A stretch of 44,113 nucleotides of DNA. Source: a virus. How positions within the stretch are numbered: position 1 is the stretch's first letter; every line of letters starts with the position of its first letter. The stretch lies in the IMG/VR virus record IMGVR_UViG_3300043775_003604, positions 1-44,113 of that record. One strand, 5' to 3'. Position numbers and translations under genes: made by a program. This document shows, in pieces, positions 1 through 44,113 of the stretch. The notes beneath the pieces are model-generated. The model searched no databases. It was not told the DNA's origin and was given only the letters and a program-made list of their open reading frames with translations.

Positions 1-1
1 T

Positions 2-355
2 ACTAGTGGTACCTCAGGAATAAACGGGACTTCAGGAACTAGCGGTATCAATGGAACATCGGGTACGAGTGGTATTAACGGAACTAGCGGTACTTCAGGA
101 ATAAACGGGACTTCTGGAACTAGTGGAATTAACGGTACTTCAGGTACTAGTGGAACATCAGGTAGAAATGGTACTAGCGGTACTTCAGGTATAAATGGTA
201 CTTCAGGTACGAGTGGAATAAATGGAACTAGTGGTACTTCAGGAACTAGCGGAAGTAGTGGTACCAGCGGTACTTCAGGAACTAGTGGTAGAAATGGTAC
301 TTCAGGAACTAGCGGAAGTAGTGGAACATCAGGAACTAGCGGAAGTAGTGGGTTA
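2..355 (+). repeat. Tandem repeat DNA encoding GTSG units
   Basis: Near-identical 9 to 18 base units built from ggtacttcagga, actagcgg and ataaacgg recur in frame. Unit order varies (GTSG, GING, GRNG, GSSG). Synonymous codons differ between copies, so the repeat is maintained at protein level, but the DNA is similar enough for slippage or recombination in multiples of 3. The array continues upstream of the window. Confidence 0.85.
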
Positions 356-1777
356 GGTACTATATTAAATAACGTTAATAACTACGTATTAACTGCAACG
401 GGAACATCAGGGGTTATTAATGGTGAATCTAATTTTACTTTTGATGGTGATACTGCACTAATAACAAATACAAATGCAACTGGAGACGAAACAGGATTAC
501 AAATTACTGTATCAAGTAATTCTAATTTTACAAAAATAGGTACTAAAAACATAATTAACACAACAGGGTCAACGATATATGGTACTTTTAATCAGATAAA
601 TGCAAGTGCGTCAAACACGACATATGGTTTTTATTCAGAATTTAAAGGTAGTACCGGTGATCAGATTGGGTTTTATAGTATATTAAATACTGCACTACCT
701 TCGGATAACAAATACGGGTTATACACTAACATTTCATCAAATGCTGGTGCTAGTTATGGGACATACACAACAATTGCAGGATCTGCATCGACAAATTACG
801 GTCACTTTACATATTTGAATGCAAGTGCATCCACAAATAATGATAATATTGGGTATTATGTAGAATCGGGACCAAACTCAAAAGTAGGTTCGGCAACAGA
901 CAGCCACTACGGGTTTGTTGCGAATATGTCTGGATCTACTACCGGTAGTAACTATGGAGGTACGTTTATTACTACGTCATCCGGAACAACCAATAACTAC
1001 GGAATTGCTATACAATCTCAAGGGGCTGCATCTAATAACTATAGCATCTACACTATTAATGGTACTGCTTTGTTTAATTTCCTTGCTGATCCTAATTCCG
1101 ATTTCCAAGTTAAATCGGATACTCAGGCGAATATGCTTTTTGTTGATTCTTCAGCAAATTCGGTGGGTATTGCTCAAGGAACACCAACGGCAAATTTACA
1201 CATTGGTGCAGGAAGTACTACACAACCACCATTAAAATTAACATCAGGGTCACTTACTACAACACCAGAAACAGGAGCTATTGAATACCTCAATGATATT
1301 TTATATTTTTCCAACACTGAAGGTAGACACCAAATATGGGGCGGAGATTTAAATAGACAAACCGATGATCCTACATTTGTTAGTAATACTACATATCAAA
1401 ATTTAGGTAATATGACAGTAAGTTTTAGTGCTGGTAGTCTTTATGAGATAGAAATATATGGTAGATTAACTGCCGGTGCAGGTGGCGCTAAACTAAGAAT
1501 AGTTAATTCAGGGGGTACTTATACTAGAATTGATTTGAACACTCAATATACAGTAAATGGGGCCGCATCTTCAGTAGTATTAACTACAGGTGGAGGTACT
1601 TTTGCGGCCAATGAATTTGCATCTAATACTACCGGTGTTGCAATATATCAAATAAAAGGGATTTTAGAAGTTGCGACAGATGCGACGATATGGGTTCAAG
1701 GAGCGGCAAACAGTGTAAATGCTGCGACCACACAATTTTGGAGAAATAGTTTTATAAAAATCACAAATTTAAGTTAA
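2..1777 (+). CDS. Tail-fibre-like protein, 5'-truncated, with GTSG repeats
   Basis: The reading frame is open from base 2, so the N-terminus lies outside the window; the first in-frame ATG at 815 is internal. The first ~118 visible residues are almost pure collagen-like Gly-X-Ser/Thr repeats (GTSGTSGING, GTSGRNG, GSSGTSG). From about 560 to 1065 there follows a series of short repeats centred on YG-aromatic motifs (YGFYS, IGFYS, YGLYT, YGTYT, YGHFT, IGYYV, YGFVA), about 14-19 residues apart, which suggests a beta-helix or beta-prism shaft. The last ~140 residues look like a globular beta-rich tip, with no peptidase S74 chaperone signature that I can see. The architecture of repeat shaft plus tip fits a receptor-binding fibre. 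The downstream glycosyltransferase with a TibC-like domain suggests that the Thr/Ser-rich shaft may be glycosylated; that is inference. Confidence 0.75.
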   Translation, partial: TSGTSGINGTSGTSGINGTSGTSGINGTSGTSGINGTSGTSGINGTSGTSGTSGRNGTSGTSGINGTSGTSGINGTSGTSGTSGSSGTSGTSGTSGRNGTSGTSGSSGTSGTSGSSGLGTILNNVNNYVLTATGTSGVINGESNFTFDGDTALITNTNATGDETGLQITVSSNSNFTKIGTKNIINTTGSTIYGTFNQINASASNTTYGFYSEFKGSTGDQIGFYSILNTALPSDNKYGLYTNISSNAGASYGTYTTIAGSASTNYGHFTYLNASASTNNDNIGYYVESGPNSKVGSATDSHYGFVANMSGSTTGSNYGGTFITTSSGTTNNYGIAIQSQGAASNNYSIYTINGTALFNFLADPNSDFQVKSDTQANMLFVDSSANSVGIAQGTPTANLHIGAGSTTQPPLKLTSGSLTTTPETGAIEYLNDILYFSNTEGRHQIWGGDLNRQTDDPTFVSNTTYQNLGNMTVSFSAGSLYEIEIYGRLTAGAGGAKLRIVNSGGTYTRIDLNTQYTVNGAASSVVLTTGGGTFAANEFASNTTGVAIYQIKGILEVATDATIWVQGAANSVNAATTQFWRNSFIKITNLS

Positions 1778-1782
1778 TAATT

Positions 1783-2043
1783 ATGGCAAAAGAAATACAA
1801 CTAAACGGAACACAAAATGTAACTGTTGTTACAAGAGAAGAAGTAATTATTGAGACAAATAGGCTTAATATCATATCAATAACTGATGACGGTAAAAAAG
1901 TTTACTGTAAAGTGTCATTTTTTCACACGTCAGGTTTAAAAAGAGATTTAATATTGTGGGAAGGACAAGAATATCTAAACATTGGTAATTGGACAGATCT
2001 TGATGTTGAAAATAGAGTAAAAGAACTTTTAAACGTAACTTAA
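1783..2043 (+). CDS. Small hypothetical protein after the tail fibre
   Basis: 86 residues, starting 5 bases after the fibre stop codon (taataattATG), so it is very likely co-transcribed and co-translated with it. The composition is that of a soluble beta-rich protein, with no signal peptide, membrane segment or motif that I recognise. Its position suggests a small virion protein or a fibre assembly/attachment factor, as small genes after phage fibres often are; this is inferred from context only. It is followed by a T-rich stretch at 2045-2060 with no hairpin. Confidence 0.6.
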   Translation: MAKEIQLNGTQNVTVVTREEVIIETNRLNIISITDDGKKVYCKVSFFHTSGLKRDLILWEGQEYLNIGNWTDLDVENRVKELLNVT

Positions 2044-2082
2044 TTATTTTTTTTTTTATTTAGTTTATTATATTTTTTCTAT

Positions 2083-5000
2083 ATGGAAAAATATGAAAAA
2101 TCTTATGTTTTTTATGCTACAGAATCTTATTTTGATATTGCAAAAAAATCAATTGAGTCGGTAAGAAATTATTCCGATTTACCAATTTATCTTTATTTAT
2201 TAAATTCAGATTTAAAATTAGATCTTGAAAATGTTTTCACAATCAGATGGAATTGTGATATAACAATTGATGATAATATGTATGAAGTTTTTGAAAATAA
2301 AAACTTTTACATAAATAGAAGAAATAAAAACATGTACAATCTTCTAATTCAAAGACCTTCAATTGTTAAACACTGTCTTGAATATTACTCAAATACTGTT
2401 TGTTATATTGATTGTGACTCAATTGCGACTCCTTATGTTGATAAAATATTTGATTTTTTTGATCCATCCTCCACATACCCCTATTTTACGCAAGGTGTTT
2501 ACGAATATTTAAATTTTTATGAAAGAGGTGGATTACCAATTGATGAAGAATCAACAAATACTGTGGAATATAATTTATGTCAGTTGTTAAATACAGATCA
2601 AAAAAATAGAAACACATATAGACAAACAGGATATTTTGTTTCAAATAAAAATTGCATTTCATTTTTAAATGAATGGATAGAAACCTGCAATCACCCAAAG
2701 ATTTTAGAAAACCCTGAGTATTATGCGCCCTTTCACGAAGAAACAGTTATGAATGTTTTACTTTGGAAAAATAACTTTCAAAAAGGTCTTCCTTACATTT
2801 ATGTTAATGGATCAATAGAAAGAGTTGATGAAATATATAATAAAATAAAATTTAATGGAGAAGATAATCTCGTATCAGATCTATATAAAATTCCTAAAAC
2901 AAAAGAAACCCTTTTATTTTTTCATGGAGAAAAAAGAATTAACGTTATGGAACAAATGATAAAAAGTATTGAAAAAAATTATAAAACAAAAATCTTGTTT
3001 TTAGCCCCTCACCTATCCACAGGAGGTATGCCATCATTTTTACTTAAAAGAATTGAAGAACTTTTAAAATTTGAAAAGGATATTGAAATATTTGTTTGTG
3101 AGTATTCTTTTTATGGTGATGCGTATGTGGTACAAAGAAATAAAATAATAGATCTAATTGGAAAAGATCACTTTTTTGAACTTGGATCAAATAAAGATAA
3201 TTTATTAAATATTATAAAAGAAAATAATATTGATATTTTACACATTGACGAAAATGTAGAAATGTTAAATGAACCAATGTCTGAGTTAACATTAAGACAA
3301 CTATATTCTGATGATAGGTCTTGGAGAATAATTGAAACTTGTCATAATACTTGGTTTGATGCAAATAATAATAAAAGGTATAATCCTGATGGTTATATAT
3401 TTTGTACTCCTTGGCATAAAGAAAATACCTACTCAACATTATCTTCACCAAACACAACAATAGAGTTTCCAATAGAAAATAAAGTCCCTACAACTGATCA
3501 AAAAGAAGAAACAAAAAAATTATTAGGATTTGATCTTGATAAAATCAATGTAGTAAATGTTGGGTTATGGACAAGAGGAAAAAATCAAGGTGAGATGGTT
3601 GAAGTTGCAAAACTTTTAGAAAAAACAAACCCTGAAATTATATTTCATTTTATTGGAAACCAAGCAGTTAATTTTCAAGATTATTGGGAACCGATAATGT
3701 CTGACATCCCATCAAATGTTAGAATATGGGGAGAAAGAAATGATGTTGAATTATTTTTGACGGCAGCAGATCTTATGATGTTTAATTCAACATTGGAGTG
3801 TAATCCCCTGGTTGTAAAAGAATCAATTTCACACGGACTCAAAATTATTGCAAGACCATTGGATCAATATATGGGAATTTATGATGATTATATTTTTCCA
3901 ATTAAAAATAATAATGTAAATGATATTAAAGACATACTTTTAGAAGTTATAAATTCTGATAACAAATATGGTCATGTTTATTACTACGAAGACCAATTTT
4001 CAAAAAAACATATGGAATTTTATAAAAAGGTTTTATTGGATAAACCTATGAATCAAATAAAAAAACAAAATAATATTCAAATAATACATCATTTTGTTGA
4101 AAATCCTTTTATTGAAATTAGAGGAGAAAGTAATTCAAATTATATAATTAAAGTATATGATGAAACGGATCTTTGTATTTATCAAAACACAATTAAGTCA
4201 AACCATTGGGTTAAATTACATAGACAATATTACACAAAATGGAGAACTGAAATATATGAAGATGGTAATTTAATTTATAATGAAACATTAAACTTAAAAG
4301 ATAAAAGAGTTTATATTTCTTTTGAAAGTAGATCGTTAGGTGATACCTTATCTTGGATGCCATATGTTGAAGAGTTTAGAAAAACTCACGAATGTAAAGT
4401 TATCCTTTCAACGTTTTTAAATGATTTATTATCTGATGAATACCCTGAAATTGAATTTGTAAAACCGACAACAGTTATAAATAATTTATACGCTCTTTAT
4501 AGAATAGGATGGTTTTACACACCAGAAGGAAAAGTTGATACTAGTAGACATCCGTATGATCCAAAATCACAACCCCTTCAAAAAACTGCGTCTGATATAT
4601 TAGGATTAGAATTTAAAGAAATAAAACCAAAGTTAAAATATCCAAATCTTACAAAAAAGAAAAAGGTGGGTATTGGGATTCACGGAACCACACAATCAAA
4701 GTATTGGAATAACCCTGATGGTTGGCAAGAAGTTGTTAATTATTTAACTTGGGAAGGTTATGAAGTTGTAATATATTCAAAAGAAGAAAATGGGTATATG
4801 GGAAATCATCATCCATATGGTGCAACAAAATTTAAAGAAGGTTCATTAAAAAATCTTATTTATGATATGGCAACTTGTGAATTTTTCATTGGTATTGGAT
4901 CAGGACTTTCTTGGCTTGCTTGGTCTATTGATTTACCTGTTGTTTTAATTTCAGGGTTTAGTCATAAATGGACTGAAACACAAACAAATACTTATCGTGT

Positions 5001-5187
5001 TATAAATGAAAATGTTTGCCACGGATGTTTTAATATGTGTCGATTGGATGCGGGTGATTGGAATTGGTGTCCGATGTTAAAAGACACTAACAGGATGTTT
5101 GAATGTACAAAATCAATAACATCCGATATGGTGATAAAACAGATAAAAAAAATAAAGGAGAATAGTTTAGAACTATCCTCCTTTTAA
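2083..5187 (+). CDS. Three-domain glycosyltransferase (GT-A + GT4-like + TibC/Aah-like heptosyltransferase)
   Basis: 1034 residues in three blocks. Residues ~1-290 look like a GT-A nucleotide-sugar transferase, with a DxD motif in YIDCDS (D110, D112). Residues ~300-650 look like a GT-B, GT4-family domain (FLAPHLSTGGMPSFLLKR at its start, later NVGLWTRGKNQGEM, and the ECNPLVVKES acidic motif). Residues ~690-1034 resemble the bacterial autotransporter heptosyltransferase family (Aah/TibC; GT9-like fold): FIGIGSGLSWLAWS, PVVLISGFSHKWTE, and a Cys cluster CHGCFNMC...WNWCP...FEC that matches the iron-finger region of TibC. TibC-type enzymes O-glycosylate Ser on repetitive beta-helical autotransporters. 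The gene lies 40 bases after the fibre operon on the same strand, so the fibre is the obvious candidate acceptor. The donor sugar cannot be read from sequence. Fusion of three transferases in one chain suggests stepwise synthesis of a short glycan. Confidence 0.85.
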   Translation: MEKYEKSYVFYATESYFDIAKKSIESVRNYSDLPIYLYLLNSDLKLDLENVFTIRWNCDITIDDNMYEVFENKNFYINRRNKNMYNLLIQRPSIVKHCLEYYSNTVCYIDCDSIATPYVDKIFDFFDPSSTYPYFTQGVYEYLNFYERGGLPIDEESTNTVEYNLCQLLNTDQKNRNTYRQTGYFVSNKNCISFLNEWIETCNHPKILENPEYYAPFHEETVMNVLLWKNNFQKGLPYIYVNGSIERVDEIYNKIKFNGEDNLVSDLYKIPKTKETLLFFHGEKRINVMEQMIKSIEKNYKTKILFLAPHLSTGGMPSFLLKRIEELLKFEKDIEIFVCEYSFYGDAYVVQRNKIIDLIGKDHFFELGSNKDNLLNIIKENNIDILHIDENVEMLNEPMSELTLRQLYSDDRSWRIIETCHNTWFDANNNKRYNPDGYIFCTPWHKENTYSTLSSPNTTIEFPIENKVPTTDQKEETKKLLGFDLDKINVVNVGLWTRGKNQGEMVEVAKLLEKTNPEIIFHFIGNQAVNFQDYWEPIMSDIPSNVRIWGERNDVELFLTAADLMMFNSTLECNPLVVKESISHGLKIIARPLDQYMGIYDDYIFPIKNNNVNDIKDILLEVINSDNKYGHVYYYEDQFSKKHMEFYKKVLLDKPMNQIKKQNNIQIIHHFVENPFIEIRGESNSNYIIKVYDETDLCIYQNTIKSNHWVKLHRQYYTKWRTEIYEDGNLIYNETLNLKDKRVYISFESRSLGDTLSWMPYVEEFRKTHECKVILSTFLNDLLSDEYPEIEFVKPTTVINNLYALYRIGWFYTPEGKVDTSRHPYDPKSQPLQKTASDILGLEFKEIKPKLKYPNLTKKKKVGIGIHGTTQSKYWNNPDGWQEVVNYLTWEGYEVVIYSKEENGYMGNHHPYGATKFKEGSLKNLIYDMATCEFFIGIGSGLSWLAWSIDLPVVLISGFSHKWTETQTNTYRVINENVCHGCFNMCRLDAGDWNWCPMLKDTNRMFECTKSITSDMVIKQIKKIKENSLELSSF

Positions 5188-5317
5188 TTGGTGGAGAAGC
5201 GGGGCTCCGACTCCCCGGTCCAGCTCGTTTTGTCTAACAGACACCTACACGCTTAGGTTGGTATTTTCTAATACCCCAAAATAGATAGTTTTTTCAAATC
5301 CGAACTAACAAACAGAT

Positions 5318-5349
5318 ATAGTCAAATAACCCCCTGACTATTAGGGGTT
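5318..5349 (-). other. tmRNA pseudoknot
   Basis: On the minus strand AACCCC (5349-5344) pairs with GGGGTT (5333-5328), and ATAGTCA in its loop (5341-5335) pairs with TGACTAT (5324-5318). The two interleaved perfect stems form an H-type pseudoknot, as expected downstream of the tag in tmRNA. Confidence 0.85.
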
Positions 5350-5436
5350 TGTTTCTTTTCGGGTAGAAACCACACCTTTGTAGGGACTTCTGTTGCTAGG
5401 TTATATGTCCACCGACCCCCCGTTTCCGTACTTATC

Positions 5437-5502
5437 TTAAGCTACAGTAACTTCTTGAGTTGAGATTAGTCCCAAAGTCTCAAGGTTGTTTAGCACATTG
5501 CC
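5437..5502 (-). other. tmRNA tag reading frame (unusually long)
   Basis: Reading from the probable resume codon GGC (5502-5500), preceded by ACAATT as in Bacteroidota tmRNAs, gives a 21-residue tag that begins GNVLNNLE and ends STQEVTVA before TAA. Typical Bacteroidota tags are about 9-10 residues and end in ALAA. The resume codon is inferred by analogy. The frame is open from well upstream, so the start could differ, but the GTAGCTTAA end is characteristic. A stem CTTGAG/CTCAAG lies inside the tag region. Confidence 0.65.
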
Positions 5503-5663
5503 AATTGTTTTGTGAATCAGTTTTTAACGAGATTAATTCAGTCCCGACGTGCTTCTATTATTCAACCAACGCCTGTCAAATCCAATACTTCCCCATATAT
5601 CTTAAATGACACTTATCAAAGAACTCTTTTGTAAAGATAATACATTTATTTTAAATAACAAAT

Positions 5664-5671
5664 ATATTTAT
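5664..5671 (+). promoter_or_regulatory. ATATTTAT late-promoter-like motif
   Basis: Lies 6 bases before ATG 5678. Together with the loss of any good context at the earlier ATG 5606, it supports the start at 5678. Confidence 0.5.
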
Positions 5672-5677
5672 ATAAAT

Positions 5678-6832
5678 ATGATAAGAAAAAAATTTATATT
5701 TGAAAATGAAGAAAAAGTGGAAGAAAAAAACGACTTTCAAAAAATTCTTGATTTGAATAAAAAAAGAGTTCATCCCTATGAGGTTGAATTTGTTGATTCA
5801 AAAGGAAACGATTATTCAAAATTTATTGAAATAACCCAAAGCGGTATTTTATTTACTTTTGATGGGTTAAAAGATTATTTGGGATTCTTTTTTCCTAATA
5901 CATACGGTGAGGAGAACTCCGATGGTGAATATGAAGCGGGATATTATGAATCAATGTATAATAACAATTGGGACTATTATAGTGATTTTTCAGATAGAAA
6001 CTATGATGACTGGTCTGAAGGTTATATCACCGAATCTTTAATACAAAACCATTTAATGTTGGTTAAAGAACTTGCAAAATTAATTTCTCCCACAACATTT
6101 AGTTTAATAAAAAAAAATGATAAAACAGGTAAGTACGATTTAAAATCAGGTGAGGATGTAATAAAAGTAACCGCATTTTTAGAAACTCTTCAATTATCTG
6201 ATCGTTTGACAGAGATATATACAGAGGCTCAAGTTGAAGCAGTAACAGACGCAGTGAAAGATGGAATTAGTGATACATACTGCGATTGTTTAAAAGAATT
6301 TGGTATTGAAAGATATTCAACAAAATATTGCTTTTGGAAATATGAACTTGATTGGGGATCAGCAATTTTACTTTTTGCAAGATTTGGAACCGAGAATGAT
6401 AAACTTTTAGATTTATTATTTTATGCCATTGAAAAAAGTCCAAATATAAGACATCTTCCTGAATATTATGAACTACAATATAATTTTTGGGATAACGAAA
6501 AATTTGACTCTATTTGGGTTAGTAAAGTTGAAAAATTATTAGAGGATAAACTTGAAGAAATTTTATATGATGATGATTTAAAAAATGATCATTATGAGGT
6601 ATTAAGTAAAGTGTCGGAACTAGGAGGTATTGGAAGATGGTTATATACTAAAGATAAAAAATACCAAATACAAATAATGTATGTTGATGACTCAAATAAA
6701 ATAAGTTATAGAATTAGAAAAACAGGAGGTTATCAGTTTAATAGTGGAAAAACAGACATAGATACGTTAGTTAATATGTTTTATAATCATTTTCTATTTG
6801 ATCCTTTAAGTGAAGGATTACATATTAAGTAA
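5678..6832 (+). CDS. Hypothetical acidic phage protein
   Basis: 384 residues from ATG 5678. An earlier in-frame ATG at 5606 would add 24 residues that overlap the sequence in front of the tmRNA, and the ATATTTAT motif sits directly ahead of 5678, so I chose the later start. The protein is rich in Asp, Glu, Tyr and Trp (for example a stretch with NNWDYYSDFSDRNYDDW), predicted soluble, with no signal peptide or membrane span and no family I recognise. It is transcribed towards the peptidase gene and the two stop ends overlap by 15 bases. It sits between the tmRNA and the peptidase/ClpC genes, so a role in the same cassette is possible but not shown by the sequence. Confidence 0.7.
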   Translation: MIRKKFIFENEEKVEEKNDFQKILDLNKKRVHPYEVEFVDSKGNDYSKFIEITQSGILFTFDGLKDYLGFFFPNTYGEENSDGEYEAGYYESMYNNNWDYYSDFSDRNYDDWSEGYITESLIQNHLMLVKELAKLISPTTFSLIKKNDKTGKYDLKSGEDVIKVTAFLETLQLSDRLTEIYTEAQVEAVTDAVKDGISDTYCDCLKEFGIERYSTKYCFWKYELDWGSAILLFARFGTENDKLLDLLFYAIEKSPNIRHLPEYYELQYNFWDNEKFDSIWVSKVEKLLEDKLEEILYDDDLKNDHYEVLSKVSELGGIGRWLYTKDKKYQIQIMYVDDSNKISYRIRKTGGYQFNSGKTDIDTLVNMFYNHFLFDPLSEGLHIK

Positions 6833-7858
6833 TCTATTTTTAATTATTTCATATAGATCTGGTAAATCTTCATCAGAAACAAAAAACGGTACCCCATCAA
6901 TAGCATCAACCAAATATAAACCATCCTCATCTTCAACAACATCCATAGTTTGAAGTTGATATGTTTCTTCTTCATACTCATCATCTTGAAACTGCAAAAG
7001 TGAATTCATTACGGTTTGAGAATTATAAACAAGAGGTTTATATTCATATTTATATTTTTTAAGTCCCAAAGTTTCAACCATATTTTTTCCAATATTAATT
7101 GCATCTTCAACATCTTTAATTGAAATAAATTCTTGAGATGAGTGCATGTTATAGTACCCACAAGACATATTAATACAACATACGTCCGATTTCTTTTTTA
7201 ATTGAGAAATATCAGTATATGGGTGTGATTGGATAAGTACTTCCCCACCAAAACCGTTCTCAATAAGAGGTAATGTTTTTTGAAAAAACTCACTTTCTCT
7301 TTCAAAAAGTTGAACTCCCGAGCAAATTTCGGTAATTAAATGATTTCCTGGCGCATCATACTGAGTAATATAAGCAACATCTTTCAAAAACGATACGTCA
7401 CAATTGCTAGATCCGTGACAACCAGTTTCTTCAGAAACAAAAAGACCTATTTTTACTTTATCTAAACTTTTTAAAAGTTCAAGGCAAATAAAAATACCAC
7501 ATTTGTCATCACCACCAATTCCAGTTGGATTTCCATCTTCGGTGTATGCCTTTAAACACAAAACCTCTTGATCATCAAATTTTTTCCCAAAAGTATGTGG
7601 TCTAGAAAGATTTTCTTCTTTTACAATAATTTTATCTACTTTTTGGTGAACGGTGTCAGTATGTGCAATAAACATTGGGTAGAACTCTCCTTCGGAAAGT
7701 TCACCCTTTGTTGCATATATATTCATCATTTTGTCCCTGTAATAAGAAACACCTGGTATTCCATCAAGTTCATTACAAACAAATTCTACCATATCTTCTT
7801 CTTGATATGTTTTTGAAGAAACTGATAGTAGATCCTTGAACTTTTCTAAATTTGTCAT
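6818..7858 (-). CDS. M20-type zinc aminopeptidase (peptidase T-like)
   Basis: 346 residues from the ATG at 7858 (MTNLEKFKDLLSVSS); a longer start at 7897 adds 13 residues of poor quality. The co-catalytic metallopeptidase pattern is visible: AHTDTVH (H66, D68), GIGGDDKCG (D117/D118 bridging metal), VSEETGCHGS (general base E143 and E144), YDAPGN (D167) and a late NMHSSQEF for the last His. Family M20 enzymes of this type (PepT, aminotripeptidase) remove N-terminal residues from short peptides in the cytoplasm. The gene lies 56 bases downstream of the clpC-like gene on the same strand, so both are probably one transcript; the peptidase could finish what a Clp protease begins. A TATATTTG box upstream (around 7877-7884) fits the Bacteroidota -7 consensus. 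Confidence 0.85.
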   Translation of the reverse strand: MTNLEKFKDLLSVSSKTYQEEDMVEFVCNELDGIPGVSYYRDKMMNIYATKGELSEGEFYPMFIAHTDTVHQKVDKIIVKEENLSRPHTFGKKFDDQEVLCLKAYTEDGNPTGIGGDDKCGIFICLELLKSLDKVKIGLFVSEETGCHGSSNCDVSFLKDVAYITQYDAPGNHLITEICSGVQLFERESEFFQKTLPLIENGFGGEVLIQSHPYTDISQLKKKSDVCCINMSCGYYNMHSSQEFISIKDVEDAINIGKNMVETLGLKKYKYEYKPLVYNSQTVMNSLLQFQDDEYEEETYQLQTMDVVEDEDGLYLVDAIDGVPFFVSDEDLPDLYEIIKNRLLNM

Positions 7859-7913
7859 AATATTTGTTTTAAACAAATATAAGAATTTTTTCAACAATTA
7901 CAAAAAAATAATA

Positions 7914-9953
7914 CTATTTTGTTTTTCTTTTTGTTGGTTTTTTAACCTTAACTTCTGTTTTATTATCTTTTTCGTTAAACGATAAAATGAACTTTGATCC
8001 TTTTTCTGGATTATCGGTTAGAATTTTTTCGGTAATGGCATCATCAATCCATTTTTGAACTGTCCTTTTCAGAATTCTTGCCCCAAATCTTTCATCAGTA
8101 CCTACTTTAGTCAAATGTGCCTTTAAATCATCATTAATTACCGACTCATACCCAATCTCTTTAAGTTTTTTATGGAATTTTGCAAGTTCTAAATCAACAA
8201 TTTGCAGTAAATCATTTTCATTTAGATCTTTGAAGTAAATAATCTCATCAAAACGATTTATAAATTCAGGAACGAATTTTTTGAATAATTCTTTTTCTAA
8301 AAGTGATTTAATATCATCGTTTTTTGATTCTACTTTTGTCTGAGTTGAAAACCCTACTCCACTTCCAAATTGTTGTACTACTCTTGTACCGACATTTGAT
8401 GTCATAAGGATTATCGTGTTTTTAAAATTGATTTTTCTTCCGTGTCCGTCAGTTAAAAATCCTTCATCTAACATTTGTAAAAATACGTTAAAAATTTCAG
8501 GATGTGCTTTTTCTATCTCGTCTAATAAAATAACGCAGTATGGTTTGTTTTTAACTTTATTTAAAAACGGAGATCCATCTTCATAACCAACATATCCTGG
8601 TGATGTACCTGTAAGTTTTGAAGATGCGATTTTATCTGAAAATTCACTCATATCTAATCTGATAAGTGCGTCTTCGCTGTTGAACATATATTTTGCAAGT
8701 TGTTTTGCAAGCTCTGTTTTACCAACACCTGAATTTCCGATTAGTAATCCACTAAATATTGGTTTTTTAGGATCATTAAGTCCCACTTTATTTCTTTGTA
8801 TTGCTCTTGAAATTTTGGAAACTGCATCATCTTGTCCTATTACATTTTTTGTAAGATTTTCTTTTAACTCTTTTAATTGCTCTGTCTCATCAATTGAAAA
8901 TTTACTAATTGGAATTTTAGTCATAAGTGAAACGACATCATAAATAATATCTTCAGTTATTTCTTTTTTATTTTCTGATTGCTCCTTTTCAAATTTAGCC
9001 TTTTCTGTTTGCAAACTTTCAATAATACGTCTTTCTTTATCTCTAAGACTGGCAGCCTCCTCATATCTTTGACTTTGTATTACTTTAATTTTGTCTTCTT
9101 TGATCTTTTGAGCCTCCCTTTTTAGAATTTCAATTTCCTCTGGAAGCTTAACCTCTACTTGTGCTCTTGCTCCCACCTCATCAATAATATCAAATGCTTT
9201 ATCAGGGAATTCACGATCAGTAATAAAACGATCAGCGAGTTCAACACACAATTTTAAAATTTCGTCTGTGTAGATAACTTTATGATGTTTTTCATATCTG
9301 AATTTAGATTGTCTTAAAATTTGAAAAGTCTCTTCTTTTGTTGCAGAATCAACTACTATCTTTTGGAACCTTCTCTCAAGGGCGCCATCCTTTTCAATAT
9401 TTTTTCTATATTCCTCAAGTGTGGTTGCCCCAATACATTGAAGTTCCCCTCTTGAAAGTGCCGGCTTGAAGATGTTTGATGCGTCCATAGTACCGGATGA
9501 GTTTCCTGCTCCGATTATTGTGTGAATCTCATCAATAAAAACAATGATATCTGGATTATTATAAAGTTCTTCTAAGATTACTTTTAATCTTTCTTCAAAC
9601 TGTCCTCTGTACTTTGTTCCTGCAACAACAGATGTCATATCTAATGATACTATTCTTTTGTTTGAAAGGTTTTGTGGGCAATCCCCCTCAAAAATCTTTC
9701 TTGCTAACCCCTCAACAATCGCAGTTTTACCACATCCAGGTTCTCCGATTACTATTGGATTATTCTTTTTTCTTCTTGATAGAATTTGTGCAATTCTATT
9801 TATTTCATCGTCCCTACCAATAACTGGATCCAATTTACCCTCCTCTGCTAATTTTATTAGATCTCTTGAAAAATTATCAAGTACGGGTGTTTTTGTTGGG
9901 TTATCCGATTTGTTACTTTTTGGTTTTTCGTTACCGTCTGCAGATTCTATCAT
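7914..9953 (-). CDS. clpC: ClpC-like AAA+ unfoldase lacking the N-terminal domain
   Basis: 679 residues with two AAA+ modules. D1 has Walker A GEPGCGKT (70-77) and Walker B FIDE (D141, E142). The middle domain contains a UVR-type helix (QRYEEAASLRDKE, ~295-307) typical of ClpC. D2 has Walker A GNSGVGKT (406-413) and Walker B LLDEIEKAHPE. The ClpP-docking tripeptide is present as VGF at 533-535, so the protein should be able to feed a ClpP barrel, presumably the host's. Cellular ClpC has about 150 further N-terminal residues forming the adaptor/substrate-binding N-domain; here a 20-residue polar leader is followed at once by TPVLDNFSRDLIKLAEEGKLDPVIGR. Substrate choice must therefore work differently. 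Divergent to it is a double-UVR protein (10152-10505), and downstream is a peptidase. Confidence 0.93.
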   Translation of the reverse strand: MIESADGNEKPKSNKSDNPTKTPVLDNFSRDLIKLAEEGKLDPVIGRDDEINRIAQILSRRKKNNPIVIGEPGCGKTAIVEGLARKIFEGDCPQNLSNKRIVSLDMTSVVAGTKYRGQFEERLKVILEELYNNPDIIVFIDEIHTIIGAGNSSGTMDASNIFKPALSRGELQCIGATTLEEYRKNIEKDGALERRFQKIVVDSATKEETFQILRQSKFRYEKHHKVIYTDEILKLCVELADRFITDREFPDKAFDIIDEVGARAQVEVKLPEEIEILKREAQKIKEDKIKVIQSQRYEEAASLRDKERRIIESLQTEKAKFEKEQSENKKEITEDIIYDVVSLMTKIPISKFSIDETEQLKELKENLTKNVIGQDDAVSKISRAIQRNKVGLNDPKKPIFSGLLIGNSGVGKTELAKQLAKYMFNSEDALIRLDMSEFSDKIASSKLTGTSPGYVGYEDGSPFLNKVKNKPYCVILLDEIEKAHPEIFNVFLQMLDEGFLTDGHGRKINFKNTIILMTSNVGTRVVQQFGSGVGFSTQTKVESKNDDIKSLLEKELFKKFVPEFINRFDEIIYFKDLNENDLLQIVDLELAKFHKKLKEIGYESVINDDLKAHLTKVGTDERFGARILKRTVQKWIDDAITEKILTDNPEKGSKFILSFNEKDNKTEVKVKKPTKRKTK

Positions 9954-10030
9954 CCCCTTTTTCTTATTTTGTTTATTTACAATGTAAATTTAACCATAAA
10001 ATAAAAATATATCAATTATAAATTAGTATT

Positions 10031-10069
10031 TTGTCATATTGACATACTAAACTGACAATTTGTCATATT
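10031..10069. promoter_or_regulatory. Operator-like repeats between clpC and the UVR gene
   Basis: TTGTCATATT occurs at 10031-10040 and again at 10060-10069, and TTGTCA (10031-10036) forms an inverted repeat with TGACAA (10053-10058). The cluster is near the middle of the 198-base divergent intergenic region, so it could control both genes. No regulator can be named. Confidence 0.4.
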
Positions 10070-10151
10070 TTATTATTTTTTAAATATATTTTATAGTTTG
10101 GCATTTTTTTTATAAATAGAACAACAAAATAAACTTTTAAAAAATTAATTT

Positions 10152-10505
10152 ATGTTTTCTGATTTTGACAAATTATTTAATGAATTTGAAAAAATGATGT
10201 TTAACCCTTCATATGGGAAAAGAAGAACCTACAAAGGTGATGATGGATTGTATCATATTACAACATATTACAATCGTAATAAACCAACTACTGAAGATAA
10301 AATTGAGTATTTAAAATCGGAACTTGAAAGGTCTGTAGAAATGCAAGATTTTGAAACGGCGGTAAAATTAAGAGATCAAATTAAAAATTTAGAATCTAAT
10401 AAAGATTCAATTGACAAATTAAATCTTGAATTGGAAGAATCTATTAAAAACCAAGATTTTGAAAAATGTATAGAAATAAGGGATAAGATAAAATCCTTAA
10501 AATAA
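10152..10505 (+). CDS. Double-UVR-motif protein, possible ClpC adaptor
   Basis: 117 residues. Two tandem UVR motifs are visible: residues ~50-75 (KSELERSVEMQDFETAVKLR) and ~90-117 (LELEESIKNQDFEKCIEIRD). UVR motifs mediate coiled-coil contacts in UvrB/UvrC and in the ClpC adaptor McsA. The N-terminal third has the low-complexity DKLFNEFEKMMF and a short basic segment but no McsA-type CxxC zinc fingers. With a ClpC-like gene directly divergent from it, an adaptor or regulator role for that ATPase is the best guess; the alternative is a structural coiled-coil protein. A strong terminator follows at 10517. Confidence 0.75.
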   Translation: MFSDFDKLFNEFEKMMFNPSYGKRRTYKGDDGLYHITTYYNRNKPTTEDKIEYLKSELERSVEMQDFETAVKLRDQIKNLESNKDSIDKLNLELEESIKNQDFEKCIEIRDKIKSLK

Positions 10506-10516
10506 TTTGATCATAT

Positions 10517-10540
10517 AAAAACCTCTCCGGAGGTTTTTTT
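10517..10540 (+). terminator. Rho-independent terminator after the UVR gene
   Basis: AACCTC-TCCG-GAGGTT hairpin followed by seven T residues, 12 bases after the stop codon at 10505. Confidence 0.85.
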
Positions 10541-10687
10541 GTTTTAAGTGTTGATGAAAAAACTGAAAAACCATACTCTAACAAATATGCTAGAGTTTTA
10601 GGTAAGGGTAATGTAAAATTATTTAAACAAGGATCAAATGCAGGATACACCCAAGTGGAAAGTCCTATATATTATTGGTCTTTATAA
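10541..10687 (+). pseudogene. Possible gene remnant or ATG-less small ORF
   Basis: The frame ending at TAA 10685-10687 reads protein-like for about 46 residues (SVDEKTEKPYSNKYARVL, then GKGNVKLFKQGSNAGYTQ and ESPIYYWSL) but contains no ATG; the previous in-frame stop is at 10508-10510, before the terminator. It resembles the C-terminal end of a phage protein whose start was lost. It overlaps the 3' end of the minus gene by 23 bases. The family is not recognised. Confidence 0.35.
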
Positions 10688-11078
10688 AATCAAAAATCGT
10701 TTTGTATTCATCAAATAGTATTCCTGTTTTAAACACATCATTAAGAGTACAAAATTGAACAATAATTGACTCGTTATCACCGTCTACGACCTCAACCCAT
10801 ATATCTCTGATATATTTCCGATCTGTTTTATAATCCAAAAGATAGACTTTATATTCACCCTTACTAAAAGTATAATTGATAGTTTCGTTAAAGATTCTTA
10901 TACCAAAAGTATCAATAGATAAAGGAATAAAAAAAACTTTATTTAAATCACTATCATCTGCGCAATATTCACCAAACAATGGGGATAAATTTTTAAAACT
11001 GATTTCGTTAGTATCTACTTGAGAAAAACCAACAAAAGACATTAAAAATAAAACAAAAAAAACTACAAGATTCTTCAT
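10665..11078 (-). CDS. Small secreted hypothetical protein
   Basis: 137 residues when started at ATG 11078, which gives a clean Sec signal peptide (MKNLVVFFVLFLMSFVGFSQ, cleavage probably after SFVGFS or GFSQ). An earlier ATG at 11147 adds a tail that would spoil it, and the ATATTTAT motif at 11098-11091 lies just upstream of 11078. The mature part is a small mixed alpha/beta domain with no motif that I recognise. Exported phage proteins of this kind sometimes modify the host envelope, for instance to exclude other phages; this is conjecture. Confidence 0.65.
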   Translation of the reverse strand: MKNLVVFFVLFLMSFVGFSQVDTNEISFKNLSPLFGEYCADDSDLNKVFFIPLSIDTFGIRIFNETINYTFSKGEYKVYLLDYKTDRKYIRDIWVEVVDGDNESIIVQFCTLNDVFKTGILFDEYKTIFDFIKTNNI

Positions 11079-11090
11079 AAGACTTTTAAT

Positions 11091-11098
11091 ATAAATAT
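11091..11098 (-). promoter_or_regulatory. ATATTTAT late-promoter-like motif
   Basis: On the minus strand 12 bases upstream of ATG 11078; supports that start for the secreted protein. Confidence 0.5.
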
Positions 11099-11164
11099 TT
11101 CTACAAATATACATAAAATATTTAATTATACGACAAATATAATACATTTATTTTAAACTGCAAA

Positions 11165-11172
11165 ATATTTAT
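11165..11172 (+). promoter_or_regulatory. ATATTTAT late-promoter-like motif
   Basis: 4 bases before ATG 11177; a transcript from here would be nearly leaderless. Confidence 0.5.
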
Positions 11173-11176
11173 CACT

Positions 11177-11467
11177 ATGGAATCATGGAAAAAATTTGCG
11201 GAAACTTTGGAAATAACAAAAGAGTTAGAAGAGACTTATTTCAAAATTAGAGAAGTTTTCCAAAGAGAAGGGTGGACACAAAAGGATATTGAAAAACCTC
11301 CATATTATCCTCAAGATTTAATGTTTTTACACCAAAAATTCCAACCATTGGTTCGGGAAGTTGGTAGAACAATTAGAGATTATGGTTTTGTTGTTGACGG
11401 GGACGACGTTCATTATTACATTATGGATAAACTTCGTCAAATAGATGACATAACCCCATTATATTAA
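11177..11467 (+). CDS. Small hypothetical protein
   Basis: 96 residues, mostly helical, rich in aromatic and charged residues, with no signal peptide and no family that I recognise. It starts right behind an ATATTTAT motif and ends 5 bases before the KTSC gene, so the two form a small operon. Confidence 0.65.
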   Translation: MESWKKFAETLEITKELEETYFKIREVFQREGWTQKDIEKPPYYPQDLMFLHQKFQPLVREVGRTIRDYGFVVDGDDVHYYIMDKLRQIDDITPLY

Positions 11468-11472
11468 TAATT

Positions 11473-11715
11473 ATGGCAATAAAAAGAACAACAATAGAAG
11501 GGACAAAAATTATTTGTGAAATTGAGTCCAGTAATTTGGTTTCAACTGAGTATGATACGGAAACAAAAAAAATGATATCAGAATTTAAAAATGGAATGAA
11601 GTACGAATATGATGAGGTACCTCATAATGTGTATGCTCAGTTTAGATTATCCGAATCTCAGGGTAAATTTTTTAATACTCAGATATCTAAAAAGTTCAAT
11701 TATAAAAAACTATAA
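11473..11715 (+). CDS. KTSC-domain protein
   Basis: 80 residues. The KTSC pattern is visible: SSNLVSTEYDTETKK, then EFKNGMKYEYDEVPHNVYAQF, and GKFFNTQISKKFNYKKL at the end, in the family's usual order and length. KTSC proteins occur in bacteria and phages, sometimes attached to lysyl-tRNA synthetase-like proteins; their biochemical role is not established. It directly follows the 11177 gene. Confidence 0.8.
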   Translation: MAIKRTTIEGTKIICEIESSNLVSTEYDTETKKMISEFKNGMKYEYDEVPHNVYAQFRLSESQGKFFNTQISKKFNYKKL

Positions 11716-11732
11716 CTTTATTTCGCTTCTAA

Positions 11733-11740
11733 ATATTTAT
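11733..11740 (+). promoter_or_regulatory. ATATTTAT late-promoter-like motif
   Basis: 5 bases before ATG 11746 of the nucleotidyltransferase gene. Confidence 0.5.
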
Positions 11741-11745
11741 ATGTT

Positions 11746-12495
11746 ATGGAGCTTAAAAAAATCATTAATAGTTTTTATCTAAAAGACGAATTAAATCCAA
11801 CCATTTGGGATACCCCCGAAGAACCGACCAATGCCAAACTAAAAGAAGGTATTAGAGACAGAATCTTAAAAATTGCAAATATTTTTATTGATTACTTAGA
11901 TGTTGATGCGTTTGTTCAAGACATTATTTTTATTGGGTCATTGACTGGATATAATTGGTCTGAATTTTCAGATTTTGATATACATATTGTTTATGATTTT
12001 GAGGATTTTGGAGATAAAAAAAATCTATATATAGAATTATTTGATTTGAAAAAAACACTATTTAATTCTCAACATGATATAACGATAAAAGGTTTTGATG
12101 TTGAACTTTTTGTTGAGGATCAAAAATCTGGAAATAATTCTGCCGGAGAGTTTTCTATTATGAATAATAAATGGAATAGAATCCCGAAAGAAGAATCTTT
12201 TGAATTAGATGACAAAAAAATAAAAGAAAAATCTAAGCAATGGATGGACATTATTGATGGGGCGATTGAAAATGCTAAAGACGAACCTCTTGAAGATGCA
12301 ATGGAATTGATCTCAAAATATAAAAATAAATTAAAAAAATATAGGATCTGTGGTTTAGAATCTGGAGGAGAGTACTCATACGAAAATATGGTATTTAAGG
12401 TATTGAGAAGAAATGGTTATTTAGGTAAGTTGATGGATTTTAAAAATGATTATATGGATAAAAATCTTTCATTAGAACAAGAAAATAATGAATAA
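11746..12495 (+). CDS. Predicted nucleotidyltransferase (Pol-beta-like fold)
   Basis: 249 residues. The nucleotidyltransferase core is visible: FIGSLTGYNW (G64, S65), then SDFDIHIVYDF (D76 and D78, the metal-binding pair) and a third acidic residue in GFDVELFVED. The N-terminal segment LNPTIWD followed by a helix GIRDRILKIANIFIDYL recurs in front of this domain in other large phages as far as I know. The C-terminal ~90 residues are helical. Such enzymes transfer a nucleotide to RNA, protein or small molecules; nothing shows which substrate applies. All three catalytic carboxylates are kept, so the enzyme is probably active. Confidence 0.8.
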   Translation: MELKKIINSFYLKDELNPTIWDTPEEPTNAKLKEGIRDRILKIANIFIDYLDVDAFVQDIIFIGSLTGYNWSEFSDFDIHIVYDFEDFGDKKNLYIELFDLKKTLFNSQHDITIKGFDVELFVEDQKSGNNSAGEFSIMNNKWNRIPKEESFELDDKKIKEKSKQWMDIIDGAIENAKDEPLEDAMELISKYKNKLKKYRICGLESGGEYSYENMVFKVLRRNGYLGKLMDFKNDYMDKNLSLEQENNE

Positions 12496-12518
12496 TTTGA
12501 AAAATACAAACTAACAAT

Positions 12519-12526
12519 ATATTTAT
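12519..12526 (+). promoter_or_regulatory. ATATTTAT late-promoter-like motif
   Basis: 12 bases before ATG 12539; within an AT run reading TATATTTATATATAAA. Confidence 0.5.
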
Positions 12527-12538
12527 ATATAAAAAATT

Positions 12539-12730
12539 ATGCCAACGACAGCTTGCACAAACAATTATTATACAACGGTGGTTGTGGGTTATGTACCTGG
12601 TAGTGGTACATCCACAGGTAATGTTGTGATATTTAATACACCTCCAGCAGAATGGACGGATAGTAATCTAAACCAATCAAAACAGTGTAATACGGTTGAA
12701 CTTGGGGGATTTAAAGGACTAAACAGTTAA
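12539..12730 (+). CDS. Small hypothetical protein at the head of the packaging operon
   Basis: 63 residues, rich in Thr, Asn, Gly and Val and probably beta-structured, with two Cys. It lies behind an ATATTTAT motif and 17 bases before the acidic protein gene. The composition is that of a small virion protein, but the family is unknown. Confidence 0.55.
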   Translation: MPTTACTNNYYTTVVVGYVPGSGTSTGNVVIFNTPPAEWTDSNLNQSKQCNTVELGGFKGLNS

Positions 12731-12747
12731 AAATAAAAATAAATAAA

Positions 12748-14052
12748 ATGGGAGATTTGAGACCTTTAGGAAGTGAAAAATTACAAGGAATGGATAAAAT
12801 AAAAAGGATCCTTGAAATTGCACAATATAAAGAAACACCAAAACACGAAAATAATAATCTAGAAACATTAGATTATACTATTAGATTGGCGGATGGCAAT
12901 GCTTATGGTATTGTTAAAGAAAGAAATGGTTATATCATTAAAAAAGGTTTGAATGAGTCCTCTTTGGACTACAGCGAACCAATGAAACAAAGAAAATATT
13001 ATCGTTCGTATTCAGAAGCAATGAAAAAATTAAATCTAATTGCGTCAGAAATGAACCGACTTCACGAAAACAATGAAGAGATTCCTTTAATTGGTGAACA
13101 AAAAAAAAGATTTGTACTAAAAGGACCTAAAAAAGAGACTCCTGCACCTGAACCAGTTGCAGAACTCCCAACACCTCCACCGGCACCTGAAGCGACTGAC
13201 CTTCCACCTGCCTCTGATGAACTTACAGATATGCCAACACCACCATCTGATGATATGGGTATGGATGATGCAGGATTACCATCTGATGATATGGGTACAG
13301 AAGAAGGAGGAATGGATTTACCATCTGATGATATGGGTATGGATGACGAAGAAATGCCTGAAGATGATGAAGGTGATGAGGAAGAAGGTCCAATGGGTCT
13401 TAAGTCAATTCAAAAACTTACAGGTAAATTAAGTCAAAAAATTAGATCTTTTGATAAAGATCAAGGTATGGATTCTCAAGACATTAAATACGTTTTAAAT
13501 TCTATTATTTCTGCAATTGATTTATCAAATCTTGATGAGGAAGATAAGGAAGATATTTTAGATAAATTAGATTCTACTGAAGAAGGTGATTACGGAATGG
13601 GTGATGATGTTGATATGTCATCAGAAGATGAGTTTGAAACTAGTTTTGGTGATGAAGATATGGATTTACCATCTGATGAAATGGATATGGGTGATGAATC
13701 TGAACCAAAACCAGCAGAAGAAAAAGAAGGATACCACCATATGATGGATTCTGTTTTTGGAGAATCAAAAGTAGAAAAAGTTTTATCAAAATATTTCAAA
13801 ATTGACGAAAAAGAAAAAACAATTTTAGAAGAAAAAAGAAAAAGAAATTTTCTTAAAGAAAAAGTTAGAAAACTTAACGTAAAAGAAGAGATCATTTCTA
13901 TGAGTGAATCTTTAGAACAAAAAGTAACCGCACTATATGTATTAAACGAAAATAAAGGAGCTAAGTTTATTGGTAAAACTAATAAAGAAAATTTAGTATT
14001 TACAGTTGATGGTAAACAAGTTAAAGTAACACCAAGAGGAAAGATTGTATGA
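12748..14052 (+). CDS. Acidic repeat protein, possible prohead or virion structural protein
   Basis: 434 residues. Residues ~1-130 form a basic folded region. Residues ~130-215 are Pro/Ala/Glu-rich and then carry repeated LPSDDMGMDD units. A helical part (~220-280) follows, then more DLPSDEMDMGDE repeats, and a basic coiled-coil C-terminus (~345-434). The strong charge alternation and the place ahead of the terminase and portal suggest a head or scaffold component, comparable with acidic core proteins of T4-like phages, but I cannot name the family. Its stop overlaps the next start by 4 bases (ATGA). Confidence 0.7.
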   Translation: MGDLRPLGSEKLQGMDKIKRILEIAQYKETPKHENNNLETLDYTIRLADGNAYGIVKERNGYIIKKGLNESSLDYSEPMKQRKYYRSYSEAMKKLNLIASEMNRLHENNEEIPLIGEQKKRFVLKGPKKETPAPEPVAELPTPPPAPEATDLPPASDELTDMPTPPSDDMGMDDAGLPSDDMGTEEGGMDLPSDDMGMDDEEMPEDDEGDEEEGPMGLKSIQKLTGKLSQKIRSFDKDQGMDSQDIKYVLNSIISAIDLSNLDEEDKEDILDKLDSTEEGDYGMGDDVDMSSEDEFETSFGDEDMDLPSDEMDMGDESEPKPAEEKEGYHHMMDSVFGESKVEKVLSKYFKIDEKEKTILEEKRKRNFLKEKVRKLNVKEEIISMSESLEQKVTALYVLNENKGAKFIGKTNKENLVFTVDGKQVKVTPRGKIV

Positions 14053-14462
14053 AACTTGTTTATGTAAACGAATTAGGTCCAAATTATAAAGGAGATAACA
14101 TATATGAATTTATTTTCTCTGATTTGGATGATGTTTGGGGGGAAGAATGGGATTCGGAACCGGCAGCGGGAAAACCACTACCACCAAATATTGAATACAT
14201 AAAAAAAGTTGGAATATTAAAAACTTCAGATATAGGGTTAATATTAGTTCAAAATTCTGATTTTTTCTCTGTATATGATGCAACCGATGGTGTTGTGTCA
14301 TTAGCATGGGAAGATTCAAATTCTGAGTTTGTAATTGACATGAAATATAAAAGATTGGTTTTTCAATACGGAGATACAATTCAAAGTGTTGAAGATAAAT
14401 TATACGAAAGAGATATCGTATTAAACTGGGAAAAAAATTTAGTGTTAGATGGAAAAGAATAA
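14049..14462 (+). CDS. Hypothetical protein in the packaging operon
   Basis: 137 residues; acidic, with aromatic residues, no signal peptide and no motif that I recognise. It overlaps the gene before by 4 bases and the one after by 14 bases, so all three are translationally coupled. The position directly before terminase is compatible with a small virion or packaging role. Confidence 0.65.
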   Translation: MKLVYVNELGPNYKGDNIYEFIFSDLDDVWGEEWDSEPAAGKPLPPNIEYIKKVGILKTSDIGLILVQNSDFFSVYDATDGVVSLAWEDSNSEFVIDMKYKRLVFQYGDTIQSVEDKLYERDIVLNWEKNLVLDGKE

Positions 14463-15051
14463 TTTTAAAGTAATTGGTCTTCTAAAAGAAGGTATTAGTT
14501 TTGAAACAATTAAAAAACTAGATGAAAGTCAGATTTCTGCACTTTATAAAAGAATTATTAACGAAAAAACTAGTAAATCTGAACCTAAAGAAGAAGTGAC
14601 TAAAACCATTAAACAATATAATTTAGGTGATAAGTCCGATAAAGATAAATTTTTAGATGCCAGTAAAAACGTTACAGATAAAAATAAAGTAAATTTTGAC
14701 CCTTCAACTGACACAGCAACTGTTGGTGAGGGTGAAGTAACGGAAAAATCTGTTTCTAAAAAACAACACGGTTTAATGGGTGCTGCTTACTCAGTTGAAA
14801 AAGGAGAAAAAGAATTAAAAGATATCCCTAAAAGTTATAGAAACAAAGTTAAAAAAGTTGTTGATTCAATGTCTAAAAAACAAGTAAAGGATTTCGCTAA
14901 AACTAAAACAAGTAAATTACCTGAAAAAGTTGAGACTAAAGATGTTGATGATGTGAAAAAACTTGAGGAAAGTATTTTACGATTAGTTCAAAAACACACC
15001 CCTCCTACTTTAACTAAATCTGAACTTATAAAATTAATTTCAAAAAAATAA
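14449..15051 (+). CDS. DUF3008-like protein before the terminase
   Basis: 200 residues. The N-terminal ~40 residues form a helical region that ends in YKRIINEK. The part around residues 100-165 (KKQHGLMGAAYSVEKG, later VKKVVDSMSKKQVKDFAKTK and KLPEKV) resembles DUF3008, a short domain seen in many marine and T4-like phages with the pattern KSMSEKxVKDFAxTKHKxLPEKV. The C-terminus is basic and helical. It is the gene directly upstream of the large terminase, so a small-terminase or packaging role is conceivable, but DUF3008 has no proven function. Confidence 0.7.
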   Translation: MEKNNFKVIGLLKEGISFETIKKLDESQISALYKRIINEKTSKSEPKEEVTKTIKQYNLGDKSDKDKFLDASKNVTDKNKVNFDPSTDTATVGEGEVTEKSVSKKQHGLMGAAYSVEKGEKELKDIPKSYRNKVKKVVDSMSKKQVKDFAKTKTSKLPEKVETKDVDDVKKLEESILRLVQKHTPPTLTKSELIKLISKK

Positions 15052-15061
15052 CTCATAGTGA

Positions 15062-16837
15062 ATGTCGTTAACAAGAGAACAGGTTTTACTAGAGTATGCT
15101 AAATGCGTAAATGACACACCATACGCACTTAAAACATATTTACAAACCTACGACAACACACAATCAAAATACGTCCCTTTAGAGTTATTTAATGATCAGG
15201 TTACGTTAGTAAAAGATTATGACGTATCTGAAGAAAATATTGCATTAAAATATCGTCAGGCCGGGGTTTCTACTGTAACTTCTGCTTGGGCTTCTAAAAG
15301 ATTGGTATTTGCCCGTAAAGAAAAACCTGAAAAAATTCTAATCATTGCAAACAAACTTGACACTGCCATGGAGATGGCAAATAAAGTAAGGGCGTTTGTA
15401 GATCAATGGCCTTCTTGGCTTGGGGTTAAGTTTTCAAATGAAAAAAACTCACAAAGACACTTTAAATTAACTAATGGGTGTGAAGTAAAGGCAGTTGCAA
15501 CATCAAAAGATGCACTTCGTGGATATACCCCAACTATTCTTATTTTTGATGAGGCAGCATATATTGATGCTGACGAAGATTTTTGGTCAGCATGTATGGC
15601 GTCCCTTTCAACAGGAGGTAAAGTAATTGTTATTTCAACACCAAACGGATTTGATCCAATTTATTATTCAATATATAGCCAAGCAATAAAAGGGATGAAT
15701 GACTTTACCATTACTGAAATGTATTGGTGGAGAGATCCAAGATATTCAAAAGACTTAAAACTAATTAAATGTAATGATATAGTTCATTACATGCTTAATA
15801 GATCTGATTATAAAGACGATGAGATCACACTTGACTATTCAGAAGTCAAAGTAAAAGACCGTGATTTTGAAGATCTTAAAGTAAAATTAGAAACAGGTTA
15901 CAAAGCATATAGTTCTTGGTTTGAATCCATGGCTAAAAAACTAAAATTTGATAAAAGAAAAATATCACAAGAACTTGAATGTAACTTTTTGGGTTCGGGG
16001 GATAACGTAATCCCACCTGAAACAATGAAAAGAATTAAAGATAATGACTTGAAAGAACCCGAAAATAAATTTATGGGTGGTGTATTATGGCAATGGAAAG
16101 AACCTGTAATGGATCACAAATATATTTTGGGTATGGACGTTTCAAGAGGTGATAGTGAGGATTTTACGACCTTTACTATAATTGATTTTGATGAAAGAGA
16201 ACAAGTATTAGAGTACATTGCAAAGGTTCCGCCAGATGTTGTTGCAGAAATCGCTTATAAATGGGGAACTATGTATAATGCCCTTATAATCACGGATATT
16301 ACCGGAGGTATGGGAGTTGCCACATCAAGAAAACTTCAAGAACTTGGGTATAAAAACTTATATGTTGATGGGGTGAATCCTGGTGATAAATGGAAATGGG
16401 ATCCCAAAATAAATGAGAAAATTCCGGGTATTAACTTTAACTCTAAAAGGGTTCAAATAGTTGCATCATTTGAAGAAGCATTAAGACATAATTTTAAAGT
16501 TAGATCACAAAGATTATTTAACGAATTAAACACTTTTGTTTATGTTAATGGAAGACCAGATCACCAAAAAGGACAACACGATGATTTGATTATGGCTATG
16601 GCAATGGCTATTTATGTTGGTGAGACTTCTTTTGCGAAACTTGAAAAGGTTACAGAACAAACAAAGGCAATGTTAAATGCTTGGGAGGTTCAAACAACGG
16701 AACATAGGTCAATATCAACTAATTATAATCCGGGAATTCCAAATATGGATCATTTAAATCAAAGTTTGGGATTGCACACACCAACCAAAAGTGATTATGA
16801 AAACTATTTATGGTTATTCGGTAAAAGCAAAAGGTAA
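15062..16837 (+). CDS. terL: Terminase large subunit (T4 gp17-like)
   Basis: 591 residues. The ATPase domain shows a Walker A-like RQAGVST (65-71), Walker B LIFDEAAYI (D163, E164) and the coupling motif VISTPNG (~193-199). The nuclease domain shows the RNase H-like acidic residues in LGMDVSRGDSED, the IITDITGGMG strand and the late QHDDLIMAMAMA motif. Length and layout fit gp17-family terminases. It cuts concatemeric phage DNA and pumps it into the prohead through the portal. The start ATG 15062 lies 10 bases after the preceding stop. The C-terminal ~70 residues, after the nuclease, are less conserved. Confidence 0.95.
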   Translation: MSLTREQVLLEYAKCVNDTPYALKTYLQTYDNTQSKYVPLELFNDQVTLVKDYDVSEENIALKYRQAGVSTVTSAWASKRLVFARKEKPEKILIIANKLDTAMEMANKVRAFVDQWPSWLGVKFSNEKNSQRHFKLTNGCEVKAVATSKDALRGYTPTILIFDEAAYIDADEDFWSACMASLSTGGKVIVISTPNGFDPIYYSIYSQAIKGMNDFTITEMYWWRDPRYSKDLKLIKCNDIVHYMLNRSDYKDDEITLDYSEVKVKDRDFEDLKVKLETGYKAYSSWFESMAKKLKFDKRKISQELECNFLGSGDNVIPPETMKRIKDNDLKEPENKFMGGVLWQWKEPVMDHKYILGMDVSRGDSEDFTTFTIIDFDEREQVLEYIAKVPPDVVAEIAYKWGTMYNALIITDITGGMGVATSRKLQELGYKNLYVDGVNPGDKWKWDPKINEKIPGINFNSKRVQIVASFEEALRHNFKVRSQRLFNELNTFVYVNGRPDHQKGQHDDLIMAMAMAIYVGETSFAKLEKVTEQTKAMLNAWEVQTTEHRSISTNYNPGIPNMDHLNQSLGLHTPTKSDYENYLWLFGKSKR

Positions 16838-16881
16838 TATTTAATTTTGCCAAAAACAAATTATTTTTAAAAGAAAAAGAA

Positions 16882-18708
16882 ATGTCACAAGAAAAACTAA
16901 CAGTATGGCAGAGGATAAGTAAAGTATTTGGACCAAATTCTACTTTGGACCAACAATCACCTGTATTTAAATTTGATAAGCAAGAATTATTAAAAACTCC
17001 TGATAAGCAAGAATACGAAAGAGAAAAGTTGGAAGCCCAACAAACAATGTATCTTGGAAAACAATGGCAAAAAGTAGAAAGCAATCTATATCAACAAGCA
17101 GTTTATTATGAACCAACAAGATTGGCGTCATATTATGATTACGAATCGATGGAGTATACACCCGAAATTTCGGCGTCCTTAGACATTTATGCTGAAGAAT
17201 CAACAACACCAAATGAAGATGGATATATTTTACAAATTTATTCAGAGTCAAAAAGAATAAAATCGGTATTGGCCGATCTTTTTAATAATAAGTTAGATAT
17301 TAATTCTAACTTACCTATGTGGACAAGAAATACTTGTAAGTTTGGTGACAATTTTCTTTATTTAAAATTAGATCCTGAAAAAGGGATTGTTGGTTGCCAA
17401 CAATTACCAAATATTCAAATTGAAAGATTAGAAAAGGGGATGAAATTCCAACCTGACAAGTATTCCCAAGAAATGGAAAACGATGCGTTAAAATTCACTT
17501 GGAAAGAAAAAAATATTGAATTTAATACTTGGGAAATTGCTCACTTTAGATTATTAGGTGACGATAGAAAACTACCTTATGGTACATCAATGCTTGAAAA
17601 GGCGAGACGTATATGGAAACAACTTCTTTTATGTGAGGACGCAATGTTGATCTACAGAACATCAAGAGCACCTGAAAGAAGGGTGTTTAAAGTATTTGTG
17701 GGTAATATGGATGATAAGGATGTTGATGCGTACGTACAAAGAGTTGCAAGTAAATTTAAAAGAGATCAAATTGTTGACGGAAAAACAGGTAATGTAGATA
17801 TGAGATATAACCAAATGGCGGTAGACCAAGATTATTTTATCCCTGTAAGGGATGCAACGGCAACAATGCCAATTGAAACATTAGCAGGTGCTCAAAACCT
17901 ATCTGAAATTGCAGATATTGAATATATCCAAAAGAAACTTGTTACTGCACTTAGAATACCAAAAGCATATCTTGGTTTTGAAGAGGCTGTTGGTGATGGT
18001 AAAAATTTATCACTTTTAGATATACGTTTTGCAAGAACAATAAATAGAATACAAAAATGTATGATTGCTGAGTTAAATAAAATTGCGATTATCCATTTAT
18101 TTTTATTAGGTTTTGAGGATGAGTTACAAAATTTCACATTAGGACTTACAAACCCGTCTAAACAAGCGGATCTTCTTTCGGTTGAGGTATGGAAAGAAAA
18201 AATACTTCTTTATAAAGATGCGGTTGCGGCAATTCAAGATAGTGTTGCACCGGTTTCTGCATCTTGGGCTAAAAAACACATTTTAGGGTTCTCAGACGAA
18301 GAGATTAGATTAGATCTACAACAACAAAGGATTGAAAGAGCGGTAGCATCTGAACTAACAAACACTGCTCAAGTGATTGTCTCAACGGGGATATTTGACA
18401 CTGTAGATAAACTTTACGGTAAAAAAGAAGGGGAACCGGCACCTGCAGGTGGTGAAGAGGCTGGCGGAGGACCACCTGATATGGGAGGTTTAGGTGATAT
18501 GGGAGGTTTAGGTGATATGGGCGGAGGAGCACCACCACCCCCACCAGCAGGAGGAGAACCTGGAGTAACTCCTGAATCTTTTAATAAAAATGATTTGAAT
18601 TTAATATTAGAAGACAAATTATTTACCGAGTTAGACGTGATGGATTTGTCAAAAGGAAAAAACGCTTTAGTTGAAATTGATGATAGAATTAAAGAGTTTT
18701 TAAAATAA
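16882..18708 (+). CDS. 20: Portal protein (T4 gp20-like)
   Basis: 608 residues. The first 500 follow the gp20 pattern: EYTPEISASLDIYAEEST near residue 90, GTSMLEKARRIWKQL, DAMLIYRTSRAPERRVF, and DIEYIQKKLVTALRIPKAYLGFEE before the long helix. It forms the dodecameric ring through which DNA enters and leaves the head. Unusually, residues ~515-560 are a Gly/Pro-rich low-complexity stretch with DMGGLG repeats and PPPPPAGG, followed by a conserved-looking tail of ~50 residues. It follows terminase directly; the tail sheath and tube genes that lie between the two in T4 are absent here. Confidence 0.93.
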   Translation: MSQEKLTVWQRISKVFGPNSTLDQQSPVFKFDKQELLKTPDKQEYEREKLEAQQTMYLGKQWQKVESNLYQQAVYYEPTRLASYYDYESMEYTPEISASLDIYAEESTTPNEDGYILQIYSESKRIKSVLADLFNNKLDINSNLPMWTRNTCKFGDNFLYLKLDPEKGIVGCQQLPNIQIERLEKGMKFQPDKYSQEMENDALKFTWKEKNIEFNTWEIAHFRLLGDDRKLPYGTSMLEKARRIWKQLLLCEDAMLIYRTSRAPERRVFKVFVGNMDDKDVDAYVQRVASKFKRDQIVDGKTGNVDMRYNQMAVDQDYFIPVRDATATMPIETLAGAQNLSEIADIEYIQKKLVTALRIPKAYLGFEEAVGDGKNLSLLDIRFARTINRIQKCMIAELNKIAIIHLFLLGFEDELQNFTLGLTNPSKQADLLSVEVWKEKILLYKDAVAAIQDSVAPVSASWAKKHILGFSDEEIRLDLQQQRIERAVASELTNTAQVIVSTGIFDTVDKLYGKKEGEPAPAGGEEAGGGPPDMGGLGDMGGLGDMGGGAPPPPPAGGEPGVTPESFNKNDLNLILEDKLFTELDVMDLSKGKNALVEIDDRIKEFLK

Positions 18709-18711
18709 GAG

Positions 18712-18719
18712 ATATTTAT
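18712..18719 (+). promoter_or_regulatory. ATATTTAT late-promoter-like motif
   Basis: 13 bases before ATG 18733 and directly after the portal stop codon. Confidence 0.5.
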
Positions 18720-18732
18720 ATAAAAAAAAGAT

Positions 18733-19464
18733 ATGAATACTTTTGGAACAATTAAAACAAAAATAGAAAATGCTTCTGCTGAGGTGTATAATACTAATCA
18801 GTTTAAAACATTTATGAAAGAATTAAAATCTCATATTTTGGAAAACAAAGATATGAGTGAAATATATTACCTATATGATGATCTTTCAACAAATAAAGGT
18901 TTAAACAATGACATAGCTGAAGATTATGTAAATGAATCAATTGAATATTTGCAAGTTTTAATTGAATCAAATGATAAAAAAATAAATTTAATTGATCGTT
19001 GGGTTTCAAACTATACTGAATCAAAATCTAACAACTATAAAGATATTGATACAACCGTATATGAAAAATCTATTAAATCATTAAAGAATGTTTTAGAATC
19101 AAAAAATAATATTAAATCTATCATTAAAACATCTTCAAAAACTGAAGTAGTTAAGGAATCTGTTAATTTACCACTATCATCTATGGTAAAAATTGCAACA
19201 ACAACATTTAATAAAAAATATGAAAATATTAGTGAAGAAGATAAATCAAAATTAAAAGAACTAATATCATTATCTCAGGATGATGTTAAAGAAAAAATAG
19301 AATCTTTAAAAGAAGAAATTAATTCAAAATTAAATAAGTCATTAAATGAATCTACTGATACTGATTTAAAAAATACATTATCAAAAACAATTGAAAAAAT
19401 TAATTCCTCAAAATCGGATCTTTACAATTTGTTTAAATTGCAAGAATTAAATCAAGGACTATGA
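18733..19464 (+). CDS. Helical coiled-coil protein, possible prohead core component
   Basis: 243 residues, almost entirely helical, rich in Lys, Ser, Asn and Glu, with heptad-like segments (for example DVKEKIESLKEEINSKL). It has no signal peptide. Between portal and protease T4 has the small core proteins gp67 and gp68, so this protein may fill that place; similarity is by position and composition only. Its stop overlaps the start of the next gene by 4 bases. Confidence 0.65.
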   Translation: MNTFGTIKTKIENASAEVYNTNQFKTFMKELKSHILENKDMSEIYYLYDDLSTNKGLNNDIAEDYVNESIEYLQVLIESNDKKINLIDRWVSNYTESKSNNYKDIDTTVYEKSIKSLKNVLESKNNIKSIIKTSSKTEVVKESVNLPLSSMVKIATTTFNKKYENISEEDKSKLKELISLSQDDVKEKIESLKEEINSKLNKSLNESTDTDLKNTLSKTIEKINSSKSDLYNLFKLQELNQGL

Positions 19465-19733
19465 AAAAGAAAAAATACTTTTTTGGTTGGGAAAATATTA
19501 AATGGTTTTTAAAGGAAGTACTTAATATGTATTCTCCGACAAAATCATACTTTTCTAAAAAAAGATTAGAATCTGGTTTTGCATTTATCATAGGACAATG
19601 GGGGATGATCTTTTTTTTACTTAAAAAATACAATACATTATCTATGACAGATTTTGTTATGTGGGTTGCAGTGGAAATGGCTATTGCTGGATATATGGTC
19701 CACCAAATTCAAAAAGAGAAAAAAGAAGTTTAA
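19461..19733 (+). CDS. Small membrane protein in the head module
   Basis: 90 residues with a basic amphipathic N-terminus and two likely membrane segments (FAFIIGQWGMIFFLL, ~39-55, and FVMWVAVEMAIAGYMV, ~65-81), and a basic tail. The size and topology would fit a holin or a small membrane anchor for prohead assembly; T4 proheads are built on the inner membrane. No specific family is recognised. It is translationally coupled to the coiled-coil gene and converges on rpsU. Confidence 0.65.
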   Translation: MKKKKYFFGWENIKWFLKEVLNMYSPTKSYFSKKRLESGFAFIIGQWGMIFFLLKKYNTLSMTDFVMWVAVEMAIAGYMVHQIQKEKKEV

Positions 19734-19738
19734 TAAAA

Positions 19739-19921
19739 TTAACTTCTAACTTTTTGTAAATACTTAGCCTTTTTAACCTGAGCTCTTTTCTTAACTGATG
19801 GCTTTTTAAACTCCTGACGATTTCTTAAAATCTCATTTTGTTTTGACTTATAAACTTTGAATTTATAAGTTTTAAGGGCCGACTCCAGAGAGTTTGCATT
19901 TTTTACTTCTACTATAATCAT
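19739..19921 (-). CDS. rpsU: Ribosomal protein bS21 (phage copy)
   Basis: 60 residues matching bS21: MIIVEVKNANSLESALKTYK at the start, then the RNRQEFKKPSVKKRAQVKKA core that corresponds to the RRRxxFxKPSxKRR region of Bacteroidota bS21, and a basic end. It would join the 30S subunit near the 3' end of 16S rRNA. In Flavobacterium ribosomes bS21, bS18 and bS6 sequester the anti-Shine-Dalgarno sequence, so a phage version could change start-site choice. It lies on the opposite strand inside the head module, has its own ATATTTAT motif and palindrome upstream, and no Shine-Dalgarno sequence of its own. Confidence 0.92.
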   Translation of the reverse strand: MIIVEVKNANSLESALKTYKFKVYKSKQNEILRNRQEFKKPSVKKRAQVKKAKYLQKVRS

Positions 19922-19937
19922 AAATTTAAGGAAATTA

Positions 19938-19955
19938 TTGATATAAATATATCAA
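19938..19955. promoter_or_regulatory. Palindrome upstream of rpsU
   Basis: TTGATATA-AA-TATATCAA, a perfect 8-2-8 inverted repeat in the divergent region between rpsU and the 20040 gene, 16 bases from the rpsU ATG. It contains the ATATTTAT motif on the minus strand and could be an operator or an RNA hairpin. Confidence 0.4.
19943..19950 (-). promoter_or_regulatory. ATATTTAT late-promoter-like motif
   Basis: 21 bases upstream of the rpsU ATG on the minus strand, inside the palindrome. Confidence 0.45.
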
Positions 19956-20039
19956 CATACCTGCAAAAATACTTAATTTTTTGACAAGTCGTAATTTTTT
20001 TTTATATTTTAATTAAAATAAACCTGAAAGGTATGAAAA

Positions 20040-20489
20040 ATGAAAAAAGGAAAAACGTCAAAATTAAACATCTTGAAAGATGCAAAATGTCATTATGGAA
20101 CAGTAGATTCCAAAGTTTTTAAATCACTCTACATTGTAATTCAAACGTGGGTTGAACCAAAAGATGAATATGAAAATTGGAATAGAATCACAGGACAAAT
20201 AAAAAGACAAATACAACACACACTGCTTGAGGTTACGGATAACTCATTATTTGATAAAAAACAAATAGTTGATTTAGATCTAAGAACAAGTGGAATCCAA
20301 AAAAATAAAAGAAGTTTTTTAAATCTTGAAATCACCCTATATTTAAACAAAGAAAACTTAGATTTTAAATCAATTTATTTAAGGGAAAAAATTAAGTTAA
20401 TGATAAATAGTATTTACACAGACGACTTAAAAAATTCAAAGTATTTTACATTAAGCAAAACAAAAGATAAAGAATTGGTACTAATGTGA
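20040..20489 (+). CDS. Hypothetical protein before the prohead protease
   Basis: 149 residues, basic, mixed alpha/beta, with no known motif. An ATG at 20034 is in another frame; the chosen start at 20040 has a purine-rich GAAAGGTATGAAAA ahead of it. The position between the small membrane protein and the protease suggests an assembly or virion role that I cannot specify. Confidence 0.65.
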   Translation: MKKGKTSKLNILKDAKCHYGTVDSKVFKSLYIVIQTWVEPKDEYENWNRITGQIKRQIQHTLLEVTDNSLFDKKQIVDLDLRTSGIQKNKRSFLNLEITLYLNKENLDFKSIYLREKIKLMINSIYTDDLKNSKYFTLSKTKDKELVLM

Positions 20490-20496
20490 TATTTAT
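20489..20496 (+). promoter_or_regulatory. ATATTTAT late-promoter-like motif
   Basis: 12 bases before ATG 20509 of the prohead protease gene, starting at the stop codon of the previous gene. Confidence 0.5.
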
Positions 20497-20508
20497 CTTA
20501 AAAAGATT

Positions 20509-21222
20509 ATGAAAATACTAGGACCTAATGAATTTGGTAAGGGGATTCTTATTGAACATGACGCCGGAATAATAAATCCAAATGATAAAAGAAATTTTAG
20601 CGTTATTGAAGAATCTTACGGACAATTAGATCATTCAAAACCATTTGAATTTTATGCGACTTTACAAAAGTACGGTGTACCAAATAGAAATGGTAGAATT
20701 TATCCTGAAAAAATATTAAGAAGAGAATCTGACAGATATAATGAAATGATAAATAAAGGTTTATCTATTTCAGAGTTGAATCACCCTGAATCTTCTTTAA
20801 TTGACTTGGATCGTGTATCACACCTTATTACAAAAATATGGTGGGAAGACAATGTACTTGTTGGAAAAATTAGACTTCTTACAACACCAGGTTTTCACGA
20901 AAGAGGGGTAGTATCTTCAAAAGGAGATGTTGCAGCAAATATGATGAGACAAGGAGTTACTATGGGAGTATCCTCAAGAGGGGTTGGGTCTTTAGTTAAA
21001 AAAGGAGATCAAAATGAAGTACAAGATGACTTTGAATTAATATGTTTTGACCTTGTATCTTCTCCATCCACACCGGGAGCATATCTATACATAAATAAAG
21101 AAGATAGATCAAGATACGATGAAAATATTGAACAGAAAAAAGAAAATGAAATAATTTCTAGTAATGGTTTAGGTAAATCTGTTGACTTAATGAAAAGATT
21201 ATCCGATTATTTGGGTAAGTAA
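20509..21222 (+). CDS. 21: Prohead core protease (T4 gp21-like)
   Basis: 237 residues. Hallmarks of the gp21 family of serine proteases are present: NRNGRIYP (59-66), SELNHPES with catalytic His92, and GVSSRGVGS (153-161) with the catalytic Ser, followed by FDLVSSPSTPGAY. The enzyme matures the prohead by cleaving scaffold, core and major capsid proteins after Glu in hydrophobic-x-Glu sites. It lies upstream of the scaffold and capsid genes as in T4. The C-terminal ~35 residues are a charged helix. Confidence 0.94.
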   Translation: MKILGPNEFGKGILIEHDAGIINPNDKRNFSVIEESYGQLDHSKPFEFYATLQKYGVPNRNGRIYPEKILRRESDRYNEMINKGLSISELNHPESSLIDLDRVSHLITKIWWEDNVLVGKIRLLTTPGFHERGVVSSKGDVAANMMRQGVTMGVSSRGVGSLVKKGDQNEVQDDFELICFDLVSSPSTPGAYLYINKEDRSRYDENIEQKKENEIISSNGLGKSVDLMKRLSDYLGK

Positions 21223-21233
21223 AAATTTAAGAC

Positions 21234-21443
21234 ATGGATGAAAAGTATTTTGTAGCAAGAGTAACAACCGATATGGTTGATGAGAACTCAGGAAAAGTAA
21301 AAAAAATTAAAGAAGAAAAATTGGTTAGGGGGTTTTCTCCCACCGATGTTGAGGCGAAAGTAACCAAAGCTTACGAGTCTTACACAATGGATTGGAGAAT
21401 AACCGCAATTGTTGAGAGTAAAATTGATGAGGTAATTGAATAA
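21234..21443 (+). CDS. Small DUF4494-like protein
   Basis: 69 residues. The pattern YFVARVTTDMVDENSGKVKK, then EEKLVRGFSPTDVEAKV and ITAIVESKIDEVIE resembles DUF4494, a small Bacteroidota family of unknown function. It follows the protease by 11 bases and is closed by a terminator. Confidence 0.65.
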   Translation: MDEKYFVARVTTDMVDENSGKVKKIKEEKLVRGFSPTDVEAKVTKAYESYTMDWRITAIVESKIDEVIE

Positions 21444-21463
21444 ATATACTTATTAAATTTTTT

Positions 21464-21496
21464 AAAAAGGGATCATTTTATGTGTTCCCTTTTTTT
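21464..21496 (+). terminator. Rho-independent terminator before the scaffold gene
   Basis: AAAAAGGGA and TCCCTTTTT form a stem with a 13-base loop, followed by further T residues. It separates the protease operon from the scaffold/capsid operon. Confidence 0.8.
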
Positions 21497-21556
21497 GTGC
21501 TTTTTAATTTTTTTTATCAGAAATACATAAAATAACGAATTTTTTAAAATAAGGAT

Positions 21557-21564
21557 ATATTTAT
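21557..21564 (+). promoter_or_regulatory. ATATTTAT late-promoter-like motif
   Basis: 34 bases before ATG 21599 of the scaffold gene and just after a terminator, so this is a good candidate promoter for the scaffold and capsid genes. Confidence 0.55.
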
Positions 21565-21598
21565 TTGATAAATAAACAATTTTACGCACGCATTAAAA

Positions 21599-22966
21599 AT
21601 GGCAAACGAAACCAAAAACTCTTTAGTAGAGGAAGCTTTATTACAAATGAAAGCCCTTGAAGAAGCAGTAACTGAAAATGCAAAAGGAATACTTGCTTCT
21701 ACTATGAAGGAAGAAATCAGTGAATTAGTAAAGGAATCACTTAGTGGTACAAAAAAACCAAAATCAAGAATCTCAGAACAAGAGGACGAAGATATTGAAG
21801 ACGTTGAAGACGTTGAAGATATTGAAGACGTTGAATACGAAAATGAGCCGACTGGTGATGATGAGGAAGAAGATATTGATTTTGAAATGTCTGATGACGA
21901 AGGAGACGATCAAGAGTTTGATATGACTATGATGGGATTTGACGATATGGAAGACGAAAATGAAATGGCTCCATTGGACATGAGAGGAGCTTCTCCTGAA
22001 GAATTAGCAAAAGTTTTTAAAGCTATGGGAGAAGATGACGGAATTATTATTTCAAAAGACGATGATTATATTCATTTGTCTGATGATAATGAGGACGTTG
22101 AATACTTAATCCAAAACGAGTCTGATAATAGTTATGAAGACGAAACAATGGAAGCATACGAAGAAGATGAAGAAGTTGTGTATGAACTTGAAATGGACGA
22201 AGAAGAAGAGGAAGAAAATGAGACCATTTACGAATTAGAAATGGACGAAGAAGAAGATGAAGAAGAATCCGATGAGGAAGAAGAGGAAGATCTTGACGAG
22301 GTTTATGAATCTATGAAACCAAAAGGTAAAGTAGGTAAAATGAAACAATTCAAATATCCTAATATGAAACACGGAGTAACCGAAACATCTGATGAAGAAA
22401 ATGAATCTGAGTGGAAAGAAGAAATGGAAGAGGCATCAAATCTTTTCTTGAAAAAACCAAAAATGAGAAAAGAAGTTGAAGCAAAAGAATCTTCAAGAAC
22501 TCTTGGTGTTGGTAAAAGTCATGGAAGAAATGGTTTACCTAAACCAAGAACTTATTCTTCACACGTTAAATTAGAATCATACAATAAAGAAATCGAAGTT
22601 CTTCGTGAAAAAAACGAAGAGTACAAAAAAGCTTTAGATTTCTTTAGAACTAAGTTAAACGAAGTTGCGGTATTCAACTCTAATTTGGCATACGCTACTC
22701 GTTTGTTTACTGAACATACAACAACTAAACAAGAAAAAATTAATATCCTTAGAAGATTTGATAATGTTGAATCAATCAAAGAATCTAAAGGTCTTTACAA
22801 ATCAATCAAAGAAGAACTTGATGGAATTACTAACGTAGTTACAGAATCTGTAGCATCTAAAGTTATTAAAACTCCAACAACAGGGTCTTCTAATTTGATC
22901 GAAAGTAAAACTTATGAAAATCCACAATTCTTAAGAATGAAGGATTTAATGAATAAAATAAAATAA
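21599..22966 (+). CDS. 22: Prohead scaffold/core protein (T4 gp22-like)
   Basis: 455 residues. Residues ~65-245 are extremely acidic (runs of Glu and Asp such as EEDEEESDEEEEED). The last ~140 residues form a basic-acidic coiled coil (ESYNKEIEVLREKNEEYKKA) that ends in NPQFLRMKDLMNKIK. Its place directly before the capsid gene, its charge and its coiled-coil end fit the gp22 scaffold, which is degraded by the protease during maturation. The acidic central region is longer than in T4 gp22, so the assignment is by position and type rather than by direct motif. Confidence 0.85.
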   Translation: MANETKNSLVEEALLQMKALEEAVTENAKGILASTMKEEISELVKESLSGTKKPKSRISEQEDEDIEDVEDVEDIEDVEYENEPTGDDEEEDIDFEMSDDEGDDQEFDMTMMGFDDMEDENEMAPLDMRGASPEELAKVFKAMGEDDGIIISKDDDYIHLSDDNEDVEYLIQNESDNSYEDETMEAYEEDEEVVYELEMDEEEEEENETIYELEMDEEEDEEESDEEEEEDLDEVYESMKPKGKVGKMKQFKYPNMKHGVTETSDEENESEWKEEMEEASNLFLKKPKMRKEVEAKESSRTLGVGKSHGRNGLPKPRTYSSHVKLESYNKEIEVLREKNEEYKKALDFFRTKLNEVAVFNSNLAYATRLFTEHTTTKQEKINILRRFDNVESIKESKGLYKSIKEELDGITNVVTESVASKVIKTPTTGSSNLIESKTYENPQFLRMKDLMNKIK

Positions 22967-22995
22967 ACAATAAACTCAATTTTAAAAAATAAAAA

Positions 22996-24801
22996 ATGGG
23001 AGCATTATTAGAATCAGGTCTTGTTGGTAACATCGGTCTTAAACACCTTAAAGTTATCAAAGAAGATACAATTAGCAAATGGGATAAATTAGGATTCCTA
23101 GACGGTCTTAAAGGACACATTAAAGAGAACATGGCACAACTTTATGAAAACCAAGCATCTCACCTAATCAACGAAGCAGCATCAACAGATAGTTCAGGTT
23201 CATTTGAAACTGTAGTTTTCCCTATCGTAAGACGCGTATTCTCTAAATTGTTGGCTAACGATTTAGTATCTGTACAAGCAATGAACTTACCTATCGGTAA
23301 ATTGTTCTACTTCGTACCTAAAATCCAAGCTTACCAAAATGGTCAAGACCCTACTGCTGGTGGTACTCACTACTCTCCACTTGGAGCGCCTAATGGTCCT
23401 GCATCTCAAGGTGCTGGATATTCAACAGGTGACAAAAACCTTTATGATAGATTTTATGAAGGGGCTGAACCGGCATTAGATCCACCAGGACTTTTTGATT
23501 ATTCTAAAGGTACATTCTCGGCAATCACTTCAAGTGCAGTAAGTACAGTATATTGGTCTAATGGTCAATTAATCCCTTCCGGTTATACGGCAGGTGAGTA
23601 CAGAAAAGTATTACTTGTACTTTCTGGATTCTCTAACGCAGGTGCAGGAAAACTTATCGGACCTGATGGTCAAGAAATGGATAACGAAGCATTCCTTTCT
23701 GATTTACACGTAAATGCTGTTACAACTGCGGGTGGTGCATTCTCAGGAGCAGGTTCAGGAAACCTATTATTTAGAGTAGTTACTCAAAAATATGGTAAAG
23801 GAATCGTACAATATGGTGTACAAACTTCAACTACATTCCCTACTGATGGAAATGGTGGTTCATATGACAATCTTTGTACACCTAACGGACTTATCTACTT
23901 AGAAGTTGATTTACAAGTTCCATGTGCTATTGGTGCTGATTCACTTGACGGATACTCTGGTTTAACAACTACTATCGCTGGTAGTGCGGTTGCCGGATCT
24001 GCATTTACTGCATCATATAGAGTTTACAAAGAATTGGAATTTGAAGATCAAATTGGTGAAGTTTCTTTTGACCTTGAGTCAGTTACTGTATCTGTTACAG
24101 AAAGAAAACTAAGAGCACAATGGTCTCCTGAATTGGCACAAGACGTTTCTGCATTCCATAACATCGACGCTGAGGCTGAATTAACAGCTTTATTGTCTGA
24201 GCAAGTGGCAGCAGAAATTGACCGTGAAATTCTTCGTGACTTGAGAAAAGGTGCGGCTTGGACATTACGTTGGGATTACAACGGATGGAAAAGAGGTACT
24301 TCAGCGAATCCGTTGACTCAGTACACTCAAAAAGACTGGAACCAAACGTTGATCACAGCAATCAACCAAATTTCAGCACAAATTCACAAATCTACACTTA
24401 GAGGTGGAGCTAACTGGATCGTAGTATCTTCTGAAATCTCAGCTATTTTTGATGATTTAGAATACTTCCACGTATCTAACGCTTCTCCTGAGCAAGATCA
24501 GTATAACATGGGTATTGAAAGAGTTGGTACTCTTGCAGGACGTTACCAAGTTTATCGTGATCCTTACTTCCCACCAAACACAATCTTGTTGGGTCACAAA
24601 GGAACATCATTGTTAGACACAGGATATGTTTACGCACCGTACGTACCTCTACAATTGACTCCTACAATGTACAATCCATTTAACTTTACTCCGATTAAAG
24701 GAATTATGACAAGATACGCGAAGAAAATGGTGAATAACCGTTTCTACGGACGTATCACTGTTGATGGAGTACGTACATTTGATCTTAGAGAATTGAGATA
24801 A
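22996..24801 (+). CDS. 23: Major capsid protein (T4 gp23-like)
   Basis: 601 residues. The N-terminal propeptide carries AQLYENQASHLINE with a likely gp21-type cleavage after E60 (LINE before AASTD), parallel to T4 gp23 cleavage after FLTE. The body has the HK97-fold signature region VVFPIVRRVFSKLLANDLVSVQAMNLPIGKLFYFVP, the ELTALLSEQVAAEIDREILR helix and GRYQVYRDPYFPPNTILLGHKG. The codons look highly expressed (many GGT, GCA, CGT; more C-ending codons than neighbouring genes). A strong terminator follows. Confidence 0.96.
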   Translation: MGALLESGLVGNIGLKHLKVIKEDTISKWDKLGFLDGLKGHIKENMAQLYENQASHLINEAASTDSSGSFETVVFPIVRRVFSKLLANDLVSVQAMNLPIGKLFYFVPKIQAYQNGQDPTAGGTHYSPLGAPNGPASQGAGYSTGDKNLYDRFYEGAEPALDPPGLFDYSKGTFSAITSSAVSTVYWSNGQLIPSGYTAGEYRKVLLVLSGFSNAGAGKLIGPDGQEMDNEAFLSDLHVNAVTTAGGAFSGAGSGNLLFRVVTQKYGKGIVQYGVQTSTTFPTDGNGGSYDNLCTPNGLIYLEVDLQVPCAIGADSLDGYSGLTTTIAGSAVAGSAFTASYRVYKELEFEDQIGEVSFDLESVTVSVTERKLRAQWSPELAQDVSAFHNIDAEAELTALLSEQVAAEIDREILRDLRKGAAWTLRWDYNGWKRGTSANPLTQYTQKDWNQTLITAINQISAQIHKSTLRGGANWIVVSSEISAIFDDLEYFHVSNASPEQDQYNMGIERVGTLAGRYQVYRDPYFPPNTILLGHKGTSLLDTGYVYAPYVPLQLTPTMYNPFNFTPIKGIMTRYAKKMVNNRFYGRITVDGVRTFDLRELR

Positions 24802-24820
24802 TCGTTCATCTATAGAACAT

Positions 24821-24856
24821 AAAAAAGGGTGGTATTTATTTATCACCCTTTTTTTA
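24821..24856 (+). terminator. Terminator after the capsid gene
   Basis: AAAAAGGGTG and CACCCTTTTT form a long stem with an AT loop, 19 bases after the capsid stop codon, followed by T residues. Confidence 0.85.
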
Positions 24857-24903
24857 TTTTATGATAGGTGTAAAAATGAATGGACTATAATTTTATTTTT
24901 ATT

Positions 24904-24911
24904 ATATTTAT
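24904..24911 (+). promoter_or_regulatory. ATATTTAT late-promoter-like motif
   Basis: 32 bases before the TTG of the small ORF at 24944, in the 363-base gap after the capsid gene. Confidence 0.35.
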
Positions 24912-24943
24912 ATAAAAATAATTTAAAAAAAAGATATCCAAAT

Positions 24944-25039
24944 TTGGATTTATCTAAAACGGAAAAGGAGTTAACAACTGAATTAGGTTTTGATAAAATA
25001 TGGGACTGTGGACTTTTTAAATATGAATTAATCCTTTAA
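24944..25039 (+). other. Possible small ORF or gene remnant without ATG
   Basis: The frame from AAAAGATATCCA to TAA 25037-25039 reads protein-like (RYPNLDLSKTEKELTTELGF, then DKIWDCGLFKYELIL). No ATG precedes it in frame; a TTG at 24944 would give 31 residues. The rest of the gap 24857-25163 is AT-rich sequence with promoter-like motifs and no other gene that I can see. It may be the tail of a lost gene or a genuine small gene with a non-ATG start. Confidence 0.35.
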
Positions 25040-25136
25040 TTGCTCAGTCAAAACACCATTTTGAAAAAAAAATAAATTTTTAATCTTTATTATTAGTTTT
25101 ATTAAGTATTTATAAGTATTTTTATTTTTAAAAAAG

Positions 25137-25144
25137 ATATTTAT
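25137..25144 (+). promoter_or_regulatory. ATATTTAT late-promoter-like motif
   Basis: 19 bases before ATG 25164 of the secreted surface protein; a related AGTATTTATAAGT lies about 30 bases further upstream. Confidence 0.5.
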
Positions 25145-25163
25145 TATATATAAAACCATAATT

Positions 25164-27959
25164 ATGAAAAATTTACTATTATTATTTTTGACTTTTTTAT
25201 TTAGTCTATTTTCTTACGGACAAACAACAGCGTTCAGTGAAACATTTGAAGGTACAACTCAACAGTTAATTTTAGTTAATGGATCCCAAACCAACAAATG
25301 GTACCACGGAACTACAACTAGTGGTTATTGTGCTGGTGTAAAGGGTCTTAACATAAGTAATAATGGAACCACTTATGCCTACACTATAACATCAACATCT
25401 AGAGTACACGCTTATTTTGATGTAGCTATTCCAGCAGGTGCAACCAGTATAACTCTAAACTATACATGTAAAGTAAATGGGGAAGCAAATTATGACGATA
25501 TCCGAGTATGGTCCTGTCCTAATACATTTACCCCAACAGCGGGAACTGCAATCACAACATCAAATGGTACTTTAGTTACAACAAGACAAGGTATATCAAG
25601 TTGTACTGCCCAAACACATACTCTAACAGGAATTGCAGGAACAACACGAAGAATAGTATTCCAATGGAGAAATGATAATGGTGGAGGATCAGGATCAGCG
25701 TCTATTGATAACATAACATTTACATATGTTCCTGTATCAACAGTACCAACTTGTGCTAGTCTTTCTTCACCATCCAATGGTGCCACCAACCGTCCTCTAA
25801 ACCAAACCATATCTTGGGCATCAACAGCGGGAGCTACAGGTTACGATGTTTATTTTGGAACTGCATCAAACCCACCATTAGTATCCTCAAATCAAGCAGG
25901 AACTACTTACAATCCAGGTACGTTGAATGCTAACACTACTTATTATCATAAAATTGTTCCACGAAATTCTGTTGGACCGGCAACTGGGTGTAATACTTGG
26001 TCTTTTACAACATTAAATCCACCATCAAACGATAATTGTTCAGGGGCAACTAGTTTACCTTGTGGTACTTCTAGTTTAGCAGGAACAACAGTAAATGCCG
26101 TTTCTGAGACAGCACCTAATTCATCTACAACGGGTACAATGGGTGTATGGTATACATTTGTTGGGGATGGTCAATCAACAACAATAACTGTAGTACAAAG
26201 TTTAGACACTCGTTTATTAGTATTAACAAGTGGTACTGGATCTTGTGGTGGGACATATACCACAGTCGCTAATGTTGATAATATAACAAGTACAAATGAA
26301 ACAACAACATTTACAGCAATTAATGGAACTGCGTATTTTATTTATATCGGTCATTGGAATTCTACCACCACAACAGGTACTTTCACTATAAGTAGAACTT
26401 GTGTAACACCCCCAACAAACAATAACTGCTCAAGTGCTCCATCATTAACAGTAAACTCAGGAACTTCATGTACATCACCAACTAATGGGACAACTGTTGG
26501 AGCAACCCAATCCTCAACATCTTGTGCCGGAACAGCGGATGATGATGTTTGGTATTCTTTTGTTGCTACCCAAACTAGCCAAACCATAACTGTAACACCA
26601 GGAACAATGTCAGACGCTGTTTTTCAAGTTTATAGTGGAACTTGTAGTGGATTAACATCTTTAGCTTGTATTGATAATACATTGGGGTCCTCATCAGAAA
26701 CAACCACAGTCACTAGTCTAACAATAGGATCAACGTACTATGTTAGGGTTCATAGTTATGGTAATGGTACAGGACAAGGAACATTCTCAATTTGTGCGAC
26801 TTCACCTTGTTCAACACCTACAACATCAGGTACTTTAGAGGCAAACAAAACATCAACAACTGTAAATGATGCGGTTACATTTACAACTACAGGGAATGGT
26901 GGTACTACAACAAAATTTGAATGGTCATTTGATAACTTTTCAACAGTTGCAGGATCAGTAAACAACCCAGCAAACCCATACACTCTTATATTAAACATAC
27001 AGCAACCAACTATGTGGTTTAGAACCACTTCAGTTAGTGGTGCTTGCCCAGCTGGAGTTACCTCACCAGTATCAGTTACTTTACAATCTGCTCCACCATA
27101 CGTTTATGGAACAGACGATGGTGATTATATTTCAAATGTTACTTTAAACACAATAAATAACAACTCAACATATGATCCACCACTAGGGGATTCATATCAA
27201 GACTTTACCTCCATTTCAACAACATTGGTTAGAGGAGCAAATTATACAATATTTGTTTCTAGTCCTGTAACATTCTTAGGGTCTGCATCCGGTTATGCTG
27301 CTTGGATAGATTTTGATAATGATGGTATATTTGAGGTGTCAGAAAATATAATGCAAAAATCTCCATCAACAACTCAATCACAATCATTTACGGTACCTTC
27401 AGATGCAGCAACAGGACTTGTTAAAATGCGTGTATTGTCAAGATGGAATGGTACCCCAACAACAGATGCGTATAATTCAGCAGGGTACAATTATGGTGAA
27501 GTGGAGGAATACAGAGTGTCTATTGAAAGTGCACTACCAATTGAATTATCATCATTTAATGGTTTTAACAAAGGTAAAAATAATCACATATTTTGGGTAA
27601 CCTCATCAGAACAAAACACAAGTCATTTTAACTTACAAAAAAGTAGAGATGGTGAAAATTGGGAAACTGTAGTCACACTAAATGCTGCGGGTAATTCAAA
27701 CACACAAATTGACTATGATGTTGTTGATTATAAAGTAGATCCAATTATTAATTACTATAGATTACAACAATACGATAACGATGGGGTTTATGAAACTTTT
27801 GGTCCAATATCAATCAATAATACGGATTTGGGTAATCAAAAAACAATCGTTAAATATATTAACTTAAACGGACAAGAAATAGATCCTAACAGACTTGGTT
27901 TAATGGATGTTTACATTGAGGTCTACGACGACGGAACTATGAGAAAAGTGATTAAATGA
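25164..27959 (+). CDS. Secreted multidomain surface protein with GEVED and T9SS-like C-terminal regions
   Basis: 931 residues. The N-terminus is a Sec signal peptide (MKNLLLLFLTFLFSLFSYGQ). A jelly-roll-like domain follows (~25-190), then a fibronectin III-like domain (~195-285, PSNGATNRPLNQTISW). Two related beta-sandwich repeats come next (~287-415 and ~417-545, both opening with NNxCS and closing with GTFTISxTC or GTFSICAT), then an Ig-like part, a GEVED-type domain (~645-790: YAAWIDFDNDGIF and YGEVEEYRVSIE) and a C-terminal ~140 residues beginning LPIELSSFNGF and ending YIEVYDDGTMRKVIK, which resembles type IX secretion sorting domains of Bacteroidota. This is the architecture of a host cell-surface adhesin, placed just after the phage capsid gene. 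It overlaps the next gene by 4 bases. Confidence 0.85.
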   Translation: MKNLLLLFLTFLFSLFSYGQTTAFSETFEGTTQQLILVNGSQTNKWYHGTTTSGYCAGVKGLNISNNGTTYAYTITSTSRVHAYFDVAIPAGATSITLNYTCKVNGEANYDDIRVWSCPNTFTPTAGTAITTSNGTLVTTRQGISSCTAQTHTLTGIAGTTRRIVFQWRNDNGGGSGSASIDNITFTYVPVSTVPTCASLSSPSNGATNRPLNQTISWASTAGATGYDVYFGTASNPPLVSSNQAGTTYNPGTLNANTTYYHKIVPRNSVGPATGCNTWSFTTLNPPSNDNCSGATSLPCGTSSLAGTTVNAVSETAPNSSTTGTMGVWYTFVGDGQSTTITVVQSLDTRLLVLTSGTGSCGGTYTTVANVDNITSTNETTTFTAINGTAYFIYIGHWNSTTTTGTFTISRTCVTPPTNNNCSSAPSLTVNSGTSCTSPTNGTTVGATQSSTSCAGTADDDVWYSFVATQTSQTITVTPGTMSDAVFQVYSGTCSGLTSLACIDNTLGSSSETTTVTSLTIGSTYYVRVHSYGNGTGQGTFSICATSPCSTPTTSGTLEANKTSTTVNDAVTFTTTGNGGTTTKFEWSFDNFSTVAGSVNNPANPYTLILNIQQPTMWFRTTSVSGACPAGVTSPVSVTLQSAPPYVYGTDDGDYISNVTLNTINNNSTYDPPLGDSYQDFTSISTTLVRGANYTIFVSSPVTFLGSASGYAAWIDFDNDGIFEVSENIMQKSPSTTQSQSFTVPSDAATGLVKMRVLSRWNGTPTTDAYNSAGYNYGEVEEYRVSIESALPIELSSFNGFNKGKNNHIFWVTSSEQNTSHFNLQKSRDGENWETVVTLNAAGNSNTQIDYDVVDYKVDPIINYYRLQQYDNDGVYETFGPISINNTDLGNQKTIVKYINLNGQEIDPNRLGLMDVYIEVYDDGTMRKVIK

Positions 27960-28426
27960 TAACTAAATTTGAATTTTATAAAAGGTTGTTCACGGCAGTA
28001 ATTGCTTTGTTACAACCTTTTATTATTTATTTTAGTTGTGGACATTTAGAATCTATTTCTCAATCTTGGAATACCCCCTTACAACCACTTTTTATTTTTA
28101 CAAATGCACTTGTTAGTTATTTCTTTTTTGATCTTCCTAAATGGAGAATTTCTGCGGTTTTGATATTACTTTTAACTGTGTTTTCTGTTGAAAGTCATAT
28201 GTTGTTACACAACGTACTTGCCATATTATTTTTTATCTCCTGCGTATTTCCCTTGTGGTCAATAAAAAGATTCAGGTTCTATTTACCCATTTATTTATTG
28301 TCAATTATTTTTTTATTTTTTGATCAACTTTTTTGGTCTGAAACATGGTCAATTGTAACTCTTTGTTTTTATCATGTACATTTGATGATATATGGATATT
28401 TATTAAATAATGAAAGACACCATTAG
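27956..28426 (+). CDS. Multi-spanning membrane protein
   Basis: 156 residues with about five hydrophobic helices (LFTAVIALLQPFIIYF; PLFIFTNALVSYFFF; ISAVLILLLTVFSV; LLHNVLAILFFISCVFPLW; LPIYLLSIIFLFF) and His-containing loops. Its ATG overlaps the stop of the surface-protein gene (ATGA), so the two are translationally coupled, and its end overlaps the next start. A role in export or anchoring of the surface protein, or in host takeover, is possible. The family is not recognised. Confidence 0.7.
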   Translation: MITKFEFYKRLFTAVIALLQPFIIYFSCGHLESISQSWNTPLQPLFIFTNALVSYFFFDLPKWRISAVLILLLTVFSVESHMLLHNVLAILFFISCVFPLWSIKRFRFYLPIYLLSIIFLFFDQLFWSETWSIVTLCFYHVHLMIYGYLLNNERHH

Positions 28427-29558
28427 AAAAATAATTAAAGAAGCGGACACTAGTCGATATGGGGGTTATTATACGGGACCTCTAACTATGGGTGAAATAG
28501 ATTGGGACAAATCTGCTCTTGGACCTTTTACTAAAAAAGTATCAAATTTTTTTAATGCGGATTTACAATATGATAGTTATGATGGGACTTTAGATTCGCA
28601 TAAAAAAGATAGTAAAAAATTAGAATCAAAATCAAAAAGAATTTCAAAATATATTAAAAAACACCCACAAGCAAACGATGAAGATGGTGGTATTATAAAT
28701 CAAACACCAGGTAAAGGTAAAAAAATTGTACCCATTAAAGAATGGATTGAACTTGATAAAATCAATCTAAACGAAGATTTAGCGGTTTGGTTTGGTACTA
28801 AAAAGAAACCTAAAGGATCTAAACAACCAAAAGGGCCTTGGGTTAACATTTGTAAAAAGGTTGATGGTAAACATCCTCCTTGTGGTAGATCTAATACAGA
28901 TAAAGGTGGTTATCCTAAATGTAGAGCTGCGGGTGTTGCTGGTAAAATGAGTGATAGTGAAAAAAAGGCGGCTTGCCAACAAAAAAGAAGTGCAGAAAAA
29001 AAAGATACTCAAACAGGTAAAGGTCAAAAACCAATAATGACAAGTTATAAAAAGAAAAAAACAAATGAAGATATGAAAAGAATAGTTAGATTAACTGAAA
29101 ACGATTTAAGTAGAATCGTAAAAAGGGTTTTAAAGGAAAGTTTTTTAAATAAAGACTTATCTAATATTCCTGATAATTTGAAGCAATCACCAATAAGTTT
29201 AAGATGTATTGGAGTACCAACTGGCAATAACCCAAGCGGATCAACAAAACGATATTTTGATTATTTAATTACTGATTATAATGATTCGGGCGGAATTGAA
29301 AGATTTTTCTTTTCTAAACAATCTGAAAATTTAGACGCGAGTTTTGGGTCAGATAATCAAAAATCCGATCTACGATTAGATGTTGTCCCAATTGAAAGTG
29401 CATCATTAAGATCAATATTTAGACTTGATAATTCGGATCAATTCTTGTTAAAACATACTTACGCAAATGAGCCATATTATTGTTCTGTAAACCAAGAAAG
29501 TAATACTTGGAAAACCTATTTTGATAACTTAGGGGTAGCCACAGACATCAATGTTTAA
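28410..29558 (+). CDS. DUF5872-like protein with a second phage module
   Basis: 382 residues. The N-terminus MKDTIRKIIKEAD is a short basic amphipathic helix. Residues ~130-200 (AVWFGTKKKPKGSKQPKGPW, then NICKKVDGKHPPCGR and GGYPKCRAAGVAGKMSDSEK) match the Cys/Lys-rich DUF5872 type found in phages and large viruses. At M222 (29073) a new phage-protein-like N-terminus begins (MKRIVRLTENDLSRIV and then KRVLKES), followed by a ~140-residue beta domain. It looks like a fusion of two once separate genes. The function is unknown; basic composition and the IIKE/VLKE sites suggest a packaged internal head protein (inference). Confidence 0.7.
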   Translation: MKDTIRKIIKEADTSRYGGYYTGPLTMGEIDWDKSALGPFTKKVSNFFNADLQYDSYDGTLDSHKKDSKKLESKSKRISKYIKKHPQANDEDGGIINQTPGKGKKIVPIKEWIELDKINLNEDLAVWFGTKKKPKGSKQPKGPWVNICKKVDGKHPPCGRSNTDKGGYPKCRAAGVAGKMSDSEKKAACQQKRSAEKKDTQTGKGQKPIMTSYKKKKTNEDMKRIVRLTENDLSRIVKRVLKESFLNKDLSNIPDNLKQSPISLRCIGVPTGNNPSGSTKRYFDYLITDYNDSGGIERFFFSKQSENLDASFGSDNQKSDLRLDVVPIESASLRSIFRLDNSDQFLLKHTYANEPYYCSVNQESNTWKTYFDNLGVATDINV

Positions 29559-29793
29559 CTAAAGTAATTAAACTATCAACTTGATTTCTAGAATATACTA
29601 AATTATCTCTAATCAACATAACTTCTTCTTCACTAAGGGTTCCTAACCATTCTGCAAAACGATCCTGTTCGCTTAGGTTAGTGTTAACCGACTCGACTTG
29701 AGGGTACGTAACTTGTTTTGTTGAATAACAATTATGTGTTTTACAGCTTGTTATAAACAAAGTAAAAATAAATAATAATTTAAAAGATTTCAT
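29548..29793 (-). CDS. Small lipoprotein
   Basis: 81 residues from ATG 29793, with a lipoprotein signal (MKSFKLLFIFTLFITSC, lipobox FITSC, lipidated Cys17). An upstream ATG at 29835 would put 14 residues in front of it and is rejected. The mature part is short and helical (LSEQDRFAEWLGTLSEEEVM). It could be an outer-membrane spanin, a superinfection-exclusion lipoprotein or another envelope protein; sequence alone does not decide. Its stop overlaps the plus gene end by 11 bases. Confidence 0.65.
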   Translation of the reverse strand: MKSFKLLFIFTLFITSCKTHNCYSTKQVTYPQVESVNTNLSEQDRFAEWLGTLSEEEVMLIRDNLVYSRNQVDSLITLVKH

Positions 29794-29841
29794 ATTTTGA
29801 TTATTTCTACAAATATAATACTTTTTTAGACACAAACAAAT

Positions 29842-30324
29842 TTATTTATTTATTTTTTTTAAAAAGTCAACCCAAATGTCTAACTCAGTTTCATTTCTAC
29901 CAATATTCGCTGAGTAACAAGTTAAAACAACATTATCTTTTGTATAACCTTTGTTTCTGTCTAAACGATCAATTGATGGTTGTTGAGGGTGTTTTTTTGT
30001 TTCTGAAGGTAATAGACGAACATTAAACCAATAGCAAAGACCGTTTTGTTTTTCATATAATTCATTTATAAAATCAACTGTGAGATCATTTTCTAATTTT
30101 CTATGTTTAGAGTCGTTAATTAGTGTATTTTGCCATAATCTGACCCTTCTTTCTTTTTGTTTTGTGCTTTCTGTTTCTTTATGAGTTGGGTCCATTCTTT
30201 TTTTTCTTTTATAAACCCTTGTCACAATTAAAATACATTCTTTACATCTATTACCCCTTTGCGTTTTATAAAAATCATTTTCTGTTTTTACTATCCTGCA
30301 TTTACTACACATCCGTTTATCCAT
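29842..30324 (-). CDS. HNH endonuclease-like protein
   Basis: 160 residues from ATG 30324, chosen because the ATATTTAT motif lies 4 bases upstream; an ATG at 30348 would add 8 residues. The N-terminal zinc ribbon is CSKC...RCKEC. The C-terminal part has NGLCYWFNVRLLP and PSIDRLDRNKGYTKDNVVLTC, the usual order of a phage free-standing HNH enzyme. The zinc ligands are partly lost (CYWF instead of CxxC), so activity is uncertain. Such proteins are often homing endonucleases next to structural genes. Confidence 0.75.
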   Translation of the reverse strand: MDKRMCSKCRIVKTENDFYKTQRGNRCKECILIVTRVYKRKKRMDPTHKETESTKQKERRVRLWQNTLINDSKHRKLENDLTVDFINELYEKQNGLCYWFNVRLLPSETKKHPQQPSIDRLDRNKGYTKDNVVLTCYSANIGRNETELDIWVDFLKKINK

Positions 30325-30328
30325 ACTA

Positions 30329-30336
30329 ATAAATAT
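30329..30336 (-). promoter_or_regulatory. ATATTTAT late-promoter-like motif
   Basis: On the minus strand 4 bases before ATG 30324 of the HNH gene and after the terminator of the gene upstream. Confidence 0.5.
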
Positions 30337-30354
30337 ATGGATAAACATAAAAAA

Positions 30355-30382
30355 ACAAAAAAAGAGACAACGTCTCTTTTAA
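30355..30382 (-). terminator. Terminator after the tail operon
   Basis: Minus strand AAAAGAGAC-GTT-GTCTCTTTT stem followed by T residues, directly behind the stop codon of the gene ending at 30386; it ends the long minus-strand structural operon. Confidence 0.85.
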
Positions 30383-30385
30383 ATT

Positions 30386-30829
30386 TTAACAATATGCTCC
30401 TGAACAACGTTTTTTTCCGTCAAGACCTTTGATTTTACCCTTACAAACTTGAACCGCATGTCCATTTGAATACGCAGAAGGGTGAACGTCGTATTTGGCT
30501 TTAGCTGAGGCAATACCACGAGCACATAATTTTGTCCCTGTTTTTTTTCTACCCTCCATCATCATATCATCATCTTCGTAGTCGGATCCTTTAATTTCAT
30601 TCATCAAAAAATCAAACACCTGATCCATATTATTTTTTGCTTCCGAGATGTGATCTTGAGCCCAATCATGACCTTCTTCTAAAATTTGTTCTATTTGATT
30701 TTGATCCATGTCTAATAACATTTCACATTGTCTTTTCATTTGTTCTAAATTAGAAAAAAACATATACCTTGTACTTCTTTCCTGTGTTTCTTTTAAAACT
30801 TTTCTAATAACTTTTGATAAATTATCCAT
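30386..30829 (-). CDS. Small Cys/Lys-rich phage protein with a KLCARG domain
   Basis: 147 residues. The N-terminus MDNLSKVIRKVLKETQERS is a basic helix ending in a VLKE site. A helical acidic middle follows. The C-terminal ~55 residues (TKLCARGIASAKAKYDVHPS, then AYSNGHAVQVCKGKIKG and KKRCSGAYC) match a small Cys/Lys-rich domain common in T4-like cyanophages and other large phages (KLCARGKAAAKRKF type), of unknown function. It is the last gene of the minus-strand tail block, followed by a terminator. Confidence 0.7.
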   Translation of the reverse strand: MDNLSKVIRKVLKETQERSTRYMFFSNLEQMKRQCEMLLDMDQNQIEQILEEGHDWAQDHISEAKNNMDQVFDFLMNEIKGSDYEDDDMMMEGRKKTGTKLCARGIASAKAKYDVHPSAYSNGHAVQVCKGKIKGLDGKKRCSGAYC

Positions 30830-30830
30830 A

Positions 30831-32306
30831 TTATTTTTTGTTTACTATTTGGAATTGTAATTCCCTTTTATAAGTATCTACGTTTCTATCTGAATTTACT
30901 TTTATATCAACAAAATACTCGTTTGGTATTTTATCTCTGGTATCAAAAATAAAGTAAAACCCATCTGGAGTTTGATTTATCCTTGTCCAATCCTGTACTT
31001 GAACTTCGGTTTTACCTTCTCTAACATATATTCTGTAATACGCTTCTACATTTTTTAATGAAGTGTTTGTGGTATACGCTTGTTTTATCGTTACATTAAC
31101 TTTTCTAATGTCAGTATTAAGTATTTTTTCATCTTGTTTTATACCGTCAAAATCAAACCCATATAGTTTTGGTCTTTGTGTTGTTGTTCCTATTTGATAA
31201 TAATTGTCACTACTAAAAATTGCAAACTCATTTTCAACACTTGAAATAAGTACCCCATTAACTGAAAGTCCCGACCAAACATCATAATATAAACAAGGAA
31301 CTGTTGAGGGAATTAATCCATCAATATCTACTTTATAAACTCCTTTTGTTACAAGACAAGAGGGTATATTAGTATATCCCGAAACAGGATCTCCATTTTT
31401 ATCTAATATGTTGACTGATGGGTTTGAATCAAAATTTATTGGGTTTCCATTAACATATGAGTAAAGATAAAGGGAATTGTCATTTCCTGCATAAAAACTA
31501 TTTCTATTGTCAATAATTAAATCATCGTAAGTTGTTTGTAAAAATGGTTCATAAAATGTTTGAGTATAAGGAGAGAAAAACCCAACAGAATAATTTTCAG
31601 TCATTCCTGTTATGTTTTCAAGATTTGGATAAAATGCAACACCCCATCCTGTTACCCCAGTTATTGATCCATCAATAATTCCATTTATTTCGTTTGTCAT
31701 ATCAAACTCAATATCTTCATTTCCAAATTCAAAATGTTGGGTTCCAATTATTGTAAGACCACTAAAATTTAGACCTGTATTACCTGATAAAGAATTTGTA
31801 TTATTATAAAGTCCCGGCTCTGACCAAGAGTTAACCGTTGTCCTTTGAAACCAATTTGATGGTCTTTCTGAAAATGATTTATCGGTTTCATAATTTGCTC
31901 CAACATCGTAATAATCATAACCAACACCACTATCCCATAATTGAGGGGATCCTGTACTTCCTGAAGTTTTTGGTATTCTAAAAAGCACTAAATCAAATGA
32001 TGTCGCCCTTCTTCTACCTTGTGAAGTTGTGTCATTGATAAGCTCTTTATCAAAAGCTGAGGTGTTAGTCATTTTTAAAATATGACTTATTGATTGGTTA
32101 CAATCTGTTGATATAACTTTTTCATCGTAAAGGTCCGTAAGACCTGATAAATTAATATCAAAGATATAACGACTAAAACCAATAGGTAATAAAATATTAT
32201 CTACTCGGCCATAAAATAACTCAACAATTGGATTTCTTGCCGTGTTAGTGTATGAATCCGATGTAATAGTATTTGATTTACTAAAATAAGATCGGTAAAT
32301 TGACAT
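30831..32306 (-). CDS. Virion structural protein, probably tail or baseplate
   Basis: 491 residues, beta-rich, with many Asn, Tyr, Gly and Thr, no signal peptide and no membrane segment. It begins behind an ATATTTAT motif and is directly followed by the 30386 gene (1-base gap). Composition and its position next to the OB-fold hub-like gene fit a tail or baseplate component. The C-terminal ~100 residues (VNVTIKQAYTTNTSLKNVEA to the end) form a domain that looks like a beta-sandwich. No family can be named. Confidence 0.65.
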   Translation of the reverse strand: MSIYRSYFSKSNTITSDSYTNTARNPIVELFYGRVDNILLPIGFSRYIFDINLSGLTDLYDEKVISTDCNQSISHILKMTNTSAFDKELINDTTSQGRRRATSFDLVLFRIPKTSGSTGSPQLWDSGVGYDYYDVGANYETDKSFSERPSNWFQRTTVNSWSEPGLYNNTNSLSGNTGLNFSGLTIIGTQHFEFGNEDIEFDMTNEINGIIDGSITGVTGWGVAFYPNLENITGMTENYSVGFFSPYTQTFYEPFLQTTYDDLIIDNRNSFYAGNDNSLYLYSYVNGNPINFDSNPSVNILDKNGDPVSGYTNIPSCLVTKGVYKVDIDGLIPSTVPCLYYDVWSGLSVNGVLISSVENEFAIFSSDNYYQIGTTTQRPKLYGFDFDGIKQDEKILNTDIRKVNVTIKQAYTTNTSLKNVEAYYRIYVREGKTEVQVQDWTRINQTPDGFYFIFDTRDKIPNEYFVDIKVNSDRNVDTYKRELQFQIVNKK

Positions 32307-32319
32307 TTTTCTTTTTTAT

Positions 32320-32327
32320 ATAAATAT
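32320..32327 (-). promoter_or_regulatory. ATATTTAT late-promoter-like motif
   Basis: On the minus strand 13 bases before ATG 32306, in the gap behind the preceding gene's stop at 32327. Confidence 0.5.
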
Positions 32328-33883
32328 TAGTTAATACGAATTTTCTTATTTAAAACTTTTTCGTATGCTTCTAACATTTTTTTAAGTATGTCATCTGTTG
32401 ATGTTCCGTCGGTTGAAACTGCCGATGGTGGAAGTAATGGGTATGGGTGAACGTGAGTTATTAAAAAGTTAACAATAACATCAAGTAACTCTAAAAGTTC
32501 TTCACCTCTAACCATAGATGATGTATTAACATACATTTCTGTTGTGATTTTGTCAGGGTCTATACCATATAGTGTATCTGATCCTAAATTAATTCTATCT
32601 TTACCCGGTATTGTACTATCGTGTGAAATTAAGTATAAATCAGATGCTCCCATTATACCAACAGTGTTGTCTAAAGGTTCTGTAGTTTGTTCAATTACAA
32701 TTTCTTTAACAGGTTTAAACGGAACAAAAGGAGTGAGGTTTCTGTTCATAACCAAACCATAACCCATACTCAAATCACCTGGAATTACACTTATTAGATT
32801 CAATAATGTTCCGATATTTGCAAATTCAACAACATTTGGATTTGTACTAATTGTTGTTATTTTATTAAATAAATTTGCAGTTGGTCTATAGTAAAAAGGA
32901 AAATTTGCGTTTTCTTTAAAATCAACCCCTAAAAGTTCTTTTGGATCTTTAATAAAATTAGTAATAACCTCGTTAATTTTTGTTGCAACATCGGATAATG
33001 GTAGTGCTTGAAATTGTTCAAAATACGCTCTTGACAAGGTTATGCCTGAAAGATTTGTATCAATATCAAATGATGAGACATTTGTTAACCCACCGGTAAC
33101 GTTACTTAGATTATAAATGGATATAAATCCTGTAAGGGCGTCTTGTGTGTTTTCCGGATTTATAATTTCATATTCTAATAAAAATTTAATTGGTTGATCT
33201 TCGCTTTTTAAACTTGTTACGATTTGTGGATCACTTAATTTAACTTTTTGATTAAATTTAGATAATTGTAAAAATGCCCTTTTATCGTCTGATTCAGGTA
33301 TCTCACCCCGTTTAAACTTTTTATGCTTTCCGGCCCTTAATAAAACATCATTTTTTTTCAAAATAATATCAGTAGTGTCTCTTCCTTGAAATGAAATATC
33401 TACAGGTTCTGCAAATACCCCTTTACTTTTTTCAGGAACTTTTCCATCTTGATCTTTTATGTTTGGTAAATCTTGTCTTGAATATTGAGCCCCCGCAGTT
33501 AAATGAGTTTGAGAGGTTTTGTACGAAACGTTATCAACCTCAGTTGGGGACGAGTATGGTGCAATAACATAATACTTATCACTATTACCTTTAGTTTTAT
33601 TATTAAAATAAAAAATTAAAACTTGTTCGTCTTTTTTTGGTGACTGATTTATAAAGTATGGTAGTAAAGGTAAACATACAAAAGGGTCAACTTGAGACCA
33701 TATACCATTTAATGTACTCGTACTATTTGGGTCAAATTTATCTGAAGATTTTTCTCTGGCAGTTATATTGTCTGTGGTGTCAAAAACGCGAATTCTACCA
33801 AGCATTAAAGGATCGTCCGCGTCCATACATATTCCGTAGAAAAAATTTTGACTGTCCGTTATTTGTAAATTATTATCCACCAT
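32327..33883 (-). CDS. Baseplate hub/spike-like protein with OB-fold N-terminus
   Basis: 518 residues. The N-terminal ~130 residues (FFYGICMDADDPLMLGRIRV and later DPFVCLPLLPYFINQSPKKD with DEQVLIFYFN) follow the OB-fold pattern of gp5-type baseplate spikes. A long beta-rich part follows, and the end has the NFLITHVHPYPLLPPSAVS motif and a short helix that is common in large myophage baseplate proteins. It probably sits in the central hub of the tail tip. It overlaps the stop of the preceding small gene by 11 bases. Confidence 0.7.
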   Translation of the reverse strand: MVDNNLQITDSQNFFYGICMDADDPLMLGRIRVFDTTDNITAREKSSDKFDPNSTSTLNGIWSQVDPFVCLPLLPYFINQSPKKDEQVLIFYFNNKTKGNSDKYYVIAPYSSPTEVDNVSYKTSQTHLTAGAQYSRQDLPNIKDQDGKVPEKSKGVFAEPVDISFQGRDTTDIILKKNDVLLRAGKHKKFKRGEIPESDDKRAFLQLSKFNQKVKLSDPQIVTSLKSEDQPIKFLLEYEIINPENTQDALTGFISIYNLSNVTGGLTNVSSFDIDTNLSGITLSRAYFEQFQALPLSDVATKINEVITNFIKDPKELLGVDFKENANFPFYYRPTANLFNKITTISTNPNVVEFANIGTLLNLISVIPGDLSMGYGLVMNRNLTPFVPFKPVKEIVIEQTTEPLDNTVGIMGASDLYLISHDSTIPGKDRINLGSDTLYGIDPDKITTEMYVNTSSMVRGEELLELLDVIVNFLITHVHPYPLLPPSAVSTDGTSTDDILKKMLEAYEKVLNKKIRIN

Positions 33884-34076
33884 TTAATCGTTTGTTGAAT
33901 TCATCCAATAATTTATTATAGGTATTTTCGGAAGTATCTAAATGTTTTACAAGTTTAAAAATTAACTTTTTTGTTTCTTCAAAATCATTATAAAGATAGT
34001 CCATAGCCATTTTTAAATCGGTGTTTGGTTTATTTTTATAATTTTTAATTATATCGAGTATTTTATCGTGATCCAT
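33873..34076 (-). CDS. Small helical hypothetical protein
   Basis: 67 residues when started at ATG 34076, which lies 1 base after the stop of the large structural gene (TGATATG). A longer start at 34130 overlaps that gene by 53 bases and is less likely. The protein is helical and charged with no known motif, and is tightly coupled on both sides to virion genes. Confidence 0.6.
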   Translation of the reverse strand: MDHDKILDIIKNYKNKPNTDLKMAMDYLYNDFEETKKLIFKLVKHLDTSENTYNKLLDEFNKRLNGG

Positions 34077-34077
34077 A

Positions 34078-36126
34078 TCAGTAAGATTTTCCGTATCCTT
34101 TTGTGGGTTTAGTGGTTCCTGGACCGGCACCTAATGGTGGCACAAATACCGTAAGAGGTGGTATAGAAATCTCAGTTTTACCATTTTCCGCTTGTTCTTG
34201 ATTCATACCTCTTATTGTTCCCATTAATGCCATATTCATTAAATTAGGTCCCCCATCAGGTGCGTCTCCCGTAGGTAAACCCGCCTTTTGTAAATTTTCC
34301 ACAGTATTGGCAAATGCTCTTGTGTCTGAAACCCCTCCCAAAAATTGAGCACCATTAAGTGCAAATTGAGGTAACCCACGAGTAACCTTAGCAATTGCTA
34401 AATTTAGTAATTTTAATATTTCATCAATTACACTTTTACAATTTTGGTAATCCACAAAAGCCTCGCCTAAAACCAATAATATATAAGTTATAGTCGCAAT
34501 CATTCTAACTTTTTTATTAGTTGCCTCTAAAGAAACTTCTAAAAGTATAGTTTCTACAAGTTTTAATATATTTTTTTTAATTAATTTAAATAACTCCTCA
34601 ACAAAAATAGAGGTTATTTTTACCATTAATTTTATTGTAAAATTTCTAAATAATTTCAAAAAATCATTCAAATTGTCAAAATCAAGGTCTAATTGTAATG
34701 TAAACGCATTTCTTATGGACTTAACCATAATCATAAACCCTAACATCACCTTTGGAGATAAAATAGTTTTAAAAACCGCTCTTGGGAGTTTTAATAAAAA
34801 ATCCCCTTGTATTGCTAAATTTAAATTTATATCTAACCCTAATTTAGGAACTAACGTTTTCCATTTTGGATCATTTGCAATATTACTAAACGACGATAAA
34901 AGAAGGTCAATTTTTTTTGAATCTTTATTTTCTTTAATAATCTCATCTAATGTCGCTGTCACTAATTGGATATTCATTGGTAATTCGACATCCCCACAAT
35001 CAGTAAATACTACGCTACCATTTTGTATATTGAGTACTGTTTGTTCAATATTTCTAAGTTCTTGATTTGATACTTCAAAAAATGAGTCATCTATAAAATC
35101 TAAATCGTTAAGTTTGGCAGTTCCCGCAACATCAATACTTTTAGTTGGGTCCGAACAAATACCCATCATCCTTTTTAGTATTTTTTCAAATTTAGTTTGT
35201 TCTCTTAACTCGTCACTTGAAAGTCCAATACCAAAATCAAAAATACCAAAAAGTGAATTATATATTTCAGTACTTAGTATGTTAAAATTTAAAACCTCAA
35301 TAGTACCATAATAATCATACAAAAAATCAGAAATAGACGTAAAGTCGTTTGGTTGGCCTTTTAAAACAACTTCAAAAAATTCACCAAATACTGTTACGTT
35401 AGTTGTTGGATCAACATATGACTCGACATATTTAAAATCAAACAAATCATTACCTGATAATCCTTTATAGAATGTTCCATATTCATCAAAAAATGATTGT
35501 TGACTTTGGGTTCTATGATATATTTCTCTATTCATCGAATACGGAAACGTATTTACCGGAACCGACTCATCTTCATAGTAATATTTAGCGTTTTCATCTT
35601 CAGGACTAAATAAAAGACGTTTAAACAAATCAACGTGTTTAACTTTTATATAAATTGGTTGATTTACTTGGTCTTGATATGTTTGTTCCTCTGAACAACC
35701 TAAAGTTGTAATAATTTCATCAATAACAATAGATTTTAACTTTTCTCTGGTATTATTCGCTGCTTCTGCAAAAATTCTATTTAATTGATTTAATGTTTGA
35801 TCCGGATCAACTCCAGTTGCTTCTACAGACCCCTGTCTAATTTTTTTTGATATACTTGATTTATTAGGTAAAGAAACTTCTTTATAAAGATCTAATAGTT
35901 CTTCTAACTGACTTTTAAATTCCGATTTAACTTTGTTTTTACCTTCTTTTAGTTCTTTTTTTAATTCATTTAATTCTCTTGTTACGTCTTCCTTACCTTT
36001 TTCTGTACTATCTTGTGTATTTTCGTTTTTTAAAAGTTTTTCATTTTTTTTATTTTCATTAACGGTTTTGTATGCGCGTACTTTGCTCTTGGCACTACTA
36101 TAATCGTTATTTAAATCTAACCCCAT
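34078..36126 (-). CDS. Large virion structural protein
   Basis: 682 residues. The N-terminal ~110 residues are a charged coiled coil (ELNELKKELKEGKNKVKS). A globular region follows to ~420, then a long helical part with hydrophobic stretches (for example SPKVMLGFMIMVKSI and MIATITYILLVLGEAF), and a Gly/Pro-rich end (PPLTVFVPPLGAGPGTTKPT). Hydrophobic helices suggest a tape-measure or a membrane-contacting tail protein, but the length is short for a tape measure. The family is unknown; a tail or baseplate role is inferred from neighbours. The start overlaps the previous stop by 1 base (TAATG). Confidence 0.65.
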   Translation of the reverse strand: MGLDLNNDYSSAKSKVRAYKTVNENKKNEKLLKNENTQDSTEKGKEDVTRELNELKKELKEGKNKVKSEFKSQLEELLDLYKEVSLPNKSSISKKIRQGSVEATGVDPDQTLNQLNRIFAEAANNTREKLKSIVIDEIITTLGCSEEQTYQDQVNQPIYIKVKHVDLFKRLLFSPEDENAKYYYEDESVPVNTFPYSMNREIYHRTQSQQSFFDEYGTFYKGLSGNDLFDFKYVESYVDPTTNVTVFGEFFEVVLKGQPNDFTSISDFLYDYYGTIEVLNFNILSTEIYNSLFGIFDFGIGLSSDELREQTKFEKILKRMMGICSDPTKSIDVAGTAKLNDLDFIDDSFFEVSNQELRNIEQTVLNIQNGSVVFTDCGDVELPMNIQLVTATLDEIIKENKDSKKIDLLLSSFSNIANDPKWKTLVPKLGLDINLNLAIQGDFLLKLPRAVFKTILSPKVMLGFMIMVKSIRNAFTLQLDLDFDNLNDFLKLFRNFTIKLMVKITSIFVEELFKLIKKNILKLVETILLEVSLEATNKKVRMIATITYILLVLGEAFVDYQNCKSVIDEILKLLNLAIAKVTRGLPQFALNGAQFLGGVSDTRAFANTVENLQKAGLPTGDAPDGGPNLMNMALMGTIRGMNQEQAENGKTEISIPPLTVFVPPLGAGPGTTKPTKGYGKSY

Positions 36127-36500
36127 TAGTCAATAGTGTAGTTGTTATTTTTATTTGAGTCGACATCTTTTTTGATCAAGCTTTGTAATACATCGTCATC
36201 CATATCTGACAAAGTAAAATTATCCTCTTTAGTTGAGGACGTTTTTTCCCAAATGGTTGATTGCAGTTTAGATAAACTTAACTTTTTCTCAATGGTGTCA
36301 TTAATTATTTTTTGTTGTTCTTTAATGACCGGGCCAATCACCGTCATATCTTCAGCGTCTTTTAAAAGTGCCAACATTTTATTTTGGATTCTAATTGCGG
36401 TTGATCTTTGTTCAACTAACTCATTATAGATTTCTTGCATAAGTGCAAGTACGGAATCTTTATTTAATGATATTTCCTTTTTTTTGCCTCTATTGTTCAT
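36126..36500 (-). CDS. Small coiled-coil protein, probable virion component
   Basis: 124 residues, helical and charged, with a heptad-like middle (SVLALMQEIYNELVEQRSTA) and an acidic C-terminal third. It begins 4 bases after an ATATTTAT motif and is translationally coupled to the large structural gene. No family recognised. Confidence 0.6.
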   Translation of the reverse strand: MNNRGKKKEISLNKDSVLALMQEIYNELVEQRSTAIRIQNKMLALLKDAEDMTVIGPVIKEQQKIINDTIEKKLSLSKLQSTIWEKTSSTKEDNFTLSDMDDDVLQSLIKKDVDSNKNNNYTID

Positions 36501-36504
36501 AACA

Positions 36505-36512
36505 ATAAATAT
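36505..36512 (-). promoter_or_regulatory. ATATTTAT late-promoter-like motif
   Basis: On the minus strand 4 bases before ATG 36500, between the sigma-factor gene and the tail block, so it may start the tail operon. Confidence 0.55.
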
Positions 36513-36526
36513 TTAATTTTTATATT

Positions 36527-37273
36527 TTATTGGCTATGTATCTTTTTCAAGGTAGAAAGATAAAGTTGTTTGTATTTTTTTAAACAAACTCTTATTTCTT
36601 TTGTATTTAAATTGGTCATTTCTCTTAAAGAAAGTAAGACAATATTTTTATTGAACTTGTTGTTATTGTTCCCAATAAAAATATTGCCATAGTCATCAAA
36701 CAAATCAATTAATGCGTAACCTAACTTTAATTCATTTTCAGATAAATTTTCTTTAGTGATGTAAACATTAAGATCAGATAAAAATATATCAATTATTTTG
36801 TCCGCTTCTATTTTTTCAAACTCTAAATAATAAACCATATCAGGTCTATTCTCTAAAGTTGTTGAAATGTCCTCATAGGAAATTTTTCTATTCATATCTT
36901 TTTGGTCTTTTTGGATTTGACCCATAAGATAATTTTTACAAATAGTCCCAAAATAGGAATATGCTTTTTTGTTTTTTGCCGGTTTAAACTTATCAACTTT
37001 AGTTATTAAAAAAGAATGAGTATCCTGATGAATTTCTTCATAGTTCATATCTTTTCTATAAAGTTTATATCTCCTTATGATTGACTCAATCATTTTATCA
37101 AGGGGATCCTTTAAAAACGTGTTATAGATTTCCTCTTTTTCTTCTTTGCAGTCAGACAATATGTATTGTTTGACTGCATCTTCTTCACGAACATCAAAAT
37201 AATTTTTACTTGATTTCTTCGTCTTATTCTTAACTATCTCTTGATTTTGATCATAATTTTCGGATAAAAACAT
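36527..37273 (-). CDS. 55: Late-transcription sigma factor (T4 gp55-like)
   Basis: 248 residues. The central part (YEEIHQDTHSFLITKVDKFK, then AYSYFGTICKNYLMGQIQKD and QKDMNRKISY, ~80-140) follows sigma region 2 as in gp55, including the YF-T-I-C and K-rich helix. There is no typical sigma region 4; the C-terminal ~100 residues are helical. gp55 proteins direct host RNA polymerase to late promoters with a simple -10 box. The ATATTTAT motif seen before many genes here is the natural candidate target. The start is overlapped by the stop of the glycosyltransferase before it (TAATG). Confidence 0.85.
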   Translation of the reverse strand: MFLSENYDQNQEIVKNKTKKSSKNYFDVREEDAVKQYILSDCKEEKEEIYNTFLKDPLDKMIESIIRRYKLYRKDMNYEEIHQDTHSFLITKVDKFKPAKNKKAYSYFGTICKNYLMGQIQKDQKDMNRKISYEDISTTLENRPDMVYYLEFEKIEADKIIDIFLSDLNVYITKENLSENELKLGYALIDLFDDYGNIFIGNNNNKFNKNIVLLSLREMTNLNTKEIRVCLKKYKQLYLSTLKKIHSQ

Positions 37274-38085
37274 TAAACATTTTGTGGTTCATATTTTATA
37301 TTTCTATCATTAGTGAAGAAATGTTCTTTTTTCGCGGAATCCAACCAAAATTTAACCTCATCGTCTGTGATCTTACTTTCCCCAAACTTGTAGTTCCAAA
37401 AAATTGACCCTTCTCTCATATTCGTATGTTTGTATCCAATACGAGGTACTGACATAATTTTTACAGAATTATATGTTAATCTTAAAAGTAATTCATAAAC
37501 AAATGTTAATTTAAATGATGGTTTAAATCCTCCATTATTGATTAAAGTGTCTCTTTTAACAACCATTCCACTTGTTTGGAAGTTTTGATAAGTTAATAAA
37601 ACGTCATTTGTTAAATAACCCATTTCTGTCGTCAAACTAACTGCGAACGTCGCCTCATTTGTAAACCCAGCAAATGCCCCCTTTTCATCTGTGTCAACCA
37701 CCAAAGGTAAAAAACAATCAACATCGGTATATGATTCAGAATAACGTTTTGCGTTTTTAAACCAAATGGATGAATACTCGTCATCAAATTCTAAAATAGA
37801 TACCCACGTAGATGTTGCTTTTTCAACTCCTAAATTTACTTGAGATGAAAAATCTGTAGTTCCTTCATTTAAAACTAAAACGGTGTTAATTCCTTTAAAA
37901 TCGTACCCATTAAGGTAGTTCACTAAACCTTCTTCTTTAGAATGTACCACAATAAGTTCTTTTATATCAACGGATTGATTTTTAATAGATTCCACCGCTC
38001 TATTAAAAAGGTCACTAAAATCTTTATATTTAGCCGACTCGATTGGTAATACTACCGATACATCAAATAATACTTTTTCTTCCAT
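37273..38085 (-). CDS. GT2-family glycosyltransferase
   Basis: 270 residues with the GT-A fold of family 2: VSVVLPIES at the N-terminus, NLGVEKATSTWVSILEFDDEY with the acidic metal-binding motif (around residue 97-101), and FQTSGMVVKRDTLINNGGF with the typical GGF acceptor loop. The enzyme is cytoplasmic, without a membrane segment. It is coupled by overlap to the late sigma gene and lies 6 bases from the next glycosyltransferase. The donor is unknown. Confidence 0.8.
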   Translation of the reverse strand: MEEKVLFDVSVVLPIESAKYKDFSDLFNRAVESIKNQSVDIKELIVVHSKEEGLVNYLNGYDFKGINTVLVLNEGTTDFSSQVNLGVEKATSTWVSILEFDDEYSSIWFKNAKRYSESYTDVDCFLPLVVDTDEKGAFAGFTNEATFAVSLTTEMGYLTNDVLLTYQNFQTSGMVVKRDTLINNGGFKPSFKLTFVYELLLRLTYNSVKIMSVPRIGYKHTNMREGSIFWNYKFGESKITDDEVKFWLDSAKKEHFFTNDRNIKYEPQNV

Positions 38086-38091
38086 AATAAA

Positions 38092-39156
38092 TTAATTTTC
38101 TTCTGTAATTTTTAGTTTTTCAATTTGGTCACTGAAAGATGTTTTTCTACCATCAAAGTATTCACCAAATAATTTTAAAATTGTTCCATTAAATTCTTCT
38201 TCATTTTGATATGTTTTTGAGGTTTCCGACATATTAACATATAAATTTTCAGAAATATTATCTTCCAACCAATTTTGTAGGTAGTTTGAAAGAATATCAA
38301 CGATTTCGTTTGTGTTGTGTGTCCAAATACCATTCATTTCGGTCATCCAGTCAGGTTTTAAATTTGGTACTTTTCCAATTACTGGTGTACCCGATGCCAT
38401 TGACTCTAAAGGAAATGTACCGAACCCTGATTCAACATCAACCCAAACAGAAACAAACGATTCTTTAAGGAATTTTGCAAAATCATTTTGGTTTATTCCT
38501 CTAAGATCTCTAAATGTTACCCATCTAAACTGAGGATATTTTAAATAAAACGTTTTAATTATTTTTGAAGTGTCTCTTGGATCTCTAGTGTGAATTGAGA
38601 TAATAGGTTTTGACGGTTTGTCTTTTTTAGAGAATTCATTAGGAATCAATGGTTGTATAACGTCAATACTCACTCCTCTCATTACTTCTGTAATGTAATT
38701 TTTTTGAAATTCAGAAGTGGTAATACATTTATAAAAACCATAAGTAGTCCAATCTGTTCCTGGCGCCATTGTTTCTAACATATGATCATATGCTTGACAC
38801 AAAACAATTTTACCACAAGGGAAGTTTTTTAACTGATCCATAACGTGACCATAAAGTTCAGGAATGACAATTAAATCTTCAGGTGAGATCTGTAAGTTTT
38901 CACCTTCAATTGTCTGATGAGGTAATTCCATATATTCATTACCTAACCATTCACCGACTCCTTTATAGTCCTTTGACTCGTGAATAATAATCGGATTAAA
39001 ACCGTTATTTTTTAATGTGAGGGCAATTTGATAAATGTGTCTAATACCTGCCTTTGGATTACCTTTTGTGTCTTGAACCAAAAAGTAAATCCTTGAGGTT
39101 CTCTCCTCCAAATTTTTGATGGACTGTTCCATCTTTTCTAGTCTTTCTAAATCCAT
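38092..39156 (-). CDS. GT4-like glycosyltransferase
   Basis: 354 residues. A short N-terminal coiled coil (MDLERLEKMEQSIKNLEE) precedes a GT-B enzyme: FLVQDTKGNPKAGIRHIYQI with the Gly-rich loop, and the donor-site region SVWVDVESGFGTFPLESMAS and TPVIGKVPNLK, corresponding to the E-x7-E motif of family 4. The C-terminal ~50 residues are helical. It sits in a row of closely spaced minus-strand genes. Confidence 0.75.
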   Translation of the reverse strand: MDLERLEKMEQSIKNLEERTSRIYFLVQDTKGNPKAGIRHIYQIALTLKNNGFNPIIIHESKDYKGVGEWLGNEYMELPHQTIEGENLQISPEDLIVIPELYGHVMDQLKNFPCGKIVLCQAYDHMLETMAPGTDWTTYGFYKCITTSEFQKNYITEVMRGVSIDVIQPLIPNEFSKKDKPSKPIISIHTRDPRDTSKIIKTFYLKYPQFRWVTFRDLRGINQNDFAKFLKESFVSVWVDVESGFGTFPLESMASGTPVIGKVPNLKPDWMTEMNGIWTHNTNEIVDILSNYLQNWLEDNISENLYVNMSETSKTYQNEEEFNGTILKLFGEYFDGRKTSFSDQIEKLKITEEN

Positions 39157-39159
39157 TTT

Positions 39160-39432
39160 TTAAAATTTTTTAATTATGTTGTTTATTAAAAGTGTATTGA
39201 ATGCAATTTTAAACGGTATTGTTAAATTATTAGAATTGTGAATTCCTAAATTTTCATCCATCTCTTCTCTTTCAGTTAAAATAACCTCTATTAAATTTTT
39301 GTAAATATCATATTTAACAACACTGATTTGTTGCTCGGACTCACCCGTTGGAATAAATTCCCCACTTAGGTTTACTTTACTTTCTAATACTTCTAAATCT
39401 ATGAAATAGTTTTCTCCTAAAAATGTTAACAT
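39160..39432 (-). CDS. Small hypothetical protein
   Basis: 90 residues, mixed alpha/beta, with no motif that I recognise. It lies 3 bases before the GT4-like gene and overlaps the HAD-like gene by 7 bases, so it belongs to the same transcript. Confidence 0.6.
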   Translation of the reverse strand: MLTFLGENYFIDLEVLESKVNLSGEFIPTGESEQQISVVKYDIYKNLIEVILTEREEMDENLGIHNSNNLTIPFKIAFNTLLINNIIKKF

Positions 39433-40079
39433 ACCAATATATTTTTTAAAATTTCATCAAATTCTTTTAACGTTTCTATTTCGTATTCAGATTTGATATC
39501 TTGATTATAAATGGTTTTGTATTTTACTACAGTTTTACCATTTGGTTTATTTAATAATAGTGAGGGATTTGCTGTAAGTAAAACGTCTACTTCATCCCAC
39601 ATTGAATTTATTGTTGAATTTGAATAAAATTTTACCTTTTCCAATTGGCATCCAAACTTTGAAAGAAAAAATAAAGACGCTGGTTTTGATTTACCCATCT
39701 CATCTGAAACAATTAAAAGATCATAATCGTCTCTATATTTCATATATAAATCATTTAGATCGTTAAATGTAAAAGTTTCCGTAGATCCTGCGTGTCCAAA
39801 AATCTGCATTGCAAAATCTTTATACATAAAATTATACAAGTCGTCTTCATCATTAAATTTAAAATGATCCATTAAATTTAATGATGTTACTTCACTTAAA
39901 ATTTCGTACTCAAACTTTTCAGAAGAAACAAGGGATTCGGTATTACCTGAAATATCAACCTCAAACGATTGACCGTCATGATCCTCTTCTTCTATCATAT
40001 GTTTTTCATACAACTGAGTGAATTTACTTATAGTATCCCTTAATACCCCGTTAATCTCAATCCCTATTTTCTTCATCAT
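39426..40079 (-). CDS. HAD-like protein with altered motif I
   Basis: 217 residues with the outline of a haloacid dehalogenase-like phosphatase: motif I region IGIEINGVLRDTISKF, motif II LLIVSDEMGKSKPASLFFLS, and a motif IV-like region VDVLLTANPSLLL. The nucleophile pair DxD is replaced by E-I-N, so normal phosphatase chemistry is doubtful. Nucleotide or sugar-phosphate binding may remain. It overlaps phoH by 23 bases and the small gene downstream by 7. Confidence 0.6.
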   Translation of the reverse strand: MMKKIGIEINGVLRDTISKFTQLYEKHMIEEEDHDGQSFEVDISGNTESLVSSEKFEYEILSEVTSLNLMDHFKFNDEDDLYNFMYKDFAMQIFGHAGSTETFTFNDLNDLYMKYRDDYDLLIVSDEMGKSKPASLFFLSKFGCQLEKVKFYSNSTINSMWDEVDVLLTANPSLLLNKPNGKTVVKYKTIYNQDIKSEYEIETLKEFDEILKNILVC

Positions 40080-40797
40080 ATTTTTCTAAAATTTTACTGA
40101 TTAAAGGGTTTCTAACATTTTTGGCGTTTCTAAAATCATAAACCCCAATGTCGTTAATGTTTTTAAATCTTTGAAGTGAGTCATAAAGTCCTGATTGTTT
40201 TTTGTCTTTATAACGGTCTGTTTGTTCTAAATCTCCTGATATGAAAAATTTACTATTGAACCCAATTCTTGTTAGAAGTAATTTCATTTGATTTGGGGTT
40301 GCGTTTTGAGCCTCTTCAAAAATTAAAATAGAATTATCAATATTCATACCCCTCATATATGCTAAAGCAAATACTTCAATAATCTCAGCCTCTTTTAATT
40401 TTTCTCTAGCATCTTTACCGATAATTTTATTTAATAAGTAATAAGAAGGAAAAATATAAGGATCTAATTTTTCTTCTAAATTTCCCGGAAGCGAACCCAA
40501 TTTCTCCTCTGCTTCAACTGCCGGCCTTACAATAATAATTTTTTCATATGCATTACTTGGGTCCATCAATAAATCAACAGCCGCTTTCATTGCGATATAT
40601 GATTTACCAACACCTGCCGGACCTGAACAAATCGTTATTTGACTTTCTTTTAGAATATTGTAGTACTCTTCTTGATTTGGGGATAAAAATTTGTTTTTTT
40701 GTTTTTTCTTTATAACTGTGTTAATAAAATCTTTTTTTGAAAACGGTTTACCTTCAGGTTCTTCGTTTTGTTGTGCTGGCTTTTTTCTACTTGTCAT
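40057..40797 (-). CDS. phoH: PhoH-like ATPase
   Basis: 246 residues. Walker A GPAGVGKS (59-66), VRPAVEAEEKLGSLPG (typical PhoH RPxxxxxxxLGFLPG motif), Walker B ILIFEEAQNATPNQMK, and GDLEQTDR near the C-terminal part. PhoH is common in large phages and probably acts on RNA as a helicase or RNase-associated ATPase; its exact role in phage infection is not settled. The ~30 N-terminal residues are charged and disordered. Confidence 0.92.
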   Translation of the reverse strand: MTSRKKPAQQNEEPEGKPFSKKDFINTVIKKKQKNKFLSPNQEEYYNILKESQITICSGPAGVGKSYIAMKAAVDLLMDPSNAYEKIIIVRPAVEAEEKLGSLPGNLEEKLDPYIFPSYYLLNKIIGKDAREKLKEAEIIEVFALAYMRGMNIDNSILIFEEAQNATPNQMKLLLTRIGFNSKFFISGDLEQTDRYKDKKQSGLYDSLQRFKNINDIGVYDFRNAKNVRNPLISKILEKYDEENRD

Positions 40798-40798
40798 A

Positions 40799-41629
40799 CT
40801 AAAATTGTTTGTAAAGGTTTTTTGAAAAATTATTTAATTCTATTAGTTGTTCTTCTAGTGTCGGGATTTCAAAATCCTCTATATTTTTGTATATTGTACA
40901 CATACTACGATCACACTTTTTATCGGTTTCTTTTTCAATTACGGTGACATTTAAATTAAATGTTTTACTAATTATCTCAACTAACTCCTTTTTATTTAAT
41001 GTGTTTGAGTGAAGATGTTTAGTACCAACCCAAAAAAGATTACCATCTATCATTTTTTTACAAATTTTCGCAAATTCTAAACAAGTTACACCATTCCAAA
41101 AATGATTAGTAAATCCAAAAACTGTTTTATTTTTTTCTGACTTAACCCATTCAATAAGTGATCTACCTTGATTTACTTCTTCCCCTATAATTGATGTTCT
41201 AATAACCGTACAATTTTTTGGTTCGCCAAGTGCTTTACTCATACCATAAACATCAAAAACATCGTAGTTGTCATTTTCTGTATAATTTCCTTTATTTCCG
41301 GTATAAACACAATCAGTTGTTGGGTGTATCATTTTAACTTTATAATATTCACAAACATTAGCTAAAATTCTTGGAAATACTGAATTAACTAAAATCGCAT
41401 TTAAATCCCCCAATTCGTCAACTCTTGGTTTTATTGTACCGGCACAGTTAATTACTACATCACCTTCTTTAATATTTAAATGAACAAATTTGGATCTTAA
41501 TTCTGATTCTTTTATATCGGACACATCGATATCTTTCCTACTTATTTCGACTAAATCATAATATTCTTTTAAATATGTTGATACATATTTTCCTAACATC
41601 CCAGTACTACCTATAACAAATACTTTCAT
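40799..41629 (-). CDS. RmlD-like NAD(P)-dependent sugar reductase
   Basis: 276 residues. N-terminal Rossmann motif GSTGMLGKY, HPTTDCVYTG and the catalytic YGMSK motif, as in dTDP-4-dehydrorhamnose reductases and related SDR enzymes; the CDRSMCT segment near the end fits the family's DRS motif. It would reduce a 4-keto sugar nucleotide. It is next to the cupin epimerase-like gene, which supports a deoxysugar pathway. No RmlA or RmlB is seen in the window. Confidence 0.8.
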   Translation of the reverse strand: MKVFVIGSTGMLGKYVSTYLKEYYDLVEISRKDIDVSDIKESELRSKFVHLNIKEGDVVINCAGTIKPRVDELGDLNAILVNSVFPRILANVCEYYKVKMIHPTTDCVYTGNKGNYTENDNYDVFDVYGMSKALGEPKNCTVIRTSIIGEEVNQGRSLIEWVKSEKNKTVFGFTNHFWNGVTCLEFAKICKKMIDGNLFWVGTKHLHSNTLNKKELVEIISKTFNLNVTVIEKETDKKCDRSMCTIYKNIEDFEIPTLEEQLIELNNFSKNLYKQF

Positions 41630-41647
41630 TTTTTTTATTTTTATAAT

Positions 41648-42064
41648 TTATCTATAATCGTCGGACCATATATCCCATTTATCGTGCTGCTGTCTTATAT
41701 CGTCACCCAAACTTTCTTCAAGTGTTGATGTTGAAAAAAACAAAATTTTAGTATTTTCTTCTAAGGATTTAAATCCGTTATAATGACCTGGTGGGATCCA
41801 TAATATTTTTGGCGATTTATCGCTAAGAACAAACTTTTGTACATCTTCAGTTTCCATATTTACAACACCAATTAACGCCGACCCACTTGTTAGATATACA
41901 TATTTACCTTCTTTTTTATGACCATGCCACGCCCTTATAAATCCCCTTTTGTGGTTTTCAACCTGATAAAACCTTTTAACCCCATCAAAATTAAAATCAT
42001 TTACAAATCTAACAGAACCTCTATCGTCTACAGATATACCTCCATTAATAATTTTTGTTTCCAT
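41648..42064 (-). CDS. Cupin-type sugar nucleotide epimerase/isomerase (RmlC/FdtA-like)
   Basis: 138 residues with a single beta-barrel cupin: DDRGSVRFVN, RGFIRAWHGHKKEGKYVYLT with the His residues of the active site, and LWIPPGHYNGFKSLEE. It is similar to dTDP-4-dehydrorhamnose 3,5-epimerases and FdtA/WxcM-type isomerases. The exact reaction is not decided by sequence. Its start overlaps the stop of the epimerase gene by 1 base (TAATG). Confidence 0.75.
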   Translation of the reverse strand: METKIINGGISVDDRGSVRFVNDFNFDGVKRFYQVENHKRGFIRAWHGHKKEGKYVYLTSGSALIGVVNMETEDVQKFVLSDKSPKILWIPPGHYNGFKSLEENTKILFFSTSTLEESLGDDIRQQHDKWDIWSDDYR

Positions 42065-43023
42065 TATATAAATTCGTTTTTTTCTTTTTTATTTTTTAAA
42101 AATGCCCCATTATGATAAACTTTATCTTCTGGATTCTGAACTCTATTTTCTTTAAACATTACCAACATTCTTTTTACCTCATCCTCAACCGTAACTTGTG
42201 GTTGGTATTTAAATGTTTTTAAGGATTTAGAATTGTCGACCCTATAGTTTCTAGCGTCTTGAAATGAAATTTCTGTATAATTTATTTTTGTTTCTGGTAT
42301 TACATCAACAATTCTTTCACCTAATTCTTTTATAATAACATTTTCTTTTGATAAAACAAATATGCCAGGATATTTCATTTTACAAGCTTCCGTAACATAT
42401 TCTGCAATATCTTTAACTGCAATAATTGGTCTCCATTGTTCTCCTCCGTTGATTGTAATCTCCCCATCTTTAATTGCTTTCATTGTTAAAACATTAACAA
42501 CTAAATCCATTCTTAAACGTGAATAAGTATCACCTAAACCAAATACAGTTCCAAGCCTAAAGATAGTACCACCTTTTGCCAAAATATGTTCTTCTGATTT
42601 TAATTTTGTTGCTGCGTATGATGATAATGGATTAGTTCCACTTTCTTCATTAAGTAATCCGTCTTGTGCTCCGTAAACTGAACATGTCGACATGAAAACT
42701 AAATGTTTATTTGGAGATACGACCTCACAGAAGTCTTTGATTGCTTTATAGTTTATCTCTTCAGTTAATGCGTGGTCAACACTACAAGCAGGATCACCAA
42801 CCAAGGCGGCCATTAATACGATTACATCAAAATCTTTTGAAGTGTTATACAATTTTTCGATATCTCTAACATCACCATTAACAAAATTAACCTCTTTTAA
42901 GAATCTATTTTCATATAATAAATTATCATAAACTGTTACGTCAAAACCATCTCTAATAAGATAGTCACATGTTAGACCCCCGATGTATCCGGAACCTCCC
43001 ACTAATAAAACTTTTTTACCCAT
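42064..43023 (-). CDS. NAD-dependent sugar epimerase/dehydratase (extended SDR)
   Basis: 319 residues. Rossmann motif GGSGYIGG, STCSVYG with the catalytic Ser/Thr, YAATK with the Tyr-x3-Lys pair, and the substrate region WRPIIAVKDIAEYV. It belongs to the extended SDR family with UDP-glucose 4-epimerase, dTDP-glucose dehydratase and GDP-mannose-type enzymes. It probably works with the cupin and reductase genes downstream to make a modified sugar nucleotide. Confidence 0.85.
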   Translation of the reverse strand: MGKKVLLVGGSGYIGGLTCDYLIRDGFDVTVYDNLLYENRFLKEVNFVNGDVRDIEKLYNTSKDFDVIVLMAALVGDPACSVDHALTEEINYKAIKDFCEVVSPNKHLVFMSTCSVYGAQDGLLNEESGTNPLSSYAATKLKSEEHILAKGGTIFRLGTVFGLGDTYSRLRMDLVVNVLTMKAIKDGEITINGGEQWRPIIAVKDIAEYVTEACKMKYPGIFVLSKENVIIKELGERIVDVIPETKINYTEISFQDARNYRVDNSKSLKTFKYQPQVTVEDEVKRMLVMFKENRVQNPEDKVYHNGAFLKNKKEKNEFI

Positions 43024-43071
43024 ATTTTTTATTTTAAATCTAGATAAATTTAGTTATAAAGTAAATATTAT

Positions 43072-43989
43072 TTAAATAGAATCAATTAATTCAATCCATT
43101 TATTTTTACAAGTTTCAGTATCTAACCCCAATTCTAAAAACTTTTCTCTTGGTGTGAAAGTTTTTAGATTATTTTTAACGTATTCTATTTCACGTATAAA
43201 ATCTTGGTAATGAAATGATTTGGTGTTTCTACCCCATGTACCATTATCTAAATTGTAGTAAATACCAACATTAGAAGTAACTAAAGGTAATCCAGTAGCC
43301 GCTGCTTCAACACCGGCTAAATGTAATGTTTCAACTCTAGAAGTACAAACTAAAAGTTCACAAGAATTCATTACTTTTACTAATAAATCATGGTCAATTC
43401 TATTAAATACTTTGACTCTATGGTTATTAATCTGAAAACTATCTTTCATTACTAAACAAAAATTATAATTGGTATTGTTGATAATATCCATCATTATATC
43501 AAATCCTTTAGGTGTATTAGTCGCAGCACCAATGAAAAGTATTGAGTTTGGTAAAATACCTAATTCTTGAGAATAGTCTGTATCTAATGGTTTAAACTTA
43601 TTGAAATCAATACCTAATGGAATCATTACAGATTTACTAGTGATCTTGTCAATATAATGTGATTGAGTATAAGGAGAATTAAAAACTACCACATCTGAAG
43701 AATTACATACATCTATTTGTTCTTGATTACCAACTGATAAATCTTGTAGTAAACTAATTGTTTTTACTGGTATATTCATTGGCCTGAAATAGGTTGCATT
43801 TCTTATTATGTAACTAGGTTTTTCATTATTTAACCATTCTTGTTCGATTATAAATGGAAGTGTGTTGAATGGGGTAATACCGTTACATTTATCCTCTAAA
43901 TTAGGTAACCATTCCAATAGGTCATGCCAAAATGTTTTTGTATTTGGTATACATGTAAGCGTATCATTTACCAACCAACCTTTTTTCAT
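43072..43989 (-). CDS. GT4-family glycosyltransferase
   Basis: 305 residues, GT-B type: VVVFNSPYTQSHYIDKI, VMIPLGIDFNKFKPL, ILFIGAATNTPKGFDIMM and the donor-binding TSRVETLHLAGVEAAATGLP with the acidic E-x7-E motif. It lies 48 bases before the epimerase gene on the same strand. Confidence 0.85.
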   Translation of the reverse strand: MKKGWLVNDTLTCIPNTKTFWHDLLEWLPNLEDKCNGITPFNTLPFIIEQEWLNNEKPSYIIRNATYFRPMNIPVKTISLLQDLSVGNQEQIDVCNSSDVVVFNSPYTQSHYIDKITSKSVMIPLGIDFNKFKPLDTDYSQELGILPNSILFIGAATNTPKGFDIMMDIINNTNYNFCLVMKDSFQINNHRVKVFNRIDHDLLVKVMNSCELLVCTSRVETLHLAGVEAAATGLPLVTSNVGIYYNLDNGTWGRNTKSFHYQDFIREIEYVKNNLKTFTPREKFLELGLDTETCKNKWIELIDSI

Positions 43990-43991
43990 AA

Positions 43992-44113
43992 TTAAAACTT
44001 TGTTAATTTAAAAAATAATGAACAATCGGCTTTTGGCCAAACACCCCAAAGATTTGTTGGTTCACCTAATAATTGATATTTTATTGATTTACTATCAAAA
44101 TAATTACACCACC
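43992..44113 (-). CDS. C-terminal end of an unidentified gene
   Basis: The minus strand frame is open from the window edge to TAA at 43994-43992. The last 39 residues include FDSKSIKYQLLGEPTNLWGV and end in FFKLTKF. The product is not identified; since its stop lies 2 bases before the next start, it is in the same operon as the glycosyltransferase. Confidence 0.55.
   Translation of the reverse strand, partial: WCNYFDSKSIKYQLLGEPTNLWGVWPKADCSLFFKLTKF

Follow-up and report, generated by a model that had tools for sequence, protein, structure and literature searches.

Mycobacteriophages have their own virion proteins glycosylated by phage-encoded glycosyltransferases (GTs), a concept of self-glycosylated virions in which, to our knowledge, neither a TibC-type enzyme nor a collagen stem takes part. 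In glycosylated collagen-like proteins, such as BclA of the Bacillus exosporium or Thr-glycosylated collagen, a Thr-rich Gly-X-Y stem is the O-glycan carrier, and the GTs of the BclA-type proteins differ from the TibC type. Thr glycosylation has been named as one mechanism of collagen stabilisation (PMC3368898). The E. coli prophage fibre EPclA has a phage-encoded trimeric collagen stem that is proline-rich, and its recombinant form is not glycosylated (PMC3368898). The protein O-glycosyltransferases TibC and Aah (BAHT, TIGR04414; PDB 4RAP, 4RB4), a family characterised by heptose transfer from ADP-heptose and by a dodecameric assembly, are encoded beside long, repetitive, Ser/Thr-rich surface fibres. 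In TibC, Asp110 is the catalytic base, ADP-heptose is bound by Thr226, Lys230, Arg286 (to adenine N1) and Trp305, and an iron is held by Cys339, Cys342, Cys358 and Cys370 (PMC4358343). Residue 300, which bears on stereoselectivity, is Pro in TibC and Ser in Aah. A literature search with little coverage of subscription journals returned nothing on phage TibC-type enzymes and nothing on glycosylated collagens in phages.

The locus described here lies at one end of a 44-kb virus record (IMG/VR IMGVR_UViG_3300043775_003604, positions 1 to 44,113), the whole of which is called the window. A collagen-like tail fibre is encoded upstream of a large three-domain GT, and the features used below are as follows.

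2-1777 (+): collagen-like tail fibre, C-terminal 591 aa of a gene cut by the left end of the window; probable acceptor (Pfam Collagen, PHROG tail-fibre families)
2-358 (+): proline-free Gly-(Thr/Ser)-Ser / Gly-Ile-Asn stem of 39 triplets; proposed O-glycosylation zone (pattern matches, direct reading)
540-1090 (+): YG repeats of the fibre, period about 15-20 aa (direct reading)
1783-2043 (+): 86-aa ORF without assigned function, between the fibre and enzyme ORFs
2083-5187 (+): three-domain GT of 1034 aa with an ATG start (profile and model evidence)
2083-2982 (+): domain A, aa 1-300; GT-A fold, LgtC/GT6-like, with a DxD motif (D110/D112) and HG-x-K near the domain C-terminus
2983-4047 (+): domain B, aa 301-655; GT4, HepE/BshA-like GT-B
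4072-5178 (+): domain C, aa 664-1032; TibC-type protein O-glycosyltransferase, its N-terminal beta-barrel included (TIGR04414, 4rb4)
4342-4344 (+): Asp754, aligned with the TibC catalytic base Asp110 (PMC4358343)
4855-4857 (+): Leu925, aligned with the adenine-contacting Arg286 of TibC and changed here
5017-5106 (+): iron-finger Cys979, Cys982, Cys996 and Cys1008, aligned with TibC Cys339, Cys342, Cys358 and Cys370
40799-43023 (-): sugar-nucleotide genes, a possible donor supply (family matches, the NCBIfam ones below cut-off)
40799-41629 (-): RmlD-like gene (family match)
41648-42064 (-): RmlC-like gene (family match)
42064-43023 (-): epimerase/dehydratase gene (family match)

Domain C scored 287.3 bits against the NCBIfam model TIGR04414 (hepto_Aah_TibC; curated cut-off 200 bits), with residues 686-1024 covering positions 28-374 of the 374-position profile, and the enzyme matched TibC in the PDB (4rap) with an E value of 4e-62. 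A full-length model built from 27 relatives had a mean pLDDT of 84.7, and its residues 664-1032 superposed on TibC (4rb4, 21-394) with a Z score of 38.4 and an r.m.s.d. of 2.4 over 358 aligned residues, the N-terminal beta-barrel included, which is the match that an earlier note on this DNA had proposed as a check. The SGLSWLAW and ISGF motifs and the multi-Cys iron-finger pattern that the same note had read in the C-terminal third are all present, with four iron-finger Cys residues. Domain B matched Pfam Glycos_transf_1 (PF00534) at residues 474-631 (41.6 bits, cut-off 26.4; E 1.3e-10), and modelled residues 301-650 superposed on GT4 enzymes, with a Z score of 30.3 for HepE. No sequence family was matched by the N-terminal 300 residues; a profile search for GT8 and GT6 gave a weak PF01501 match (E 0.01) in one of 12 domain A members. 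Modelled alone (pLDDT 86), domain A adopts a GT-A fold with a Z score of 16.1 to LgtC (GT8) and BoGT6a, and its DxD residues D110 and D112 are invariant in the alignment of relatives. Because GT-A, GT4 and TibC folds were matched in turn, all three domains are, as modelled, glycosyltransferases, and the reading of this ORF as three fused GTs with a TibC/Aah-type domain at the end was borne out. PHROGs assigned no family to the enzyme. Comparison with the relative L002 gave dN/dS values of 0.08, 0.14 and 0.18 across the three domains, and each domain of the gene is thus under purifying selection.

Among the catalytic, donor-binding and iron-finger residues of TibC that were compared, the only change in the window enzyme is that of Arg286 to Leu925; Thr226, Lys230 and Trp305 correspond to T869, K873 and W944, and the position of residue 300 is occupied by Gly. 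Arg286 is retained in 28 of 31 cellular relatives, whereas in most phage relatives it is replaced by Val, Thr, Leu, Cys, Lys or others while the remaining active-site residues are fixed in nearly all. This pattern bears on whether domain C is a true O-heptosyltransferase that uses ADP-heptose as TibC and Aah do, with the Arg286 change being neutral, a possibility compatible with either acceptor discussed below. The TIGR04414 score well above cut-off, the retained Thr, Lys and Trp residues and the persistence of Arg286 in a handful of phage homologues, one of them in the megaphage record LR756501, favour that possibility. Against it, Arg286 binds adenine and the R286A substitution abolishes or largely diminishes TibC activity (PMC4358343), and no match to the heptose kinase family TIGR02198 rose above cut-off across 22 related phage records. 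We therefore consider a neutral change unlikely. A heptose pathway encoded by the phages themselves was rejected on the same TIGR02198 search. ADP-heptose is a doubtful donor for the window enzyme, and probably not the actual one, because the adenine-contacting Arg is lost; the donor would be different or relaxed relative to that of TibC. The description 'heptosyltransferase-like' in the earlier note thus holds for the fold and is doubtful for the donor, and 'O-heptosyltransferase', the name used by NCBIfam, may be a misnomer for the phage members.

The fibre ORF scored 59 bits against Pfam Collagen (PF01391, cut-off 27.2), the only Pfam family found in it, and its PHROG matches are to tail-fibre families. 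The Gly-X-Y stem, which gave 16 pattern matches where none was expected and is composed of GTS, GIN and GSS triplets, precedes the YG repeats, so that the Thr/Ser-repeat tail fibre with GTSG repeats and a YG series described in the earlier note is present as described. Across 6383 triplets of such Ser/Thr-type fibres, Thr accounts for 55% and Ser for 32% of X positions and Ser for 77% of Y positions, with proline at 0.2% of X and 0.6% of Y, in place of the proline-rich X and Y positions by which a proline-type collagen stabilises its triple helix. The longer Gly-Thr-Ser partners in relatives are collagen tail fibres, several of them with an S74 chaperone domain. YG repeats are rare among relatives and were rejected as a conserved partner of the enzyme; Gly-Thr-Ser collagens recur, in otherwise differing fibres. 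The implied tie to an autotransporter-like beta-helix or to the YG repeats accordingly gives way to a collagen-like Gly-(Thr/Ser)-Ser stem as the recurring partner.

Relatives of the enzyme are encoded at 47 viral loci. The constant part is the TibC-type domain, which is usually C-terminal; the GT-A and GT4 domains either share its chain, are encoded in separate neighbouring ORFs, or are replaced. Other TibC-type chains carry FkbM, TylF or CmcI-type methyltransferase domains, a PIG-L-type deacetylase or additional GTs, and the fused methyltransferases and deacetylase are typical glycan-tailoring enzymes. The extreme case is a single ORF of 2863 aa (L028, 258-8846) that joins GT4, an FkbM methyltransferase, DUF6625, a PIG-L deacetylase, a second methyltransferase and a TibC domain. 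A glycan assembly line would be expected to show such domain shuffling. One contig binned to a Candidatus Nitrosotalea MAG (L220) combines Ser/Thr collagens with a TibC-type fusion, arranged much as in the viral loci L035-L036, and is probably phage DNA mis-binned into an archaeal MAG.

The association between TibC-type genes and Ser/Thr collagens was examined in three ways. Among 33 T4-like contigs picked solely by portal or terminase similarity, a Ser/Thr collagen was present in all five contigs with TIGR04414 above cut-off and in 2 of the 28 others (Fisher P 9e-5); two more records with TIGR04414 matches below cut-off had no Ser/Thr collagen, and counting both as positive and merging a near-duplicate pair gave a P value of 0.006. 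Restricting this set to contigs of at least 60 kb gave 5/5 against 2/11. When contigs of at least 40 kb were picked solely by a (Gly-Thr-Ser)3 pattern or solely by a Gly-Pro-X pattern, TIGR04414 was found in 17 of 34 Ser/Thr-collagen contigs (16 above cut-off) compared with 1 of 23 proline-type contigs (Fisher P 3e-4), and in 16/21 compared with 1/14 at 60 kb or longer (P 8e-5). The two genes were also linked: a Ser/Thr-collagen gene lay within about 10 kb of the enzyme in 11 of these 17 positives, with a random expectation of 3.4 (P about 2e-5), as scored in the 11-20 kb fetched around the enzyme under a random-placement model that assumes one collagen gene per contig. These values are to be read with the contigs being fragmentary, so that linked genes are lost together and co-occurrence is inflated, phylogenetically non-independent and uncontrolled for host, and shared hosts may be a partial cause of the association. 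Half of the Ser/Thr-collagen contigs, some of them fragments, have no TIGR04414 gene, which indicates that the enzyme is not obligatory. No other GT was found beside the Ser/Thr collagens of TibC-negative contigs among ten neighbours tested. In sum, Ser/Thr collagens and TibC-type genes show recurrent association and gene linkage in many phages.

Among known phages, only four records encode a TibC-type domain. In the isolated Microcystis phage Mel-JY01 (PP395634.1; L530), the enzyme CDS (4750-8430) bears no annotation beyond 'methyltransferase FkbM', and an unannotated upstream ORF (2-3049, +, 1016 aa) is a Ser/Thr collagen. In the 735-kb uncultured phage LR756501 (LR756501.1; L531), a collagen ORF is immediately adjacent to large ORFs, the last of which is of the TibC type. 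The occurrence of the pair in these two records means that it spans unrelated phages and hosts. An annotated antisense CDS of Mel-JY01 (739-2298, -) overlies the collagen ORF and translates to repeats of the VPEVPSVPE type. In the LR756501.1 record the Ser/Thr collagen repeat pattern is matched 1659 times, which implies a very large number of these fibres or fibres of great length.

The window encodes a T4-like portal and terminase (Pfam). Its host is probably a member of the Bacteroidota, because a 931-aa protein (25164-27959, +) has GEVED and T9SS-associated galactose-binding-like domains (Pfam). A tmRNA is encoded directly 3' of the enzyme gene (5189-5594, -; RF00023, 81.5 bits, full length, CCA end), where it was missed by ARAGORN, and the relative L002 likewise has one (5052-5454, 81.9 bits). 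Additional GT2- and GT4-type genes (37273-39156 and 43072-43989, -) lie beside the RmlC-, RmlD- and epimerase-like genes, and a weak match to sigma-70 region 2 is found in the same neighbourhood (36527-37273).

Compared with TibC and Aah, the window enzyme shares the fold, the catalytic Asp, the Thr, Lys and Trp residues, the iron-finger Cys residues and a gene position beside a repetitive Ser/Thr-rich surface fibre. It differs in partner, donor-site residue and fusion: it is encoded by a phage and joined in one chain to GT-A and GT4 domains (to methyltransferases and a deacetylase in relatives), its neighbour is a collagen-like tail fibre and not an autotransporter passenger, and it has Leu for Arg286 and Gly for Pro300. 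The stem resembles BclA-type proteins in being a Thr-rich Gly-X-Y sequence; unlike those, it belongs to a virion fibre and is essentially proline-free. EPclA is likewise a phage collagen stem, but of the proline type, which rarely co-occurs with TIGR04414 in the contigs above.

The architecture and folds, the conserved active site, the purifying selection and the association are best explained by a single-chain assembly line with which the phage O-glycosylates Thr and Ser residues in the collagen-like fibre that it encodes, the fused GTs elongating the glycan, a reading to which we assign a probability of about two in three. In such a scheme, the TibC-type domain C would attach the first sugar to Thr/Ser hydroxyls of the Gly-Thr-Ser stem, with Asp754 acting as the base and the iron finger serving assembly, and the GT4 and GT-A domains would then extend that sugar. 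In a stem without proline, stabilisation of the triple helix may fall to the sugars, an effect reported for collagens glycosylated on Thr (Bann et al. 2000, cited in PMC3368898); the glycans would probably stiffen and shield the stem and may affect adsorption.

Glycosylation of the fibre itself is what we infer from these patterns, and two other targets have to be weighed. The enzyme could act on another part of the virion, such as the YG-repeat or C-terminal beta-rich region of the fibre or another structural protein, with the collagen stem being a mere neighbour. TibC and Aah modify autotransporter repeats (PMC4358343), of a strand-loop-strand kind according to the NCBIfam name, the YG repeats of the window have a comparable period, and in one exceptional contig (G111; L527, G111:C1:86100-106000) the TibC-type gene lies near a proline-type (GPQ) collagen with only 3% Ser/Thr at X and Y. 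This explanation appears quite improbable given how seldom relatives have YG repeats and how regularly Ser/Thr collagens recur in fibres that are otherwise different.

The target could instead be host surface glycans or host proteins, for receptor masking or superinfection exclusion. GT4 and GT8-like domains are common builders of surface polysaccharides, and the window holds the additional GT and sugar-nucleotide genes listed above. The constant C-terminal domain, though, comes from a protein O-glycosyltransferase family, fibre genes stay near while the fusion partners vary, and no membrane or lipid-carrier domain was among the Pfam domains found, and we regard a host target as very unlikely. 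Fibre glycosylation therefore remains our preferred reading, and the original observation proves real and broader than claimed, corrected in substrate (the collagen stem) and in donor (heptose being doubtful).

More tentatively, and with somewhat less than an even chance of being right in full, we propose a widespread and previously undescribed phage system in which proline-free (Gly-Thr-Ser)n stems co-evolve with one-polypeptide assembly lines, a TibC-type domain with a changed donor initiates, the structure of the glycan depends on the fused GTs, O-methyltransferases and deacetylases, and glycosylation takes over from proline the role of helix stabiliser. Mel-JY01, which is isolated and carries the same pair, could be used to test fibre glycosylation, and the enzyme together with a simple Gly-Thr-Ser acceptor would provide testable tools. 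If the proposal is true, a phage class with an altered donor site would be added to the protein O-glycosyltransferases, the stability of collagen-like fibres with almost no proline would be explained, and many tailed phages of Bacteroidota and Microcystis, as well as uncultured megaphages, would decorate their fibres with glycans by means of one-chain assembly lines.
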